Part shown: positions 1 through 64,000 of the stretch, piece by piece
Layout of the letters: every line of letters begins with the position of its first letter
Position numbering within the stretch: position 1 is the stretch's first letter
Source of the DNA: Acorus gramineus
Taxonomy: Eukaryota > Streptophyta > Magnoliopsida > Acorales > Acoraceae
DNA length: 64,000 nt
NCBI GenBank assembly: GCA_030737835.1
Contig: JAUJYN010000023.1
Coordinates: 2,234,201 to 2,298,200, forward strand
Reading direction: 5' to 3'
Made by a program: the position numbers and the translations under genes
Notes under the pieces: generated by a model
Database searches by the model: none
The model's input: the letters and a program-made list of their open reading frames with translations, nothing else
Told to the model about the DNA's origin: nothing

Positions 1-1430
1 CTCATTCCCGGCCGCCCCCAACCTGGTACCACCAGCTTATTCCCCTAGGGTAGAAACCCTTGATGACATCATCCGGAGAATCATCTTTGAGATAGGACCA
101 TCAGCCCCAAAACACATCTTCCTCCATAATAATTTACAACAAATCCCATCAATTACCCTGCCGACGGAATTCAAGATTCTAAAATACCACCGGTACAATG
201 GCTGAGGGGATCCGGACGTCCATCTAACATCCTTTTATTGGACTCCCGGCCCTTCTTGGACAACCAATCTGTCGTAAGAGACAAGTTTTTAGGTCGTTAC
301 GGTTAGAAAAGGGCTAGAGTCCCCTCCATCTCTGATTTGACTGTCAAAAAAATGAGCCCCAGAGAAGAATTTGAGCAGTATGTGTTTAGATGGCGCACTT
401 TGGTCTACAAAACTAGTATGCACTAACTAAAAGTCAAGAAATTGACATGATGCTGCAAAACTTAAATCCAGAGCTTCATACGATTCTTTCGTATGAAGAC
501 TGCACCACTTACCAACTCTTGATTGATTGCCATAATAGGATTGCCCGTTGCGCTATCCCACCCACCTCCCCATCTATCAGCAATAGGGTTGGACCACCTT
601 GGAAGGCACAAACTCTTATGGTAGAGGGGGTAACTCAAGTTTCGGCCCTCTACCCAAATGGAGCGCGAGTCCCAGATCGAGGCCCAGCTCAGAGACAGTA
701 TATGCCTGATCCTTCCGGATATGTGCTGCCTCGGCAAGCAACTTATTCAAATAATTTTACTCCTCAATCAGTAAATGTTTTGGTGCCGTAACAATGAAAC
801 CCAGCAATCCAAAATCCCGCCTTCCAAAAACCCTGTAAACCAGAATTCAGGATAAGTTATAAATGCCCTTGCCTACTCTGCTCCCCCAAGAGCATATGAT
901 CCCACTCCCAGGCGGCTCATACAGAGCCAATACAATGAAGTCTCCCTTCCTCCCTCATATGGACTCAGGTGGTTTGGTAAAAGGGACAATTACCACCACT
1001 TCCAGAAATATTAGCCAATATCTTTAAGGTTTTGATGGAAACTAATAGCATTTCTCTCCCTATATCCAAACCTTCACCCCCTGGTACCAGCACCGGTCGT
1101 TATTGCCCATATCATCAACAAAATGGTCACACCATTGAGCAATGCTTTGTTTTTAGGGACTTTGTTTATGATCTTAATGATGACAGGTGCCTCGACTAGG
1201 GCATGATCAAAGGTCATTTGAACAGGGGCAACCCCCCATGAAATTGCAAAACCACTTGGCATTCATTCTAATCCAATGCCATATCACAATCTAGCCTCCA
1301 CCTCCAAAATCCACTCCATAAACGAGGTAAAAAAAGGGGGGCATCCTTCACCGGTGCCAAGCAGTTCAGTAGCTCGATAGACAACATTTCATCCGTGGAA
1401 TCCTCTGAAGAAGGAAGGGAAGAACCCTCC
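1..1430 (+). mobile_element. Tat/Ogre-like Ty3 gag remnant, left part
   Basis: This is a decayed retrotransposon interior read on the plus strand. Gag-like text appears around 340-560 (EFEQYVFRWR, then MMLQNLNPELHTIL) and a knuckle-like motif near 1096-1180 (RYCPYHQQNGH followed by EQCF and DFVYDLND). That motif is the pattern I associate with Tat/Ogre-lineage gag proteins. It has many breaks and is a fossil. An acidic stretch near 1385-1430 appears to continue at 35004, across the B1 insertion. The left end lies outside the window. Lineage is inferred from motif recall only; another Ty3 lineage is possible. Confidence 0.6.
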
Positions 1431-2738
1431 TGTTATGCCTGTGTCATTTGGAGCCATTTCGGTTAAGCCTTGGTCAAATCTGGGTCATTCAGGGCCTTTT
1501 CTTTTTTTCGGTAGGAGTCGCTAAAATTTTGGCTTTTAGCCACCTGCGGGAGTTAGAGCACTCTGATTGAAAATCTAACTGCATATTATGGGTCCTGGTA
1601 CCGTTTAGTACTACCCATAAAAATTTCATCGAATTCCGGTAACATTTTGAAAAATATGCAGTTCCGAATCGCATCCGGTGTCACGCCCCAGGGCGGCCGT
1701 CCCCGAGACGTGGCAACAATGAAATATCAGCTATCAATACCTGAGGTCAATAAAGACTCCCACAACAACACACAAGGTGGCAAAGCAAGGATAATGATAA
1801 CTGACTGAAAAGCGGAAGCATAATATATAAACAATGTCTGTAAACCAAAAACATTATTACAGATTCGAATACACAATCACTATCATGTGAGATCCAAGTC
1901 TAGACCAAATAAAATACAACCTATGCCACATGCATGATTTACAATACATAAAATGACTCTAGGTGTTATATATGTGTCACTTTTAACCTACTGGTAACCG
2001 TTGGAGCGTTCTGGCAGTTTTTCAACTTTGTCCTTTTTCGATCAGAACCGCTAAAATTTTGGACTTTTAGCTATCATCCTGAGTTTGAGGACTCCGATTG
2101 AAAATCTAACTGCATATTATGTGTCCTGGTACCATTTCAAGCCACTCACGAAAATTTCATCGAATTCCGGTAACGTTTCAGAATTTCACAGTTCCGAAGC
2201 GTATCTGGGTTTTGACCGAGCGAGAAGTTATTGGGAGACTTGACTTGGTCAAATGTTGGCCCATGACTTGGCCAACTCCTTTGTTTTCTAGTGTGGTTGG
2301 GTTGACCCAAGTCAAAGTGCACCTAAACCTAGCCTAACCCAAGCCTAAACCTAATTAGGGCTAAGTTAAGTGGGTGTGAGAGTGTGTGGTGTGTGTGTGA
2401 GCATAAATAAATCCCACAACCACATTAAAGCCCTCCCCTATTCATCATCTTCTCCACCAAAACCTCTCTCTCCCTCTCTTTAATCCCCCCTTTTGACCTA
2501 GCTAAGGGGGTTGAATCAAAAAAACCTAAGAAGAGAAAAGATAGGTGAGGACCCGATCTATCCATCCATGGTCTCGGATTCGAGTTCCCTCTTGTGTGAC
2601 CCCCTCTCATGGCCCCTTTTCTCCTCAGTTTTCAGCCATTTTTAGGGCTGAAGGAGGGCTTGGTGGTGGTGGCCTTGGAGGTGGTGTTTCGGTGCGCGAA
2701 GAGCACCCGATCTCCTCCCCTTCCTTTCCTCTCCTTGG

Positions 2739-3393
2739 GTGAGTCTCCTTTCCTTCCATTCTTGTTTAGATGCATGTTAGGAGGTGTTTTTGGGTGTGCA
2801 TGGGTGTTGGGGAGTTGGAGGGGGCTGTTGGGGGCGGTTGGAGGTGTTAGGGTTGGCTCGGGTGCATGCGGGCTTAGCGGCGCGCGCAGGCGGGCAGGCG
2901 CAGGCGGCAGGCAAGCAGGCAGGGCAGGCTGGCAGGCGCGCTGTCAGGCGAGCTGCCAGGGAACGCGCGCGTGCGCACAAGCGTGCGCGCGGGTGCTGCG
3001 CAAGGGGCGCAGTACGCAGGGCGAGCGGGCGGTGTGCGGTTGCTGCGCAGGGGGCGCAGTGCGCGCAGGGCGAGCGGGGAGTGCGTGCGGGCGCTGCGCT
3101 GGGGCGCAGTGTGCGCGGGTGCATCCGGGGCTGGACGCGCGGTGAGCACGGCGCGCGCGTGCGTGTGTGTCCGAGCGTGCGGTGTGTCTGGGCGCGCGGG
3201 CTGGGGCGCGGCTGTGCGCCCAGGGCGGGTGGCCGTGCGTATGGCTGCCCGGGGGTTCGGGAGTGAGTCGGGGTACTCGGGCTCGCGTGCGTACGGGCCG
3301 TATGTACGCTTGTCCGAGTGTTGGGTATTTTTTTGTGTATTTTTGTATGTATTTGTGTATTTTACTCACCGTGTTGAATACCCTGTCTTGCAG
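2739..3393 (+). other. Putative LTR leader intron 1 in A1
   Basis: TTGG then GTGAGT forms a good donor at 2739, and CTTGCAG ends at 3393. The 655-bp tract between is extremely GC- and CpG-rich for most of its length. The same donor and acceptor positions recur in other copies. Splicing is inferred from sequence only. Confidence 0.5.
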
Positions 3394-3429
3394 ATCTTGA
3401 CGGACGGTCACGCGACGACCCGGGTATTG
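3394..3429 (+). other. Conserved 36-nt putative microexon, A1
   Basis: It starts ATCTTGACGG, directly after TTGCAG, and is followed directly by GTGAGT. Its length and both splice motifs match the other family A LTRs. Confidence 0.5.
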
Positions 3430-3795
3430 GTGAGTGGGACAATCCAACCCAGTAGGGAGGCGCTATATGCACTTGGGCGTATACCGTCCTCCCCTGGGGA
3501 ACCATAGTTTAATATTAACTTGTATAATATGTAATCTATGCAAGCATGATTAGTATGTAGTATGCATGCCACCCTAGACCTTGTATGTTAGGGACTTGCA
3601 CCCTTAGGATATGTGTAAGAGCCATGCATCCTGACACCATGTTTCATGCTAGGAAAGCCTCGACCTATGCATGTGTCCTATTAGTTTAATTTATTAAATT
3701 AAATGCGAACTTATGGTATTTTGCATGCCTTAGTAAGTATTATAACCTGGTAGTTATTATATATGTTCCCCGCATCTTGGTTATGCGCCCTGGAG

Positions 3796-3811
3796 GAATT
3801 CTGAAGAATTC
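3796..3811 (+). other. GAATTC-N4-GAATTC hairpin block
   Basis: Two GAATTC hexamers are separated by four bases and so can pair. The same block occurs at 8916-8931 and, with small variation, in most family A and B LTRs (for example near 21704, 24336, 26935 and 50683), always after a CGCATC...TTATGCGC stretch. Confidence 0.5.
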
Positions 3812-4251
3812 ATGACATTAGTAGAGTCTCCCTTCTCTGGATTAAGGGGCCTTGCGAAGTCAGCGTTGAGACCCGGGCTAGGGTACTCCGTGTTCCTTGT
3901 TTGGTTGTCAAGATATCCTATATCGGGACCTCATGGTGCCCTCCCAAGGTTTATTTTCTTCAGTTAAGGAATACCGCGGATCCAAGTGGATCGTGTACGT
4001 GTGGATAGGCTGTTTTTGTTCCCTTCGTTGGATCCGTATAGAGACTGCCCCCGCGTTAGACAGGCCTTCCTCACAGAGGGCTCCCATCAGTAGGCACCTC
4101 CTGATTTGGGTTCGGACTGTGCCGAATTGTGGGAGTAGACCAGGCGGCCTACGGAGTGGAGGAGAGACTATCGGTGGACCAAGGGTGATTAATAGCCTAG
4201 TCAGTCCCAATAGACCATGTCACCTTGTTAGTGGGTGAGGGTGAGGGTGTG

Positions 4252-4276
4252 GTGGGTCGGTGATGTTGCGACCCAC
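4252..4276 (+). other. LTR hairpin, arms GTGGGTCG / CGACCCAC
   Basis: A perfect 8-bp stem with a 9-nt loop lies just after a GTGAGGGTGAGGG tract. Equivalent hairpins in other copies keep pairing while changing sequence; see the finding on covariation. Confidence 0.6.
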
Positions 4277-6674
4277 TGGATTGTGCAGTTCCTGCCACTT
4301 TGAGGCTTCGAATAATTAATTGTGGTTAATATAAATTGTGATGCGTGGGTTGTGCTATTCACTGAGCATGTGGCTCACCCCTCGCATATATTTTTTTTCT
4401 CCAGTGTTATCTGAGTCGGATCACCAGGAGGAGCTCCCCGAGGGCTTCAGCAGTAGCGGAGCAGCGCCACATTCCGCGAGTGTTAGAGGCTATCAGCATC
4501 CCTTTTTTATTGTATGTATTGTATTCTGTGCTTGGGCACACGTTTGTATTATATTTGGATGTCATTGTATATATATTGGCTCTCACAAGACAGTTGATTA
4601 TGTATCGAGTCTGTAATATGTTTTTGAATTACAGACTCAGTCTGTTAGCTTCCGCTATTTGTGTATATATCATGTCAGCCTTGCTTTTGTCTGTGTTGTC
4701 ATTTTAGCTGTTGTTTAGAGTATGTTATTGACCTCCTGTTTAGACTATTGATATCATGTATACACTTGCCGCGTCCCGGGGACGGCCGCCCTGGGGCGTG
4801 ACACTAGGACTGCTGACAGCCTTGCACTCGCCACCCTCCGGAAGAACGCTCCACGCCCATAAGACCACGCCACAACAAAGCTCCCGCTCCACGCCCAACA
4901 CTGCCCCTGAAAAGAAACAGTATGCGAGGGGTGAGCTACAAGCTCAGTGAGTGGCTGGAAACCAATCACCATACAACAGTTCAATGCTAACACAATTCCC
5001 TTTCAAGGAAAGACATGGGTGGAAACCCATGGATAACAGGGTCACGCGGCGGTGCGACCAACCTCACCCTAACCCTCACTCCCGAAGGAAGACTCTTGGG
5101 TCTTTTGGGGAGAGACCATACCATTGGTCGAGGTGACCCGGATTACTGGTCCACACAACACTACTGGATCACCGACCTCACCCTCACCCTCACTCCCGGA
5201 GGGAGACTCTTGGGTCTCTTGGGGAGAGACCATACCGTTGGTCGACGAGACCCAGAATTACTGGTCTACACAACACTACTGGATCATCTACATCGAGATA
5301 ACTGCCCAACGATGTCTTTGAACATCGATATGCAACTATGGGAACGGACGAACCACGAATGGGTCACGCGGCGACGTGTCTTCACCTCATCCTCACCCTC
5401 ACCCTTTATAGGTGACATAGGACTTTTGGAGAGATTAGACTCCTCTACACCCTTGGTCCACCGGTAGCCCTTTCCCCGGGTAGTCACTACCTGGTATACT
5501 CCCACGATCAGTACGCTTCCGAACGCCTCGGTGGTACCTACGGATGGGAGCCCTCTGTCAAGACAGCTTTTCCAACGCCGGGAAGTTCCTACATCGGATC
5601 CAACGAAGGGGAGAACGATTCCACGCTCGCAATATCATTCGTTAGCCCTCTCCCGGGTAGCCTCTACCTGGTATACTCCCACGATCAGTACGTTTCCGAA
5701 CGCATCGGTGGTACCTACGGATGGGAGCCCTCTGTCAGGACAGCTTTAACCCGGCCCGCTTCAACACGGACGACATTGGGAGGAAACACTCCATGTTCGC
5801 AAAGCGAACCCAATGAAAAATAACTACTCTCGATAATCACATATCGATGATAGCGAATACTATTGTACTCCCACACGGTTGCGTCGCTCGGACACAAGGG
5901 GGTTGCCTCTGCTCTCATGCAGAAATAATCCCAAGGCACATAACCCAACAGGCGGTTCATATACACGCCTAGCACGGGTAGGCCTAGCTTAATGCCACAA
6001 CTACCGGTTTAACAAAACCGATAAGATAATGAATTCTCCTGAATTCCAAACGAGTGCATCGCTCGGATGCACGGGGCGATTACATCGCTAGCGCTCTAAC
6101 TCATAAGGTACAACCCGACAACGGGTCATACCACGCCTATTTCAGATAGGCCTAATTAGTTTTAACATGCGCATATATTTTATAGGAGAATTTAATCTTA
6201 GTTATGTGCATGAACCATATGCACGATCACATATCAATTAATCATAGGGATGCTCCCTAACATAGATTTACATGGGCGCAACAACTACACCACGCCCTCG
6301 AGTCTTATCGCAAGGGAATATTAGGCAGGTGCCCGTTATTAACCCAAACTTAATCATGCTGGATATTCCAATTAATATGGTGGGAGTAGTATTACAATAC
6401 CTAAGGCATGCCATATTCTATACATCAATACACATTACAGCAATACACGCCCATACTAGAGGGGCGCATGCAACACAATCATTCATACATGGATACAATA
6501 CATGTAATATAAGCCTAGCATGCAAGATATCTAACATATTATAGTCTAAGCATGGTCATACTACTTATCTATACAAGTAGTATAGCTAGGACGCCCCATT
6601 GATGCGCGACGCACGACTACGCGCGTCGAGTGCATCTCAAGAGGGGGGGGGGGGGAATGGACCAAACAACTCAC

Positions 6675-6711
6675 CTCAACCCGGGACCTCGCGCATCCCA
6701 TCCAATGAGAT
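6675..6711 (-). other. Conserved 37-nt putative microexon, B2
   Basis: On the minus strand this block follows CTTGCAG and precedes GTGAGT. It starts ATCTCATTGGATGGG and matches the family B copies at 26007 and 32537. Confidence 0.5.
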
Positions 6712-7023
6712 CTGCAAGGTAAGGGCATCAAATTTGGTGAGTAACAACACATTATAACTGTTATATATGTGTCACTTTTTGGCCTATTGGCAACCATTGG
6801 AGCATTTTTAGCAGTTTTAAAATTTTTAGTGTTTTTCGATCGGAACCGCATAATTTCAGACTGTTAGCTATCGTCTGAGCTAGAGGACTCCGATTGAAAA
6901 TCTAACTGCATATTATGTGTCCTGGTGCCGTTTTAAGCCACTCATGAAAATTTCATCGAATTCCGGCATCGTTTGCAAAAATTTCGCAGTTCCGGGGCGT
7001 ATCCGGGTTTTTAAGTCGCGCAC

Positions 7024-7033
7024 TATATAAAAG
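7024..7033 (+). promoter_or_regulatory. TATA box of the 5' LTR
   Basis: TATATAAAAG lies about 265 bp into the LTR, followed by a CT-rich pyrimidine patch at about 7075-7100, as expected for a plant core promoter. The same position is TATATAAG at 38437, TATATATAAG at 47418 and TATAAATA at 48677 and 54733 in other copies. Confidence 0.65.
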
Positions 7034-7158
7034 GAATCAAAAATATCTAAACACTATTCATCATCCCTACGACTTGCTCTCTCTCTCTCCTCTCCTCCGT
7101 TTTTCTTCCGTTTGAGCCCCCTACACCCCTCAAAACCAAAAACCTAAAGCACGGGAAT

Positions 7159-7179
7159 GTAGATCGGGTCCCGATCTAC
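7159..7179 (+). other. Leader inverted repeat (GTAGATCGG / CCGATCTAC)
   Basis: Nine-base arms surround GTC. In other alpha copies the arms extend to eleven perfect bases, GTGTAGATCGG / CCGATCTACAC (38571-38595, 47552-47576, 48811-48835, 54862-54886). A weaker form lies at 20020-20043. Confidence 0.65.
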
Positions 7180-7348
7180 GCTCCGGTGTCTTCAAATCCG
7201 AGTTCCGACGATCCTAGCCTCCCCGACCTCCCCTTTTCGTCCTCTGATTTGGCCCATTTCGAAGGCCAAGCTAGATCGGGGCGTGAGAAGGCTTTTGGGA
7301 AGGGTTTCGGCGCGTGGAGAGCCACCGGACGCCCCTTCCTCCCCCTCG

Positions 7349-8393
7349 GTAAGCTTCTTTCCCTCTCTTTTCTTGTCTAGATGATTGCTAGGGAGGGGTT
7401 TTGTGTTTGGGGGGGGGGTCGGCGGCAGTGGGGGTCGTCGGAGGGTGGTCGGAGGTGGTTGGAGGTGGTCGGGGCAGTGGGAGGGGTGGTTGGAGGTGCT
7501 CGACAGGAGGGGCACTGTCCCGGGCAGCAGGCAGCGGCGGCAGCAGCCAGGCCGCGCGTAGGCTGGGCGCGTGCGGGGATGCGCGTGCGCGCGCTGGCGT
7601 GCGTGCGCGCGGCATGCGCGCTGGTGTGCGCGGTCTGGGGCTGGCAGTGCTGGTCGTGCTGGGTATGCTGGAGGGGCTGGCAGTGCTGGCGAGTGGGCTG
7701 GTGGCCTCGGGTAGCCCAGGCGCAGGGGCTGGCAAGGCGCGCGCGTGCGTGCGCGCGAGCGTGCGCGCGGGCGTGCGCTCGGGAAGAGCGGGAGGCCGGC
7801 TAGGAGCTGCGCGCGAGGTGCTGGTCGCGCTGGTCTGCGCGCGAGGTGCTGGTCTCGCTGTTCTGGGCGCGAGGAGCTGGTCGCGCGGGGTGCTAGTCGG
7901 CGGACAGCGGCGGTGCGTGCGCGAGGTGCAGGCGGACAGTGGTGGTGCCGTGCGCGAGGTGGTGGCCGAGGTGTGCGCGAGGAGCGGTGGGGCAGGCGAG
8001 GTGTGCGCGAGGTGCTGGTCGAGCAGGGCAGTGCGCGCGAGGCGCGGCGAGGCGGCGGAGGCGCGCGCGGGGTGCGCGCGGGAAGGTGCTGCGCGCGGGG
8101 GCCGTGCGGGGTGCTCGCGGGGCGGCGCGAGTGTTTGGGGCGCTCGGGCTACTGCTGCGGGGCGCAGTGGATGCGCGGAGCCCGGGGGCGGTGCGGCGGC
8201 GTGTCCAGGCGGCGGGCAGGGGCCGGCGGAGCGCGGGATGCGCGGGCTGAAGCGCGGCGGTGCACCCGGGGGGTCGGGGGGCGTGCGGGTGGTTGCCGGG
8301 GGTGTTAGGTGTTTGTTGTGGGTTTTGGGTATTTATTGTGTATTATTGGGTATTTGTGGATTTATTCTAACCAGTTAATACCCTGTCTTGCAG
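7349..8393 (+). other. Putative LTR leader intron 1 (GC-rich)
   Basis: CCTCG then GTAAGC forms a donor at 7349, and CTTGCAG ends at 8393. About 900 bp of the 1045-bp span is low-complexity GC- and CpG-rich sequence, open in many frames by composition alone. No protein is claimed for it. Confidence 0.5.
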
Positions 8394-8429
8394 ATCCCGA
8401 CGGACGGTCGCGCGTCGACCCGATTTCCG
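8394..8429 (+). other. Conserved 36-nt putative microexon
   Basis: It starts ATCCCGACGG, is preceded by TTGCAG and is followed by GTGAGT. A second putative intron would run 8430-9484 to the acceptor TTTTCAG. Confidence 0.5.
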
Positions 8430-9313
8430 GTGAGTGGGACAACCCAACCCAGTGTGGGAGGCGCTACATGCTTTGGGCGTGTACCGTCCTCCCCTGGGGC
8501 TTATAGTTAGTATTAACTGCTGATGTAATCCATGTATGCATGATGTGTGTGTAGAATTGCATGCCACCCTAGATTGTGTGATAGGGACTTGCACCCTTAG
8601 GATTGTGCATGAGCCATGCATCCTGCCTCCTCGCTATCATGCTAGGAAAGCCCGACCTCTACATGCGTCCTATTAGTTTGATTTGTTTACTTAAATGCTA
8701 GCATAAGTGAGATTTGCATGCTTAGGGAATATATAGGGAGGGGCCTTGCGAGGTTAACATTGAGACCCGGGTTAGGGTACTCCGTGTTCCTTGTTTGGTT
8801 GTCGGGATGTCCTACATCGGGACCTCAGGTTACCCTCCCAGGGTCTTTCCCTATTCACCCCTGTATTATGATTAATAAATGCATGTTCCCCGCATACTGG
8901 TTATGCGCGCTGGTGGAATTCTGAGGAATTCAAGACATTAGGATTGTAGAGATGTGCTGTCAGCGGATCCGAGTGGATCATATGCGATGGATAGGCTGTT
9001 CTGTTCCCTTCGTTGGATCCGTGTAGAGACTACCTCAGCGTTAGACAGGTTGTCCCGTGCAGGGGCTCCCATTAGTAGGCGCCTCCTGATTGGAAGGACT
9101 GCGCTGAACATGGGAGTGGCCAAACAACCACGGAGTGAGGAGAGACTATCGGTGGACCAAGGGTAACCAACAGCCTAGTCAGTCCCAAGAGCCTAGGTCA
9201 CCTGTTGAGAGGTGAGGGTGAGGGTATGGTGGGCCGGCGATGCGACGACCCACAGGATTATGAATGGATGATTATCAACCCGCTAAGTCCCAACATCCTA
9301 GGTCACCTGTTGA

Positions 9314-9334
9314 GGGTGAGGGTGAGGGTGAGGG
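9314..9334 (+). other. G-quadruplex-prone GGGTGA repeat
   Basis: Four GGG runs are spaced by TGA, meeting the usual four-run G-quadruplex pattern. An equivalent run is at 22103-22123 in A3. Shorter versions occur in all family A, B and D LTRs. Confidence 0.6.
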
Positions 9335-9337
9335 TAT

Positions 9338-9361
9338 GGGGTTCGGCGATGAACGAACCCC
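9338..9361 (+). other. LTR hairpin, arms GGGGTTCG / CGAACCCC
   Basis: A perfect 8-bp stem directly follows the GGGTGA tract. Relative to 4252-4276, stem positions 2 and 5 have both changed on both arms, so pairing is kept. Confidence 0.6.
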
Positions 9362-9874
9362 CGGATTGTGATATTATGCCACTTGTGGCTTATGAATTGC
9401 TTAAATGTGGTTAATATGAACTGTATGCATGGGTTGTGCTATTCACTGAGCGTGTGGCTCACCCCTCGCATATTGTCTTTTCAGTGATCTCTGAGGGAGG
9501 AGCTTCCCGAGCGACTACACCGGCAGAGGGCAGCGCCGCGTCCCACGAGTTTTGAGGCCATCAGCACCCTTCTTTCTGTTGTATGTATATGTTCTGTGCT
9601 TGGGCACTTAGTTGGATTATATTTGGATTTTGTTGTGTATATATATGATGTTGGCTCTCACAGGACTTATGATTATGTATCGAGTCTGTAGTATGTTTTG
9701 ACTACAGACTCAGTCTTTTAGCTTCCGCATTTGGTGTATATATTATGTCAGCCCTGCTTTTATCTGTGTTGTCATTTTAGTGATTGTTGTGGTATATTGT
9801 TGGTTTCCTGTTACTGATATCATATATACACTTGCCGCGTCCCGGGGACGGCCGCCCTGGGGCGTGACAAAAGT

Positions 9875-9887
9875 TGGTATCAGAGCC
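9875..9887 (+). other. Primer-binding site, initiator Met tRNA type
   Basis: TGGTATCAGAGCC lies five bases past the LTR end. This is the usual plant Ty3 primer site complementary to the 3' end of initiator methionine tRNA. It is not a tRNA gene. Confidence 0.9.
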
Positions 9888-9989
9888 TGGTCCTGTCAGA
9901 GCCAAGTGTCTTCCTTTTCATAGAGATGAGTCCTAGGATTTCTATATGCGTATTCTGATCCTAGTGTCTGGTTTTCTTAGGTTGCTGAT

Positions 9990-11285
9990 ATGCCTCCTCG
10001 CAGAGGACGACGCGGACGTGGTCCCTCTCGACCCTTGGAGGTCTCCGGACCTGCCAGAGTCGAGGATGCTATTGGTGAGTCCTCAGCCGAGAGGTCAGGA
10101 CCAGCGCAGGAGCCTCCTGCCTGGGAGCGCGCGTTTGCGCGGATAGCGGATATGGTGGAGACCCAGACGAGGATGTTGGCAGATCAGGCGCGGGAGATTC
10201 GGGAGCTGCGGGCAGCCCGCGAGGCAGTACCGCAGGTTCCCTTGGCGGCAGATCCGCCTGTAGTGCCTGATACACCCCCAGTCCCCGTGGTGGAGATTCC
10301 GGCGGCCAGAGCTCAGGGTCCTCAGGAGAGGGAGGCAGGGCTAGAGGCTGCAGCGAGGGTCCAGCAGAGTGGACTCTCAGCCTTTCTGAAGCTCCACCCT
10401 CCCGAGTTCCGAGGACAGACGGAGGACCCCCTTGCCCCCGAGAGATGGTTGATGGAGGTGGATACCATCTTCTCGACGATGCTTTGCACAGATCGCCAGA
10501 GGGTCTCCCTGGCTGCGTTTATGCTGAAGGGTAGCGCCGCCGAGTGGTGGGCTACTAGATCAGTGGATATCCCAGAGGGGCTGGAGCAGCTCACATGGGC
10601 GGGATTCAGGGGATATTTCTTGGAGGAGTATTTCCCCTTCTCGACGCGACAGATAGTGGAGCGGGAGTTTGAGCAGCTGACTCAGGGCACTATGTCCGTC
10701 GCTGACTACTCCACGCGGTTCACGAGGCTGTCCAGGTTCGCTCCAGCTCTGGCGATGGACGAGGTGTCGAGGTGCCGTCGGTTCGAGCTCGGTCTGAGCA
10801 ATGCCATCCGAGTGCACGTCACCTCCCATGCTTTCACGAGGTTCTCCGACTTGGTCTCGCGGGCGAAGACAGTCGAGAGAGACCTCGGGATCCAGGTGCG
10901 GGCTCCGACCCCGTCGACAGACCAGAGGCCACCCAGAGGTCAGGACAGAGGGCAGCGGAAGAAGAAGAGGGCCCGCTTCGAGCAGTCAGCGGCTCCCTCT
11001 CTTCCAGCAGATGTGGTGCCAGCGCGAGGCCCAGCACCCATCGCAGCCGTGCCGGTCCAGTCGAGGCGACCAGAGACGAGGCGCTGTTATCACTGTCAGC
11101 GCGTCGGGCATATTCTGTATAATTGCCCCGACGCAGGCCGACCCAGAGTGATGCCTCAGCAGCAGCAGCAGCAGTTGCAGCGGCAGCCGTTCCAGCAGCC
11201 GTTCCAGCAGCAGCGCCAGCAGCAGCAGCCTCAGCGCCAGCCAGCCTCAGCGTCAGCAGCAGCAGCCACAGGGTGGCCGTGCTGA
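9990..11285 (+). CDS. gag: Retroelement Gag (Tekay lineage)
   Basis: An open frame of 431 codons starts with ATG about 120 bp past the LTR end. The N-terminus is Arg/Gly-rich (MPPRRGRRGRGPSR), then comes a Pro/Val-rich linker, then the retrotransposon Gag core at about residues 125-300 (FLKLHPPEFRGQ, AAEWWATRS). A CCHC zinc knuckle lies at about residues 366-379 (CYHCQRVGHILYNC), followed by a Gln-rich low-complexity tail. Gag forms the cytoplasmic particle and the knuckle binds element RNA. A related gag lies at 51774 in A8. Assignment to Gag is secure; lineage rests on the neighbouring pol and LTR. Confidence 0.88.
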   Translation: MPPRRGRRGRGPSRPLEVSGPARVEDAIGESSAERSGPAQEPPAWERAFARIADMVETQTRMLADQAREIRELRAAREAVPQVPLAADPPVVPDTPPVPVVEIPAARAQGPQEREAGLEAAARVQQSGLSAFLKLHPPEFRGQTEDPLAPERWLMEVDTIFSTMLCTDRQRVSLAAFMLKGSAAEWWATRSVDIPEGLEQLTWAGFRGYFLEEYFPFSTRQIVEREFEQLTQGTMSVADYSTRFTRLSRFAPALAMDEVSRCRRFELGLSNAIRVHVTSHAFTRFSDLVSRAKTVERDLGIQVRAPTPSTDQRPPRGQDRGQRKKKRARFEQSAAPSLPADVVPARGPAPIAAVPVQSRRPETRRCYHCQRVGHILYNCPDAGRPRVMPQQQQQQLQRQPFQQPFQQQRQQQQPQRQPASASAAAATGWPC

Positions 11286-11354
11286 TCAGAGGAGGCAGCC
11301 AGCGCAGCAGGCGAGGCGTGCCATTGCTCCTCAGCCTCAGTTCGTCAGGGCCGA

Positions 11355-14300
11355 GTGGCAGCGCTTTCGGCAGAGGAGGCCCAGGCATCCGGCAGCGTGG
11401 TTAGAGGTACTGTTCAGATCTCCCAGCTTCCTGCTTATGTGCTATTTGATTCCGGAGCCACCCACTCGTTCGTGTCTCCCGCTTTCGCGAGACGGACGGG
11501 TGTGGCGTCCGCTCCTCTAGATGCTGTGTTAGAGGTAGCATTGCCCGTGGGAGACCGGATTCTCCTTAGTTCGTGTACCGAGGGTGCACGGTGGAGATCG
11601 CGGATCATGAGTTTCCGGTAGAGCTGGTGGAGCTCGCGATGTCGGATTTTGATGCCATCCTGGGGATGGATTGGCTTGCAGCTAGTCATGCCAGCATCGA
11701 CTGTTTCGCCAAGTCGGTGTCGTTCCACCTTCCTGGTCGGAGGTCTTTCCAGTACGTGGGCGATCGAGACGTAGCTCCTTTGGGGTTCGTGTCGTCCATG
11801 CAGGCGTGGAGACTCCTTCAGGGTGGATGCGAGGGCTTTCTGGCTTATATTGCTCTGGAGGATGCACCGCTGCGGGCAGATATCAGTCAGACTCCAGTCG
11901 TGGCAGAGTTTCCCGAGGTTTTCCCCGACGATCTTCCGGGATTACCGCCGGACCGCGCGATTGAGTTTGAGATCAATCTGCTTCCGGGGACCGAGCCAGT
12001 TTCGAGGGCTCCGTACCGGATGGCTCCCGCAGAGCTGAGGGTGCTGAAGGAGCAGTTGGAGGAGTTGCTGGAGAAGGGCTTCGCACGTCCGAGTGTGTCT
12101 CCGTGGGGAGCCCCTGTCCTGTTCGTCCGGAAGAAGGACGGTTCACTGCGGCTGTGTATTGATTACAGGCAGTTGAATAAGCGGACAGTGAAGAACAAGT
12201 ACCCGTTGCCGCGGATCGACGATCTGTTTGACCAGCTTCAGGGAGCGTGTGTCTTTTCCAAGATCGATCTCCGCTCGGGGTACTACCAGTTGAAGATCCG
12301 GGAGTCAGATATTCCGAAGACGGCCTTTCGCACCCGGTACGGGCACTACGAGTTCAGAGTACTGCCTTTCGGGTTGACGAACGCGCCGGCGGCCTTCATG
12401 GATCTGATGAACCGGGTATTTCGACCCTTCCTCGACTCCTTTGTGGTAGTATTCATCGATGATATATTGGTGTACTCGAGGAGTCTGGAGGAGCACGCTC
12501 ACCACCTCCGCACTGTTTTGGAGACTCTGGCTGGACATCAGTTGTTCGCCAAGTTCAGCAAGTGCGAGTTCTGGTTGGAGCGGATGGCCTTTCTGGGCCA
12601 TGTGATTTCCGGTGAGGGTATAGCTGTGGACCCGGAGAAGACGCTCGCCGTGTCGAATTGGCGTCGACCGTCGAACCCCACAGAGATTCGTAGCTTCTTG
12701 GGCTTGGCGGGTTATTATAGGAGGTTTGTGGAGGGTTTCTCCAAGATAGCCGTTCCTCTTACCCGCCTCACTCGGAAAGACGTTCGGTTCGAGTGGTCCC
12801 CTTCTTGCGAGGAGAGCTTCCAGGAGCTGAAGCGTAGGCTCACCTCAGCGCCAGTTCTTACCCTTCCATCTGGGAGTGGTGGGTTCGCAGTGTATACAGA
12901 TGCATCGCAGTTGGGTGTGGGTTGCGTCCTGATGCAGCACGGTAAGGTGGTGGCTTACGCGTCTCGTCAGTTGAAGCCCCATGAGCAGAACTACCCCACC
13001 CATGACCTTGAGTTGGCTGCGATTATTTGCGCTGAAGATGTGGAGGCATTATCTCTACGGAGAGGAGTTCGAGCTCTTTACAGATCATAAGAGCTTGACG
13101 TATCTGCAGTCTCAGCCGGAGCTCAACATGCGACAGAGGCGTTGGGTTGAGTTCCTGACAGACTACGACTGTGACATCGCTTACCATCCGGGTAAGGCGA
13201 ATGTCGTTGCAGATGCGCTCAGTAGACAGCCCCTGGGCATGGCCGCCCACATGGCTGTCCGTCGTTGGAGGCTTCTGGAGGAGGCCGCTTGCTGGATCAG
13301 TGTTCGGGAGACCCCTGCGGGTGGCTTTCTGGCCAGGCTGGTGGTGCAGCCGGTTCTTCTCGATGAGATCCGCACGGCTCAGGCTCAGGACCCGCATTTC
13401 ATAGTCCTTTCTGAGGGCGTCGCCCGGGGCGAGCGTCAGGACTACCAGATTCGTGCAGACGGGATCCTGAGATTCAGAGGCCGAGTGTGCATCCCCGACG
13501 ACGCAGAGCTGAGGCGGAAGATTCTGGACGAGGCCCATCGCTCGAGGTACACAGTGCACCCTGGAGGCACGAAGATGTACAGGGGCCTTCGTCGCGGCTA
13601 CTGGTGGCGCGGGATGAAGACAGATATTGCCAGATTTGTTGCCCGATGCCTAGTATGCCAGCAGGTGAAGTCGGAGCATCAGCGCCCTGCGGGGAAGCTG
13701 CAGTCCATTGAGATCCCTCAGTGGAAGTGGGAGCAGATCACTATGGACTTCGTCTCGGGTTTGCCGAGGTCACGCTCGGGTCGCGATGCCATCTGGGTGA
13801 TCGTCGACCGGCTGACGAAGTCTGCTCATTTCCTCCCCATCCGACTCACCGATTCTCTGGACACCCTGGCGCAGTTATTCGTCTCCGAGATTGTCCGACT
13901 CCATGGCACTCCAGTCAGTATCATCTCTGATCGAGACGCGCGTTTCACTTCGAGGTTCTGGCGTAGCCTCCAGCACGCCCTTGGTACGAACCTCCACTTC
14001 AGTACCGCGTTTCATCCTCAGACGGACGGCCAGTCGGAGAGGACGATCCAGACCCTTGAGGACATGCTGCGGGCCTGTGTGCTCGATTTCGGGGGCAGTT
14101 GGGAGAGGCACCTTCCGTTGGTGGAGTTTGCCTACAACAACAGCTATCATTCGAGCATCCGGATGGCTCCCTACGAGGCACTTTATGGCCGCAGCTGCAG
14201 GTCCCCCCTGTGTTGGGATGAGGTCGGAGAGCGCCAGCTAGAGGGACCAGAGATCATTCACCAGACCTCCGAGATGGTGAAGACGATCCGCGAGCGTATC

Positions 14301-14785
14301 CGAGTCGCTCAGAGTCGTCAGAAGAGCTACGCCGACCGCCGTCGCCGTGAGCTCTCCTTCGAGGTCGGTGATCATGTGTTCTTGAAGGTGTCCCCGATGA
14401 AGGGCATCTTCCGATTCGGTGTGCGGGGCAAGCTGAGTCCGCGTTTCATTGGGCCTTTCCTCATACTCGAGCGAGTTGGAGAGGTGGCCTATCGCATAGC
14501 TCTGCCCCCACAGTTGGCTCAGGCCCATGACGTCTTCCACGTCTCGCAGCTGAGGCGATACGTCCACGATCCTGCCCACATCATCCGTTCGAGCCGCTCG
14601 TCTTCGAGCCGGACTTGTCTTTCGTGGAGCAGCCGATTGAGATCATGGACCGCCGCGAGAAGAGGCTCCGCACCAGGACCGTCCAGCTGGTCAAGGTGCG
14701 ATGGCAGCACCGTTCCGGTGCCGAGGCCACCTGGGAGCTCGAGGACGCCATGCGTGACGCGTATCCGCATCTTTTCCCTTCTTAG
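11355..14785 (+). mobile_element. pol: pol region: protease, reverse transcriptase, RNase H, integrase, chromodomain-like tail
   Basis: Domains appear in Ty3 order. Protease has DSGATHSF at about 11448. Reverse transcriptase has the FIDD catalytic motif at 12452-12463 and nearby text [11 protein letters not shown] and [13 protein letters not shown]. RNase H has YTDAS at about 12893. The integrase zinc region is about 13536-13665 (H-H then CLVC), and its catalytic core runs about 13737-14150 ([17 protein letters not shown]). The last 200 bp look like a chromodomain tail, which in chromoviruses binds marked histones. Roughly three breaks are present, so this is a fossil. Integrase after RNase H rules out Copia. 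Confidence 0.88.
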
Positions 14786-14817
14786 ATGTACTTGTATTTA
14801 TTTTGAGGACAAAATTT

Positions 14818-14833
14818 CCTAAGGGGGGGAGAA
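14818..14833 (+). other. Polypurine tract
   Basis: A run of A and G (AAGGGGGGGAGAA core) abuts the 3' LTR start at 14834. It would be the plus-strand DNA primer in reverse transcription. Confidence 0.8.
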
Positions 14834-15150
14834 TGTTATATATGTGTCACTTTTTGGCCTATTGGCAATCATTGGAGCATTTTTAGCAGTTTTAAAATTT
14901 TTATGTTTTTCGATCGGAACCGCATAATTTCAGACTGTTAGCTATCGTCTGAGCTAGAGGACTCCGATTGAAAATCTAACTGCATATTATGTGTCCTGGT
15001 GCCATTTTAAGCCACTCATGAAAATTTCATCGAATTCCGGCATCGTTTGCAAAAATTTCGCAGTTCCGGGGCGTATCCGGGTTTTTAAGTTGCGCACTAT
15101 ATAAAAGGAATCAAAAATATCTAACCACTATTCATCATCCCTACGACTTG
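14834..15150 (+). repeat. 3' LTR of the 6759 element, first 317 bp only
   Basis: It is collinear with 6759-7078 and then stops abruptly at CGACTTGCT. The sequence to the right belongs to a Harbinger transposon that itself lacks its left end, so one deletion probably removed both. Confidence 0.85.
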
Positions 15151-15179
15151 CTTCCCAATACATAATAAATGCAGAATGT

Positions 15180-15796
15180 TTGGCTGTACAAGCTAATCCC
15201 GAGGTGAAACAGTTCAGATACAAACCCCTTCCTCATGCTGATGAGATGGAACAGCTGTTTGGGGGTGTCACAGCCACAGGAGAGCACCAATTCACTCCGG
15301 CCACTGGGGACTCGCTTCTTGATGACATGGGCAACTTTGCTTCCACGTCCCAGACCCCCTTCCCCACAGCATCCCCCTCGAGTATTCCAGAAACCCCCCA
15401 ATGTCTGACCCTGTTTGTGTTGAGTATGAGGAAAATTTAAATGAACCCATTTCCTCAATGAGACGCAAACGTCATTGTCCACCCAAGTCGAAGAGAAAAT
15501 CAGTTTCTCAGGACTTTGTAGAGAAGATTGATGGAGTGCTTGATCGGATTGCAGCCTCCGCAACCAGCCAGGCAAGCGCGCACGCTCATGGTGCGCATGC
15601 TCAGTTTGTACCACCCCCACCCACAATCGAAGAATGTTATGCGTCCCTCAAACAGATGCTTGAGATTGACCCTGATAGTGACCTCTATGTGCTTGCCCTG
15701 CAATTCTTTTTTGAGGAGAAGCAGCGCAGGATTTGGATGTTAGAGAAGAGGCCTAGTGCGAGGATCAGATTAGTGCAATCAGTGTTCAAGCTTTAG
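15180..15796 (+). pseudogene. Harbinger ORF1, Myb/SANT-like protein, C-terminal part
   Basis: The first frame (to about 15400) reads NPEVKQFRYKPLPHADEM then FGGVTATGEHQFTP, typical of the segment just after the Myb/SANT-like DNA-binding fold in plant Harbinger partner proteins. The sequence then continues in another frame (15401-15796) with RRKRHCPPKSKRKS, a basic nuclear-localisation-like patch, and a helical C-terminus (EECYASLKQML, YVLALQFFFEEKQR) common in this family. A one-base slip in a C-rich run near 15395 fits the change of frame. The DNA-binding N-terminus is absent. In active elements this protein helps the transposase enter the nucleus and bind the ends; this copy cannot be complete. 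Confidence 0.7.
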
Positions 15797-15869
15797 ATGT
15801 CTTTGTATGTTGTTTTATGGATGTGTATGCCTGGTACATTGTGTTTGTGTGGATTATTATGTTATGTTT

Positions 15870-16110
15870 TCAGTCATGTATGGATGATATTGTTTTTCTT
15901 CATGTATGGATAATCTGTTGGTTAATGTATGGATGATAATGTTTAGCTTCATGTATGGATGAGTATGTGTAGGTTAATGTATGGATGATAATTTTTAGGT
16001 TCATGTATGGATGATTATTTTTAGGTTCATGTATGGATGATTATGTTATATTTCTTGTAGGTATGACATTGTTTATCTTCATGTAGGGAAATGATTGTTT
16101 ATGATCGTGT
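15870..16110 (+). repeat. ATGTATGGAT minisatellite
   Basis: The phrase CATGTATGGATGAT or AATGTATGGATGAT recurs about seven times at uneven spacing of roughly 21-29 bp between 15874 and 16045, fading into TGTAGG variants. It fills the spacer between ORF1 and the transposase, and no gene is seen in it. Confidence 0.75.
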
Positions 16111-16244
16111 AGGGAAGAAGTCAAATGTTTGAGTTAGCGACGATTAAAAGTTTATGACTTTGGTTGACGCTTGACATTTATGTTGTTCGTTATGAAAAAT
16201 CTAATGGATTCTTGTGATTGTTTTTGTTTATGTGTGTTTTAGGA

Positions 16245-17499
16245 ATGAGACCAGAATATGAGATCCTAGTTATTATGGTGATGTATTTCATACAGGATCA
16301 TCTTGATCAACATTGGGCACGAAGAGTAGTTCATGATTCTAGTTTGAGTGGGGCTGAGTATATGAGGGCGATACTTGATGGACACCCACGCCCGTGTCTT
16401 GATTTATTTCGCATGTGACAACATGTGTTCAAAGAATTGGTTAAATTAATCCGAGATGAAGGATGGTTGAAAGACACAAATAACATGTTCATTTTAGAAC
16501 AAGTGGGGATATTCCTCCTGATTGTTGGACATAACGCAAGGAACAAAGTATGCCAGGACCGTTTCCAACACTCCGGTGAGACCATATCTCGATACTTCAG
16601 GAAGGTCCTAAAGGCTTGCTTGAAACTGAGCGAACGAAATATCCAACCACCCGATTTATCCCAAACACCTAACCAAATTTTAAACAGTTCAAGATTTTAC
16701 CCCGCGTTCAAGGTATGATGAAGAGGTTTAAAAAGGTTTGCAATAACATGTTATTATGAAATTAAATCTCTACATCATTAGTGAAAGAGAACTCATTTGG
16801 GTTATTGGAATGTTTTTATAGGATTGCATCGGAGCGCTAGATGGAACTCTTGTGCATGCAATCATTGCTAGGGATAACCAAGTGCCATACAGGGGTCGTA
16901 AGGGGGATTGCATGCAAAATGTGCTTGCTGTCTGCTCTTTTGACATGCTTTTCACTTATGTTATGGCCGGGTGGGAAGGAACAGCCCATGACTCGCGGAT
17001 CCTCTCTGAGACCATCCGAGACCCTTCCAAACTGTTTCCAATGCCCCCCCTGAGAAAATATTATCTAGTTGATGCTGGATATACAAATAAAAGGGGATTT
17101 CTTGCACCTTACCGTAACGTGAGGTATTGGTTGGGAGATTATAGGGGGCGTTCAACGCCACAAAATAAAGAGGAGGTGTTCAATCAATTGCACTCATCAT
17201 TGAGGAACGTAATCGAACGAACATTTGGTGTGTGGAAGGCACGGTTCCCCATCTTGAAGAAGATGGCATCCTATCCATTCGATATCCAAGTACGCATAGT
17301 TCCCGCAACTATGGCTATTCACAATTTCATTAGAAAGCAAAATCTAGTTGATAGCTTATTCGAGCAGTTTCAGAATACCACTGTTGATGAGGATCGTGCA
17401 ATTGAGCAGTTATACCCTACTGTCCGCCCCGACAACGATCAACTAGAAATGAATCAAACGCGGGATCAGATTGCCAATATGCTAATGTCTAGGCGTTGA
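16245..17499 (+). pseudogene. PIF/Harbinger DDE transposase, two exons, one in-frame stop
   Basis: Exon 1 is 16245-16712 and exon 2 is 16822-17499, joined in phase at FYPAFK | DCIGALDGT. The intron (16713-16821) has GTATGA and TTTTATAG borders, and an intron here is usual in plant copies. The catalytic residues are visible: first Asp in GALDGT (16840-16842), second in YYLVDAGY (about 17073), and Glu in VIERTFGVWK (about 17214). The total is about 380 residues, normal for the family. A TGA at 16416-16418 lies after the FRM motif, where a Ser codon is usual, so the copy is probably inactive. The ATG at 16245 was chosen because an acceptor-like TTTTAG lies just upstream; an extra 5' exon is possible. 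Confidence 0.85.
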
Positions 17500-17575
17500 T
17501 GCAATGTTATGTCGTACTCTTGTATGTATGTACATTATAATGCTATATGTATAATGTGTAGACATTTTTGACAGC

Positions 17576-17998
17576 ATGAAGAACATCCAAGGTGACATTC
17601 ACTGTGCTTGTGGCCGAGGACCAATGACTCTTCATATGGCACGGACAGATAAGAACTACGGCCGTTGGTTTTTGAGGTGCCCTGCTGGATTGGTGCGCGT
17701 ACTAATAACTTCACTACAAGCATTCATATAATACCATTAAATTTATTATGTGTTTCTTAAATGATTTGTGTATTTCGCTTGTATGCAGGACCACCGTAAT
17801 TCTTTCATGTGGGTGGATACAATGCGTAGGATGGGAGGGGTCGAGGATAACCAACCACCAAACCAAAACAAGGTGGAGAAGGAAAGTTCAGGTCCACGGC
17901 CAATGGGGTTAATGATATTCGGATGTTGCGCATGCTTCTGTATCATGTTGTTGGTTTTTGTTATCTTTATCTTGCTTTTAATCTTAGCTATTAAGTGA
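17576..17998 (+). CDS. GRF-type zinc-finger protein with C-terminal membrane segment (cargo of the Harbinger element)
   Basis: Two exons, 17576-17692 and 17789-17998, meet in phase zero with GTGCGC and TATGCAG intron borders, giving 108 residues. Exon 1 has the GRF pattern: CACG near residue 10, then NYGRWFLRCP. Exon 2 supplies FMWVD, which matches the usual FFxWxD end of the fold. The fourth zinc ligand is not obvious. The C-terminus (about residues 86-107) is strongly hydrophobic, including LLVFVIFILLLILAI, so the protein is probably tail-anchored. It lies between transposase and right end in the same orientation, so it belongs to the transposon or was captured by it. Small GRF proteins of this form are common in plant genomes with unknown role. 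The function here is unknown. Confidence 0.65.
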
Positions 17999-18807
17999 CT
18001 GTAGCACTTCCATTAATCTACGCTTGTCTGTACATATTCAATGCCTATCAAAAAATATATTAACAGCTGTAGGGATAATGATGTAACATTATTAGGACCT
18101 CTATGGAGCAGTCAACATTGTAACGTATTCAGGATACGCGATGTTTCGAAGTGTTGAAATCCCCAAATCATGTTTTTTTTGCTCCTTATGTCGGACCAAC
18201 TAATATATTAGCCTCTTTCTTGTCTATGTGGACTCTTCTTCTCTGAGAAACTGGGTTATAATGTGTATATTCATGGTAGTTTATGCAATATACCTTGTCC
18301 TAGCAATGATGTAGTTTATTTTTTTGCTCTCCCTGTTATTCAACAATGGCATTTGAAAATTTTTGTGCTCCATATTATTCTTTGCAATCTCCACAGATAG
18401 ATGGAAATTTATAATTATCAGAGTTAATGTACAGTTTTAACGAAAATTATTTGTTTTTCATGTGTAGACCAATCCACAAAAATATTTAATTGTTCTACAT
18501 AGGGCATTTGTGGTTGATGTATTTAATGGAAAAAAGCATTAATATTTAATATCTCAAAGCATGTTTTCATGTTTTCAACCAAACATCAAAATAACATTCA
18601 GCACTTATAAAATAGACCGAAATACCCTCCTAATAAGCACATATGTTAAGTGGTCAACCAAACACACTTATCTAAATAACTGCATAATATTTTCTGCTGA
18701 ACCAAACACTTTTTTTTTTCTGAACTCTTAAAGATTATCAGCATAACCTCTTTTTGCACTTATTAATCAGTACTTAAAATCCGCATTCCGCTACGCCAAA
18801 CGCCGCC
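17999..18807 (+). repeat. Harbinger 3' non-coding and subterminal region
   Basis: AT-rich sequence without genes. Short motifs such as CCAAACA and ACCAAACAC recur at about 18590-18710, and AGCACTTAT or GCACTTATTAAT recur in both halves, as in transposase-binding subterminal zones. It ends with CGCCAAACGCCGCC at 18807. Confidence 0.6.
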
Positions 18808-20730
18808 TTAGATTTTCAATAAGAGTACTCCAACTCCCGCAAGTGGCTAAAAGCCAAAATTTTAGCGACTCCGATCAAAAAATTAAAAGGCCCTGAATGA
18901 CCCAGATGTGACCAAGGCTTAACCGAAATGGCTCCAAATAACACAGGCATAACATCCAGGTTTGGCCGTTACTGGTTTCGGTGGGTGAGATATTTTCGTG
19001 TGTGTGGTGCTTCTCCGCACGCTTCCCAATAAAGCAAAAATAAGTGGTTGAGTGAGGGTGAACCTAACCCTAACCTCACCACCCCCTTATGGTCACCCCA
19101 AAACACTATTTGGACATGGAAATGACCATTTTGCCCTCTCTCTCTCTCCCCCTCTCCCAACTCATGGATCTCTCTTTCTCTCTGTTATATATGTGTCACT
19201 TTTTGCCTTCTGGTAACCATTGGGACATTCTGGCAGTTTTTCAGTTTTTTTCATTTTTCGATCGGAACCGCTAAAATTTTGGACTGTTAGCTATCATCCT
19301 GAGTTTGAGGACTCCGATTGAAAATCTAACTGCATATTATGTGTCCTGGTGCCATTTCAAGCCACTCACGAAAATTTCATCGAATTCCGGTAACGTTTCA
19401 GAATTTCGCAGTTCCGAAGCGTATCCGGGTTTTGACCGAGCGAGAAGTCATTGGGAGACTTGACTTGGTCAATGTGGGCCCTTGACTTGGTCAATTGATT
19501 TTGGATTTTAGTGTGGTTGGGTTGACTAGGGTCAAATCTCACCTAAGTGCATTTAAACCTAATCTAACCTAGTTTAACCTAATCTTTTTTTCACTAAGTG
19601 GTGAGTGTGTGAGGTGTGTGTGTTATATATGTGTCACTTTTTGGCCTATTGGCAATCTTTGGAGCATTTTTAGCAGTTTTAAAATTTTTAGGGTTTTTCG
19701 ATCGGAACCGCGTAATTTCAGACTGTTAGCTATCGTCTGAGCTAGAGGACTCCGATTGAAAATCTAACTGCATATTATGTGTCCTGGTGCCATTTTAAGC
19801 CACTCATGAAAATTTCATCGAATTCTGGCATCGTTTGCAAAAATTTCGCAGTTCCGGGGCGTATCCGGGTTTTTAAGTCGCGCTCTACTTAAAAGGAATT
19901 AAAAATATCTCGTCACTATTCATCATCTTCCCGACTAGCTCTCTCTCTCTCCTCTCCTCCGATTTTCTTCCGTTCGAGCCCCCTACACCCCTCAAAACCA
20001 AAAACCTAAAGCACGGGAAGTGTAGATCGGGTCCCGATTTACGCTCCGGTGTCTTCAAATCCAAATTCCGACGATCCTAGCCTCCCCGACCTCCCCTCTC
20101 TCTCCTCTGTTTCGAGCCAAATCGAGGGCCGTGATAGATCGGGGCGTGAGAAGGCTTGTGGGAAGGGTTTCGGCGCGTGGAGATCCACCGGACACCTCCT
20201 CCTCCCCTCGGTAAGCCTCTTTTCCCTCTCATTTCTTGTCTAGATGATTGCTAGGGGAGGGTTTTGTGGTTGGGAGGTGGTTGGTGGCGGTGGGGGTCGT
20301 CGGAGGGTGGTCGGAGGTGGTTGGAAGTGGTCGGGGCAGTGGGAGGGGTGGTTGGAGGCGCTCGGCGGGCTGGGGGACTGTCCCGGGCAGCAGGGAGCAG
20401 CGGCAGCGGCCAGGCAGCGCGCAGGCCGGGCGCGCGCGGGCATGCGCGCGTGCGTGCGCGGGTGTGCGTGCGCGCAGCGTGTGCGTGGGTGTGCGCGGGT
20501 CTGGTGCGTGGGGGCTGGTCGTGCTGGGCGCGCTGGATGGGCTGGGGCCTCAGGCAGCACAGGCAACGAGCAGGAGCCGGCTGGGCGTGCGCGCGTGCGT
20601 ACGCGCGAGCGTGCGCGCGGGCGTGCGCTCGGGGGGAGCTGGACGCGGCGGTGCGAGGCGTGCGAGCTGCTCGGGTGGTGCTGTGCGCGAGGGGCTGATG
20701 GCGAGCTGGTCTGGGCGCTGGTCTGGGCGC

Positions 20731-20876
20731 GCGCGGAGGTCCTGGCCGAGGTGCTGGACGCGCGAGGTGCGCGCGGAGGTGCTGGCGGAGGTGCTGGACG
20801 CGCGAGGTGCGCGCGGAGGTGCTGGCGGAGGTGCTGGACGCGCGAGGTGCGCGCGGAGGTGCTGGCGGAGGTGCTG
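20731..20876 (+). repeat. 40-bp minisatellite in A3
   Basis: About four copies start GCGCGGAGGT at 20731, 20771, 20811 and 20851, inside the GC-rich tract. They are specific to this LTR copy. Confidence 0.85.
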
Positions 20877-21186
20877 AGCGGAGCGCTCGGGTGCTGGGGC
20901 GCGCGCGGAGGAGGCGCGGGGCGAGGAGCCGTCCGCGAGGCGTGCGCGGGGCGTGGAGCGTGCGCAAGGCGTGCGGGGCGCGTGCGGGCTGCCGCGGCTG
21001 GGCTCGGTGGACGCGCGGGGCCCCGGGCGGTGCGCGGCGGCGCGTCCGGGCGGTCGGGTGGCCGTGCGGGTGGTGGCCGGCCGTGCGGGTGGTTGCCGGG
21101 GGGGTGTTGGATGTTTGTTTGAGTGTGTTATGTATTTTTGGGATAACTGTGGATTTATTCTAACCAGTTAATACCTTGTCTTGCAG

Positions 21187-21222
21187 ATCTCGACGGACGG
21201 TCGCGCGTCGACCCGATTCCCG
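21187..21222 (+). other. Conserved 36-nt putative microexon, A3
   Basis: It starts ATCTCGACGG, is preceded by TTGCAG and is followed by GTGAGT. Confidence 0.5.
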
Positions 21223-23815
21223 GTGAGTGGGACAACCCAACCCAGTTTGGGAGGCGCTACATGCTTTGGGCGTGTACCGCCCTCCCCTGGGGCTTATAGT
21301 TAGTATTAACTGCTTTGATGTAATCCATGTATGCATGATGTGTGTGTAGAATTGCATGCCACCCTAGATTGTGTGATAGGGACTTGTACCCTTAGGATTG
21401 TGCATGAGCCATGCATCCTGCCTCCCTGTTATCATGCTAGGAAAGCCCGACCTGTGCATGCGTCCTATTAGTTTGGTTTATTTAATTAAATGCGAACTGT
21501 AATAATAGATAGCATGCTTAGGGAATATAAGGGGGGGCCTTGCGAGGTTAACATTGAGACCCGGGTTAGGGTACTCCGTGTTCCTCGTTTGGTTGTCGGA
21601 TGTCCTACATCGGGACCTCAGGTTACCCTCCCAAGGTCTCTATTTCCTCTGAATCATGATTAGAAAATGCATGTTCCCCGCATCCTGGTTATGCGCGCTG
21701 GTGGAATTCTGAGGAATTCGAGACATTAGAGTCTTAGAGATGTGCTGTCAGCGGATCCGATTGGATCATATGCGATGGATAGGCTGTTCTGTTCCCCTCG
21801 TCGGATCCGTGTAGAGACTACCTCGGCGTTAGACAGGTTGTCCCGTGCAGGGGCTCCCACTAGTAGGCGCCTCCTGACTTGGAAGGACTGCGCTGAACAT
21901 GGGAGTGGCCAAACAACCGCGGAGTGAGGAGAGACTATCGGTGGACCAAGGGTAACCAACAGCCTAGTCAGTCCCAAGAGCCTAGGTCACCTGTTGAGAG
22001 GTGAGGGTGAGGGTATGGTGGGCCGGCGATGCGACGACCCACAGGTTTATGAATGGATGATTATCAACCCGCTAAGTCCCAACATCCTAGGTCACCTGTT
22101 GAGGGTGAGGGTGAGGGTGAGGGTATGGAGTTCGGCGATGAACGAACCCCCGGATTGGTGATGTTATGCCACTTGTGGCTTATGAATTGATTAAATGTGG
22201 TTAATATGACTGTATGCATGGGTTGTGCTATTCACTGAGCGTGTGGCTCACCCCTCGCATATTGCCTTTTCAGTGATCTCTGAGGGAGGAGCTTCCCGAG
22301 CGACTACACCGGCAGAGGGCAGCGCCGCGTCCCACGAGTTTTGAGGCCATCAGCACCCTTCTTTCTGTTGTATGTATATGTTCTGTGCTTGGGCACTTAG
22401 TTGGATTATATTTGGATTTTGTTGTGTATATGTAGGACATGTTGGCTCTCACAGGACTTATGATTATGTATCGAGTCTGTAGTATGTTTTTGACTACAGA
22501 CTCAGTCTTTTAGCTTCTGCACTCGGTGTATATATTATGTCAGCCCTGCTTTTATCTGTGTGTCATTTTAGTGATTGTTTGTGGTTTATTATTGATTTCC
22601 TGTCACTGATATCATATATACACTTGCCGCGTCCCGGGGACGGCCGCCCTGGGGCGTGACAGTGTGTGTGGTCCCCTTTAAGTCCACGCCTAGGACTAGG
22701 ATTTTCCCCTATTCATCATCTTCTCCACTCAATCTCTCTCTCCTCCTCTCTTTAAATCCCCCATATGATCTAGCTAGAGGGGTTAAAATAAAAAACCCTA
22801 AGAAGAGAAAGGATAGGTATTGTCCCGATCTGTCTTCCGGTGGTCTCGGATTCGAATTCCCTCATGTGTGACCCCTTCTCATGGTCTCTTTTCTCCTCTG
22901 ATTTCAGCCCTCTTAGGCTGAGTTAAAGGCTCGGTGGTGGTGTCTTGGTGGTGGTATTTCGGTGCGCGAAGAGCACCCGATCTCCTTCCCTTCCCTTCCT
23001 CTCCTTTGGGTGAGTTTCCTTTCCTTCCATTTCTTGTCTAGATGTTTGTTTAGGTGTGTTTGTGGGAGTGAAAGATATGTTTGGTGGTTTGGGGGGCTGT
23101 TGGGGGCTGTTGGAGGGCTGAGAGGGGTGGTAGAGCCGGCTTGGGCAGTGCGGGCTCCTTGGCGCAGGCAGGCAGGCAGTGCGGGCTCCTCGCGCGCATG
23201 TAGGCGGGCAGGCTGGCAGGCACTGGGCGCGTGCTGCCGAGCGCGCTAGGCGCGGGCTGTCGGGCGTGCGCGTGGGCGCGTGCGGGTGCTGCGCAGGGGG
23301 CGCAGTACGTGGGTTGAGCGGGTTACATGCGGGTGCTGCGCAGGGGGCGCAGTGCGCGCAGGGCCAGCGGGGAGTGCATGCGGGGCGCTGTGTCGGGGCG
23401 CAGTGCGGGCGAGTGTGCGCTCGAGGCTCTGCGCTAGGTCGCAGTGCGCGCGGGTGCATCCGGGGCAGGACGCGCGGTGCGCACGGGCGCGCGTGCGTGC
23501 GTCCGAGCGTACGGTGTGTCTGGCCTCGCGGGCTGGGCGCGACGACGTGTCTGGGCGTGCGGCAGGGGTTCGGCAGCGTGTCTGGGCGTGCGGGCAGGGG
23601 CTCGGCAGTGCGTCTGGGCGCGCGGGCTGGGGCGCGGCTATGCGCCCGGGGCGGGTGGCCGTGCGGAGGGTTGCCCGGGGTTTCGGGTGAGTCGGGGTGC
23701 TCGGACTCGCGTGCGTACGGGCCGTATGTACGCTTGTCCGAGTGTTGGGTATTTTTAGTGTATTTTTGTATGTATTTGTGTATTTTACTCACCGTGTTAA
23801 ATACCTGTCTTGCAG

Positions 23816-23851
23816 ATCTTGACGGACGGTCACGCGACGACCTGGGTATTG
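23816..23851 (+). other. Conserved 36-nt putative microexon, A2
   Basis: It starts ATCTTGACGG and lies between TTGCAG and GTGAGT, as in A1. Confidence 0.5.
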
Positions 23852-26006
23852 GTGAGTGGGACAATCCAACCCAGTAGGGAGGCGTTATATGCACTTGGGC
23901 GTGTACCGTCCTCCCCTAGGGCACCATAGTTTAATATTAACTTGTATAATATGTAATCTATGCAAGCATGATTGGTATGTAGTATGCATGTCACCCTAGA
24001 CCTTGTATGTTAGGGACTTGCACCCTTAGGATATGTGTAAGAGCCATGCATCCTGACACCATGTTTTCATGCTAGGAAAACCTCGACCTATGCATGTGTC
24101 CTATTAGTTTAATTTATTAAATTAAATGCGAACTTATGGTATTTTAGCATGCCTTAGGGAATATTATAAGGGGCCTTGCGAGGTCAGCATTGAGACCCGG
24201 GCTAGGGTACTTCGTGTTCCTTGTTTGGTTGTCGGGATATCCTATATCGGGACCTCATGGTGCCCTCCCAAGGTTTCTTTTCCCAATAATATTATAATAT
24301 GTGTCTCCCCGCATCTTAGTTATGCGCCCTGGAGGAATTTTGAGGAATTCACGACATTTATAAGTTGAGATCGGTTGGCGGATCCAAGTGGATCGTATGC
24401 GTGTGGATAGGCTGTTTCCTTTCCCTTCGTTGGATCCGTATAGAGACTGCCCCAACGTTAGACAGGCCTTCCTGACAAAGGGCTCCATCAGTAGGCACCT
24501 CCTGATTTGGGTTCGGACTGTGCTGAATTGTGGGAGCGGACCAGGCGGCCTACGGAGTGGAGGAGAGACTATCGGTGGACCAAGGGTGATTAACAGCCTA
24601 GTCAGTCCCAATATCCTATGTCCCCTATTGGAGAGTGAGGGTGAGGGTGTGGTAGGTCAGCGATGTCGCGACCCACTGGTTTTGTGTATTTCCTGCCACT
24701 TAGAGGTTTTGATTTAATTGTGGTTAATACAAATTGTGATGCATGGGTTGTGCTATTCACTGAGCGTGTGGCTCACCCCTCGCATAATTTTTGTCCAGTT
24801 ATTACTGAGTCGGACTTGAAGGAGGAGCTCCCCGAGGGACGACATCAGTAGCGGAGGAGCGCCACGTCCCGCGAGTGTTAGAGGCCATCAACATCCTTTC
24901 TTTTGATTGTATGTATTATATTTCCGTGCTTGGGCACTCGTTTGTATATTACTTGGATGTATTTGTATATTGGCTCTCACAGGACAGTTGATTATGTATC
25001 GAGTCTGTAGTATGTTTTTGAATTACAGACTCAGCCTTTTGGCTTCCGCTATCTGTGTATATATCATGTCAGCCTTGCTTTCGTCTATGTTGTCATTTTA
25101 GTTGTTGTTTAGAGTATGTTATTGATCTCATGTATAGACTGCTGATATCATGTATACACTTGCCGCGTCCCGGGGACGGCCGCCCTGGGGCGTGACACTT
25201 GGTCTCCTTTTCCTCTCTTTGTGTGTGGAGAAGGAGGAGGAAGAAGCAAAGGAAGGAGAAGGTGAAGGAGGAAGTGCAAGGTGTGTGTGTTTGTGCATGT
25301 GTTGTTGTTGTGGTTTCTCCTCTCTCAAGCACCCTCTCATGTCTTCCCCCCCCCCCCCCTGATTTGCAGCCAAAGAAGGCTGAGGAGGGCTGAGGAGGTG
25401 GTGGTAGTGGTGGTGGTGGTTGAGGTGGTTGCAGGTGCATCGAGGGCCCCCGAATCTCCCCCCTTCATTCCCCCTCCCTAGGTGAGCTCTTCCCCTTCTT
25501 TTCTTGGTTTTTTCATGGCTTAGGGGTTGTGGGGAAGTCATGCATGCTAGGTAGTTGGTTTAGGGTGAGTGAGAAGTGTGGGGGAGGGGTTAAAGGGGTT
25601 AAAAGGGTGCTGGGCGCGCGCGCAGGTCTGTCCGCGCGCAGAAGAGCGCGCAGAGGGGCCCTGGCAGGAGCAGGCAGGCGCGTGCGCGTGCGGGAGGAGC
25701 GGGCGCGCGGGTGCACGCGGACGCTGGCAGCGAGCGGGGTGCGCGCGGGGCAATGCGTCTGGGCGTGCGCGTGGGCATGCGGCAAGGTGCCAGTGCGCGC
25801 GCGCGGGTGCGTGCGCGTGCTGGGGAATGTGCGGGGCTGGCCAAGGTGTCGGGCAGGTGTTGGGGCACTTGGGCAAGCGTGCGTACGCGCGTGCTCGCAT
25901 GCGTGCGAGCCCGTATGCGTACATGACTAAGTCTTTGGTATTTCTAGTAATTTCTAAGTGTTATAATGTGTTGTTACTCACCAAATTTGATGCCCTTACC
26001 TTGCAG

Positions 26007-26043
26007 ATCTCGTCGGATGGGATGCGCGAGGTCCCGGGTTGAG
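26007..26043 (+). other. Conserved 37-nt putative microexon, B1 5' LTR
   Basis: It starts ATCTCGTCGGATGGG, between TTGCAG and GTGAGT. The upstream donor is CTAG then GTGAGC at 25482, and the downstream acceptor TTTTCAG ends at 28088. Confidence 0.5.
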
Positions 26044-28476
26044 GTGAGTGGTTTGGTCCAATCCCCCCCCCCCTCTCGAGATGCGCTCGACGCGCGTAGT
26101 CGTGCGTCGCGCATCGATGGGGCGTCCTAGCTATACTACTTGTGTAGATAAGTGGTATGACCTTGCTTAGACTATAATATGTTAGATATCTTACATGCTA
26201 GGCTTATATTACATGTATTGTATCAATGTATGAATGATTGTGTTGCATGCGCCCCTCTAGTATGGGCATGTATTGCTGTAATGTGTATTGATGTATAGAA
26301 TATGGCATGCCTTAGGTAGTATTGTAATACTACTCCCACCATATTAATTGGAATATCCAGCATGATTAAGTCTGGGTTAATAACGGGCACCTGCCTAATA
26401 TTCCCTTGCGATAAGACTCGAGGGCGTGGTGTAGTTATTGCGCCCATGCTAATGGGGCAAAGCTATGACCGACTTCATGAGATGATGATCTCTCTCGCCC
26501 TCTCCCTCTGCACGGACTGAGTAAGTAGATGCGATTTCCTACTCGACTCAGGTTCGTTTGGAATATTGGCATGCACCTGTTAGTGCGCGAGATTGCGCTT
26601 GACCCTTACCTTTTAAGTTGGTGATATCCAACGCATGCTTAAGTTAGGCCTTGTGTGCTTATGTGATTAATGACCATGTATGCATGTTGTATGATTTATT
26701 ATGATGTAAATCTATGATTAGGGAGTATCCCTATGATTAATTGATATGTGATCGTGCATATGGTTCATGCACATAACTAAGATTAAATTCTCCTATAAAA
26801 TATATGCGCATGTTAAAACTAATTAGGCCTATCTGAAATAGGCATGGGTATGACCCGTTGTCGGGTTGTACCTTATTAGTCAGAGCGCTAGCGATGTAAT
26901 CGCCCCCGTGCATCCGAGCGATGCACTCGTTTGGAATTCAGAAGAATTCATTATCTTATCGGTTTTGTTAAAACCGGTAGTTGTGGCAGTAAGCTAGGCC
27001 TACCCGTGCTAGGCGTGTATATGAACCGCCTGTTGGGTTATGTGCCTTGGGATTATTTCTACGTGAAAGCAGAGGCAACCCCTTGTGTCCGAGCGACGCA
27101 ACCATGTGGGAGTACAATAGTATTCGATATCATCGATATGTGATTATCGAGAGTAGTTGTTTTTCCATTGGGTTCGCTTTGCGAACATGGAGTGTTTCCT
27201 CCCAATGTTGTCCGTGTTGAAGCGGGCCGGGTTAAAGCTGTCCTGACAGAGGGCTCCCATCCGTAGGTACCACCGATGCGTTCAGAAACGTACTGATCGT
27301 GGGAGTATACCAGGTAGAGGCTACCCGGGAGAGGGCTAACGAATGATATTGCGAGCGTGGAATCGTTCTCCCTTTCGTTGGATCCGATGTAGGAACTTCC
27401 CGGCGTTGGAAAAGCTGTCCTGACAGAGGGCTCCCATCCGTAGGTACCACCGAGGCGTTCGGAAGCGTACTGATCGTGGGAGTATACGAGGTAGTGACTA
27501 CCCGGGGAAAGGGCTACCGGTGGACCAAGGGTGTAGAGGAGTCTAATCTCTCCAAAAGTCCTATGTCACCTGTAAAGGGTGAGGGTGAGGATGAGGTGAA
27601 GACACGTCGCCGCGTGACCCATTCGTGGTTCGTCCGTTCCCATAGTTGTTGGGTCTGGTTGCGTATCGATGTTCAAAGACATCGTTGGGCAGTTATCTCG
27701 ATGTAGATGATTTAGTAGTGTTGTGTAGACCAGTAATTCAGGGTCTCGTCGACCAACGGTATGGTCTCTCCCCAAGAGACCCAAGAGTCTCCCTCCGGGA
27801 GTGAGGGTGAGGGTGAGGTTGGTGATCCAGTAGTGTTGTGTGGACCAGTAATCCCGGGTCTCCTCGACCAACGGTATGGTCTCTCCCCAAAGACCCAAGA
27901 GTCTTCCTCCGGGAGTGAGGGTGAGGGTGAGGTTGGTCGCGCCGCCGCGTGACCCTGTTATCCATTGGGTTTCTACCCATGTTTTTCCTTGAAAGAAAAT
28001 TGTGTTAGCATTGAACTGTTGTATCGTGATTGGTTTCCAGCCACTCACTGAGCTTGTAGCTCACCCCTCGCATACTGTTTCTTTTCAGGGGCAGTGTTGG
28101 GCGTGGAGCGGGAGCTTTCCTGTGGCGTGGTTTTACGGGCGTGGAGCGTTCTTCCGGCAAGTGGCTAGTGCGAGGCTGTCAGCAGTCCTAGAGACATTTT
28201 ATGTATTGTAAATCGTGGATGTGGCACATGTTGTATTTTATTTGGACTAGACTTGGCTCTCACAGTTCAGTGATTGTGTATTCGAGTCTGTAATAATGTT
28301 TTTTGTTTACAGACATTGTTTATATATTATGCTTCCACTTTTCAGTCAGTTATCATTATCTTTGCTTTGCCACCTTGTGTGTTGTTGTTGGAGTCTTTAT
28401 TGACCTCAGGTATTGATAGCTGATATTTAATTATTGCCACGTCTCGGGGACAGCCGCCCTGGAGCGTGACAAAAGT

Positions 28477-28489
28477 TGGTATCAGAGCC
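28477..28489 (+). other. Primer-binding site of B1
   Basis: TGGTATCAGAGCC lies five bases after the LTR end at 28471, identical to the site at 9875. Confidence 0.9.
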
Positions 28490-31210
28490 TGGTCCTGTCA
28501 GAGCCTAAGTCTAGTCGTATAGATGATGAGTCGTAGGATTGCCATCCGAGTACTCTTGTTTTAGAAGTATATCTTAGGTTGCTGACATGCCTCCTCGCAT
28601 CCGTTGACGTGGACGTGACCCCCCAGGACCCACCCTTAAGTTGACGACTGGGTCAACTGAATAGGGTCAGTTATTGGATCTCTTGTGGTGGGATTAAGGC
28701 TTGGGTAGGAGATTCCAGCCCAGTAGTATGATAGTGATGAATTGGTTGCAATTTCTAAGGTATGGATTGCGTCTCGATAATGGAGCTTCTTTCCCGAGCA
28801 TCGGTATTGCTGGTAACCATGGAGTTCGCGTGCAGCGCCAGTTTCAAGTTTTGAGGATGTGGAGTATGGCTCATTAAGGGGTGATGTCTTCTTCCAGCCT
28901 TCCTACTCAGGATTAAGGGGCCTTGCAGGGTCATCGTTGAGACTCGGGTTAGGGTACTCCGTGTTCCTTGTTTGGTTGTTGGGATATCCTATATCGGGAC
29001 CTCAGGGTGCCATCCCAAGGTTTCTTTTCCCAGTCAAGGAAAAGAAGGTGCTGTAGCGAGTGGTGATGCGTACGATCAGGATTGGGTACATCCTATTGTA
29101 GCTTAGTGGGCGATTGCTTGTGGACTGGGTTCCATAGTGGCATCTGGAGTCGCTTCGATATATCATTGCGTGTTGTAGCTGCCCAATTGAGGCCAGAGCC
29201 CTGTGAGGTGCTCCCAGAGATAGTGGGCTTGTTGGTGCGCCCATATGGCAGAGATAGTGTGGCCCAGGTAGAGGCCACACCGGGAGAGTGCTACCGGATG
29301 ATATCGAGAGCGTGGACTCCCTGTGATAAATCTGCCCATGGAGTGCAGGATGCTGGAGTTCCAATGGTTATAGTTGAGCGACCTATCTCTGGCGGCATGT
29401 GAAGCACAGTTGTGGATACTGTCGCGTTTTGCCCCACATTGGTCGCAAATAAGGAGACACGATGCTAGCGTTCGTGATGGGACTCAACCGCCCTATCGGA
29501 TAGATGACGTCGCATAGGCATTGTCGAGGTTCGATGACCCCTTATTGCGTGTCTTGTGGATTAAGTGCGGTTGAGCAGCTTACCAAGCGCGTAACTGTCA
29601 TCATGAGCGCCAGCCATGCTCGAGGAGCAAAATTTGGATTTAATTGTTCGTGGTGTTGTTTTGATCTCCTCGTGGAGGTTGAAGATCAATTACCCTTGCC
29701 GCGAATCGATGATGTGTTTGACCAGCTCTGGAAGCCAGTGTCTTCTCTTAGATCGATCTTCGCACAAGGGTACCACAAGTCGGAGATCCGGGAGTTGGAC
29801 ATCCCGTAGATGGCCTTTTGTGACCGTTCAGGCACTACAAGTTTTAAGTATTGCCGTCGGGGTTGACGAATGCGCCGGATGCCTTCGTGGATCTCAAAAG
29901 TTTTATTGGGCTTCCGTGGACTACTTTGGGGTCTTCATTGAGATTGCTAGTGGTGCGATGAAAAAAAAAGGGCGATATGGGTGACCTTGTTTCCCCAGGT
30001 TGGCATGCCCTCAGGCAAAGTTTGAGAATCATCATCGCGTTGGAAAGCGTCAGTCCATGGAGATTCCTCAGTGGATGTGGGAGTGGGTTATCAGGAATTG
30101 TTGCGGACTCGCTAATGTCACGTTCGGGTCACGACGCCGTCTAGGTGATCATTGACCGACTGACTAAGTCCGCGCTTCCCTCCCAAATCCGATTGATTGA
30201 GTCTCTGGACGCTTTGACGTGGGTTTTCACCTTCGCGATTGTTCGTCTTCATGGCACTCCGGTCGGCGCTATTTTCGGTTGAGACGCGAGGGTTACTTTG
30301 AGGTTGTGGCGCAGCCTTGGCAGGCTTTGGCGCGAGCCTCCATTTAAGTATAGCGTTTCATCGCCGATGGACAGCCAGACAAAGGGGACGATTCAGACCT
30401 TGGAGGACATGCTAAGTGCCTGCGTGCTCGATGATGATGGTAGTTGGGTGAGGCACCACCCATTTGTTGGGGTATGCCTTGTGTGCTCGATGATGAGGAT
30501 ATTGGGGGAGGCACCACCCATTTGTTGGGTATGCCTGCAAGACGACTGCCATTCGAGCATCCAGATGGATCTGTGAAAGGCACTCTACAGGCGCAGTATT
30601 ATACCTCCCTTGTGTTGGGACGGTTGAGGAGCGCCAGTGGGAGGGGCACAAGTATTTATTTGACCTTGTAGTGGCCAGGTTGGTTCATGTGTGCATCCGC
30701 ACCTCCCAGAACCAACAGAAGGGCTACGCAGGTCATCGTCGCTAGGAGCTTACCTTCGGGTTTGGCGACTATGTTTTCCTGAAGGTGTTCGGGTTTAAGG
30801 GCACCCTCCGTTTCGACGTTCGGGGCAAGCTGAGTCGGCCCTTCATCGGACCGGTTCTCGTCTTTGAGTGGATTGGGGAGGTGGCTTGTCATCTAGCCTT
30901 TCCCCCACAGCTGGCTCATGCCCACGACGTCGTCCTTGTCTCATGGTCGAGGCGTTATGTCCACGATCCTGCTCATGTCATTCTGTTTGACCGTCTCATC
31001 CTCGAGCTGGATTTGTCGTTCGTGGAGCAGTGGATCGAGGTCAAGGACCAGCATGAGAAGAGGCTCCATGCTAAGACCGTTCCTTTGATTACAGTGTGTC
31101 GGTAGCGCCAGTCTGGTGCATGGACCACTTGGGAGCAAAAGGTCTATGCGTGATACTTGCTATATTCGGTCTTCCCTTTGGGTTTCCTTAAATTTCGAGG
31201 ACTAAATTTC
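28490..31210 (+). mobile_element. B1 interior: decayed Tekay-type gag-pol scraps
   Basis: Short stretches recall the 6759 element: a gag start near 28586, reverse-transcriptase text LPRIDDVFDQL near 29698, integrase text [14 protein letters not shown] near 30390, and an integrase or chromodomain end near 30780-31110. Large parts of gag and pol are missing and breaks are very many. The section about 28884-29050 is LTR-like rather than gag-pol. This is a deep fossil. Confidence 0.75.
28884..29050 (+). repeat. LTR-derived patch inside the B1 interior
   Basis: GGATTAAGGGGCCTTG, GTACTCCGTGTTCCTTG and TATCGGGACCTCA match the middle of family A LTRs (compare 3840-3960 and 24170-24280), not gag-pol. 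A matching patch occurs in the A8 interior (about 53690-53830). Confidence 0.75.
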
Positions 31211-31235
31211 CTAAGGGGGGGGGGGGGGGGGAGAA
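31211..31235 (+). other. Polypurine tract of B1
   Basis: CTAAG is followed by a long G-run and GAGAA, immediately before the 3' LTR. Confidence 0.8.
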
Positions 31236-34200
31236 TGTTATGCCTGTGTCATTTGGAGCCATTTCGGTTAAGCCTTGGTCACATCTGGGTCATTCAGGGC
31301 CTTTTCTTTTTTTCGATCGGAGTCGCTAAAATTTTGGCTTTTAGCCATCTGCGGGAGTTAGAGCACTCTGATTGGAAATCTAACTGCATATTATGGGTCC
31401 TGGTACCGTTTAGTACTACCCATAAAAATTTCATTGACTTCCGGTAACGTTCTGAAAGATATACAGTTCCGAATAGCATCCAGGTTTGGCCATTACTGGG
31501 TTTCGGTGGATGAGATATTTTCGCGTGTGTGATGCTTCTCCGCATGCTTCCCAATAAAGCAAAAATAAGTGGTTGAGTGAGGGTGAGCCTAACCCTAACC
31601 TCACCACCCCCTTATGGTCACCCCAAAACACTATTTGGGCATGGAAATGACCATTTTGCCCTCTCTCTCTCTCCCCTTCTCTCCCAACTCGTGGATCTCT
31701 CTTTCTCTCCCTCTCGTGGTCTCTTTTTCCTCTCTTTGTGTGTGGAGAAGGAGGAGGAAGAATCAAAGGAAGGAGAAGGTGAAGGAGGAAGTACAAGGTG
31801 TGTGTGTTTGTGCATTTGTTGTGGTTTCTCCTCTCTCAAGCACCCTCTCATGTCTTCCCCCCCCCCCCCCCGATTTGCAGCCAAAGAAGGCTGAGGAGGG
31901 CTGAGGAGGTGGTGGTAGTGGTGGTGGTGGTTGAGGTGGTTGCGGGTGCATCGAGGGCCCCTGAATCTCCCCCATTCATTCCCCCTCCCTAGGTGAGCTC
32001 TTCCCCTTCTTTTCTTGGTTTTTTCATGGCTTAGGGGTTGTGGGGAAGTCATGCATGCTAGGTAGTTGGTTTAGGGTGAGTGAGAAGTGTGGGGGAGGGG
32101 TTAAAGGGGTTAAAAGGGTGCTGGGCGCGCGCGCGGGTCTGTCCGCGCGCGCAGAGGGGCCGTGGCAGGCGCGTGCGCATGCACGCAGAAGCTGCGCGCG
32201 GGTGCGCGCGGACGTTGGCAGCCAGCGGAATGCCCGCAGGGCGTGCATGCGGGTGCGCGTGAGCGTGCGCGCGCGCGGGGCAGTGCGTCTGGGCGTGCGC
32301 CTAGGCATGCGGCAGGGTGCCAGTGCGCGCGCGCGCGTGCGTGCGTGTGCTGGGGCATGCGCGGGGCTGCCCAGGGTCTCGGGTAGGTGCTGGGGCACTT
32401 GGGCAGGCGTACGTACGCGCGTGCTCACGTGCGTGCGAGCCCGTATGCGTGCATGACTAAGTCTTAGGCATTTCTAGTAATTTCTAAGTGTTATAATGTG
32501 TTGTTACTCACCAAATTTGATGCCCTTACCTTGCAGATCTCGTCGGATGGGATGCGCGAGGTCCCGGGTTGAGGTGAGTGGTTTGGTCCAATCCCCCCCC
32601 CCCCCTCTCGAGATGCGCTCGACGCGCGTAGTCGTGCGTCGCGCATCGATGGGGCGTCCTAGCTATACTACTTGTGTAGATAAGTAGTATGACCATGCTT
32701 AGACTATAATATGTTAGATATCTTGCATGCTAGGCTTATATTACATGTATTGTATCCATGTATGAATGATTGTGTTGCATGCGCCCCTCTAGTATGGGCA
32801 TGTATTGCTGTAATGTGTATTGATGTATAGAATATGGCATGCCTTAGGTAGTATTGTAATACTACTCCCACCATATTAATTGGAATATCCAGCATGATTA
32901 AGTCAGGTTTAATAACGAGCACCTGCCTAATATTCCCTTGCGATAAGACTCGAGGGCGTGGTGTAGTTGTTGCGCCCATGCTAATGGGGCAAAGCTATGA
33001 CCGACTTCATGAGATGATGATCTCTCTCGCCCTCTCCCTCTGCACGGACTGAGTAAGTAGATGCGATTTCCTACTCGACTCAGGTTCGTTTGGAATATTG
33101 GCATGCACCTGTTAGTGCGCGAGATCGCGCTTGACCCTTACCTTTTAAGTTGGTGATATCCAACGCATGCTTAAGTTAGGCCTTGTGTGCCTATGTGATT
33201 AATGACCATGTATGCATGTTGTATGATTTATTATGATGTAAATCTATGATTAGGGAGTATCCCTATGATTAATTTATATGTGATTGTGCATATAGTTCAT
33301 GCACATAACTAAGATTAAATTCTCCTATAAAATATATGCGCATGTTAAAACTAATTAGGCCTATCTGAAATAGGCGTGGGTATGACCCGTTGTCGGGTTG
33401 TACCTTATTAGTCAGAGTGCTAGCGATGTAATCGCCCCCGTGCATCCGAGCGATGCACTCGTTTGGAATTCAGGAGAATTCATTATCTTATCGGTTTTGT
33501 TAAACCGATAGTTCTGGCATTAAGCTAGGCCTACCCGTGCTAGGCGTGTATATGAACCGCCTGTTGGGTTATGTGCCCTAGGATTATTTCTGCGTGAGAG
33601 CAGAGGCAACCCCCTTGTGTTCGAGCGACGCAAACGTGTGGGAGCACAATAGTATTCGATATCATCGATATGTGATTATCGAGAGTAGTTGTTTTTCCAT
33701 TGGGTTCGCTTTGCGAACATGGAGTGTTTCCTCCCAATGTTGTCCGTGTTGAAGCGGGCCGGGTTAAAGCTGTCCTGACAGAGGGCTCCCATCCGTAGGT
33801 ACCACCGATGCGTTCAGAAACGTACTGATCGTGGGAGTATACCAGGTAAAGGCTACCCGGGAGAGGGCTAACGAATGATATTGCGAGCGTGGAATCGTTC
33901 TCCCCTTCGTTGGATCAGATGTAGGAACTTCCCGGCGTTGGAAAAGCTGTCCTGACAGAGGGCTCCCATCCGTAGGTACCACCGAGGCGTTCGGAAGCGT
34001 ACTGATCGTGGGAGTATACCAGGTAGTGACTACCCGGGGAAAGGGCTACCGGTGGACCAAGGGTGTAGAGGAGTCTAATCTCTCCAAAAGTCCTGTGTCA
34101 CTTGTAAAGGGTGAGGGTGAGGATGAGGTGAAGACATGTCGCCGCGTGACCCATTCGTGGTTCGTCCGTTCCCATAGTTGTTGGGTCCGGTTGCGTATCG

Positions 34201-35003
34201 ATGTTCAAAGACATCGTTGGGCAGTTATCTCGATGTAGATGATCCAGTAGTGTTGTGTAGACTAGTAATTCCGGGTCTCGTCGACCAACAGTATGGTCTC
34301 TCCCCAAGAGACCCAAGAGTCTCCCTCCGGGAGTGAGGGTGAGGGTGAGGTTGGTGATCCAGTAGTGTTGTGTGGATTAGTAATCCCGGGTCTCCTCGAC
34401 CAACGGTATGGTCTCTCCCCAAAGACCCAAGAGTCTTCCTTCGGGAGTGAGGGTGAGGGTGAGGTTGGTCGCGCCGCCGCGTGACCCTGTTATCCATTGG
34501 GTTTCTACCCATGTTTTTCCTTGAAAGGAAATTGTGTTAGCATTGAACTGTTGTATCGTGATTGGTTTCCAGCCACTCACTGAGCTTGTAGCTCACCCCT
34601 CGCATACTGTTTCTTTTCAAGGGCAGTGTTGGGCGTGGAGCGGGAGCTTTCCTGTGGCGTGGTCTTATGGGCATGGAGCGTTCTTCTGGCCGATGGCAAG
34701 TGCGAGGCTATCAGCAGTCCTAGAGTCATTTTATGTATTGTAAATCGTGCATGTGGCACATGTTGTATTTTATTTGGACTAGACTTGGCTCTCACAGGAC
34801 AGTGATTGTGTATTCGAGTCTGTAATAATGTTTTTGGTTTACAGACATTGTTTATATATTATGCTTCCGCTTTTCAGTCAGTTATCATTATCTTTGCTTT
34901 GCCACCTTGTGTGTTGTTGTTGGAGTCTTTATTGACCTCAGGTATTGATAGATGATATTCAATTATTGCCACGTCTCGGGGACGGCCGCCCTGGGGGATG
35001 ACA
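31236..35003 (+). repeat. B1 3' LTR (3768 bp, uninterrupted)
   Basis: This is the reference copy for family B. It has a GA-rich leader near 31740-31800, a C-run near 31860, a donor CTAG then GTGAGC at about 31992, a short GC-rich tract, a microexon at 32537-32573, palindromic GAATTC and tandem blocks, G-rich units and the end GACGGCCGCCCTGG near 34981. Its second half is nearly identical to 26000-28471. Confidence 0.9.
32537..32573 (+). other. Conserved 37-nt putative microexon, B1 3' LTR
   Basis: Same sequence and borders as 26007-26043. Confidence 0.5.
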
Positions 35004-35189
35004 CCTTCAATCTAAATTTAAATGATCACGACCTGGCCATACTCTATGGGGAGGAAGAAGAAGAAATCCCAGCCATAGTTGATGTGATCAACATGGAACC
35101 CGATGAGGACGGACCAGGCGAAGTTGACCTTGAAGAGGAGGAGGAACCATTCAAAGAAGTTCCAGAAGAGGCAATGAAGGACCCAAGGG
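35004..35189 (+). mobile_element. Tat/Ogre-like remnant, middle part
   Basis: Acidic text (YGEEEEEIPAIVDVINME, then DLEEEEEPF) resembles the acidic linker between gag and protease in Tat-type elements and continues the sequence left of 1431. It stops where a reverse LTR fragment begins at about 35190. The protease to integrase core of this element is not in the window. Confidence 0.5.
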
Positions 35190-37122
35190 GGCTGAAATCA
35201 GAGGAGAAAAGTGTCACGCCCCAGGCATCCCCGAGACGTGCAATATAAATATAATATCAGTTATCAATACCTGAGGTCAATAAGGACACCAACAACAATA
35301 CACAAGGCGGCAAAGCAAGATAAAGATAACTGATTGAAAAGCGGAAGCATAATATATACAATGTCTGTAAATCAAAAACATTATTACAGACCCGAATACA
35401 CAATCAATGTCCTGTGGAAGCCAAGCCTAGACCAAAGAAAATACAACATGTGCCACACGCACGATTTACAAAGCATAAAACGACTCTAGGAATGCTGACA
35501 GCCTCGCACTCGCCACCCGCCGGAAGAACACTCCAACGCCCATAAGACCACGCCACAGGAAAGCTCCAGCTCCACGCCCAACACTGCCCCTGAAAAGAAA
35601 CAGTATGCGAGGGGTGAGCTACAAGCTCAGTGAGTGGCTGGAAACCAATCACCATCTACAGGTAAATACATAAATCAGCTCCCTTTTTCAAGGAAAAACA
35701 TGGGTAGAAACCCAATGATCACTGGGTCACACGGCGGCGCGACCAACCTCACCCCCACCCTCACTCCCGAAAGGAGTCTTTTGGGACTTATGGGGAGAGA
35801 CCATACCGTCGGTCGAAGAGACCCGGATTTACTGGTCTAGAGACCATGCCGTCGGTCGAAGAGACCCGGATTTACTAGTCCACTCAACACTGCTGGATCC
35901 TCTACATCTAGATAAACGCCCATCGATGTCCCTCAACATCGATCACAAGACTGGACCCAACATATATGGGAACGGTCGAACAACGAATGGGTCACGATGG
36001 ACGCGTCTTCGCCTCATCCACACCCTCACTCTTGAAAGGAGGAAACTTGGGACTTTGGGAGAGACTTAGACTGCTCTACACCCCTGGTCCACCGGTAGCC
36101 TCTCCCACCCTCGTGGCCTCCGCCTAGTCCTCTGATAGGTATAGCCAACGCCGGGGAGTTCCTACATCGGATCCAACGAAGGGGAGAACGAGTCCACGCT
36201 CGCGATATCATTCAATAACCAACCTCAGATTATTTATAGCCTCAAAGTGGCAGGAACTACACAAATCCAGTGGGTCGCTCATCGCCAACCCACTACACCC
36301 TCACCCTCACCCTCAAACTGGTGACATGGTCTTTTGGGACTGACTAGGCTGTTGATCACCCTTGGTCCACCAATAGCCTCTCCTCCACACCGTAGCTCGC
36401 CTGGTCTACTCCCACATTCAGCACAGTCCAAAACCAAATCAGGAGGTGCCTACTGATGGGAGCCCTCTGGTCAGGATGGCCTGTCTAACGCTGAGGAGTC
36501 CCTACACGGATCCAACGAAGGGAAGAGAAACAGCCTACCCACACGCATGCGATCCTCTTGGACCCGTCGACATCGCTTCCTAACGTTTCTAATGACATGA
36601 ATTCTTCAGAATTCCTCCAGGGCGCATAACTAAGATGCGAGGAAGCATATATCATAGCCACAAGGTTATAATATTCTCTAAGGCATGCTAATAATCATAT
36701 GCTCGGAGTTGATTTAAATAAATTAAACTAAATGGGAATATGCATAGGTCGGGGCTTTCGAATCAAGGGGCAAGGTGCCTAAATATGCATGGGCCGCTAT
36801 ACATGATATAAGGGTGCATATCCCTAACATGCAAGGCCTAGGGTGGCATGGATACTACATAATAATCATGCATGCATAGATCGAGGCTCTTAAGTACAGG
36901 ACATGGTGTCCAGGCATGTACAGGCCTCTATACATGATGTATGGGTGAATATCCCTAGCATACAAGTCTAGGGTGGCATGCATAGCATCATATTGATCAT
37001 ATAAGGGTGCATGCATAGCTTCTACATATAATAGCTAGCGGACCCCATCGATGTGCGACGCGCGTCTACGCGGGTCGAGCGCATCCCTAGAGAGGGGGAG
37101 GGATTGGAATCAAACCACTCAC

Positions 37123-37161
37123 CATTCTACCCGGGACCTCGCGCATCCCATCCGACGAGAT
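37123..37161 (-). other. Conserved 39-nt putative microexon, D
   Basis: On the minus strand it lies between CTTGCAG and GTGAGT and starts ATCTCGTCGGATGGG, like family B. Confidence 0.5.
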
Positions 37162-38570
37162 CTGCAAGGTAGGGGCATTGAACTGGTGAGAAACAGCACA
37201 ATTTATACATAGAAAACATTAGAAATACCCCACACACGGACAAGCATGCCTACGGGCTCGCACGCATGCGAACACGGGCGTACGCACGCGAGTCCGAGTG
37301 CCCCGACACCTACCTGAACCCCCGGGAAGCCACACGCATGGCCCCCCGCACACGCACGCACGCCCACACCCCGGCACCATCGGCGCACTCCCGCCCGCGC
37401 GCACCGCGCGTCCAGCCCGCGCCCCACGCGCACCCCGCACACGCCCAAGCTCGCGCACGCACGCACACGCACGCGCGCGCGCGCACTGGTCCCCAGCTCC
37501 ATGCCCAGGTGCATGCCCAGGCGCCCTGCCCGAGCGCGCGCACCCGCCCGCACCCCCGCTCGCGCCTGCACCCGCGCGCACCCGCGCGCACGCACCAGTG
37601 CGCGACTGCACGCCCACCAGCGCCCGCCTGCGCCGCACACACGCGCCGCGCCCAGCGCGCGCCCAAGCCATCCTAACCCCTTTTTCACCCATCCCAACCC
37701 CTCACACACACCCTAACCCAACTACCAAACATGCATGACCTCCCAACCAACCCCTTAAGCCAAGAAAACCAAGAAAGAAGGGGAGGAGCTCACCTTGGAA
37801 GGGGAACGAAAGGGGGATGTTCTGGGGCCCTTCGCTCAACGAAACGCTGCCACCGGGACCTCCACCACCACCACCACCTCTCCTCGGCCTCCTCAGCCCT
37901 CCATGGCTGCAAAACAGGGGGGGGGACATGCAAAGGGAGCTTGAGAGAGAGGGGAACAAACACAACACACAACACTTGATCACAAACCCTCATGCACAAG
38001 CACCACCTCCTTCACCATCTCTCTTAGGCAAAAACACAAACACAGGGGGGGCTCTGTGTGGGAGGGAGAGGGACCAGAAATGCTGGTCGACGAGGGGAGT
38101 GAGAAGGGAAAGAGAGAGAGAAGATATTTATCAAAATATCTAAAGAGGGAAAGACTAAGTCGCCCCTCGACTTGTTATATATGTGTCACTTTTTAACCTG
38201 CTGGTAACCGTTGGAGCGTTCTAGCAGTTTTTCATTTTTTTCGATTTTTCGATCGGGACCGCTAATTTTTGGACTGTTAGCTATCGTCCTGAGCTAGAGG
38301 ACTCCGATTGAAAATCTAACTGCATATTTGGTGTCCTGGTGCCATTTTAGACCTCTCACGAAAATTTCATCGAATTCCGGTAACGTTCCCGAAATTTCGC
38401 AGTTCCGGGGCGTATCTGGGTTTTTAAGTCGCTGGTTATATAAGTGGGATTTAAAAAGTGCTTGGCACTATTCATCATCTTCCTCCCCAAGCTCTCTCTC
38501 TCCCCTTACCCATTTTTCTCAGTTTTGAGCCCCCTAGACCCCTCAAAGCTTAAAACCTAAAACCTAGGAA

Positions 38571-38595
38571 GTGTAGATCGGGTCCCGATCTACAC
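38571..38595 (+). other. Perfect leader inverted repeat, A4
   Basis: Eleven-base arms (GTGTAGATCGG / CCGATCTACAC) surround GTC, upstream of the putative donor. Confidence 0.7.
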
Positions 38596-39974
38596 CCCGG
38601 TGGTTTCAAATCCCAATTCCGGTGAGTTTTGCCCGTCCGTCCGCCCTCTCTTCTCCTCTGTTTTGAGCCATCTCGGTGGTGGAGGTAGATCGGGGCGTTG
38701 GAAACCCTTTGGGAGAGGTTTCGGTGCGCGGAGAGCGTCCGGACTTCGCTTCCTCCCCTTGGTAAGCCCCCTTTCCCTCTTTTTCTTGCATAGATGAATG
38801 CTAGGGGGGTGGTTTTGAGGTTGGGAGGCGGTTGGCGGCGGTGGGTGGCCGTCGGAGGGCTGTGGGAGGCGGTCGGAGGCTGTGGTGGTGGTCGGAGGTG
38901 GGTGGTAGAGGAGCTCGGGCTCGGGCAGGATGGCAGGGCAGCAGCAGCAGGCGCAGCAGGCAGGGCCGCTGGCAGGGCGCGCGCGTGCGTGCGCGCGGGC
39001 GTGCGCGCGGGCTGGCGCTGGGCGTGCCTGGTGCTGGCGTGCAGGGCTAGTCGGGTGCTAGGCTGGCAGGGCTAGCTGGGTAGGCTGGGAGCAGGGCACC
39101 AGTTTGCTGGGCGCGCGAGCGCGTGCGCGCGGGCGTGCGCTCGGGGGGTGCAGGGGCGCTCGGGCATCAGGCGGGCATGCCCCGGGCGTACAGGCGAGCG
39201 GTGCTCGGGCCACTCGGCGACGCGCGCAGGCAGGCAACGCGGGCAGCAGCGCGGGCAGGCTGGCAGGCGCGCTGAGCGCGTGCTGCCAGGCGCGCTGGGC
39301 GCGTGTTGCGCGGGCGTGCGCGTGGACGCTGGGTGAGGGTCCCGGGTGCTGGGCGCTGAGCGCTGGGCGCGGGTCGCGGGTACCGGGTGCTGGGCGTCTG
39401 GGCGCTTGCGGGCGCAGTCGCGCGCGGGTGCGTGCGCGCGGGTGCGCTGGTTCGCACGGAGCGGGCGCGCGGGAGTGCGCGCGGGCACGCGCGGGGGCGT
39501 GCGGGCGTGCGCGCGCCGGCCAGTGCGCCTGGGCAGTGCGCCTGGGCGCTGGGCAGGGAACCAGTGCGCGCGCGCGCGCGTGCATGCGCGTGCGTGCGCG
39601 TGCTGGGGCGTGCTGGGGGCAGTGCGCGGGGTGCTGCGCGAGGGGCGCGGGCTGGACGCGCGGTGCACGTGGGCGCGCGCGAGCGTGCGCATGCGTGCGG
39701 GTGCGCGTCTGGGCTCGCGGGCAAGCGCGCGGCAGTGCGCCGATGGTGCCGGGGTGTGTGCGTGCGTGCGCATTCGTGCGTGCGCATGCAGGGGGCCATG
39801 CGAATGGCTGCCCGAGGGTTCGGGTAGGTGTCGGGGCACTCGGACTCGCGTGCGTACGCGCGTGCTCGCATGCGTGCGAGCCCGTATGCATGCTTATCCG
39901 AGTTTTGGGTATTTCTATGTATTTCTATGTATAAATTGTGTGGTTTCTCGCCATATTGAATGTCTGTCTTGCAG

Positions 39975-40010
39975 ATCTAGACGGACGGTCGCGCGACGAC
40001 CCCGATTCCG
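39975..40010 (+). other. Conserved 36-nt putative microexon, A4
   Basis: It starts ATCTAGACGG and lies between TTGCAG and GTGAGT. Confidence 0.5.
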
Positions 40011-40770
40011 GTGAGTGGGACAATCCAACCCAGTAGAGAGGTGTTATACGCACTTGGGCGTATACCGACCTCTCCTGGGGCACCATGGATAAATATTGAC
40101 ATATTGTAATGTATATCATGCGAGCATGATTAAATTGTGCATGTTACCCTAGACTTTGCATGTTAGGGACTTGCACCCTTAGGATATGTGTATGAGCCAT
40201 GCAGCATGTTCCCTTTTTCCATGTCAGGAAGCCCGGCCGATGCATGTGCCCTACTAGTTTATTTATTAAATTAAAGGCTAGTATTTTGTTAAATTGCATG
40301 TTATAGTGAATATTATAGGGGAGGGGCCTTGCGAGGACAGCGGTGAGACCCGGGTTAGGGTACACCGTGTTCCTTGTTTGGTTGTCGGGGTGTCCTATAA
40401 CGGGAACTCACGCTGCCCTCCCGAGTTTCTTTCCCCAACGATATTCCACCTTGTTATAACCTTATGCATGTTCCCCGCATCGTAGTTATGCGCCCTGGTG
40501 GGTTCTGAGGAATTCAGAACATTAGTGTTGTTCTAATGTGCCGTCTGCGGATCCAAGTGGATCATATGCGATGGGTAGGCTGTTCTGTTCCCTTCGTTGG
40601 ATCCGGTAGAGACTACCCCAGCGTTAGACAGGCCTTCCTGACAGAGGGCTCCCATCAGTAGGCACCTCCTGATTTAGGACGGACTGTGCTGAATGTGGGA
40701 GTAGACCAGGCGGCCTACGGAGTGGAGGAGAGACTATCGGTGGACCAAGGGTGACCAACAGCCTAGTCAG

Positions 40771-41125
40771 TCCCAAAATCCTATGTCACCCATTGAAGGG
40801 TGAGGGTGAGGGTGTAGTGGGTTGGCGATGAACGACCCACTGGAGTTGTGATTGGATGCTTGTAAGTCCCAAAATCCTATGTCACCCATTGAAGGGTGAG
40901 GGTGAGGGTGTAGCGGGTTGGCGGAAGCGACCCATTGGTTTTTGGTGCAGTTAGTCCCAATATCCTATGTCACTCATTGAAGGGTGAGGGTGAGGGTGTG
41001 GCGGGTTGGCGGAAGCGACCCGCTGGTTATGTGTAGCCAGTCCCAATATCCTTTGTCGCCCATTGAAGGGTGAGGGTGAGGGTGTAGTGGGTTGGCGATT
41101 GAGCAACCCACGGCTTTGAGTTGTG
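40771..41125 (+). repeat. Four tandem G-rich hairpin units
   Basis: Units start with TCCCAA at 40771, 40867, 40955 and 41041 (86-96 bp apart). Each has CCTATGTC-like text, GGGTGAGGGTGAGGGTG and a hairpin. Stem arms include GTGGGTTG / CGACCCAC (40817-40840) and GCGGGTTG / CGACCCGC (41001-41023). Most other LTR copies have two units. Confidence 0.85.
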
Positions 41126-41764
41126 ATATGAATTGTGGATTATAAGGATATCTGGTTGTGGTCAATATTGTCTGTGATGCATGGGTTGTGCCGTTCACTG
41201 AGCGTGTGGCTCACTCCTCGCATAATATTTTCTCTTCAGTGTCATCTGAGTCGGATCTGGAGGAGGAGCTCCCCGAGGGACTTCATCAGTAGCGGAGTAG
41301 CGCCACGTCCCGCGAGTTGCAGAGACTATCAGCATCCCTTGTACCAGTATGTATTATTTTCCGTGCTTGGGCACGCGTTTGGTTGTATTTGGATGTCTTT
41401 GTATGTATATTGGCTCTCACAGGACATGTGATTATGTATGGAGTCTGTAGTGTGTTTTGATTACAGATTCAGTCTTAGTTATCCGCATTTGGTGTATATA
41501 TCCTGTCAGCCTTGCTTTTGTTGTCTGTGTGTCATTTTGGCTGCTTGTGTATGATATTATTGACCTCCTGTGTAGATTCTGATATTATATATACACTTGC
41601 CGCGTCTCGGGGATTCCCGGGGCGTGATACGACTAGAAATTCTGCGTAAGCTTCACTGGAACAGCCATAACGTCCCCGATACAGCTCCGAATTGCTTGAT
41701 TCCAAGACCGATGGAAAGCTAAGAAGATTATCTCTAACTTTCATGTTTATGCCATGAGTAGATA

Positions 41765-44627
41765 TGTCACGCCCCAGGGCGGCCGTCCCCGGGACGCGGC
41801 AAGTGTATACATGATATCAGCAGTCTATACAGGAGATCAATAAAATACTCTAAACAACAACTAAAATGACAACACAAACGAAAGCGAGGCTGACATGATA
41901 TATACACAGATAGCGGAAGCTAAAAGACTGAGTCTGTAATTCAAAAACATACTACAGACTCGATACATAATCAACTGTCCTGTGAGAGCCAATATACACA
42001 CATACATCCAAATAATATACAAACGGTGCCCAAGCACGGAAATATATACATACAATCAAAAGAAAGGATGCTGATGGCCTCTAATACTCGCGGGACGTGG
42101 CGCTGCTCCGCCACTGATGAAGTCTCTCAGGGAGCTCCTCCTTCTGGTCCGACTCAGTGATAACTGTGGAAAAATATATATGCGAGGGGTGAGCCACACG
42201 CTCAGTGAATAGCACAACCCATGCATCACAATTATATCAACCACAAATAAATAAACAACCCTCAAAGTGGCAGGAACTACACAATCCAGTGGGTCGCTAC
42301 ATCGCCGACCCACCACACCCTCACCCTCACCCCTCAATATGGTGACATAGGATATTGGGACTGACTAGGCTGTTAATCACCCTTGGTCCACCGATAGTCT
42401 CTCCTCCACTCCGTAGGCCGCTTGGCCACTCCCACATTCAGCACAGTCTGAATCCAAAATCAGGAGGTACCTACTGATGGGAGCCCTCTCACGGGACGGC
42501 CTTTCTAACGCTGGGGCAGTCTGTATACGGATCCAACGAAGGGAATAAAACAGCCTATCCATACGCATACGATCCACTCGGATCCGCCGACAACACATCT
42601 CAACAACTCTAATGTCATGAATTCTTCAGAATTCCTCCAGGGCGCATAACCAAGATGCGGGGAACATATATGATAATAATGAGAAAAAGAAACCTTGGGA
42701 GGGCAACCTGAGGTCCCGATATAGGACATCCCGATCCCCAAACAAGGAACACAAAGTACCCTAGCCCGGGTCTCAATGTTGACCTCGCAAGGCCCCCTTA
42801 ATATTCCCTAAGGCATACTAATAGACATTTGCTCGTATTTAGATTAATAAATTAAACTAATAGAACGCATGCATAGGTCGAGGCTTTCCTAGCATGATAG
42901 CAAGGTGATAGGATGCATGGCTCTTACACATATCCTAAGGGTGCAAGTCCCTAACATACACGGTCTAGGTTAGCATGCATACTACATATTAATCATGCTT
43001 GCATGGATTACACATTACACAAGTTAATATTAACCGTGGTGCCCCAGGGGAGGACGGTATATGCCCAAGTGCATATACCGCCTCCCAACTGGGTTGGATT
43101 GTACCACTCACCAATAACTGGGTCGTCGCGCGACCGTCCGTCAAGATCTGCAAGATAGGGGAATTAACTCGGTGAGTAAAATACACAAATATATACAAAT
43201 ATACTCTAAAATTCACAACACTCGGACAAGCGTACATACGGCCTGTACGCACGCGAGTCCGAGCACCCCGACTCACTCCCGAACCCCCGACAGCCGTACG
43301 CACGGCCACCCAACCCAGATGCACAGCCGTGCCCCAGCCCGCGCACCCAGGCGCACTGCCGAGCCCCTGCCCGCATGCCCGGACACGCTGCCGAGCCCCC
43401 CCGGCGGGTGCACCGCGCGCTCACTGTGCCCCAACACAGCAACCCGCGCGCACACCCACGCCCTGCGCCCCAACGCCTCACCCCGCGCGAACGCCTCTCG
43501 CACGCCTCCGCACGGCGCCCTGCGCGCAGCACCTGCACGCGGCCCCGCGCGCACGGCACGCACTGTGCCTCTGCGCACGCTCCGCGCGCACGCCCTCGCA
43601 CGGCGCCCAGCGCGCAGCACCTGCACACGCTGCTCAACTCGAGCGCACGCCCGTGCGCAAGCCCTCCCGCACGCGCGCGTGCCCCGCTAGCATGCCCGAC
43701 AGCGCCCGACCCTGCGCCTGCCAGCCCGCCTGCCTGCGCTGCCAGCCTACCCGAGCCAACCTACCACCTCCCCGACGGCCACCAATGGCCTCCAATCGCC
43801 ACCAACCGCCACCAGCCACCAACAGCCAAAAACACCCTCCTAACATGCATCTAAACAAGAAAAGGAAGGAAAGAAACCTCACCCAAGGAAGGAAGGGAAG
43901 ATCGGTTGCTCTTCGCGCACCGAAACACCGCCTCCAAGACCACCACCACCGAGATCTCTTTCAGCCTTCAAAATGACTGAAATCAGAGGAGAAAAGAGGG
44001 CATGAGAAGGGGTCACACTTGAGGGAACTCGAATCCGAGACCACCGGAAGGTAGATCGGGAGCTCACCTATCTTTTCTCTTCTTAGGGTTTTTGGTTTCA
44101 AGCACCCTAGCTAGGTCTTAATGTGGATTTAAAGAGAGGAGGAGAGAGAAATTTGGGTGGAGAAGATAATGAATAGTGGGGGGAGATATTTTTAGCTTCA
44201 CTTATAAGTCAACCCACACTTAGATTAGGTTAAACTAGGATTAGGGAGGATTAAGATTAGGTTTAAATGTGGTTTGACCCTAGTCAACCCAACAAAATTA
44301 AAATCCAAACCAATTTGACCAAGTCATGGGCCCCACCTTGACCAAGTCAAGTCTCCCAATGACTTCTCGCTCGGTCAAAACCCGGATACGCTTCGGAACT
44401 GTGAAATTCTGAAACGTTACCGGAATTCGATGAAATTTTCGTGAGTGGCTTGGAATGGCACCAGGACACATAATATGCAGTTAGATTTTCAATCGGAGTC
44501 CTCAAACTCAGGATGATAGCTAACAGTCCAAAATTTTAGCGGTTCCGATCGAAAAACAAAAAAAACCGAAAAACTGCCAGAATGTCCCAATGGTTACCTG
44601 CAGGTTAAAAGTGACACATATATAACA
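41765..44627 (-). repeat. A5: reverse solo LTR, subtype beta
   Basis: It runs from TGTCACGCCCCAGGG to CACATATATAACA, 2863 bp. GATA flanks both sides (41761-41764 and 44628-44631), the fifth base being ambiguous with the LTR end. It lies within solo LTR D, about 130 bp from A4 in the original sequence, and closely resembles A1 and A2. Confidence 0.85.
43112..43147 (-). other. Conserved 36-nt putative microexon, A5
   Basis: On the minus strand it starts ATCTTGACGG after TTGCAG and precedes GTGAGT. Confidence 0.5.
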
Positions 44628-45593
44628 GATAATCCCTCTAGCTAATCCAAAATTTGATCTAAACATCGAGCAGGGCTGCTGCCAGAATTTCCATCCCCGG
44701 GGTATACTTGGAAAAATACCCATAACTTTTACTACAAGAATCCAGTTGATCTAATTCCACTTCTGTGCGAAAGCTAACTCAAAACTGGACATCTCATAGT
44801 AAACTCATATTTAAACCTCTTCATCTTGGATTTTAACTAAATAAAATCCAAATACCAAATCGGGAATACATAACTTCGAAAAAAAATTATGTACCCAAAT
44901 TTTCAAACAGAGCGCTCCAAATGACACAGGCACAACAAAAAGAGACCATGAGAAGGGGTCACACATGAGGGAATTCGAATCCGAGACCACCGGATGATAG
45001 ATCGGGACAATACCTATCCTTTCTCTTCTTAGGGTTTTTGATTTTAACACCTCTAGCTAGATCATATAGTGGATTTAAAGAGAGGGGAGAGAGAGATTGA
45101 GAGGTGGAGAAGATGATGAATAGGGGAAAATCCTATTCCTAGGCGTGGACTTAAAGGGGACCACACACACACCTCACACACTCACCACTTACACTTAGTG
45201 AAAAAAAAATTAGGTTAAGCTAGGTTAGATTAGGTTTAAATGCACTTAGGTGAGATTTGACCCTAGTCAACCCAACCACACTAAAATCCAAAACCAGTTG
45301 ACCAAGTCAAGGGCCCACATTGACCAAGTCAAGTCTCCCAATGACTTCTCGCTCGGTCAAAACCCGGATACGCTTCGAAACGTTACCGGAATTCGATGAA
45401 ATTTTTGTGAGTGGCTTGAAATGGCACCAGGACAGATAATATGCAGTTAGATTTTCAATCGGAGTCCTCAAACTCAGGATGATAGCTAACAGTCCAAAAT
45501 TTTAGCGGTTCCGATCGAAAAACGAAAAAAACTGAAAAACTGCCAGAATGTCCCAATGGTTACCAGAAGGCAAAAAGTGACACACATATAACA

Positions 45594-46165
45594 ATGTGCA
45601 TCAGGCGAGAAATGTTCTTATAGAACTGCGCGCTAGAAGATATGCTTAGACAAGGACGCCTGCCCAAGAGAGCAAGGGAAGAAGAAGAAGCTAAACCTGG
45701 GGAACCACCCCCAGGCACGGGACGGGAACCCAAAGTTAGCCGCCTGGAAGAGACAGCTCAAACCCAGGAGCCGACGGACAACCCGTCAAACCCCATCCAA
45801 GATGTAAGCTGCAACCAACATGGGAGGAACCCTTTGTGATCACCCATGCCTACTCCGGGAATGCCTTCCGCTTGGTAGATGCCAAAGAAGGTGAAATTTT
45901 AGGTTCCTAGAATGCACTTTACTTAAAGAAATTCTATGGATGAACTGTCAATACTTGAGAAGTCTTATTCTTCCTTATTGTGAATTCCAGTGTTTAGTGC
46001 TTGATGATAGGATTATAAGAGTCCTGAAGATAACTTGTATTTTACTTAGACTCATACTCGCCAAATCATGCCACCTTCACTACACCAATATGGCCTAAGG
46101 TTTGATTCACCTGATAAAAGGAAGAATTGCCTGCCTCATAGACTGGGGCAATTTTTTAATTTTTC
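45594..46165 (+). mobile_element. Tat/Ogre-like pol end and trailing non-coding remnant
   Basis: Text WEEPFVITHAYSGNAFRLVDA near 45815-45880 is like the C-terminal end of Tat/Ogre integrase, where WEGPF and AYS-LVDA motifs are usual. From about 45925 to 46165 there is no coding signal; ACTGGGGCAATTTTT near 46143 may be a decayed polypurine region. It is probably the far end of the element seen at 1-1430. It is a broken fossil. Confidence 0.55.
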
Positions 46166-47154
46166 AATATCTACAAGTCAATATTTCTTGAATATTTTGC
46201 AATTCCACCTTATTTATTAGGGGTCAAAAATTAATCCGAAGATTCTATAGAAAATCAATGACGAGAATGAAAGCTTTTACCTGCTAAACTTGTCAAATAT
46301 TCATATGAGGAAGGTTGATGGCCAATCTTGACCATCCAATTCAATGCAAATCAATGGTTGAGATTTAAGAGTGGATGCTATAAAAGGAACACATATGAAG
46401 CCAAGAAAAAAATCAAATAAGGAGGCATAAGAACAACCGAAGGAGAAGAAAGATTCAACAGTTCCTTTGTTTTCATTTTTCTTTTCATCTCATAGCTTTG
46501 GATGATTGTATTCATTTAGATCTGAATTTTAAGATTACTTTAGTATTTTTATTTTCAAGAATGTTTCAATAATATGATGTCTTTTATTTTTATTTTTTTT
46601 AGTTTGATCATGTTTTCTAGTAGCTAAATCTTCAACTAGGGTTAAAGATGAAACCATGCAATGCTAGTTTAGAATTTTATATTGAGATCTGAATTCTCCA
46701 TATTGTTTGCTTTATTGAGTATCAATCTCTCCTTCAATTCTCTTTTGAAATCTTTTATGTGAATTTTTTACTACCTTCTTCAAAAATCTCTTGTATTTGA
46801 TTTGATAAAATATGCTTTAATTGAGTTCTCTGATATTTTATTTTCTTCTTAACATGTTGAATATTGAGTTGGTATATTTTATAAAGGGAAGGGAGATAGA
46901 TCATTATATTGGGTTTTCATAAATCAAGGTTTTTAATCGTAGAATCATCTTCAAGGATCTCTTGTTTAGAGTTTGATAGGGTATGCTTGGTTAACTCTTT
47001 TCATATCTTATTCTCTTCCTAATGTGTGAATATTGAGATGATTGTTTTTATTTCAAATATGATTTTATGAAATAATTAATATGATTCTAAATATTTATTT
47101 TCCGATTGGTGCATGATTAACGTCAATATTAATTGAGTTATATGGTGGAGTTTC
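46166..47154 (+). repeat. E 5' LTR fragment and leader
   Basis: AT-rich, non-coding. The first 270 bp match the 3' LTR near 63680-64000. The remaining part (to 47154) extends beyond what the window shows of the 3' LTR, so the LTR/leader border is unknown. Confidence 0.6.
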
Positions 47155-47551
47155 TGTTATATATGTGTCACTTTTAGCCTGCTGGTAACCGTTGGAGCGT
47201 TCTGGCAGTTTTTCGTTTTTTTCGGTTTTTCGATCGGAACCGCTAATTTTTGGACTGTTAGCTATCGTCCTGAGTTAGAGGACTCCGATTGGAAATCTAA
47301 CTGCATATTTGGTGTCCTGGTGCCATTTTAGACCTCTCACGAAAATTTCATCGAATTCCGGTAACGTTCCCAAAATTTCGCAGTTCTGGGGCGTATCCGG
47401 GTTTTTAAGTCGCGCACTATATATAAGTGAGAGCTAAATCCCGAGTTACTATTCATCATCCCTACCAAAGTGATTTTCTCTCTCCCCTCTCTCTTTTTCT
47501 CACTTTCAAGCCCCCTACACCCCTCAAAACTAAAAACTCAAAGCACGGGAA

Positions 47552-47576
47552 GTGTAGATCGGGTCCCGATCTACAC
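47552..47576 (+). other. Perfect leader inverted repeat, A7
   Basis: Arms GTGTAGATCGG and CCGATCTACAC surround GTC. Confidence 0.7.
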
Positions 47577-48810
47577 ACCGGTGTCTTCAAATCCCGTTTC
47601 CAACGACTCTAGCCACTCCGTCCCCCTCTCTTTGTCCTCTGATTCGGGCCGTTTCGAGGGCCGTGATAGATCGGGGCGTAAGAGAGCCTTAGGGAAGGGT
47701 TTCGGCGCGTGGAGAGCGTCCGGGCTTCGCTTCCTCCCTTGGTAGGGCCTATTTTCCCCTCTTTTCTTGCATAGATGTATGCTAGGAGGTGGATTTTGGG
47801 GTTGGGTGGGGGTCGGCGGCTGTGGGTGGCCGTCGGAGGGCGGTGGTGGTGGTCGGAGGTTGGTGGTGGTGGTAGAGGTGCTTGGGAATGGGTGGGAGGT
47901 GGCCTCGGGCAGTGGTGGTGGCTGTCTCGGGCAGGGCAGCAGCAGCTGGCGCGGCTGGCATGGCTGTTTGGCAGGCGCGCGGGCGTGCGCGCGGGCATGC
48001 AGTCGGGGGGAGATGGTGGCCAGCAGGCGCGAGTGCTGGGCGTGCTGTGCGCAGGCACGCTGGGCGCGCTGGGTGGGGCTGGCCGGGTAGTCAGGTGCAG
48101 GTGCACCAGTTTGCTGGGCGCGCGAGCGCGTGCGCGCGGGCGTGCGCTCGGGGGGTGCAGGGGATAGGCGTGCGGAGCTGGCAGGCTGCGGGCTGCGCGA
48201 GCATGGCAGGCCATGCTCGGGCAGCTGGAAGGGGGTGCTCGGGCACCAGGCGGACGGTACTCGGGTGGGTAGGCGAGCGGTGCTCGGCCCACTCGGCGAC
48301 GCGCGCAGGCAGGCAGCGCGGGCAGCAGCGCGCGCAGGCTGGCAGGCGCGCTGAGCGCGTGCTGCCAGGCGCGCTGGGTGCGTGCTGCGCGGGCGTGCGC
48401 GTGGACGCTGGGTGTTATATTTGTGTCACTTTTAACCTGCTGGTAACCGTTGGAGCGTCCTGGCAGTTTTTAAAATTTTTAGGGTTTTCGATCGGAACCG
48501 CTAATTTTTGGACTGTTAGCTATCGTCCTGAGCTAGAGGACTCCGATTGGAAATCTAACTGCATATTTGGTGTCCTGGTGTCATTTTGGGCCTCTCACGA
48601 AAATTTCATCGAATTCCGGAATCGTTTCCAAAAATTTCGCAGTTCCGGGGCGTATCCGGGTTTTTAAGTCGCCCACTATAAATAAGTGGGATCTAAAACC
48701 CGAGTTACTGTTCATCGTCTTCCCCAAAGTGATTTTCTCTCTCCCCTCTCTCTTTTCTCACTTTCAAGCCCCCTAGAGCCCTCAAAGCTTAAAAACCTAA
48801 AGCACGGGAA

Positions 48811-48835
48811 GTGTAGATCGGGTCCCGATCTACAC
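48811..48835 (+). other. Perfect leader inverted repeat, A8 5' LTR
   Basis: Same eleven-base arms as 38571-38595; repeated in the 3' LTR at 54862-54886. Confidence 0.7.
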
Positions 48836-49430
48836 TCCGGTGTCTTCAAAACCCGATTCCGACGACTCTAGCCACTCCGTCCCCCTCTCTTTGTCCTCTG
48901 ATTCGAGCCATAAAAGGGCCGTGGTAGATCGGGGCGTAAGAGAGTCTTTGGGAAAGGTTTCGGCGCGCGGAGAGCGTCCGGACTTCGCTCCCTCCCCTCG
49001 GTAAGCCCTATTTCTTCACTTTTCTTGCATAGATGTATGCTAGGAGTGTGGATCTGTGTATGGGAGGAGGTCGGCGGCTGTGGGTGGCCGTCGGAGGGCG
49101 GTGGAGGTGGTCGGAGGTCGGTGGGTGGTGGTTTGGGTGGTCTCGGGCAGCAGGTGGTGGTGCTCGGGCTGGTGGGAGATGCTCTCGGGCAGCAGCAGAG
49201 CAGCAGCAGCAGCGCAGGCTGGGCGCGCGCACGGGCATGCGCGCGTGCGTGCGCGGGCGCGCGTGCGCCCGGCGTGCAAGCAGGCGCGCGCGGTGGCCGT
49301 GCTGTGCTGGTCGTGCGGGCGTGCTGGGCGACCTGGCCGTGTTGTGCTGGTCGTGCGGGCGTCCTGGGCGAGCTGGGCGGCTGGTGCTGGGCGGGTTGGT
49401 GCGTGAGGAGCTGGTCGCGCGGGTGCCAGG

Positions 49431-49532
49431 TGGCTGAGGCAGCGGAGGTGCGTGCGCGAGGTGGTGGCTGAGGCAGCGGAGGTGCGTGCGCGAGGTGGTG
49501 GCTGAGGCAGCGGAGGTGCGTGCGCGAGGTGG
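49431..49532 (+). repeat. 34-bp minisatellite in A8 LTR
   Basis: Three copies of TGGCTGAGGCAGCGGAGGTG plus GCGTGCGAG-type text start at 49431, 49465 and 49499. The 3' LTR has the same array at 55486-55588. Confidence 0.85.
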
Positions 49533-49968
49533 TGGCGAGTGCAGGGTGCGCGCGGAGGGCGCGGCGAGGCCGTGGTGGTGCGCGGAGGGCGCGGCGAGGC
49601 CGTGGTGGTGCGCGAGGCGCGGCGAGGTGGCGGAGGTGCGCGCGGGGTGCGCGCGAGGCGAGGCGCTGCGCGTGGGGGCGCGCGGGGCGCGCGAGGCAGG
49701 CGCTGCGCGCGGGGGCGCGCAGGGTGCTCGCGGGCCGGCGCGAGGCGCGCGGGGTGCGCGGGCGAGGCGCGGCGGTGCACCCGGGCGGTCGGGTGGCCGT
49801 GCGGGTGGTTGCCGGCCGTGCGGGTAGTTGCCGGAGTGCTCGGGCTAGCGTGCGTGCGGGTCGTGCACGTTTGCCCGAGTGTTAGGTGTTTGTTGTGGGT
49901 TTTGGGTATTTATTTGTGTATTTAATATATGTGGATTTATACTTACCAAGTAATACCCTGTCTTGCAG

Positions 49969-50004
49969 ATCTCGACGGGCGGTCGCGCGACGACCCAGAT
50001 ACTG
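49969..50004 (+). other. Conserved 36-nt putative microexon, A8 5' LTR
   Basis: It starts ATCTCGACGG, between TTGCAG and GTGAGT. The flanking putative introns are 49001-49968 and 50005-51248. Confidence 0.5.
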
Positions 50005-51098
50005 GTGAGTGGGACAATCCAACCCAGTAGAGAGGTGTTATACGCACTTGGGCGTATACCGACCTCTCCTGGGGCACCGTGGATTATATTAACCTGTAAT
50101 AATATGTATTGCATGTGAGCCTGATGAATATGTAGAAATGCATGTTACCCTAGGCTTTTCTGTTAGGGACTTGCACCCTAGGATATGCGTATGAGCCATG
50201 CAGCATGTCCCCTGTTTTCATGCTAGGAAACCCCGGCCTATGCATGCGTCCTACTAGTTTATTTATTAAATTAAATGCTGGTATCTGTTAGATCGCATGC
50301 CTTAGGATAATATTATAGGGAGGAGCCTTGCGAGGTCAACGCTGAGACCCGTGTTAGGGTACTCCGTGTTCCTTGTTTGGTTGTCGGGATGTCCTGTATC
50401 GGGACCTCGGGCTGCCCTCCCAAGGTTCTAGTCCCAATAATATTATATGTAATGATTGTATGATTGGTATAATTATTAGCATAGTTGGTAGATATTATAG
50501 GGGAGGGGCCTTGCAAGGACAGCGGTGAGACCCGGGTTAGGGTACTCCGTGTTCCTTGTTTGGTTGTCGGGGTATCCTAAACGGGAACTCACGCCGCCCT
50601 TCCGAGTTTCTTTCCCCCAATGATATTCCAGCCTTGCTGATTTTTGTACATGTTCCCGCATCTTGATGATGCACCTGGTTGAATTCAGAGGAATTCATGA
50701 CATTTGAGTTGTAATGATATGTAGTTGGCGGATCCGAGTGGATCATATGCGTATGGATAGGCTGTTCTGTTCCCTGCGTTGGATTCGGTAGAGGCTACCC
50801 CCAGCGTTAGACAGGGCCTTCCTGACAGAGGGCTCCCATTAGTAGGCACCTCCTGATTTGGTTTCGGACTGTGCTGAATGTGGGAGTAGACCAGGCGGCC
50901 TACGGAGTGGAGGGAGAGACTATCGGTGGACCAAGGGTGACCAACAGCCTAGTCAGTCCCAAAATCCTATGTCACCCATTGATGGGTGAGGGTGAGGGTG
51001 TAGTGGGTTGGCGATGAGCGACCTACTGGATTTGTGAATGGATGATTATCAGTCCCAATAGCCTATGTCACCCATGGATGGGTGAGGGTGAGGGTGTG

Positions 51099-51122
51099 GT
51101 GGTTCGGCGAAGTACGAACCAC
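51099..51122 (+). other. LTR hairpin, arms GTGGTTCG / CGAACCAC
   Basis: A perfect 8-bp stem. Compared with 4252-4276, stem position 5 changed from G-C to T-A on both arms. Confidence 0.6.
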
Positions 51123-51659
51123 TGGATTATGTTGTTATGTATTGATGGCTGGATAAAATAATGGAATATTGGTAAATATTGTCTGTGATGCGTGGGTTGT
51201 GCTGTTCACTGAGCGTGTGGCTCACCCCTCGCACATGTTTTTCCCCAGTGGTCACTGAGCCTGAGCTAGAGCCGGAGCAGCAGTTGGAGCTTTCCGAGGG
51301 ATTCCTTCAGTAGCGGAGCAGCGCTACGTCCGCGAGTGCCAGAGGTTATCAGCATCCCTTCTTGACTGTATGTATTTGATTTCCGTGCTTGGCACGTGTT
51401 TGTATATGTTCAGTTGTATTTGTGTATATTGGCTCTCACAGGACAGATGATTGAGTATCGAGTCTGTAGAATGTTTATTCACAGATTCAGTCTTTTGCTT
51501 CCGCATTTGGTGTATATATCATGTCAGCCCTTTTGTTGCATGTGTGTCATTCTAGTTGTCTGTGTATGATATATATTATTGACCTCCTGTGTAGGCTTCT
51601 GATATGATACATACACTTGCCGCGTCCCTGGGTTGGCCGCCCTGGGGCGTGACAAAAGT

Positions 51660-51672
51660 TGGTATCAGAGCC
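51660..51672 (+). other. Primer-binding site of A8
   Basis: TGGTATCAGAGCC lies five bases after the LTR end at 51654. Confidence 0.9.
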
Positions 51673-51773
51673 TGGTCCTGTCAGAGCCAATAGTCTTCCT
51701 TTCGTAGAGATGAGTCCTAGGATTTTGATATGAGTATTCTGATCCTAGTGTCTGGTTTTCTTAGGGTGCTGAT

Positions 51774-53106
51774 ATGCCTCCTCGCAGAGGACGGCGCGGA
51801 CGAGGTCCCTCTCGGTCTTTGGAGGTTTCCGGACCTACCAGAGACGAGGATGCTACCGGAGAGCCCTTGACGCAGGAGCCTCCTGCTTGGGAGCGTGCTT
51901 TCGCTCGGTTGGCTGATTTGGTGGAGACACAGACGCGGATGTTGGCAGAGCAGGCTAGGGAGATTCAGGAGCTGAGGGTGACCCGCGAGGCAGTTCCGCC
52001 GGTCCCCTTGGCGGTAGATCCGCCTGTGGTACCTGATGTGCCCCCAGTTCCTGTGGCAGTTCCGGCAGTGAGAGTTGAGGATCCCCTGCAGAGGGAGGAG
52101 GAGCTAGAGGCGGCAGCGCGAGTGCAGCAGAGCGGCCTCAACGCCTTTCTAAAGCTCCATCCTCCCGAGTTTCATGGGCAGTCGGCAGATCCTCTTGCGC
52201 CAGAGCGTTGGTTGAGGGAGGTGGACACGATTTTCGCGGCCATGCTTTGCACCGATCGCCAGCGAGTCGCCCTGGCCACCTTCATGCTGAAGGGTGACGC
52301 CGCTGATGGTGGGCTACCCGAGTGGTGGACATCCCAGAGGGAGTGGAGCAGCTTTCTTGGGCGGGTTTCCGGAGGCATTTTCTGGACGAGTATTTTCCGT
52401 TCTCGACGCGACAGCTAGTGGAGCGGGAGTTCGAGCAGCTGACTCAGGGCTCCATGTCGTCGCTGACTACTCTACGCGCTTTACGAGTCTGTCCAGATTT
52501 GCTCCAGCCTTGGTGATGGACGAGGTCACGAGGTGCCGGCGATTCGAGCTGGGTCTCAGCAGCGCTATCCGGGTGCACGTCACTGCCCACGCTTTCACGA
52601 GGTACTCCGACGTAGTGTCTCGGGCGAAGACCGTCGAGAGAGACCTCGGGATTCAAGTGCGGGCTCCGACCCCTTCTTCAGATCAGGGTCCTTCCGGGAG
52701 TCGGGACCAGGGGCAGCGCAAGAGGAAGAGGCCCCGCTTCGAGCAGTCAGCGGCTGCCTCTCCTCCAGCAGATGCGGTGCCAGTATGGGATCCGGCACCC
52801 ATTGCAGCAGTGCCCATCCAGTCCTGGCAGCCGGCGCAGCGGCGCTGTTTTCATTGTCAGCGCATCGGGCATATCAGATACAATTGCCCAGATGCTGATC
52901 GACCCCGAGTGCCACCTCAGCAGCCGCCGTTCTTGCAGCAGCAGCTTCCGCGCCAGCAGCAGCAGCAGCCTCAGCGCAGCAGCAGCCAGTGCAGCCGGCG
53001 AGGCGTGCTCCTGTTCCTCAGCCGCGGTTGGTTCAAGGCAGAGTTGCAGCGCTTACGGCCGAGGAGGCGCAGCCTGCGGGTGTCATGGTTCGAGGTATTA
53101 TCCTAA
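51774..53106 (+). mobile_element. gag: A8 gag region, broken
   Basis: It starts MPPRRGRRGRGPSRSLEV, nearly the same as the gag at 9990. The Gag core (FLKLHPPEFHGQ near 52150) and CCHC knuckle (CFHCQRIGHIRYNC near 52845) are recognisable, followed by a Gln-rich tail. It is broken in at least one place. Sequence similarity to the 9990 gag is high across its length. Confidence 0.8.
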
Positions 53107-53199
53107 GTTCCCAGCTCTCTAGTATAAGGATGTGTGTGTGTAATTGGTGGTTATTATGCAAGTGTGTGGGGTATCTGGATGAGTGAGTGTCAAGAGCGG

Positions 53200-53850
53200 T
53201 TGTTTGGGTTAAGGAAGCCGGGTTTAGCCGTCCTGGCAGTGAGTTCCCATCAGTAGGTACCGCCGATGCAGTCGGAGGGGTACTGAATTTGGGAGTATGC
53301 TAGGTAGGGGCTACCCGGTAAGAGATTATTGAATGGTGTCGCGAGCGTGGAATCGCTCTCCCCTTAGTTGGATCCGCGTAGTACAGCCCCGGCGTTAGAC
53401 AGGCTCCCGGTCAGAGGACCAGGCGAGCTACGGAGCGGGGAGAGGCTAGCGGTGGACCAGGGGTAGAGAGCAGTCTAAGTCTCTCCCAAAGTCCCAAAAT
53501 GTCTCCTTTCGGGAGTGAGGGTGTGGATGAGGCGAAGGCGGGTCGCTCGTGACCCAATTTCTGTGGACCGTTCCCAATGATGTTGGGTCCGGTCTTGCAA
53601 AGGATGTTGAATGACATCGTTGGGTGATCATCTAGAGGTAGATGATCCGGAGGAGTTAGTGGTATTCTTTTAAATGATGTCTTCTTCCAGTGTTCCTTTC
53701 TGGATTAAGGGGCCTTGTGAGGTCGGCGTTGGAACCCGGGCTAGGGTACTTCGTGTTCCTTGTTTGGTTGTCGGGGTATCCTATATCGGGATTCCATGGT
53801 GCCCTCCCGAGGTTTCTTTTCCCAGGTAAGGGATGCCATGGAAACATCAG
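53200..53850 (+). repeat. LTR-derived patch in place of the pol core of A8
   Basis: Blocks match family B and D LTR text (GCGAGCGTGGAATCG, GGTGGACCAGGGGTAGAGAG, GATGTTGGGTCCGGT), then family A LTR text (GGATTAAGGGGCCTTG, GTTCCTTGTTTGGTTGTCGG). The final block matches the patch in the B1 interior. No coding signal. Confidence 0.75.
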
Positions 53851-53879
53851 ATAGATGAGAGATCAAGTGCGAGTTTGGT

Positions 53880-54440
53880 TAGAGGTTAAGGCCTTTTGGG
53901 CTGAGTGGTTTCTGGTAAAGGCATATCTGTGGACCCGGGTAAGACGCTTGCTATGTCGAATTGGCGTAGGCCGTCGAACCCCGCAAGGATTCGGAGCTTC
54001 CCGAGTTGGAGGGTTATTGTAGGAAGCTTGACGAGGGACTCTCGAAGATAGCTGTTCCTCTTAACCGCCTTACTCGGAAGGATGTCCGGTTCGAGTGGTC
54101 CCCTTCTTGCGAGGAGAGCTTCCTGGAGTTTATCGGAGGCTCGCCTCAGCGCCAATTCTTACCTCTCCGTCTTGGAGTGGTGGGTTCGCAGTTGGGTAAA
54201 GGTGTGTCCGCGATCCTGCTCACGTCATCCCGTTCGAGCCGCTCGTCTCTGAGCCGGACAGTCATTCGTGGAGCAGTCGATTGAGATCATGGACCGCCGC
54301 GTGAGGAGGTTCTGCACCAAGACCGTCCAGTTGGTCGAGGTGCGATGGCAGCACCGTTCCGGTGTTAAGGACACTTAGGAGCTCAAGGGATGCCAGGTGT
54401 GACGCATCTTTTCCCCTCCTAGATGTTTTTGCATATTTTG
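53880..54440 (+). mobile_element. A8 pol scraps: RNase H border and chromodomain-like end
   Basis: [18 protein letters not shown] near 54070 matches the segment before RNase H in the 6759 element, and the last 200 bp match its integrase tail. Everything between is absent. Fossil. Confidence 0.7.
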
Positions 54441-54468
54441 AGGATAAAATTTTGTAAGGGGGGAAGAA

Positions 54469-57400
54469 TGTTATATATGTGTCACTTTTTAGCCTGCTGG
54501 TAACCGTTGGAGCGTCCTGGCAGTTTTTAAAATTTTTAGGGTTTTCGATCGGAACCGCTAATTTTTGGACTGTTAGCTATCGTCTGAGCTAGAGGACTCC
54601 GATTGGAAATCTAACTGCATATTTGGTGTCCTGGTGCCATTTTAGACCTCTCACGAAAATTTCATCGAATTCCGGCATCGTTTCCAAAAATTTCACAGTT
54701 CCGGGGCGTATCCGGGTTTTTAAGTCGCGCACTATAAATAAGTGGGATCTAAAACCCGAGTTACTGTTCATCATCTTCCCGTGATTTCTCTCTCCCCTCT
54801 CCGTTTTTTTTCCTTTCAAGCCCCCTACACCCCTCAAAATCAAAAACCTAAAGCACGGGAAGTGTAGATCGGGTCCCGATCTACACTCCGGTGTCTTCAA
54901 AACCCGATTCCGACGACTCTAGCCACTCCGTCCCCCTCTCTTTGTCCTCTGATTCGGGCCATTTCGAGGGCCGTGGTAGATCGGGGCGTAAGAGAGCCTT
55001 TGGGAAAGGTTTCGGCGCGCGGAGAGCGTCCGGACTTCGCTCCCTCCCCTCGGTAAGCCCTATTTCTTCACTTTTCTTGCATAGATGTATGCTAGGAGTG
55101 TGGATCTGTGTATGGGAGGAGGTCGGAGGCTGTGGGTGGCCGTCGGAGGGCGGTGGAGGTGGAGGTGGTCGGAGGTCGGTGGGTGGTGGTTTGGTGGTCT
55201 CGGGCAGCAGGTGGTGGTGCTCGGGCTGGTGGGAGATGCTCTCGGGCAGCAGGCAGAGCAGCAGCAGCGCGCATGCTGGGTGCGCGCGGGCATGCGCGCG
55301 TGTGTGCGCGGGCGCGCGTGCGCGCGGCGTGCAAGCAGGCGCGCGCGGGGGGCCGTGCTGTGCTGGTCGTGCGGGCGTGCTGGGCGAGCTGGCCGTGTTG
55401 TGCTGGTCGTGCGGGCGTGCTGGGCGAGCGGGGCGGTTGGTGCTGGGCGGGCTGGTGCGCGAGGAGCTGGTCGCGCGGGTGCAGGTGGCTGAGGCAGCGG
55501 AGGTGCGTGCGCGAGGTGGTGGCTGAGGCAGCGGAGGTGCGTGCGCGAGGTGGTGGCTGAGGCAGCGGAGGTGCGTGCGCGAGGTGGTGGCCGAGTGCAG
55601 GGTGCGCGCGGAGGGCGCGGCGAGGCCGTGGCGGTGCGCGGAGGGCACGGCGAGGCCGTGGTGGTGCGCGCGAGGCGCGGCGAGGTGGCGGAGGTGCGCG
55701 CGGGGTGCGCGGGCGGAGGCGCGGCGGTGCACCCGGGCGGTCGGGTGGCCGTGCGGGTGGTTGCCGGCCGTGCGGGTAGTTGCCGGAGTGCTCGGGCTAG
55801 CGTGCGTGCGGGTCGTGTGCACGTTTGCCCGAGTGTTAGGTGTTTGTTGTGGGCTTTGGGGTATTTATTTGTGTATTTAATGATAACTGTGGATTTATAC
55901 TTACCAAGTAATACCCTGTCTTGCAGATCTCGACGGGCGGTCGCGCGACGACCCAGATACTGTGAGTGGGACAATCCAACCCAGTAGAGAGGTGTTATAC
56001 GCACTTGGGCGTATACCGACCTCTCCTGGGGCACCGTGGATTATATTAACCTGTAATAATATGTATTGCATGTGAGCATGATGAAAAATGTAGAATGCAT
56101 GCTACCCTAGGCTTTTATGTTAGGGACTTGCACCCTTAGGATATGCGTATGAGCCATGCAGCATGTCCCCTGGTTTTCATGCTAGGAAACCCCGGCCTAT
56201 GCATGCGTCCTACTAGTTTATTTATTAAATTAAATGCTGGTATCTGTTAGATCGCATGCCTTAGGATAATATTATAGGGAGGAGCCTTGCGAGGTCAACG
56301 TTGAGACCCGTGTTAGGGTACTCCGTGTTCCTTGTTTGGTTGTCGGGATGTCCTGTATCGGGACCTCGGGCTGCCCTCCCAAGGTTCTAGTCCCAATAAT
56401 ATTATATGTAATGATTGTATGATTGATATAATTATTAGCATAGTTGGTAGATATTATAGGGGAGGGGCCTTGCAAGGACAGCGGTGAGACCCGGGTTAGG
56501 GTACTCCGTGTTCCTTGTTTGGTTGTCGGGGTATCCTATAACGGGAACTCACGCCGCCCTTCCGAGTTTCTTTCCCCCAATGATATTCCAGCCTTGCTGA
56601 TTTTTGTACATGTTCCCGCATCTTGATGATGCACCTGGTTGAATTCAGAGGAATTCATGACATTTGAGTTGTAATGATATGTAGTTGGCGGATCCGAGTG
56701 GATCATATGCGTATGGATAGGCTGTTCTGTTCCCTGCGTTGGATTCGGTAGAGGCCACCCCCAGCGTTAGACAGGGCCTTCCTGACAGAGGGCTCCCATT
56801 AGTAGGCACCTCCTGATTTGGTGACGGACTGTGCTGAATGTGGGAGGAGACCAAGCGGCCTACGAAGTGGAGGGAGAGACTATCGGTGGACCAAGGGTGA
56901 CCAACAGCCTAGTCAGTCCCAAAATCCTATGTCACCCATTGATGGGTGAGGGTGAGGGTGTAGTGGGTTGGCGATGAGCGACCTACTGGATTTGTGAATA
57001 GATGATTATCACTCCCAATAGCCTATGTCACCCATGGATGGGTAAGGGTGAGGGTGTGGTGGTTCGGCGAGGTACGAACCACTGGATTATGTTGTTATGT
57101 ATTGATGGCTGGATAAAATAATGGAATATTGGTAAATATTGTCTGTGATGCGTGGGTTGTGCTGTTCACTGAGCGTGTGGCTCACCCCTCGCACATGTTT
57201 TTCCCCAGTGGTCACTGAGCCTGAGCTAGAGCCGGAGCAGCAGTTGGAGCTTTCCGAGGGATTTCTTCAGTAGCGGAGCAGCGCCACGTTCCGCGAGTGC
57301 CAGAGGTTATCAGCATCCCTTCTTGACAGTATGTATTTGATTTCCGTGCTTGGCACGTGTTTGTATATGTTCAGTTGTATTTGTGTATATTGGCTCTCAC

Positions 57401-57616
57401 AGGACAGATGATTGAGTATCGAGTCTGTAGAATGTTTATTCACAGATTCAGTCTTTTGCTTCCGCATTTGGTGTATATATCATGTCAGTCCCTTTTGTTG
57501 CATGTGTGTCATTCTAGTTGTCTGTGTATGATATATATTATTGACCTCCTGTGTAGGCTTCTGATATGATACATACACTTGCCGCATCCCTGGGTTGGCC
57601 GCCCTGGGGCGTGAAA
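54469..57616 (+). repeat. A8 3' LTR (3148 bp)
   Basis: Collinear with the 5' LTR apart from a GC-rich segment of about 100 bp present only in the 5' copy (near 49650-49760). TATAAATA at 54733, inverted repeat at 54862-54886, microexon-like block near 55927. A polypurine run (AAGGGGGGAAGAA type) precedes it. Confidence 0.9.
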
Positions 57617-58231
57617 CTGGGTGACGGTCCCGGGTGCTGGGCGCTGAGCGCCGGGGTGCTGGGCTGCGGGTGCTAGGTGCTGGGCGGCTGGTGCTGGGCG
57701 GGCTGGTGCGCGAGGGGATGATGGCGAGCTGGTCTGGGCGCTGGTCTGGACGCGCGAGGTGCTGGCGGGCAGGAGAGGCGAGTGCGCGAGGTGCTGGCCG
57801 AGGTGCTGGGGCGCGCGGAGGAGGCGCGGGGCGAGGAGCTGAGCGCGAGGCGCGGCGGGCGCGAGGTGGTGTGCGCGGGCGCGAGGAGGTGTGCGCGGGG
57901 GCCAGGCGCCGCGCGCGGGGGCGCGCGAGGTGCTCGCGGGCCAGTGCACGGCGTGCGGGGCGCGTGCGGGCTGCCGCGGCTGGGCTCGGTGGACGCGCGG
58001 TGCCCCGGGCGGTGCTCGGAGTGCGCGGGCTGAGGCGCGGCGGCGCGTCGGGGCGGTCGGGTGGCCGTGCGGGTGGTGGCCGGCCGTGCGGGTGGTTGTC
58101 GGAGTGCTCGGGCTAGCGTGCGTGTGGGTCGTATGCACGTTTGCCCGAGTGTTGGGAGTTTAGTTGTGGGTTTATGTATTTTTGTAGTATTTATGGATTT
58201 TAACTCACCATATTGATTGTCTGTCTTGCAG

Positions 58232-58267
58232 ATCTAGACGGACGGTCGCGCGACGACCCCGATTCTG
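58232..58267 (+). other. Conserved 36-nt putative microexon, A7
   Basis: It starts ATCTAGACGG and lies between TTGCAG and GTGAGT; the first bases match A4 rather than A8. Confidence 0.5.
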
Positions 58268-59925
58268 GTGAGTGGGACAATCCAACCCAGTAGAGAGGCG
58301 TTGTACGCACTTGGGGCGTATACCGACCTCTCCTGGGGCGCCATGGATAAATATTACCTGCAATAATATGTAATCCATGCTTGTGTGAATTATGTGTAGA
58401 ATGCATGCTACCCTAGTCCTTGCATGTTAGGGACTTGCACCCTTAGGATATGCGTATGAGCCATGCAGCATGTCCCCTGGTTTTCATGCTAGGAAACCCC
58501 GGCCTATGCATGCGTCCTACTAGTTTATTTATTAAATTAAATGCTGGTATCTGTTAGATCGCATGCCTTAGGATAATATTATAGGGAGGAGCCTTGCGAG
58601 GTCAACGCTGAGACCCGTGTTAGGGTACTCCGTGTTCCTTGTTTGGTTGTCGGGATGTCCTGTATCGGGACCTCGGGCTGCCCTCCCAAGGTTCTAGTCC
58701 CAATAATATTATATGTAATGATTGTATGATTGGTATAATTATTAGCATAGTTGGTGGATATTATAGGGGAGGGGCCTTGCAAGGACAGCGGTGAGACCCG
58801 GGTTAGGGTACTCCGTGTTCCTTGTTTGGTTGTCGGGGTATCCTATAACGGGAACTCACGCCGCCCTTCCGAGTTTCTTTCCCCCAATGATATTCCAGCC
58901 TTGCTGATTTTTGTACATGTTCCCGCATCTTGATGATGCACCTGGTTGAATTCAGAGGAATTCATGACATTTGAGTTGTGATGATATGTAGTCGGCGGAT
59001 CCGAGTGGATCATATGCGTATGGATAGGCTGTTCTGTTCCCTGCGTTGGATTCGGTAGAGGCTACCCCCAGCGTTAGAAAGGCCGTCCTTCGGAGGACCC
59101 ACATAAGTTGGCACCTCCTGATTTGGTTTCGGACTGTGCTGAAGTTGTGGGTGGAGACCAAGCGGCCTACGGAGTGGAGGGAGAGACTATCGGTGGACCA
59201 AGGGTGACCAACAGCCTAGTCAGTCCCAAAATCCTATGTCACCTGTGGTAGGGTGAGGGTGAGGGTGTAGTGGGTTGGCGATGAGCGACCTACTGGATTT
59301 GTGAATAGATGATTATCAGTCCCATTAGCCTATGTCACCCATGGATGGGTGAGGGTGAGGGTGTGGTGGTTCGGCGAAGTACGAACCACTGGATTATGTT
59401 GTTATGTATTGATGGCTGGATAAAATAATGGAATATTGGTAAATATTGTCTGTGATGCATGGGTTGTGCCGTTCACTGAGCGTGTGGCTCACCCCTCGCA
59501 TATGTTTTTCCCCAGTGGTCACTGAGCCTGAGCTAGAGCCGGAGCAGCAGTTGGAGCTTTCCGAGGGATTTCTTCAGTAGCGGAGCAGCGCCACGTTCCG
59601 CGAGTGCCAGAGGTTATCAGCATCCCTTCTTGATTGTATGTATTTGATTTCCGTGCTTGGCACGTGTTTGTATATGTTCAGTTTTATTTGTGTATATTGG
59701 CTCTCACAGGACAGATGATTGAGTATCGAGTCTGTAGAATGTTTATTCACAGATTCAGTCTTTTGCTTCCGCATTTGGTGTATATATCATGTCAGCCCCT
59801 TTTGTTGCATGTGTGTCATTCTAGTTGTCTGTGTATGATATATATATTATTGACCTCCTGTGTAGGCTTCTGATATGATACATACACTTGCCGCGTCCCT
59901 GGGTTGGCCGCCCTGGGGCGTGACA

Positions 59926-60900
59926 ATGTCCTCATCATGGATTTGAGGTTTGGAGATTAGGGCAAATTTTATTTGAAGGTTTGAAATACACCACAGGACT
60001 ATGGTTGAATCAATGTGTAGTGGTGAATTTACCAATAAAAATGAAACTGAAGCATGGGCATTTCTGGAAGAAGTAGTTGAAAAATCCATGCAATGGGTGA
60101 CAATTAGAGAGCCTGAGAAACTCATGCCTTCTACGGGAGGTATTCATTCCATTGATAGTTGCTTTGAGTCTGAAGCCAAGTTTGCATCTCTCATTCGTAG
60201 ATTAGAGGCCCTAGAGATGAAACCAGATCATGATTCTGTTAATTAAGTCTCCACCTCCACCCCTACTACTGTCTGCATTTTATGTAACTCTTCAAATCAC
60301 CTAGTGGAAAACTGTCCTTCCCTATCATCCCACAAGGAAAGTTGGGCCAAACATACCAGTAGCTTACAATGGAGGAAAAATTACCCACATGCCCAAACTT
60401 ATAATTCTAGATGGAAGAATTATCAAAATCTGTCGTGGACTCAAGGCCCACACCAGGGAGGCCCACAGGGATCTCCTCAAGCTCCCCTGTATCCTACACC
60501 TAACTCAGGGCCCATTTCTACTCCATTTCCTCTGCCTGGTTTTCAAACAGAAAATGAGAAGTTCTCTTCCTTAGAGAAAGGGTTGGATGTTCTTATAAAG
60601 GCCCCTCAAAATTTAACTCAATCATCCTCCTAGATGTTTGCCACTTTGAATAAATTTATGCAATCTACGGGGCAAATCCTTCAATCCACGACACAGGCAA
60701 TCTCCCATCTCGAGATTCAAGTTGATCAATTGGCCACCACCATGAGTGAGAAAGAGAAAGGAAAGTTTCCCAGTCAACCTAAGCCCAACCTATTCTTTAA
60801 GGACAAGTGGACAAGATTCTTCTAGTAACGAGTACAACCAGGTTAATGCAATCACTACTCTTAGGTCTGGTAGACAAGTGGACAACAAGGTTATTTATGC
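59926..60900 (+). mobile_element. E gag remnant (Athila-like)
   Basis: MVESMCSGEFTNKNETEAW at about 60001 matches the conserved MC-GEF-KN-EAW motif of Athila-type gag. CILCNSSNHLVENCP near 60275 is the zinc knuckle, followed by an Asn/Trp-rich segment (SRWKNYQNLSW) usual after it. A few breaks are present and the N-terminal part is absent. Confidence 0.7.
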
Positions 60901-60906
60901 CTAGTA

Positions 60907-61886
60907 ATGATGTTGAAGATGATAAGGACAAGCTCGAATTTTATTCATGAGGACCCAGATTCTGAACCCATCCCTCCTGGCCCATCCATCACAGAGAAGG
61001 CAAAGTCCAATGATTCTCCTGAGAGAGTTTATGTTCCCAAGGCCCCATATCCTCAGCGATTAGGTTCAACTAAGAAATCTGCCCAGCTAGATAAAATTTT
61101 AGAAGTGTTTAAGCAAGTTCACGTGAATATTCTGCTCCTAGATGCTGTCCAACAGGTAGCCTATGCAAATTTTCTAAAGGACTTATGCACCCAAAAGAGG
61201 ACCAATAATGTACCCAAGAAAGCTTTCTTGGCATCCCATGTAAGCTCCATTCTTTCATGTGAGATCCAATCAAGTATAAAGACCCAGGTTGTCCCACCGT
61301 TTCATGTGTGATCGGAGACACTCGTATTGATCGAGTTTTACTAGAGTTAGGTGCGAGTGTAAATCTATTGCCCTATTCAATGTACAAATAGTTAGGCTTA
61401 GGAGAAATGAGGCCTACCCCAGTGACCTTACAATTAGCAGATCGATCTGTGAAAATTCCTAAAGGTGTCATTAAGGATGTCCTTATTAAGGTTGGGGATT
61501 TCATCTTTCTTGTTGACTTTATAGTTTTAGAAGCCCAACCGGTTCTAAACCCGAAGAGGCAAATTCCTATAATTTTGGGCAGACCATTCCTGGCTACATC
61601 TAATGCTTTGATTAACTGTCGAAATGGATTGATGAAATTATGTTTTGGAAATATGACAATTGACCTAAATATCTTCCACACTGGAAAACAACCAAGAGAT
61701 TATAATGATGAATTCGAGGATGTGAATTCTATTGAGGAAATAATTGAAGATTTGAAACATCATTCTACTATGTCCACTAAAGATCCTTTGGAGTTTTGCC
61801 TTGCCCACTTTGGAGAAAATTTTGATATAAAAAAATCGATTATGGAAATAAATGTTCTTCTAGATACCAATCATCCCATTCAATAA
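60907..61886 (+). mobile_element. E protease region (Athila-like)
   Basis: After an acidic linker, text VLLELGASVNLLPYSMYK (about 61336), TPVTLQLADRSVKIPKG and IILGRPFLATSNALI match Athila-type aspartic protease and its flank. The catalytic motif is not in the usual form. The acidic tail (DDEFEDVNSIEEIIEDL) continues to 61886. Reverse transcriptase does not follow. Broken fossil. Confidence 0.7.
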
Positions 61887-63332
61887 GTGGCAACTAAAGC
61901 CTGAGCCCCTTCCTCTGTCACCACCCCTTCCTTCCATTGATGAGCCTCCCAAGCTAGAACTTAAACCATTTTTGGAGTTACCGCTGGAAAAAGTGGAGGT
62001 AATTCACCTCCATGATTCCATCTATCAAGATTAAGCTCTCTTGGTAGTCATTTTGTACTATATTTTTATAGGTTGCCTGGTTTTGTGTTTGTTTGGATGT
62101 AGTCTTTATTTTGAAATATATTGAACCAATGAAATTGTTTTGATGTCTTCGTATAGCAGCAATTCAACGGTGATCACTTGATATGGTAAAATTCTTCCTT
62201 TTTCATTCTCCTTTCATGATATTTCATGTGTCCAATTATATGAACATTGAGGACAATGTATGGATTAGGTTTTGGGGGGTTTGTGACATTTTGATTTATC
62301 ATGTGATTCATCATTCTCAGTTATGATAGAGTATCCGGAAAACAAAAAAAAAAAGAAGAAGTATGCCTAAATCCCTATGATGGTAGCATGTGCTCTTATG
62401 TTAATTTCTATTTTATTAGGTCTTAAGTGATTGATATTGGAAAATGAACTACACATCTGGATGCATTTTTGAGTTAAGATGAATTTGTGGAGTCGACTTA
62501 ATAATTGCCTAGAATGTTAAGAACTTCCTAAAACCTGTTGAACCTAAAAGTATAGTTCATTGGTTTGCTTGATAAGGAGTTAGGGTTTATATCAATTGAA
62601 AAGCAACCATTGAGTCACAAATATAGTGGAAAAGGGCTACTTATCATTAGGTCTTGAAAAGAAAAAAAAAGTATTGACAGAGTACTTTTTCAAAAAGAAG
62701 AAGAAGAAGAAGAAGAAAAACATCAATGATATAATATCTATAGTACTGTGAACAAAGAGCTTAGCCTCCCTGTAACAGACCGATTCAACAGTGATAGAGT
62801 AAAAGCCTCCCTGTAAAAGATAGTAAGTAATATGGAATATCACATATAAAGCCCATGAGGTAATAAAGTGAACATCCAAATCTCTTGCTGGCTTAGTAGA
62901 CTATTTTTGTTTTGACTCAGTGTCTAAGGGAGAACTGACCATTCGACAGCAATTAGAAGGAAAATTCTTACTTAGGAGTTTGAACCTCTTGAGTGTTGTC
63001 CAAATTTTCACGAGCACACCATGTCATTACATTGAGGATTTTTCTGAAAGGAATTTAATATATTGAGCTCTACGATACTATCATGGGATTATGGCAGAAA
63101 TTCAAAAAGGAAAAAAGAAAAAAAAGTGTCAATCATGAATTTTGTGGGTAGATTCGCTACAAACCCTCACGAGTCAAACTCGTCCACTAGGGGTGACCTA
63201 GGGGTTTAAGGGCTTGTTGCATATGCTAAATGCAATCGTGAAAGCCTGCAAAAGTGACCTTATCCTTGTTTTTAATTTTGTTTAATCACTTTAATTGCTA
63301 GAGGACTAGCAAATACTAGGTTTGGGGGTAAT
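61887..63332 (+). mobile_element. E 3' interior, non-coding
   Basis: AT-rich with no coding signal beyond the Pro-rich PPKLELKPFLELP scrap near 61946. ACATTGAGGACAATGTATGG then GGTTTTGGGGGG near 62243-62280 is text usual downstream of Athila coding regions. A GAA run lies at about 62695-62720. TTTGGGGGT at 63321 is the polypurine tract. Confidence 0.6.
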
Positions 63333-64000
63333 TGATAAAAATATTATTTGCACATTTAAGCCCCTTAATTTAGTTTTCTATTTCCTAATTTTATGTGTAA
63401 TAATGACTAATATTCAGAATTTATTTGTTATTACAGGTAATTGAGATAAATGATGATTATCAAGGCAAAATATTCTATAAAGCATTTAAAGATATGAAGG
63501 AGAATCAAGAGGATCCAAAATTATGCTAGATAAAGATTTGGTGAAGAGAGAATCAAAATCAAAATCCAATCAAATATTCTTCAAATCAATGTTAAAGCTG
63601 TCCCACTATTTTGATCATAACTTTTGCCTCAAGTATCGGTATTTAGGCCCAACATATGGCGTTGGAAATATATTTTCAAAATCTACAAATCAATTATTCA
63701 TGTTTAGTTTGCAATTCCATCTTATTATTAGGGGTAAAAAATTCCATCTTATTATTCATGTTTAGTTTTCAATTCCTTCTTATTAGGGGTAAAAAATTCA
63801 TCCGAAGATTCTGCAGAAAATCAATGATGAGAATGAAAGCTTTTACCTGCTAAACTTGTCAAATATTCATATGAGGAAGGTTGATGCCAATCTTGACCAC
63901 CCAATTCATTGCAAATCAATGAATGAGATTCAAGGCTGGAGGCTATGAAAGGAACACATATGAAGCCAAGAAAGGAATCAAACAAGGAGGCACAAGAACA
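63333..64000 (+). repeat. E 3' LTR, cut by window edge
   Basis: It begins TGATAAAAATATTATTTGC directly after the polypurine tract. A duplicated 50-bp block (ATTCCATCTTATTATT, near 63714 and 63752) is visible. The last 320 bp match 46170-46440. Confidence 0.65.

Follow-up and report, generated by a model that had tools for sequence, protein, structure and literature searches.

Genomic copies that precisely lack an intron point to splicing within the long terminal repeats of Ty3/gypsy retrotransposons in Acorus gramineus

The long terminal repeats (LTRs) of a group of Ty3/gypsy elements in Acorus gramineus house, wholly inside the LTR, what genomic copies lacking it show to be a working spliceosomal intron (intron 1), removed precisely at its GT..AG boundaries. 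By the same genomic evidence, RNA from which intron 1 had been spliced was packaged, reverse transcribed and integrated, apparently many times. Exact junctions, exon ends that follow the donor of each subfamily, whole insertions and repeated changes of intron state on trees together imply that spliced RNA served as the template for reverse transcription, leaving new elements without intron 1 in both LTRs. Taken jointly, we consider it very probable that the LTR leader contains at least one working intron; on this reading, splicing would divide a single transcript between mRNA and genome.

The analysed window is the whole 64,000-nt stretch at positions 2,234,201–2,298,200 (forward strand) of contig JAUJYN010000023.1 in assembly GCA_030737835.1, and pattern searches covered the complete 398.6-Mb genome. 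NAM transcription factors, a land-plant family, account for 126 matches in this genome and for none in 14 control genomes. The window is crowded with LTRs of 2.5–3.7 kb each; the features discussed below are collected in Table 1. As a model copy, we use the A-type 5' LTR of a pol-less element whose 3' LTR lies at 54469–57614, with the start of exon 1 placed from a TATA motif ~264 nt into the LTR; the sequence directly downstream, GTTGGTATCAGAGCC, is taken by us to be a primer-binding site matching plant initiator tRNA-Met. Twenty nucleotides past the 3' LTR of this element there is an LTR-like copy (57634–59926) without an LTR start, 89% identical to 49321–51655. A second A-type element, beginning with the LTR at 6759, has gag, protease, reverse transcriptase, RNase H and integrase in the Ty3/gypsy order; its two overlapping pol frames were searched against Pfam separately, with no frame mended. 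Further Ty3/gypsy features, namely paired TG..CA LTRs, a primer site and a 5-bp target duplication, are present in the intron-less insertions L031 and L040 described below. A Chromo domain, as expected at the integrase C terminus of chromoviruses such as Tekay/Del, was absent at E values up to 10 from the last 165 aa of one copy, which matched only SH3_Tf2-1 and the integrase p58 C-terminal domain. The start of a 3' LTR at 14834–15152 is 98% like 6759–7078, with a match only ~320 nt long, and at 16822–17496 there is a transposase frame (DDE_Tnp_4, Plant_tran), presumably PIF/Harbinger-like.

Table 1. Coordinates of leader features, LTRs and open frames in the 64,000-nt window.
Feature	Position	Strand	Remarks
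First A-type copy, intron-1 donor to intron-2 end	2739-4404	+	TTGG/GTGAGT subgroup; locus of the first-pass annotation
First copy, intron 1	2739-3393	+	
First copy, block	3394-3429	+	
First copy, proposed intron 2	3430-4404	+	
B-type block	6675-6711	-	37 nt
Second A-type LTR	6759-9869	+	
Second LTR, exon 1	7055-7348	+	
Second LTR, intron 1	7349-8393	+	
Second LTR, block	8394-8429	+	
Second LTR, proposed intron 2	8430-9484	+	
Second LTR, proposed exon 3	9485-9580	+	
Gag-proximal acceptor of same element	9981	+	
gag of same element	9990-11282	+	Pfam: Retrotrans_gag, Ty3_capsid
pol frame 1 of same element	11570-13087	+	PR-RT-RH; Pfam: RVP_2, RVT_1, RT_RNaseH
pol frame 2 of same element	12975-14819	+	RH-INT; RNase H end, Integrase_H2C2, rve (rve under cut-off)
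Block of LTR 19621-22661	21187-21222	+	36 nt
Block	23816-23851	+	36 nt
B-type block	26007-26043	+	37 nt; exon 1 end 25481 (CTAG/GTGAGC); exon 3 acceptor before 28089; LTR end 28471; gag acceptor before 28578
B-type block	32537-32573	+	37 nt; exon 1 end 31992
B/D-type block	37123-37161	-	39 nt
Block of LTR beginning 38173	39975-40010	+	36 nt
Block	43112-43147	-	36 nt
Model A-type LTR	48413-51654	+	TGTTATAT start, GTGACA end, then GTTGGTATCAGAGCC
Model leader exon 1	48709-49000	+	donor CTCG/GTAAGC; 3' end confirmed by same-type intron-less genomic copies
Model intron 1	49001-49968	+	GC 71%; ACTTACC branch-like motif and CTTGCAG at 3' end
Model block	49969-50004	+	36 nt; 5' end confirmed by junction copies; GTGAGT at 3' end conserved only
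Model proposed intron 2	50005-51248	+	conserved GTGAGT donor, pyrimidine-CAG acceptor
Model proposed exon 3	51249-51367	+	without ATG; then GTATGTA
Primer-binding site region	51655-51672	+	GTTGGTATCAGAGCC, directly 3' of model LTR
Acceptor-like motif	51755-51764	+	TTTTCTTAG; 9 nt upstream of gag ATG; putative splice acceptor
gag-like open frame, start	51774-52415	+	MPPRRGRRGRG...; without Pfam match
Block	55927-55961	+	35 nt
Block	58232-58267	+	36 nt

Thirteen blocks of 35–39 nt occur in the long LTRs of the window, each with TTGCAG upstream and GTGAGT downstream. The first-pass annotation had listed 12 of these, all recovered here at the coordinates it gave (low coordinates for the three on the minus strand), and had missed the one at 55927. 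It assigned 36 nt to A-type blocks and 37 or 39 nt to the B and D types, which holds for all four B/D-type and eight of the nine A-type blocks, the ninth having 35 nt; an ATCT start, also claimed for all, applies everywhere except at 8394, where the block begins ATCC. Lengths of 35, 36, 37 or 39 nt support its view that the block is non-coding. Sequence and length differ between A and B blocks, while the plan is common to both, and an independent parse of the leader in seven window copies arrived at exactly the junctions previously suggested (7348/8394, 8429/9485, 49000/49969 and 50004/51249). In the model copy, the block is the start of a second leader exon, and we propose that it may be a microexon. 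A role for the block as a hairpin or dimerisation signal (a stem of the GGTCG-CGCGA-CGACC type) was rejected, as the folding of six blocks was not better than that of shuffles (z −0.14 to 1.11).

Splice-site motifs no better kept than their surroundings had been named beforehand as a result that would speak against splicing; the opposite was observed. In 31 intron-retaining copies (24 A, 7 B) selected without regard to their flanks, acceptor positions −6 to −1 were on average 98% conserved, versus 57% at −60 to −31, and the block donor hexamer 99%, versus 65% at +31 to +60; a CTNAY branch-like motif stood at the expected branch-point place in 30 of the 31. Copies L001–L008 were excluded from this set since the pattern used to find them included TTGCAG, and retention was called by script as the presence of TTGCAG within one change. 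Genome-wide, TTGCAG followed by the block occurs at 3298 sites of type A (exact) and 3692 of type B (≤3 mismatches). Some properties of the leader count against the main reading. Intron 1 is GC-rich (63–73%, versus 49–56% in exon 1 of the parsed copies), whereas plant introns are usually U-rich. In five A copies with a full leader, ATGs number zero or one in the exons and are many in the introns, but scarcity of upstream ATGs was discarded as a mark of selected exons: counts do not fall below those of dinucleotide shuffles, and B exons and the B block, which holds two, carry ATGs.

Reverse transcription of RNA already spliced at intron 1 should leave genomic LTRs in which exon 1 abuts the block precisely. 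This junction was found at 33 places for type A (≤3 mismatches, 13 of them exact) and 48 for type B, 0.5–1.2 kb of intervening sequence being gone, while the reversed junction pattern, used as a control, had no match genome-wide for either type. Among the places read in context, the join was exact to the base in 24/24 of type A and 20/21 of type B (44 of 45 overall); the other nine A and 27 B matches are known from the matched letters alone. The single exception, L064, was picked via the junction pattern and dropped from the set. It retains intron 1 with a broken acceptor (L064:202–726), only the CAG having been deleted, and is the only scanned copy to fail the TTGCAG criterion with its intron kept. 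Other LTRs in the genome lack the intron of the model type, the missing segment matching it base for base. Furthermore, the exon ends of intron-less copies track the donor of their own subfamily: retained copies have CTCG/GTAAGC, CTTG/GTAAGC, TTGG/GTGAGT, CTAG/GTGAGC and CAAG/GTGAGC, and the ends found joined to ATCT are CTCG, CTTG, TTGG, CTAG and CAAG, with TTTG in L067 and L068. Set against the retained sites, loss of intron 1 has affected ~1% of sites (33 versus 3298 exact for A, 48 versus 3692 for B), a rough figure given that the stringencies differ.

Downstream of the block, the evidence is of another kind. A pyrimidine-CAG acceptor for intron 2 is present in 47/47 A copies and GTATGTA follows exon 3 in 45/47, and TCTTAG/G lies 9 nt 5' of the gag ATG at all 10 informative 5' ends; on the basis of this motif conservation we propose introns 2 and 3 as candidate splicing units. 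Searches for A copies without intron 2 (block joined to the 51249-type sequence) gave zero matches genome-wide versus about 20 expected at the intron-1 rate, with both pattern halves present in 29 of the 47 copies reaching exon 3. The equivalent B search also gave zero, which carries little weight as only 2/6 B copies have both halves. The claim of the first-pass annotation that the leader is spliced through a microexon is thus upheld for intron 1, where 44 of 45 joins are exact and donors are tracked, and finds no intron-2-less copy to match it for the onward join. Skipping from exon 1 to exon 3 produced a single match (L029), which proved to be the usual acceptor region carrying a single-base change.

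We tentatively suggest that the leader could be a switch of three introns and four exons, with intron 1 freely removed and the block donor committing an RNA to become gag mRNA. The GTGAGT 3' of the block would act as a second, regulated donor, and RNAs using it would be joined, directly or via exon 3, to the TCTTAG acceptor before the gag ATG. Such a join would remove the LTR end along with the primer-binding site, leaving RNAs that could be translated and not reverse transcribed, while RNAs keeping both would still serve as genomes, with intron 1 either spliced out or retained. Because splicing would take away the primer-binding site, mRNAs made from the second donor would leave no genomic copies, and this one assumption would account for intron 1 being lost at ~1% of sites and intron 2 never in the searches made. 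Block-to-gag and exon 3-to-gag junctions were each found zero times genome-wide, a result that the switch allows and that lends it no support. The missing intron-2-less copies would equally be explained if a packaging signal lay within intron 2.

Two narrower accounts of the region beyond intron 1 compete with such a switch. It is possible, though doubtful, that intron 1 alone is spliced, the GTGAGT not serving as a donor in vivo and the block being no more than the opening stretch of a long second leader exon. Sequence 3' of the block is indeed kept at all 45 junctions read, with GTGAGT either intact or altered by a point change or small indel, in keeping with the lack of intron-2-less copies; against this stand the near-complete conservation of the hexamer relative to its flanks, common to A and B, and the conserved downstream acceptors. 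The plan laid out in the first-pass annotation, in which exon 1, the microexon and the exon 3 at 51249 are joined and the rest of the leader is kept together with the primer site, seems unlikely to us. Its donor and acceptor are conserved, but with the primer site kept, intron-2-less copies would be due, and the A-type search found none of the roughly 20; the plan could still be accommodated by a packaging signal located in intron 2.

The losses of intron 1 extend to complete insertions. Five fetched loci (L031, L037, L040, L044 and L046) have two intron-less junctions in the same orientation, 5.1–7.5 kb apart. In L040 (LTR pair 98.4% identical, target duplication TTATG, K2P 0.0135) and L031 (96.6%, ACCAT, K2P 0.0222), both LTRs are without intron 1 and the primer site lies 3' of the 5' LTR. 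At an often used substitution rate of 1.3e-8 per site per year, these insertions would date to about 0.5 and 0.9 million years ago, respectively. Like the model element (48413–57614), both have internal regions of ~2.8–2.9 kb with gag-like frames and without a long pol frame, and all three were probably mobilised in trans. The blocks of the two L031 LTRs (1529–1564 and 6652–6687) show three differences in their last part, though the LTRs are 96.6% alike, perhaps through recombination or conversion.

Phylogenies place changes of intron state in several lineages. A tree of exon 1 with 76 rows (43 intron-less, 33 retained) requires at least 14 changes of intron state, of which at least 10 are forced by well-supported (starred) branches; it leaves out L008_665 and W_43874 (misplaced ends), L038 (a duplicate of L037), segments <250 nt and L009–L028. 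A second tree, built from the block plus the beginning of intron 2 and limited to A-type copies (24 intron-less, 31 retained rows), requires at least 11, with nine forced by starred branches. The forced changes fall in A, in the TTGG subgroup of A and in B. These are changes and not proven separate losses, and part of them could reflect recombination between RNAs. Intron state is more clustered on both trees than in label shuffles, and one intron-less cluster, on an unstarred branch, comprises eight rows from five loci, so that clustered intron-less copies may have kept transposing. Such clustering would fit an origin of the intron-less subfamilies in only one or two old splicing accidents, followed by amplification and recombination, with splicing itself rare and outside the life cycle; the spread of the nine to ten or more forced changes over A, its TTGG subgroup and B renders this improbable.

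Searches without fixed endpoints bear on the remaining alternative. With 0–30 free bases allowed between the end of exon 1 and the block, 13 of 15 matches read CTTG/ATCT and two, one base longer, read TTGG/ATCT; the latter probably belong to the TTGG subgroup, whose context was seen in L048 and L049. With 18–48 bases left free on the donor side, 14/14 matches end at the donor, 13 at the same spacing and one with an exon-1 base missing. Random deletion would have scattered the endpoints over these ranges, and the lack of scatter argues against it. Ordinary DNA deletion, common in LTRs and exemplified by the 3 nt lost from the L064 acceptor, is therefore scarcely credible as the source of the intron-less copies, whose endpoints are exact in all but that one case and match subfamily donors, and whose loss is common to the paired LTRs of one element.

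Leader splicing that separates mRNA from genome has parallels elsewhere. In foamy viruses, as far as the accounts available to us go, a leader donor splits spliced mRNA from genomic RNA, much as the block donor might here. HTLV and BLV have splice donors in R. The first retroviral intron, in the available descriptions, leaves the LTR, whereas both donor and acceptor of intron 1 lie inside one LTR. There is a likeness to the spliced integrated retrotransposed elements (SpIREs) of human LINE-1, which, in the available portion of their description, arise through the splicing out of an intron in the 5' leader and retrotransposition of the resulting RNA, giving precise intron-less copies (PMC5860796); a GT..AG intron precisely absent from the integrated copy is likewise what we observe. 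The Acorus copies work like SpIREs without being such, as their host is an LTR element and not LINE-1; LINE-1 has no LTR, and here the intron disappears from both LTRs while the upstream part of the LTR is spared. That text describes SpIREs as dead ends (PMC5860796), whereas some intron-less LTR copies cluster as if they had gone on amplifying.

Among plant elements, the barley Copia element BARE1 is, in the sections of its report at hand, likewise a case in which splicing separates translated from genomic RNA, as it may do here; its intron has 104 nt and lies at the end of gag rather than in the LTR, and its authors were unable to amplify DNA copies of the spliced RNA, whereas the Acorus genome holds spliced copies (PMC3735527). 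Ogre and EVADE also have functional introns, which the parts of the literature available place between or within coding regions and not in the LTR (PMC12786077, PMC3735527). A sunflower nanopore survey, in its accessible portion, reports spliced RNAs of LTR elements, the Tekay clade contributing none (PMC7730604). No account of an intron lying entirely within an LTR turned up among titles and abstract starts retrieved from the open-licence literature, a weak negative. That such splicing would be unusual for a plant Ty3 element, as remarked in the first-pass annotation, agrees with the part of a 2025 review according to which plant LTR elements are generally without introns, and the LTR introns add to the short list of intron-bearing plant LTR elements given there (PMC12786077).

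The available part of the BARE study raises directly the unsettled matter of how LTR retrotransposons allot one transcript to both translation and reverse transcription (PMC3735527). The LTRs analysed here supply a countable genomic record, with thousands of intron-retaining sites versus 81 junction matches, from which the extent to which spliced RNA leaks into replication can be measured by sequence alone. They also provide an intron that lies wholly within an LTR and is GC-rich yet recognised, and indicate that long LTRs can owe part of their length to the leader introns they house. If the proposed switch is true, the repeated losses of intron 1 would register in the genome the rate at which an LTR retrotransposon packages partly spliced RNA, and intron-less lineages would show that intron 1 is dispensable for transposition.
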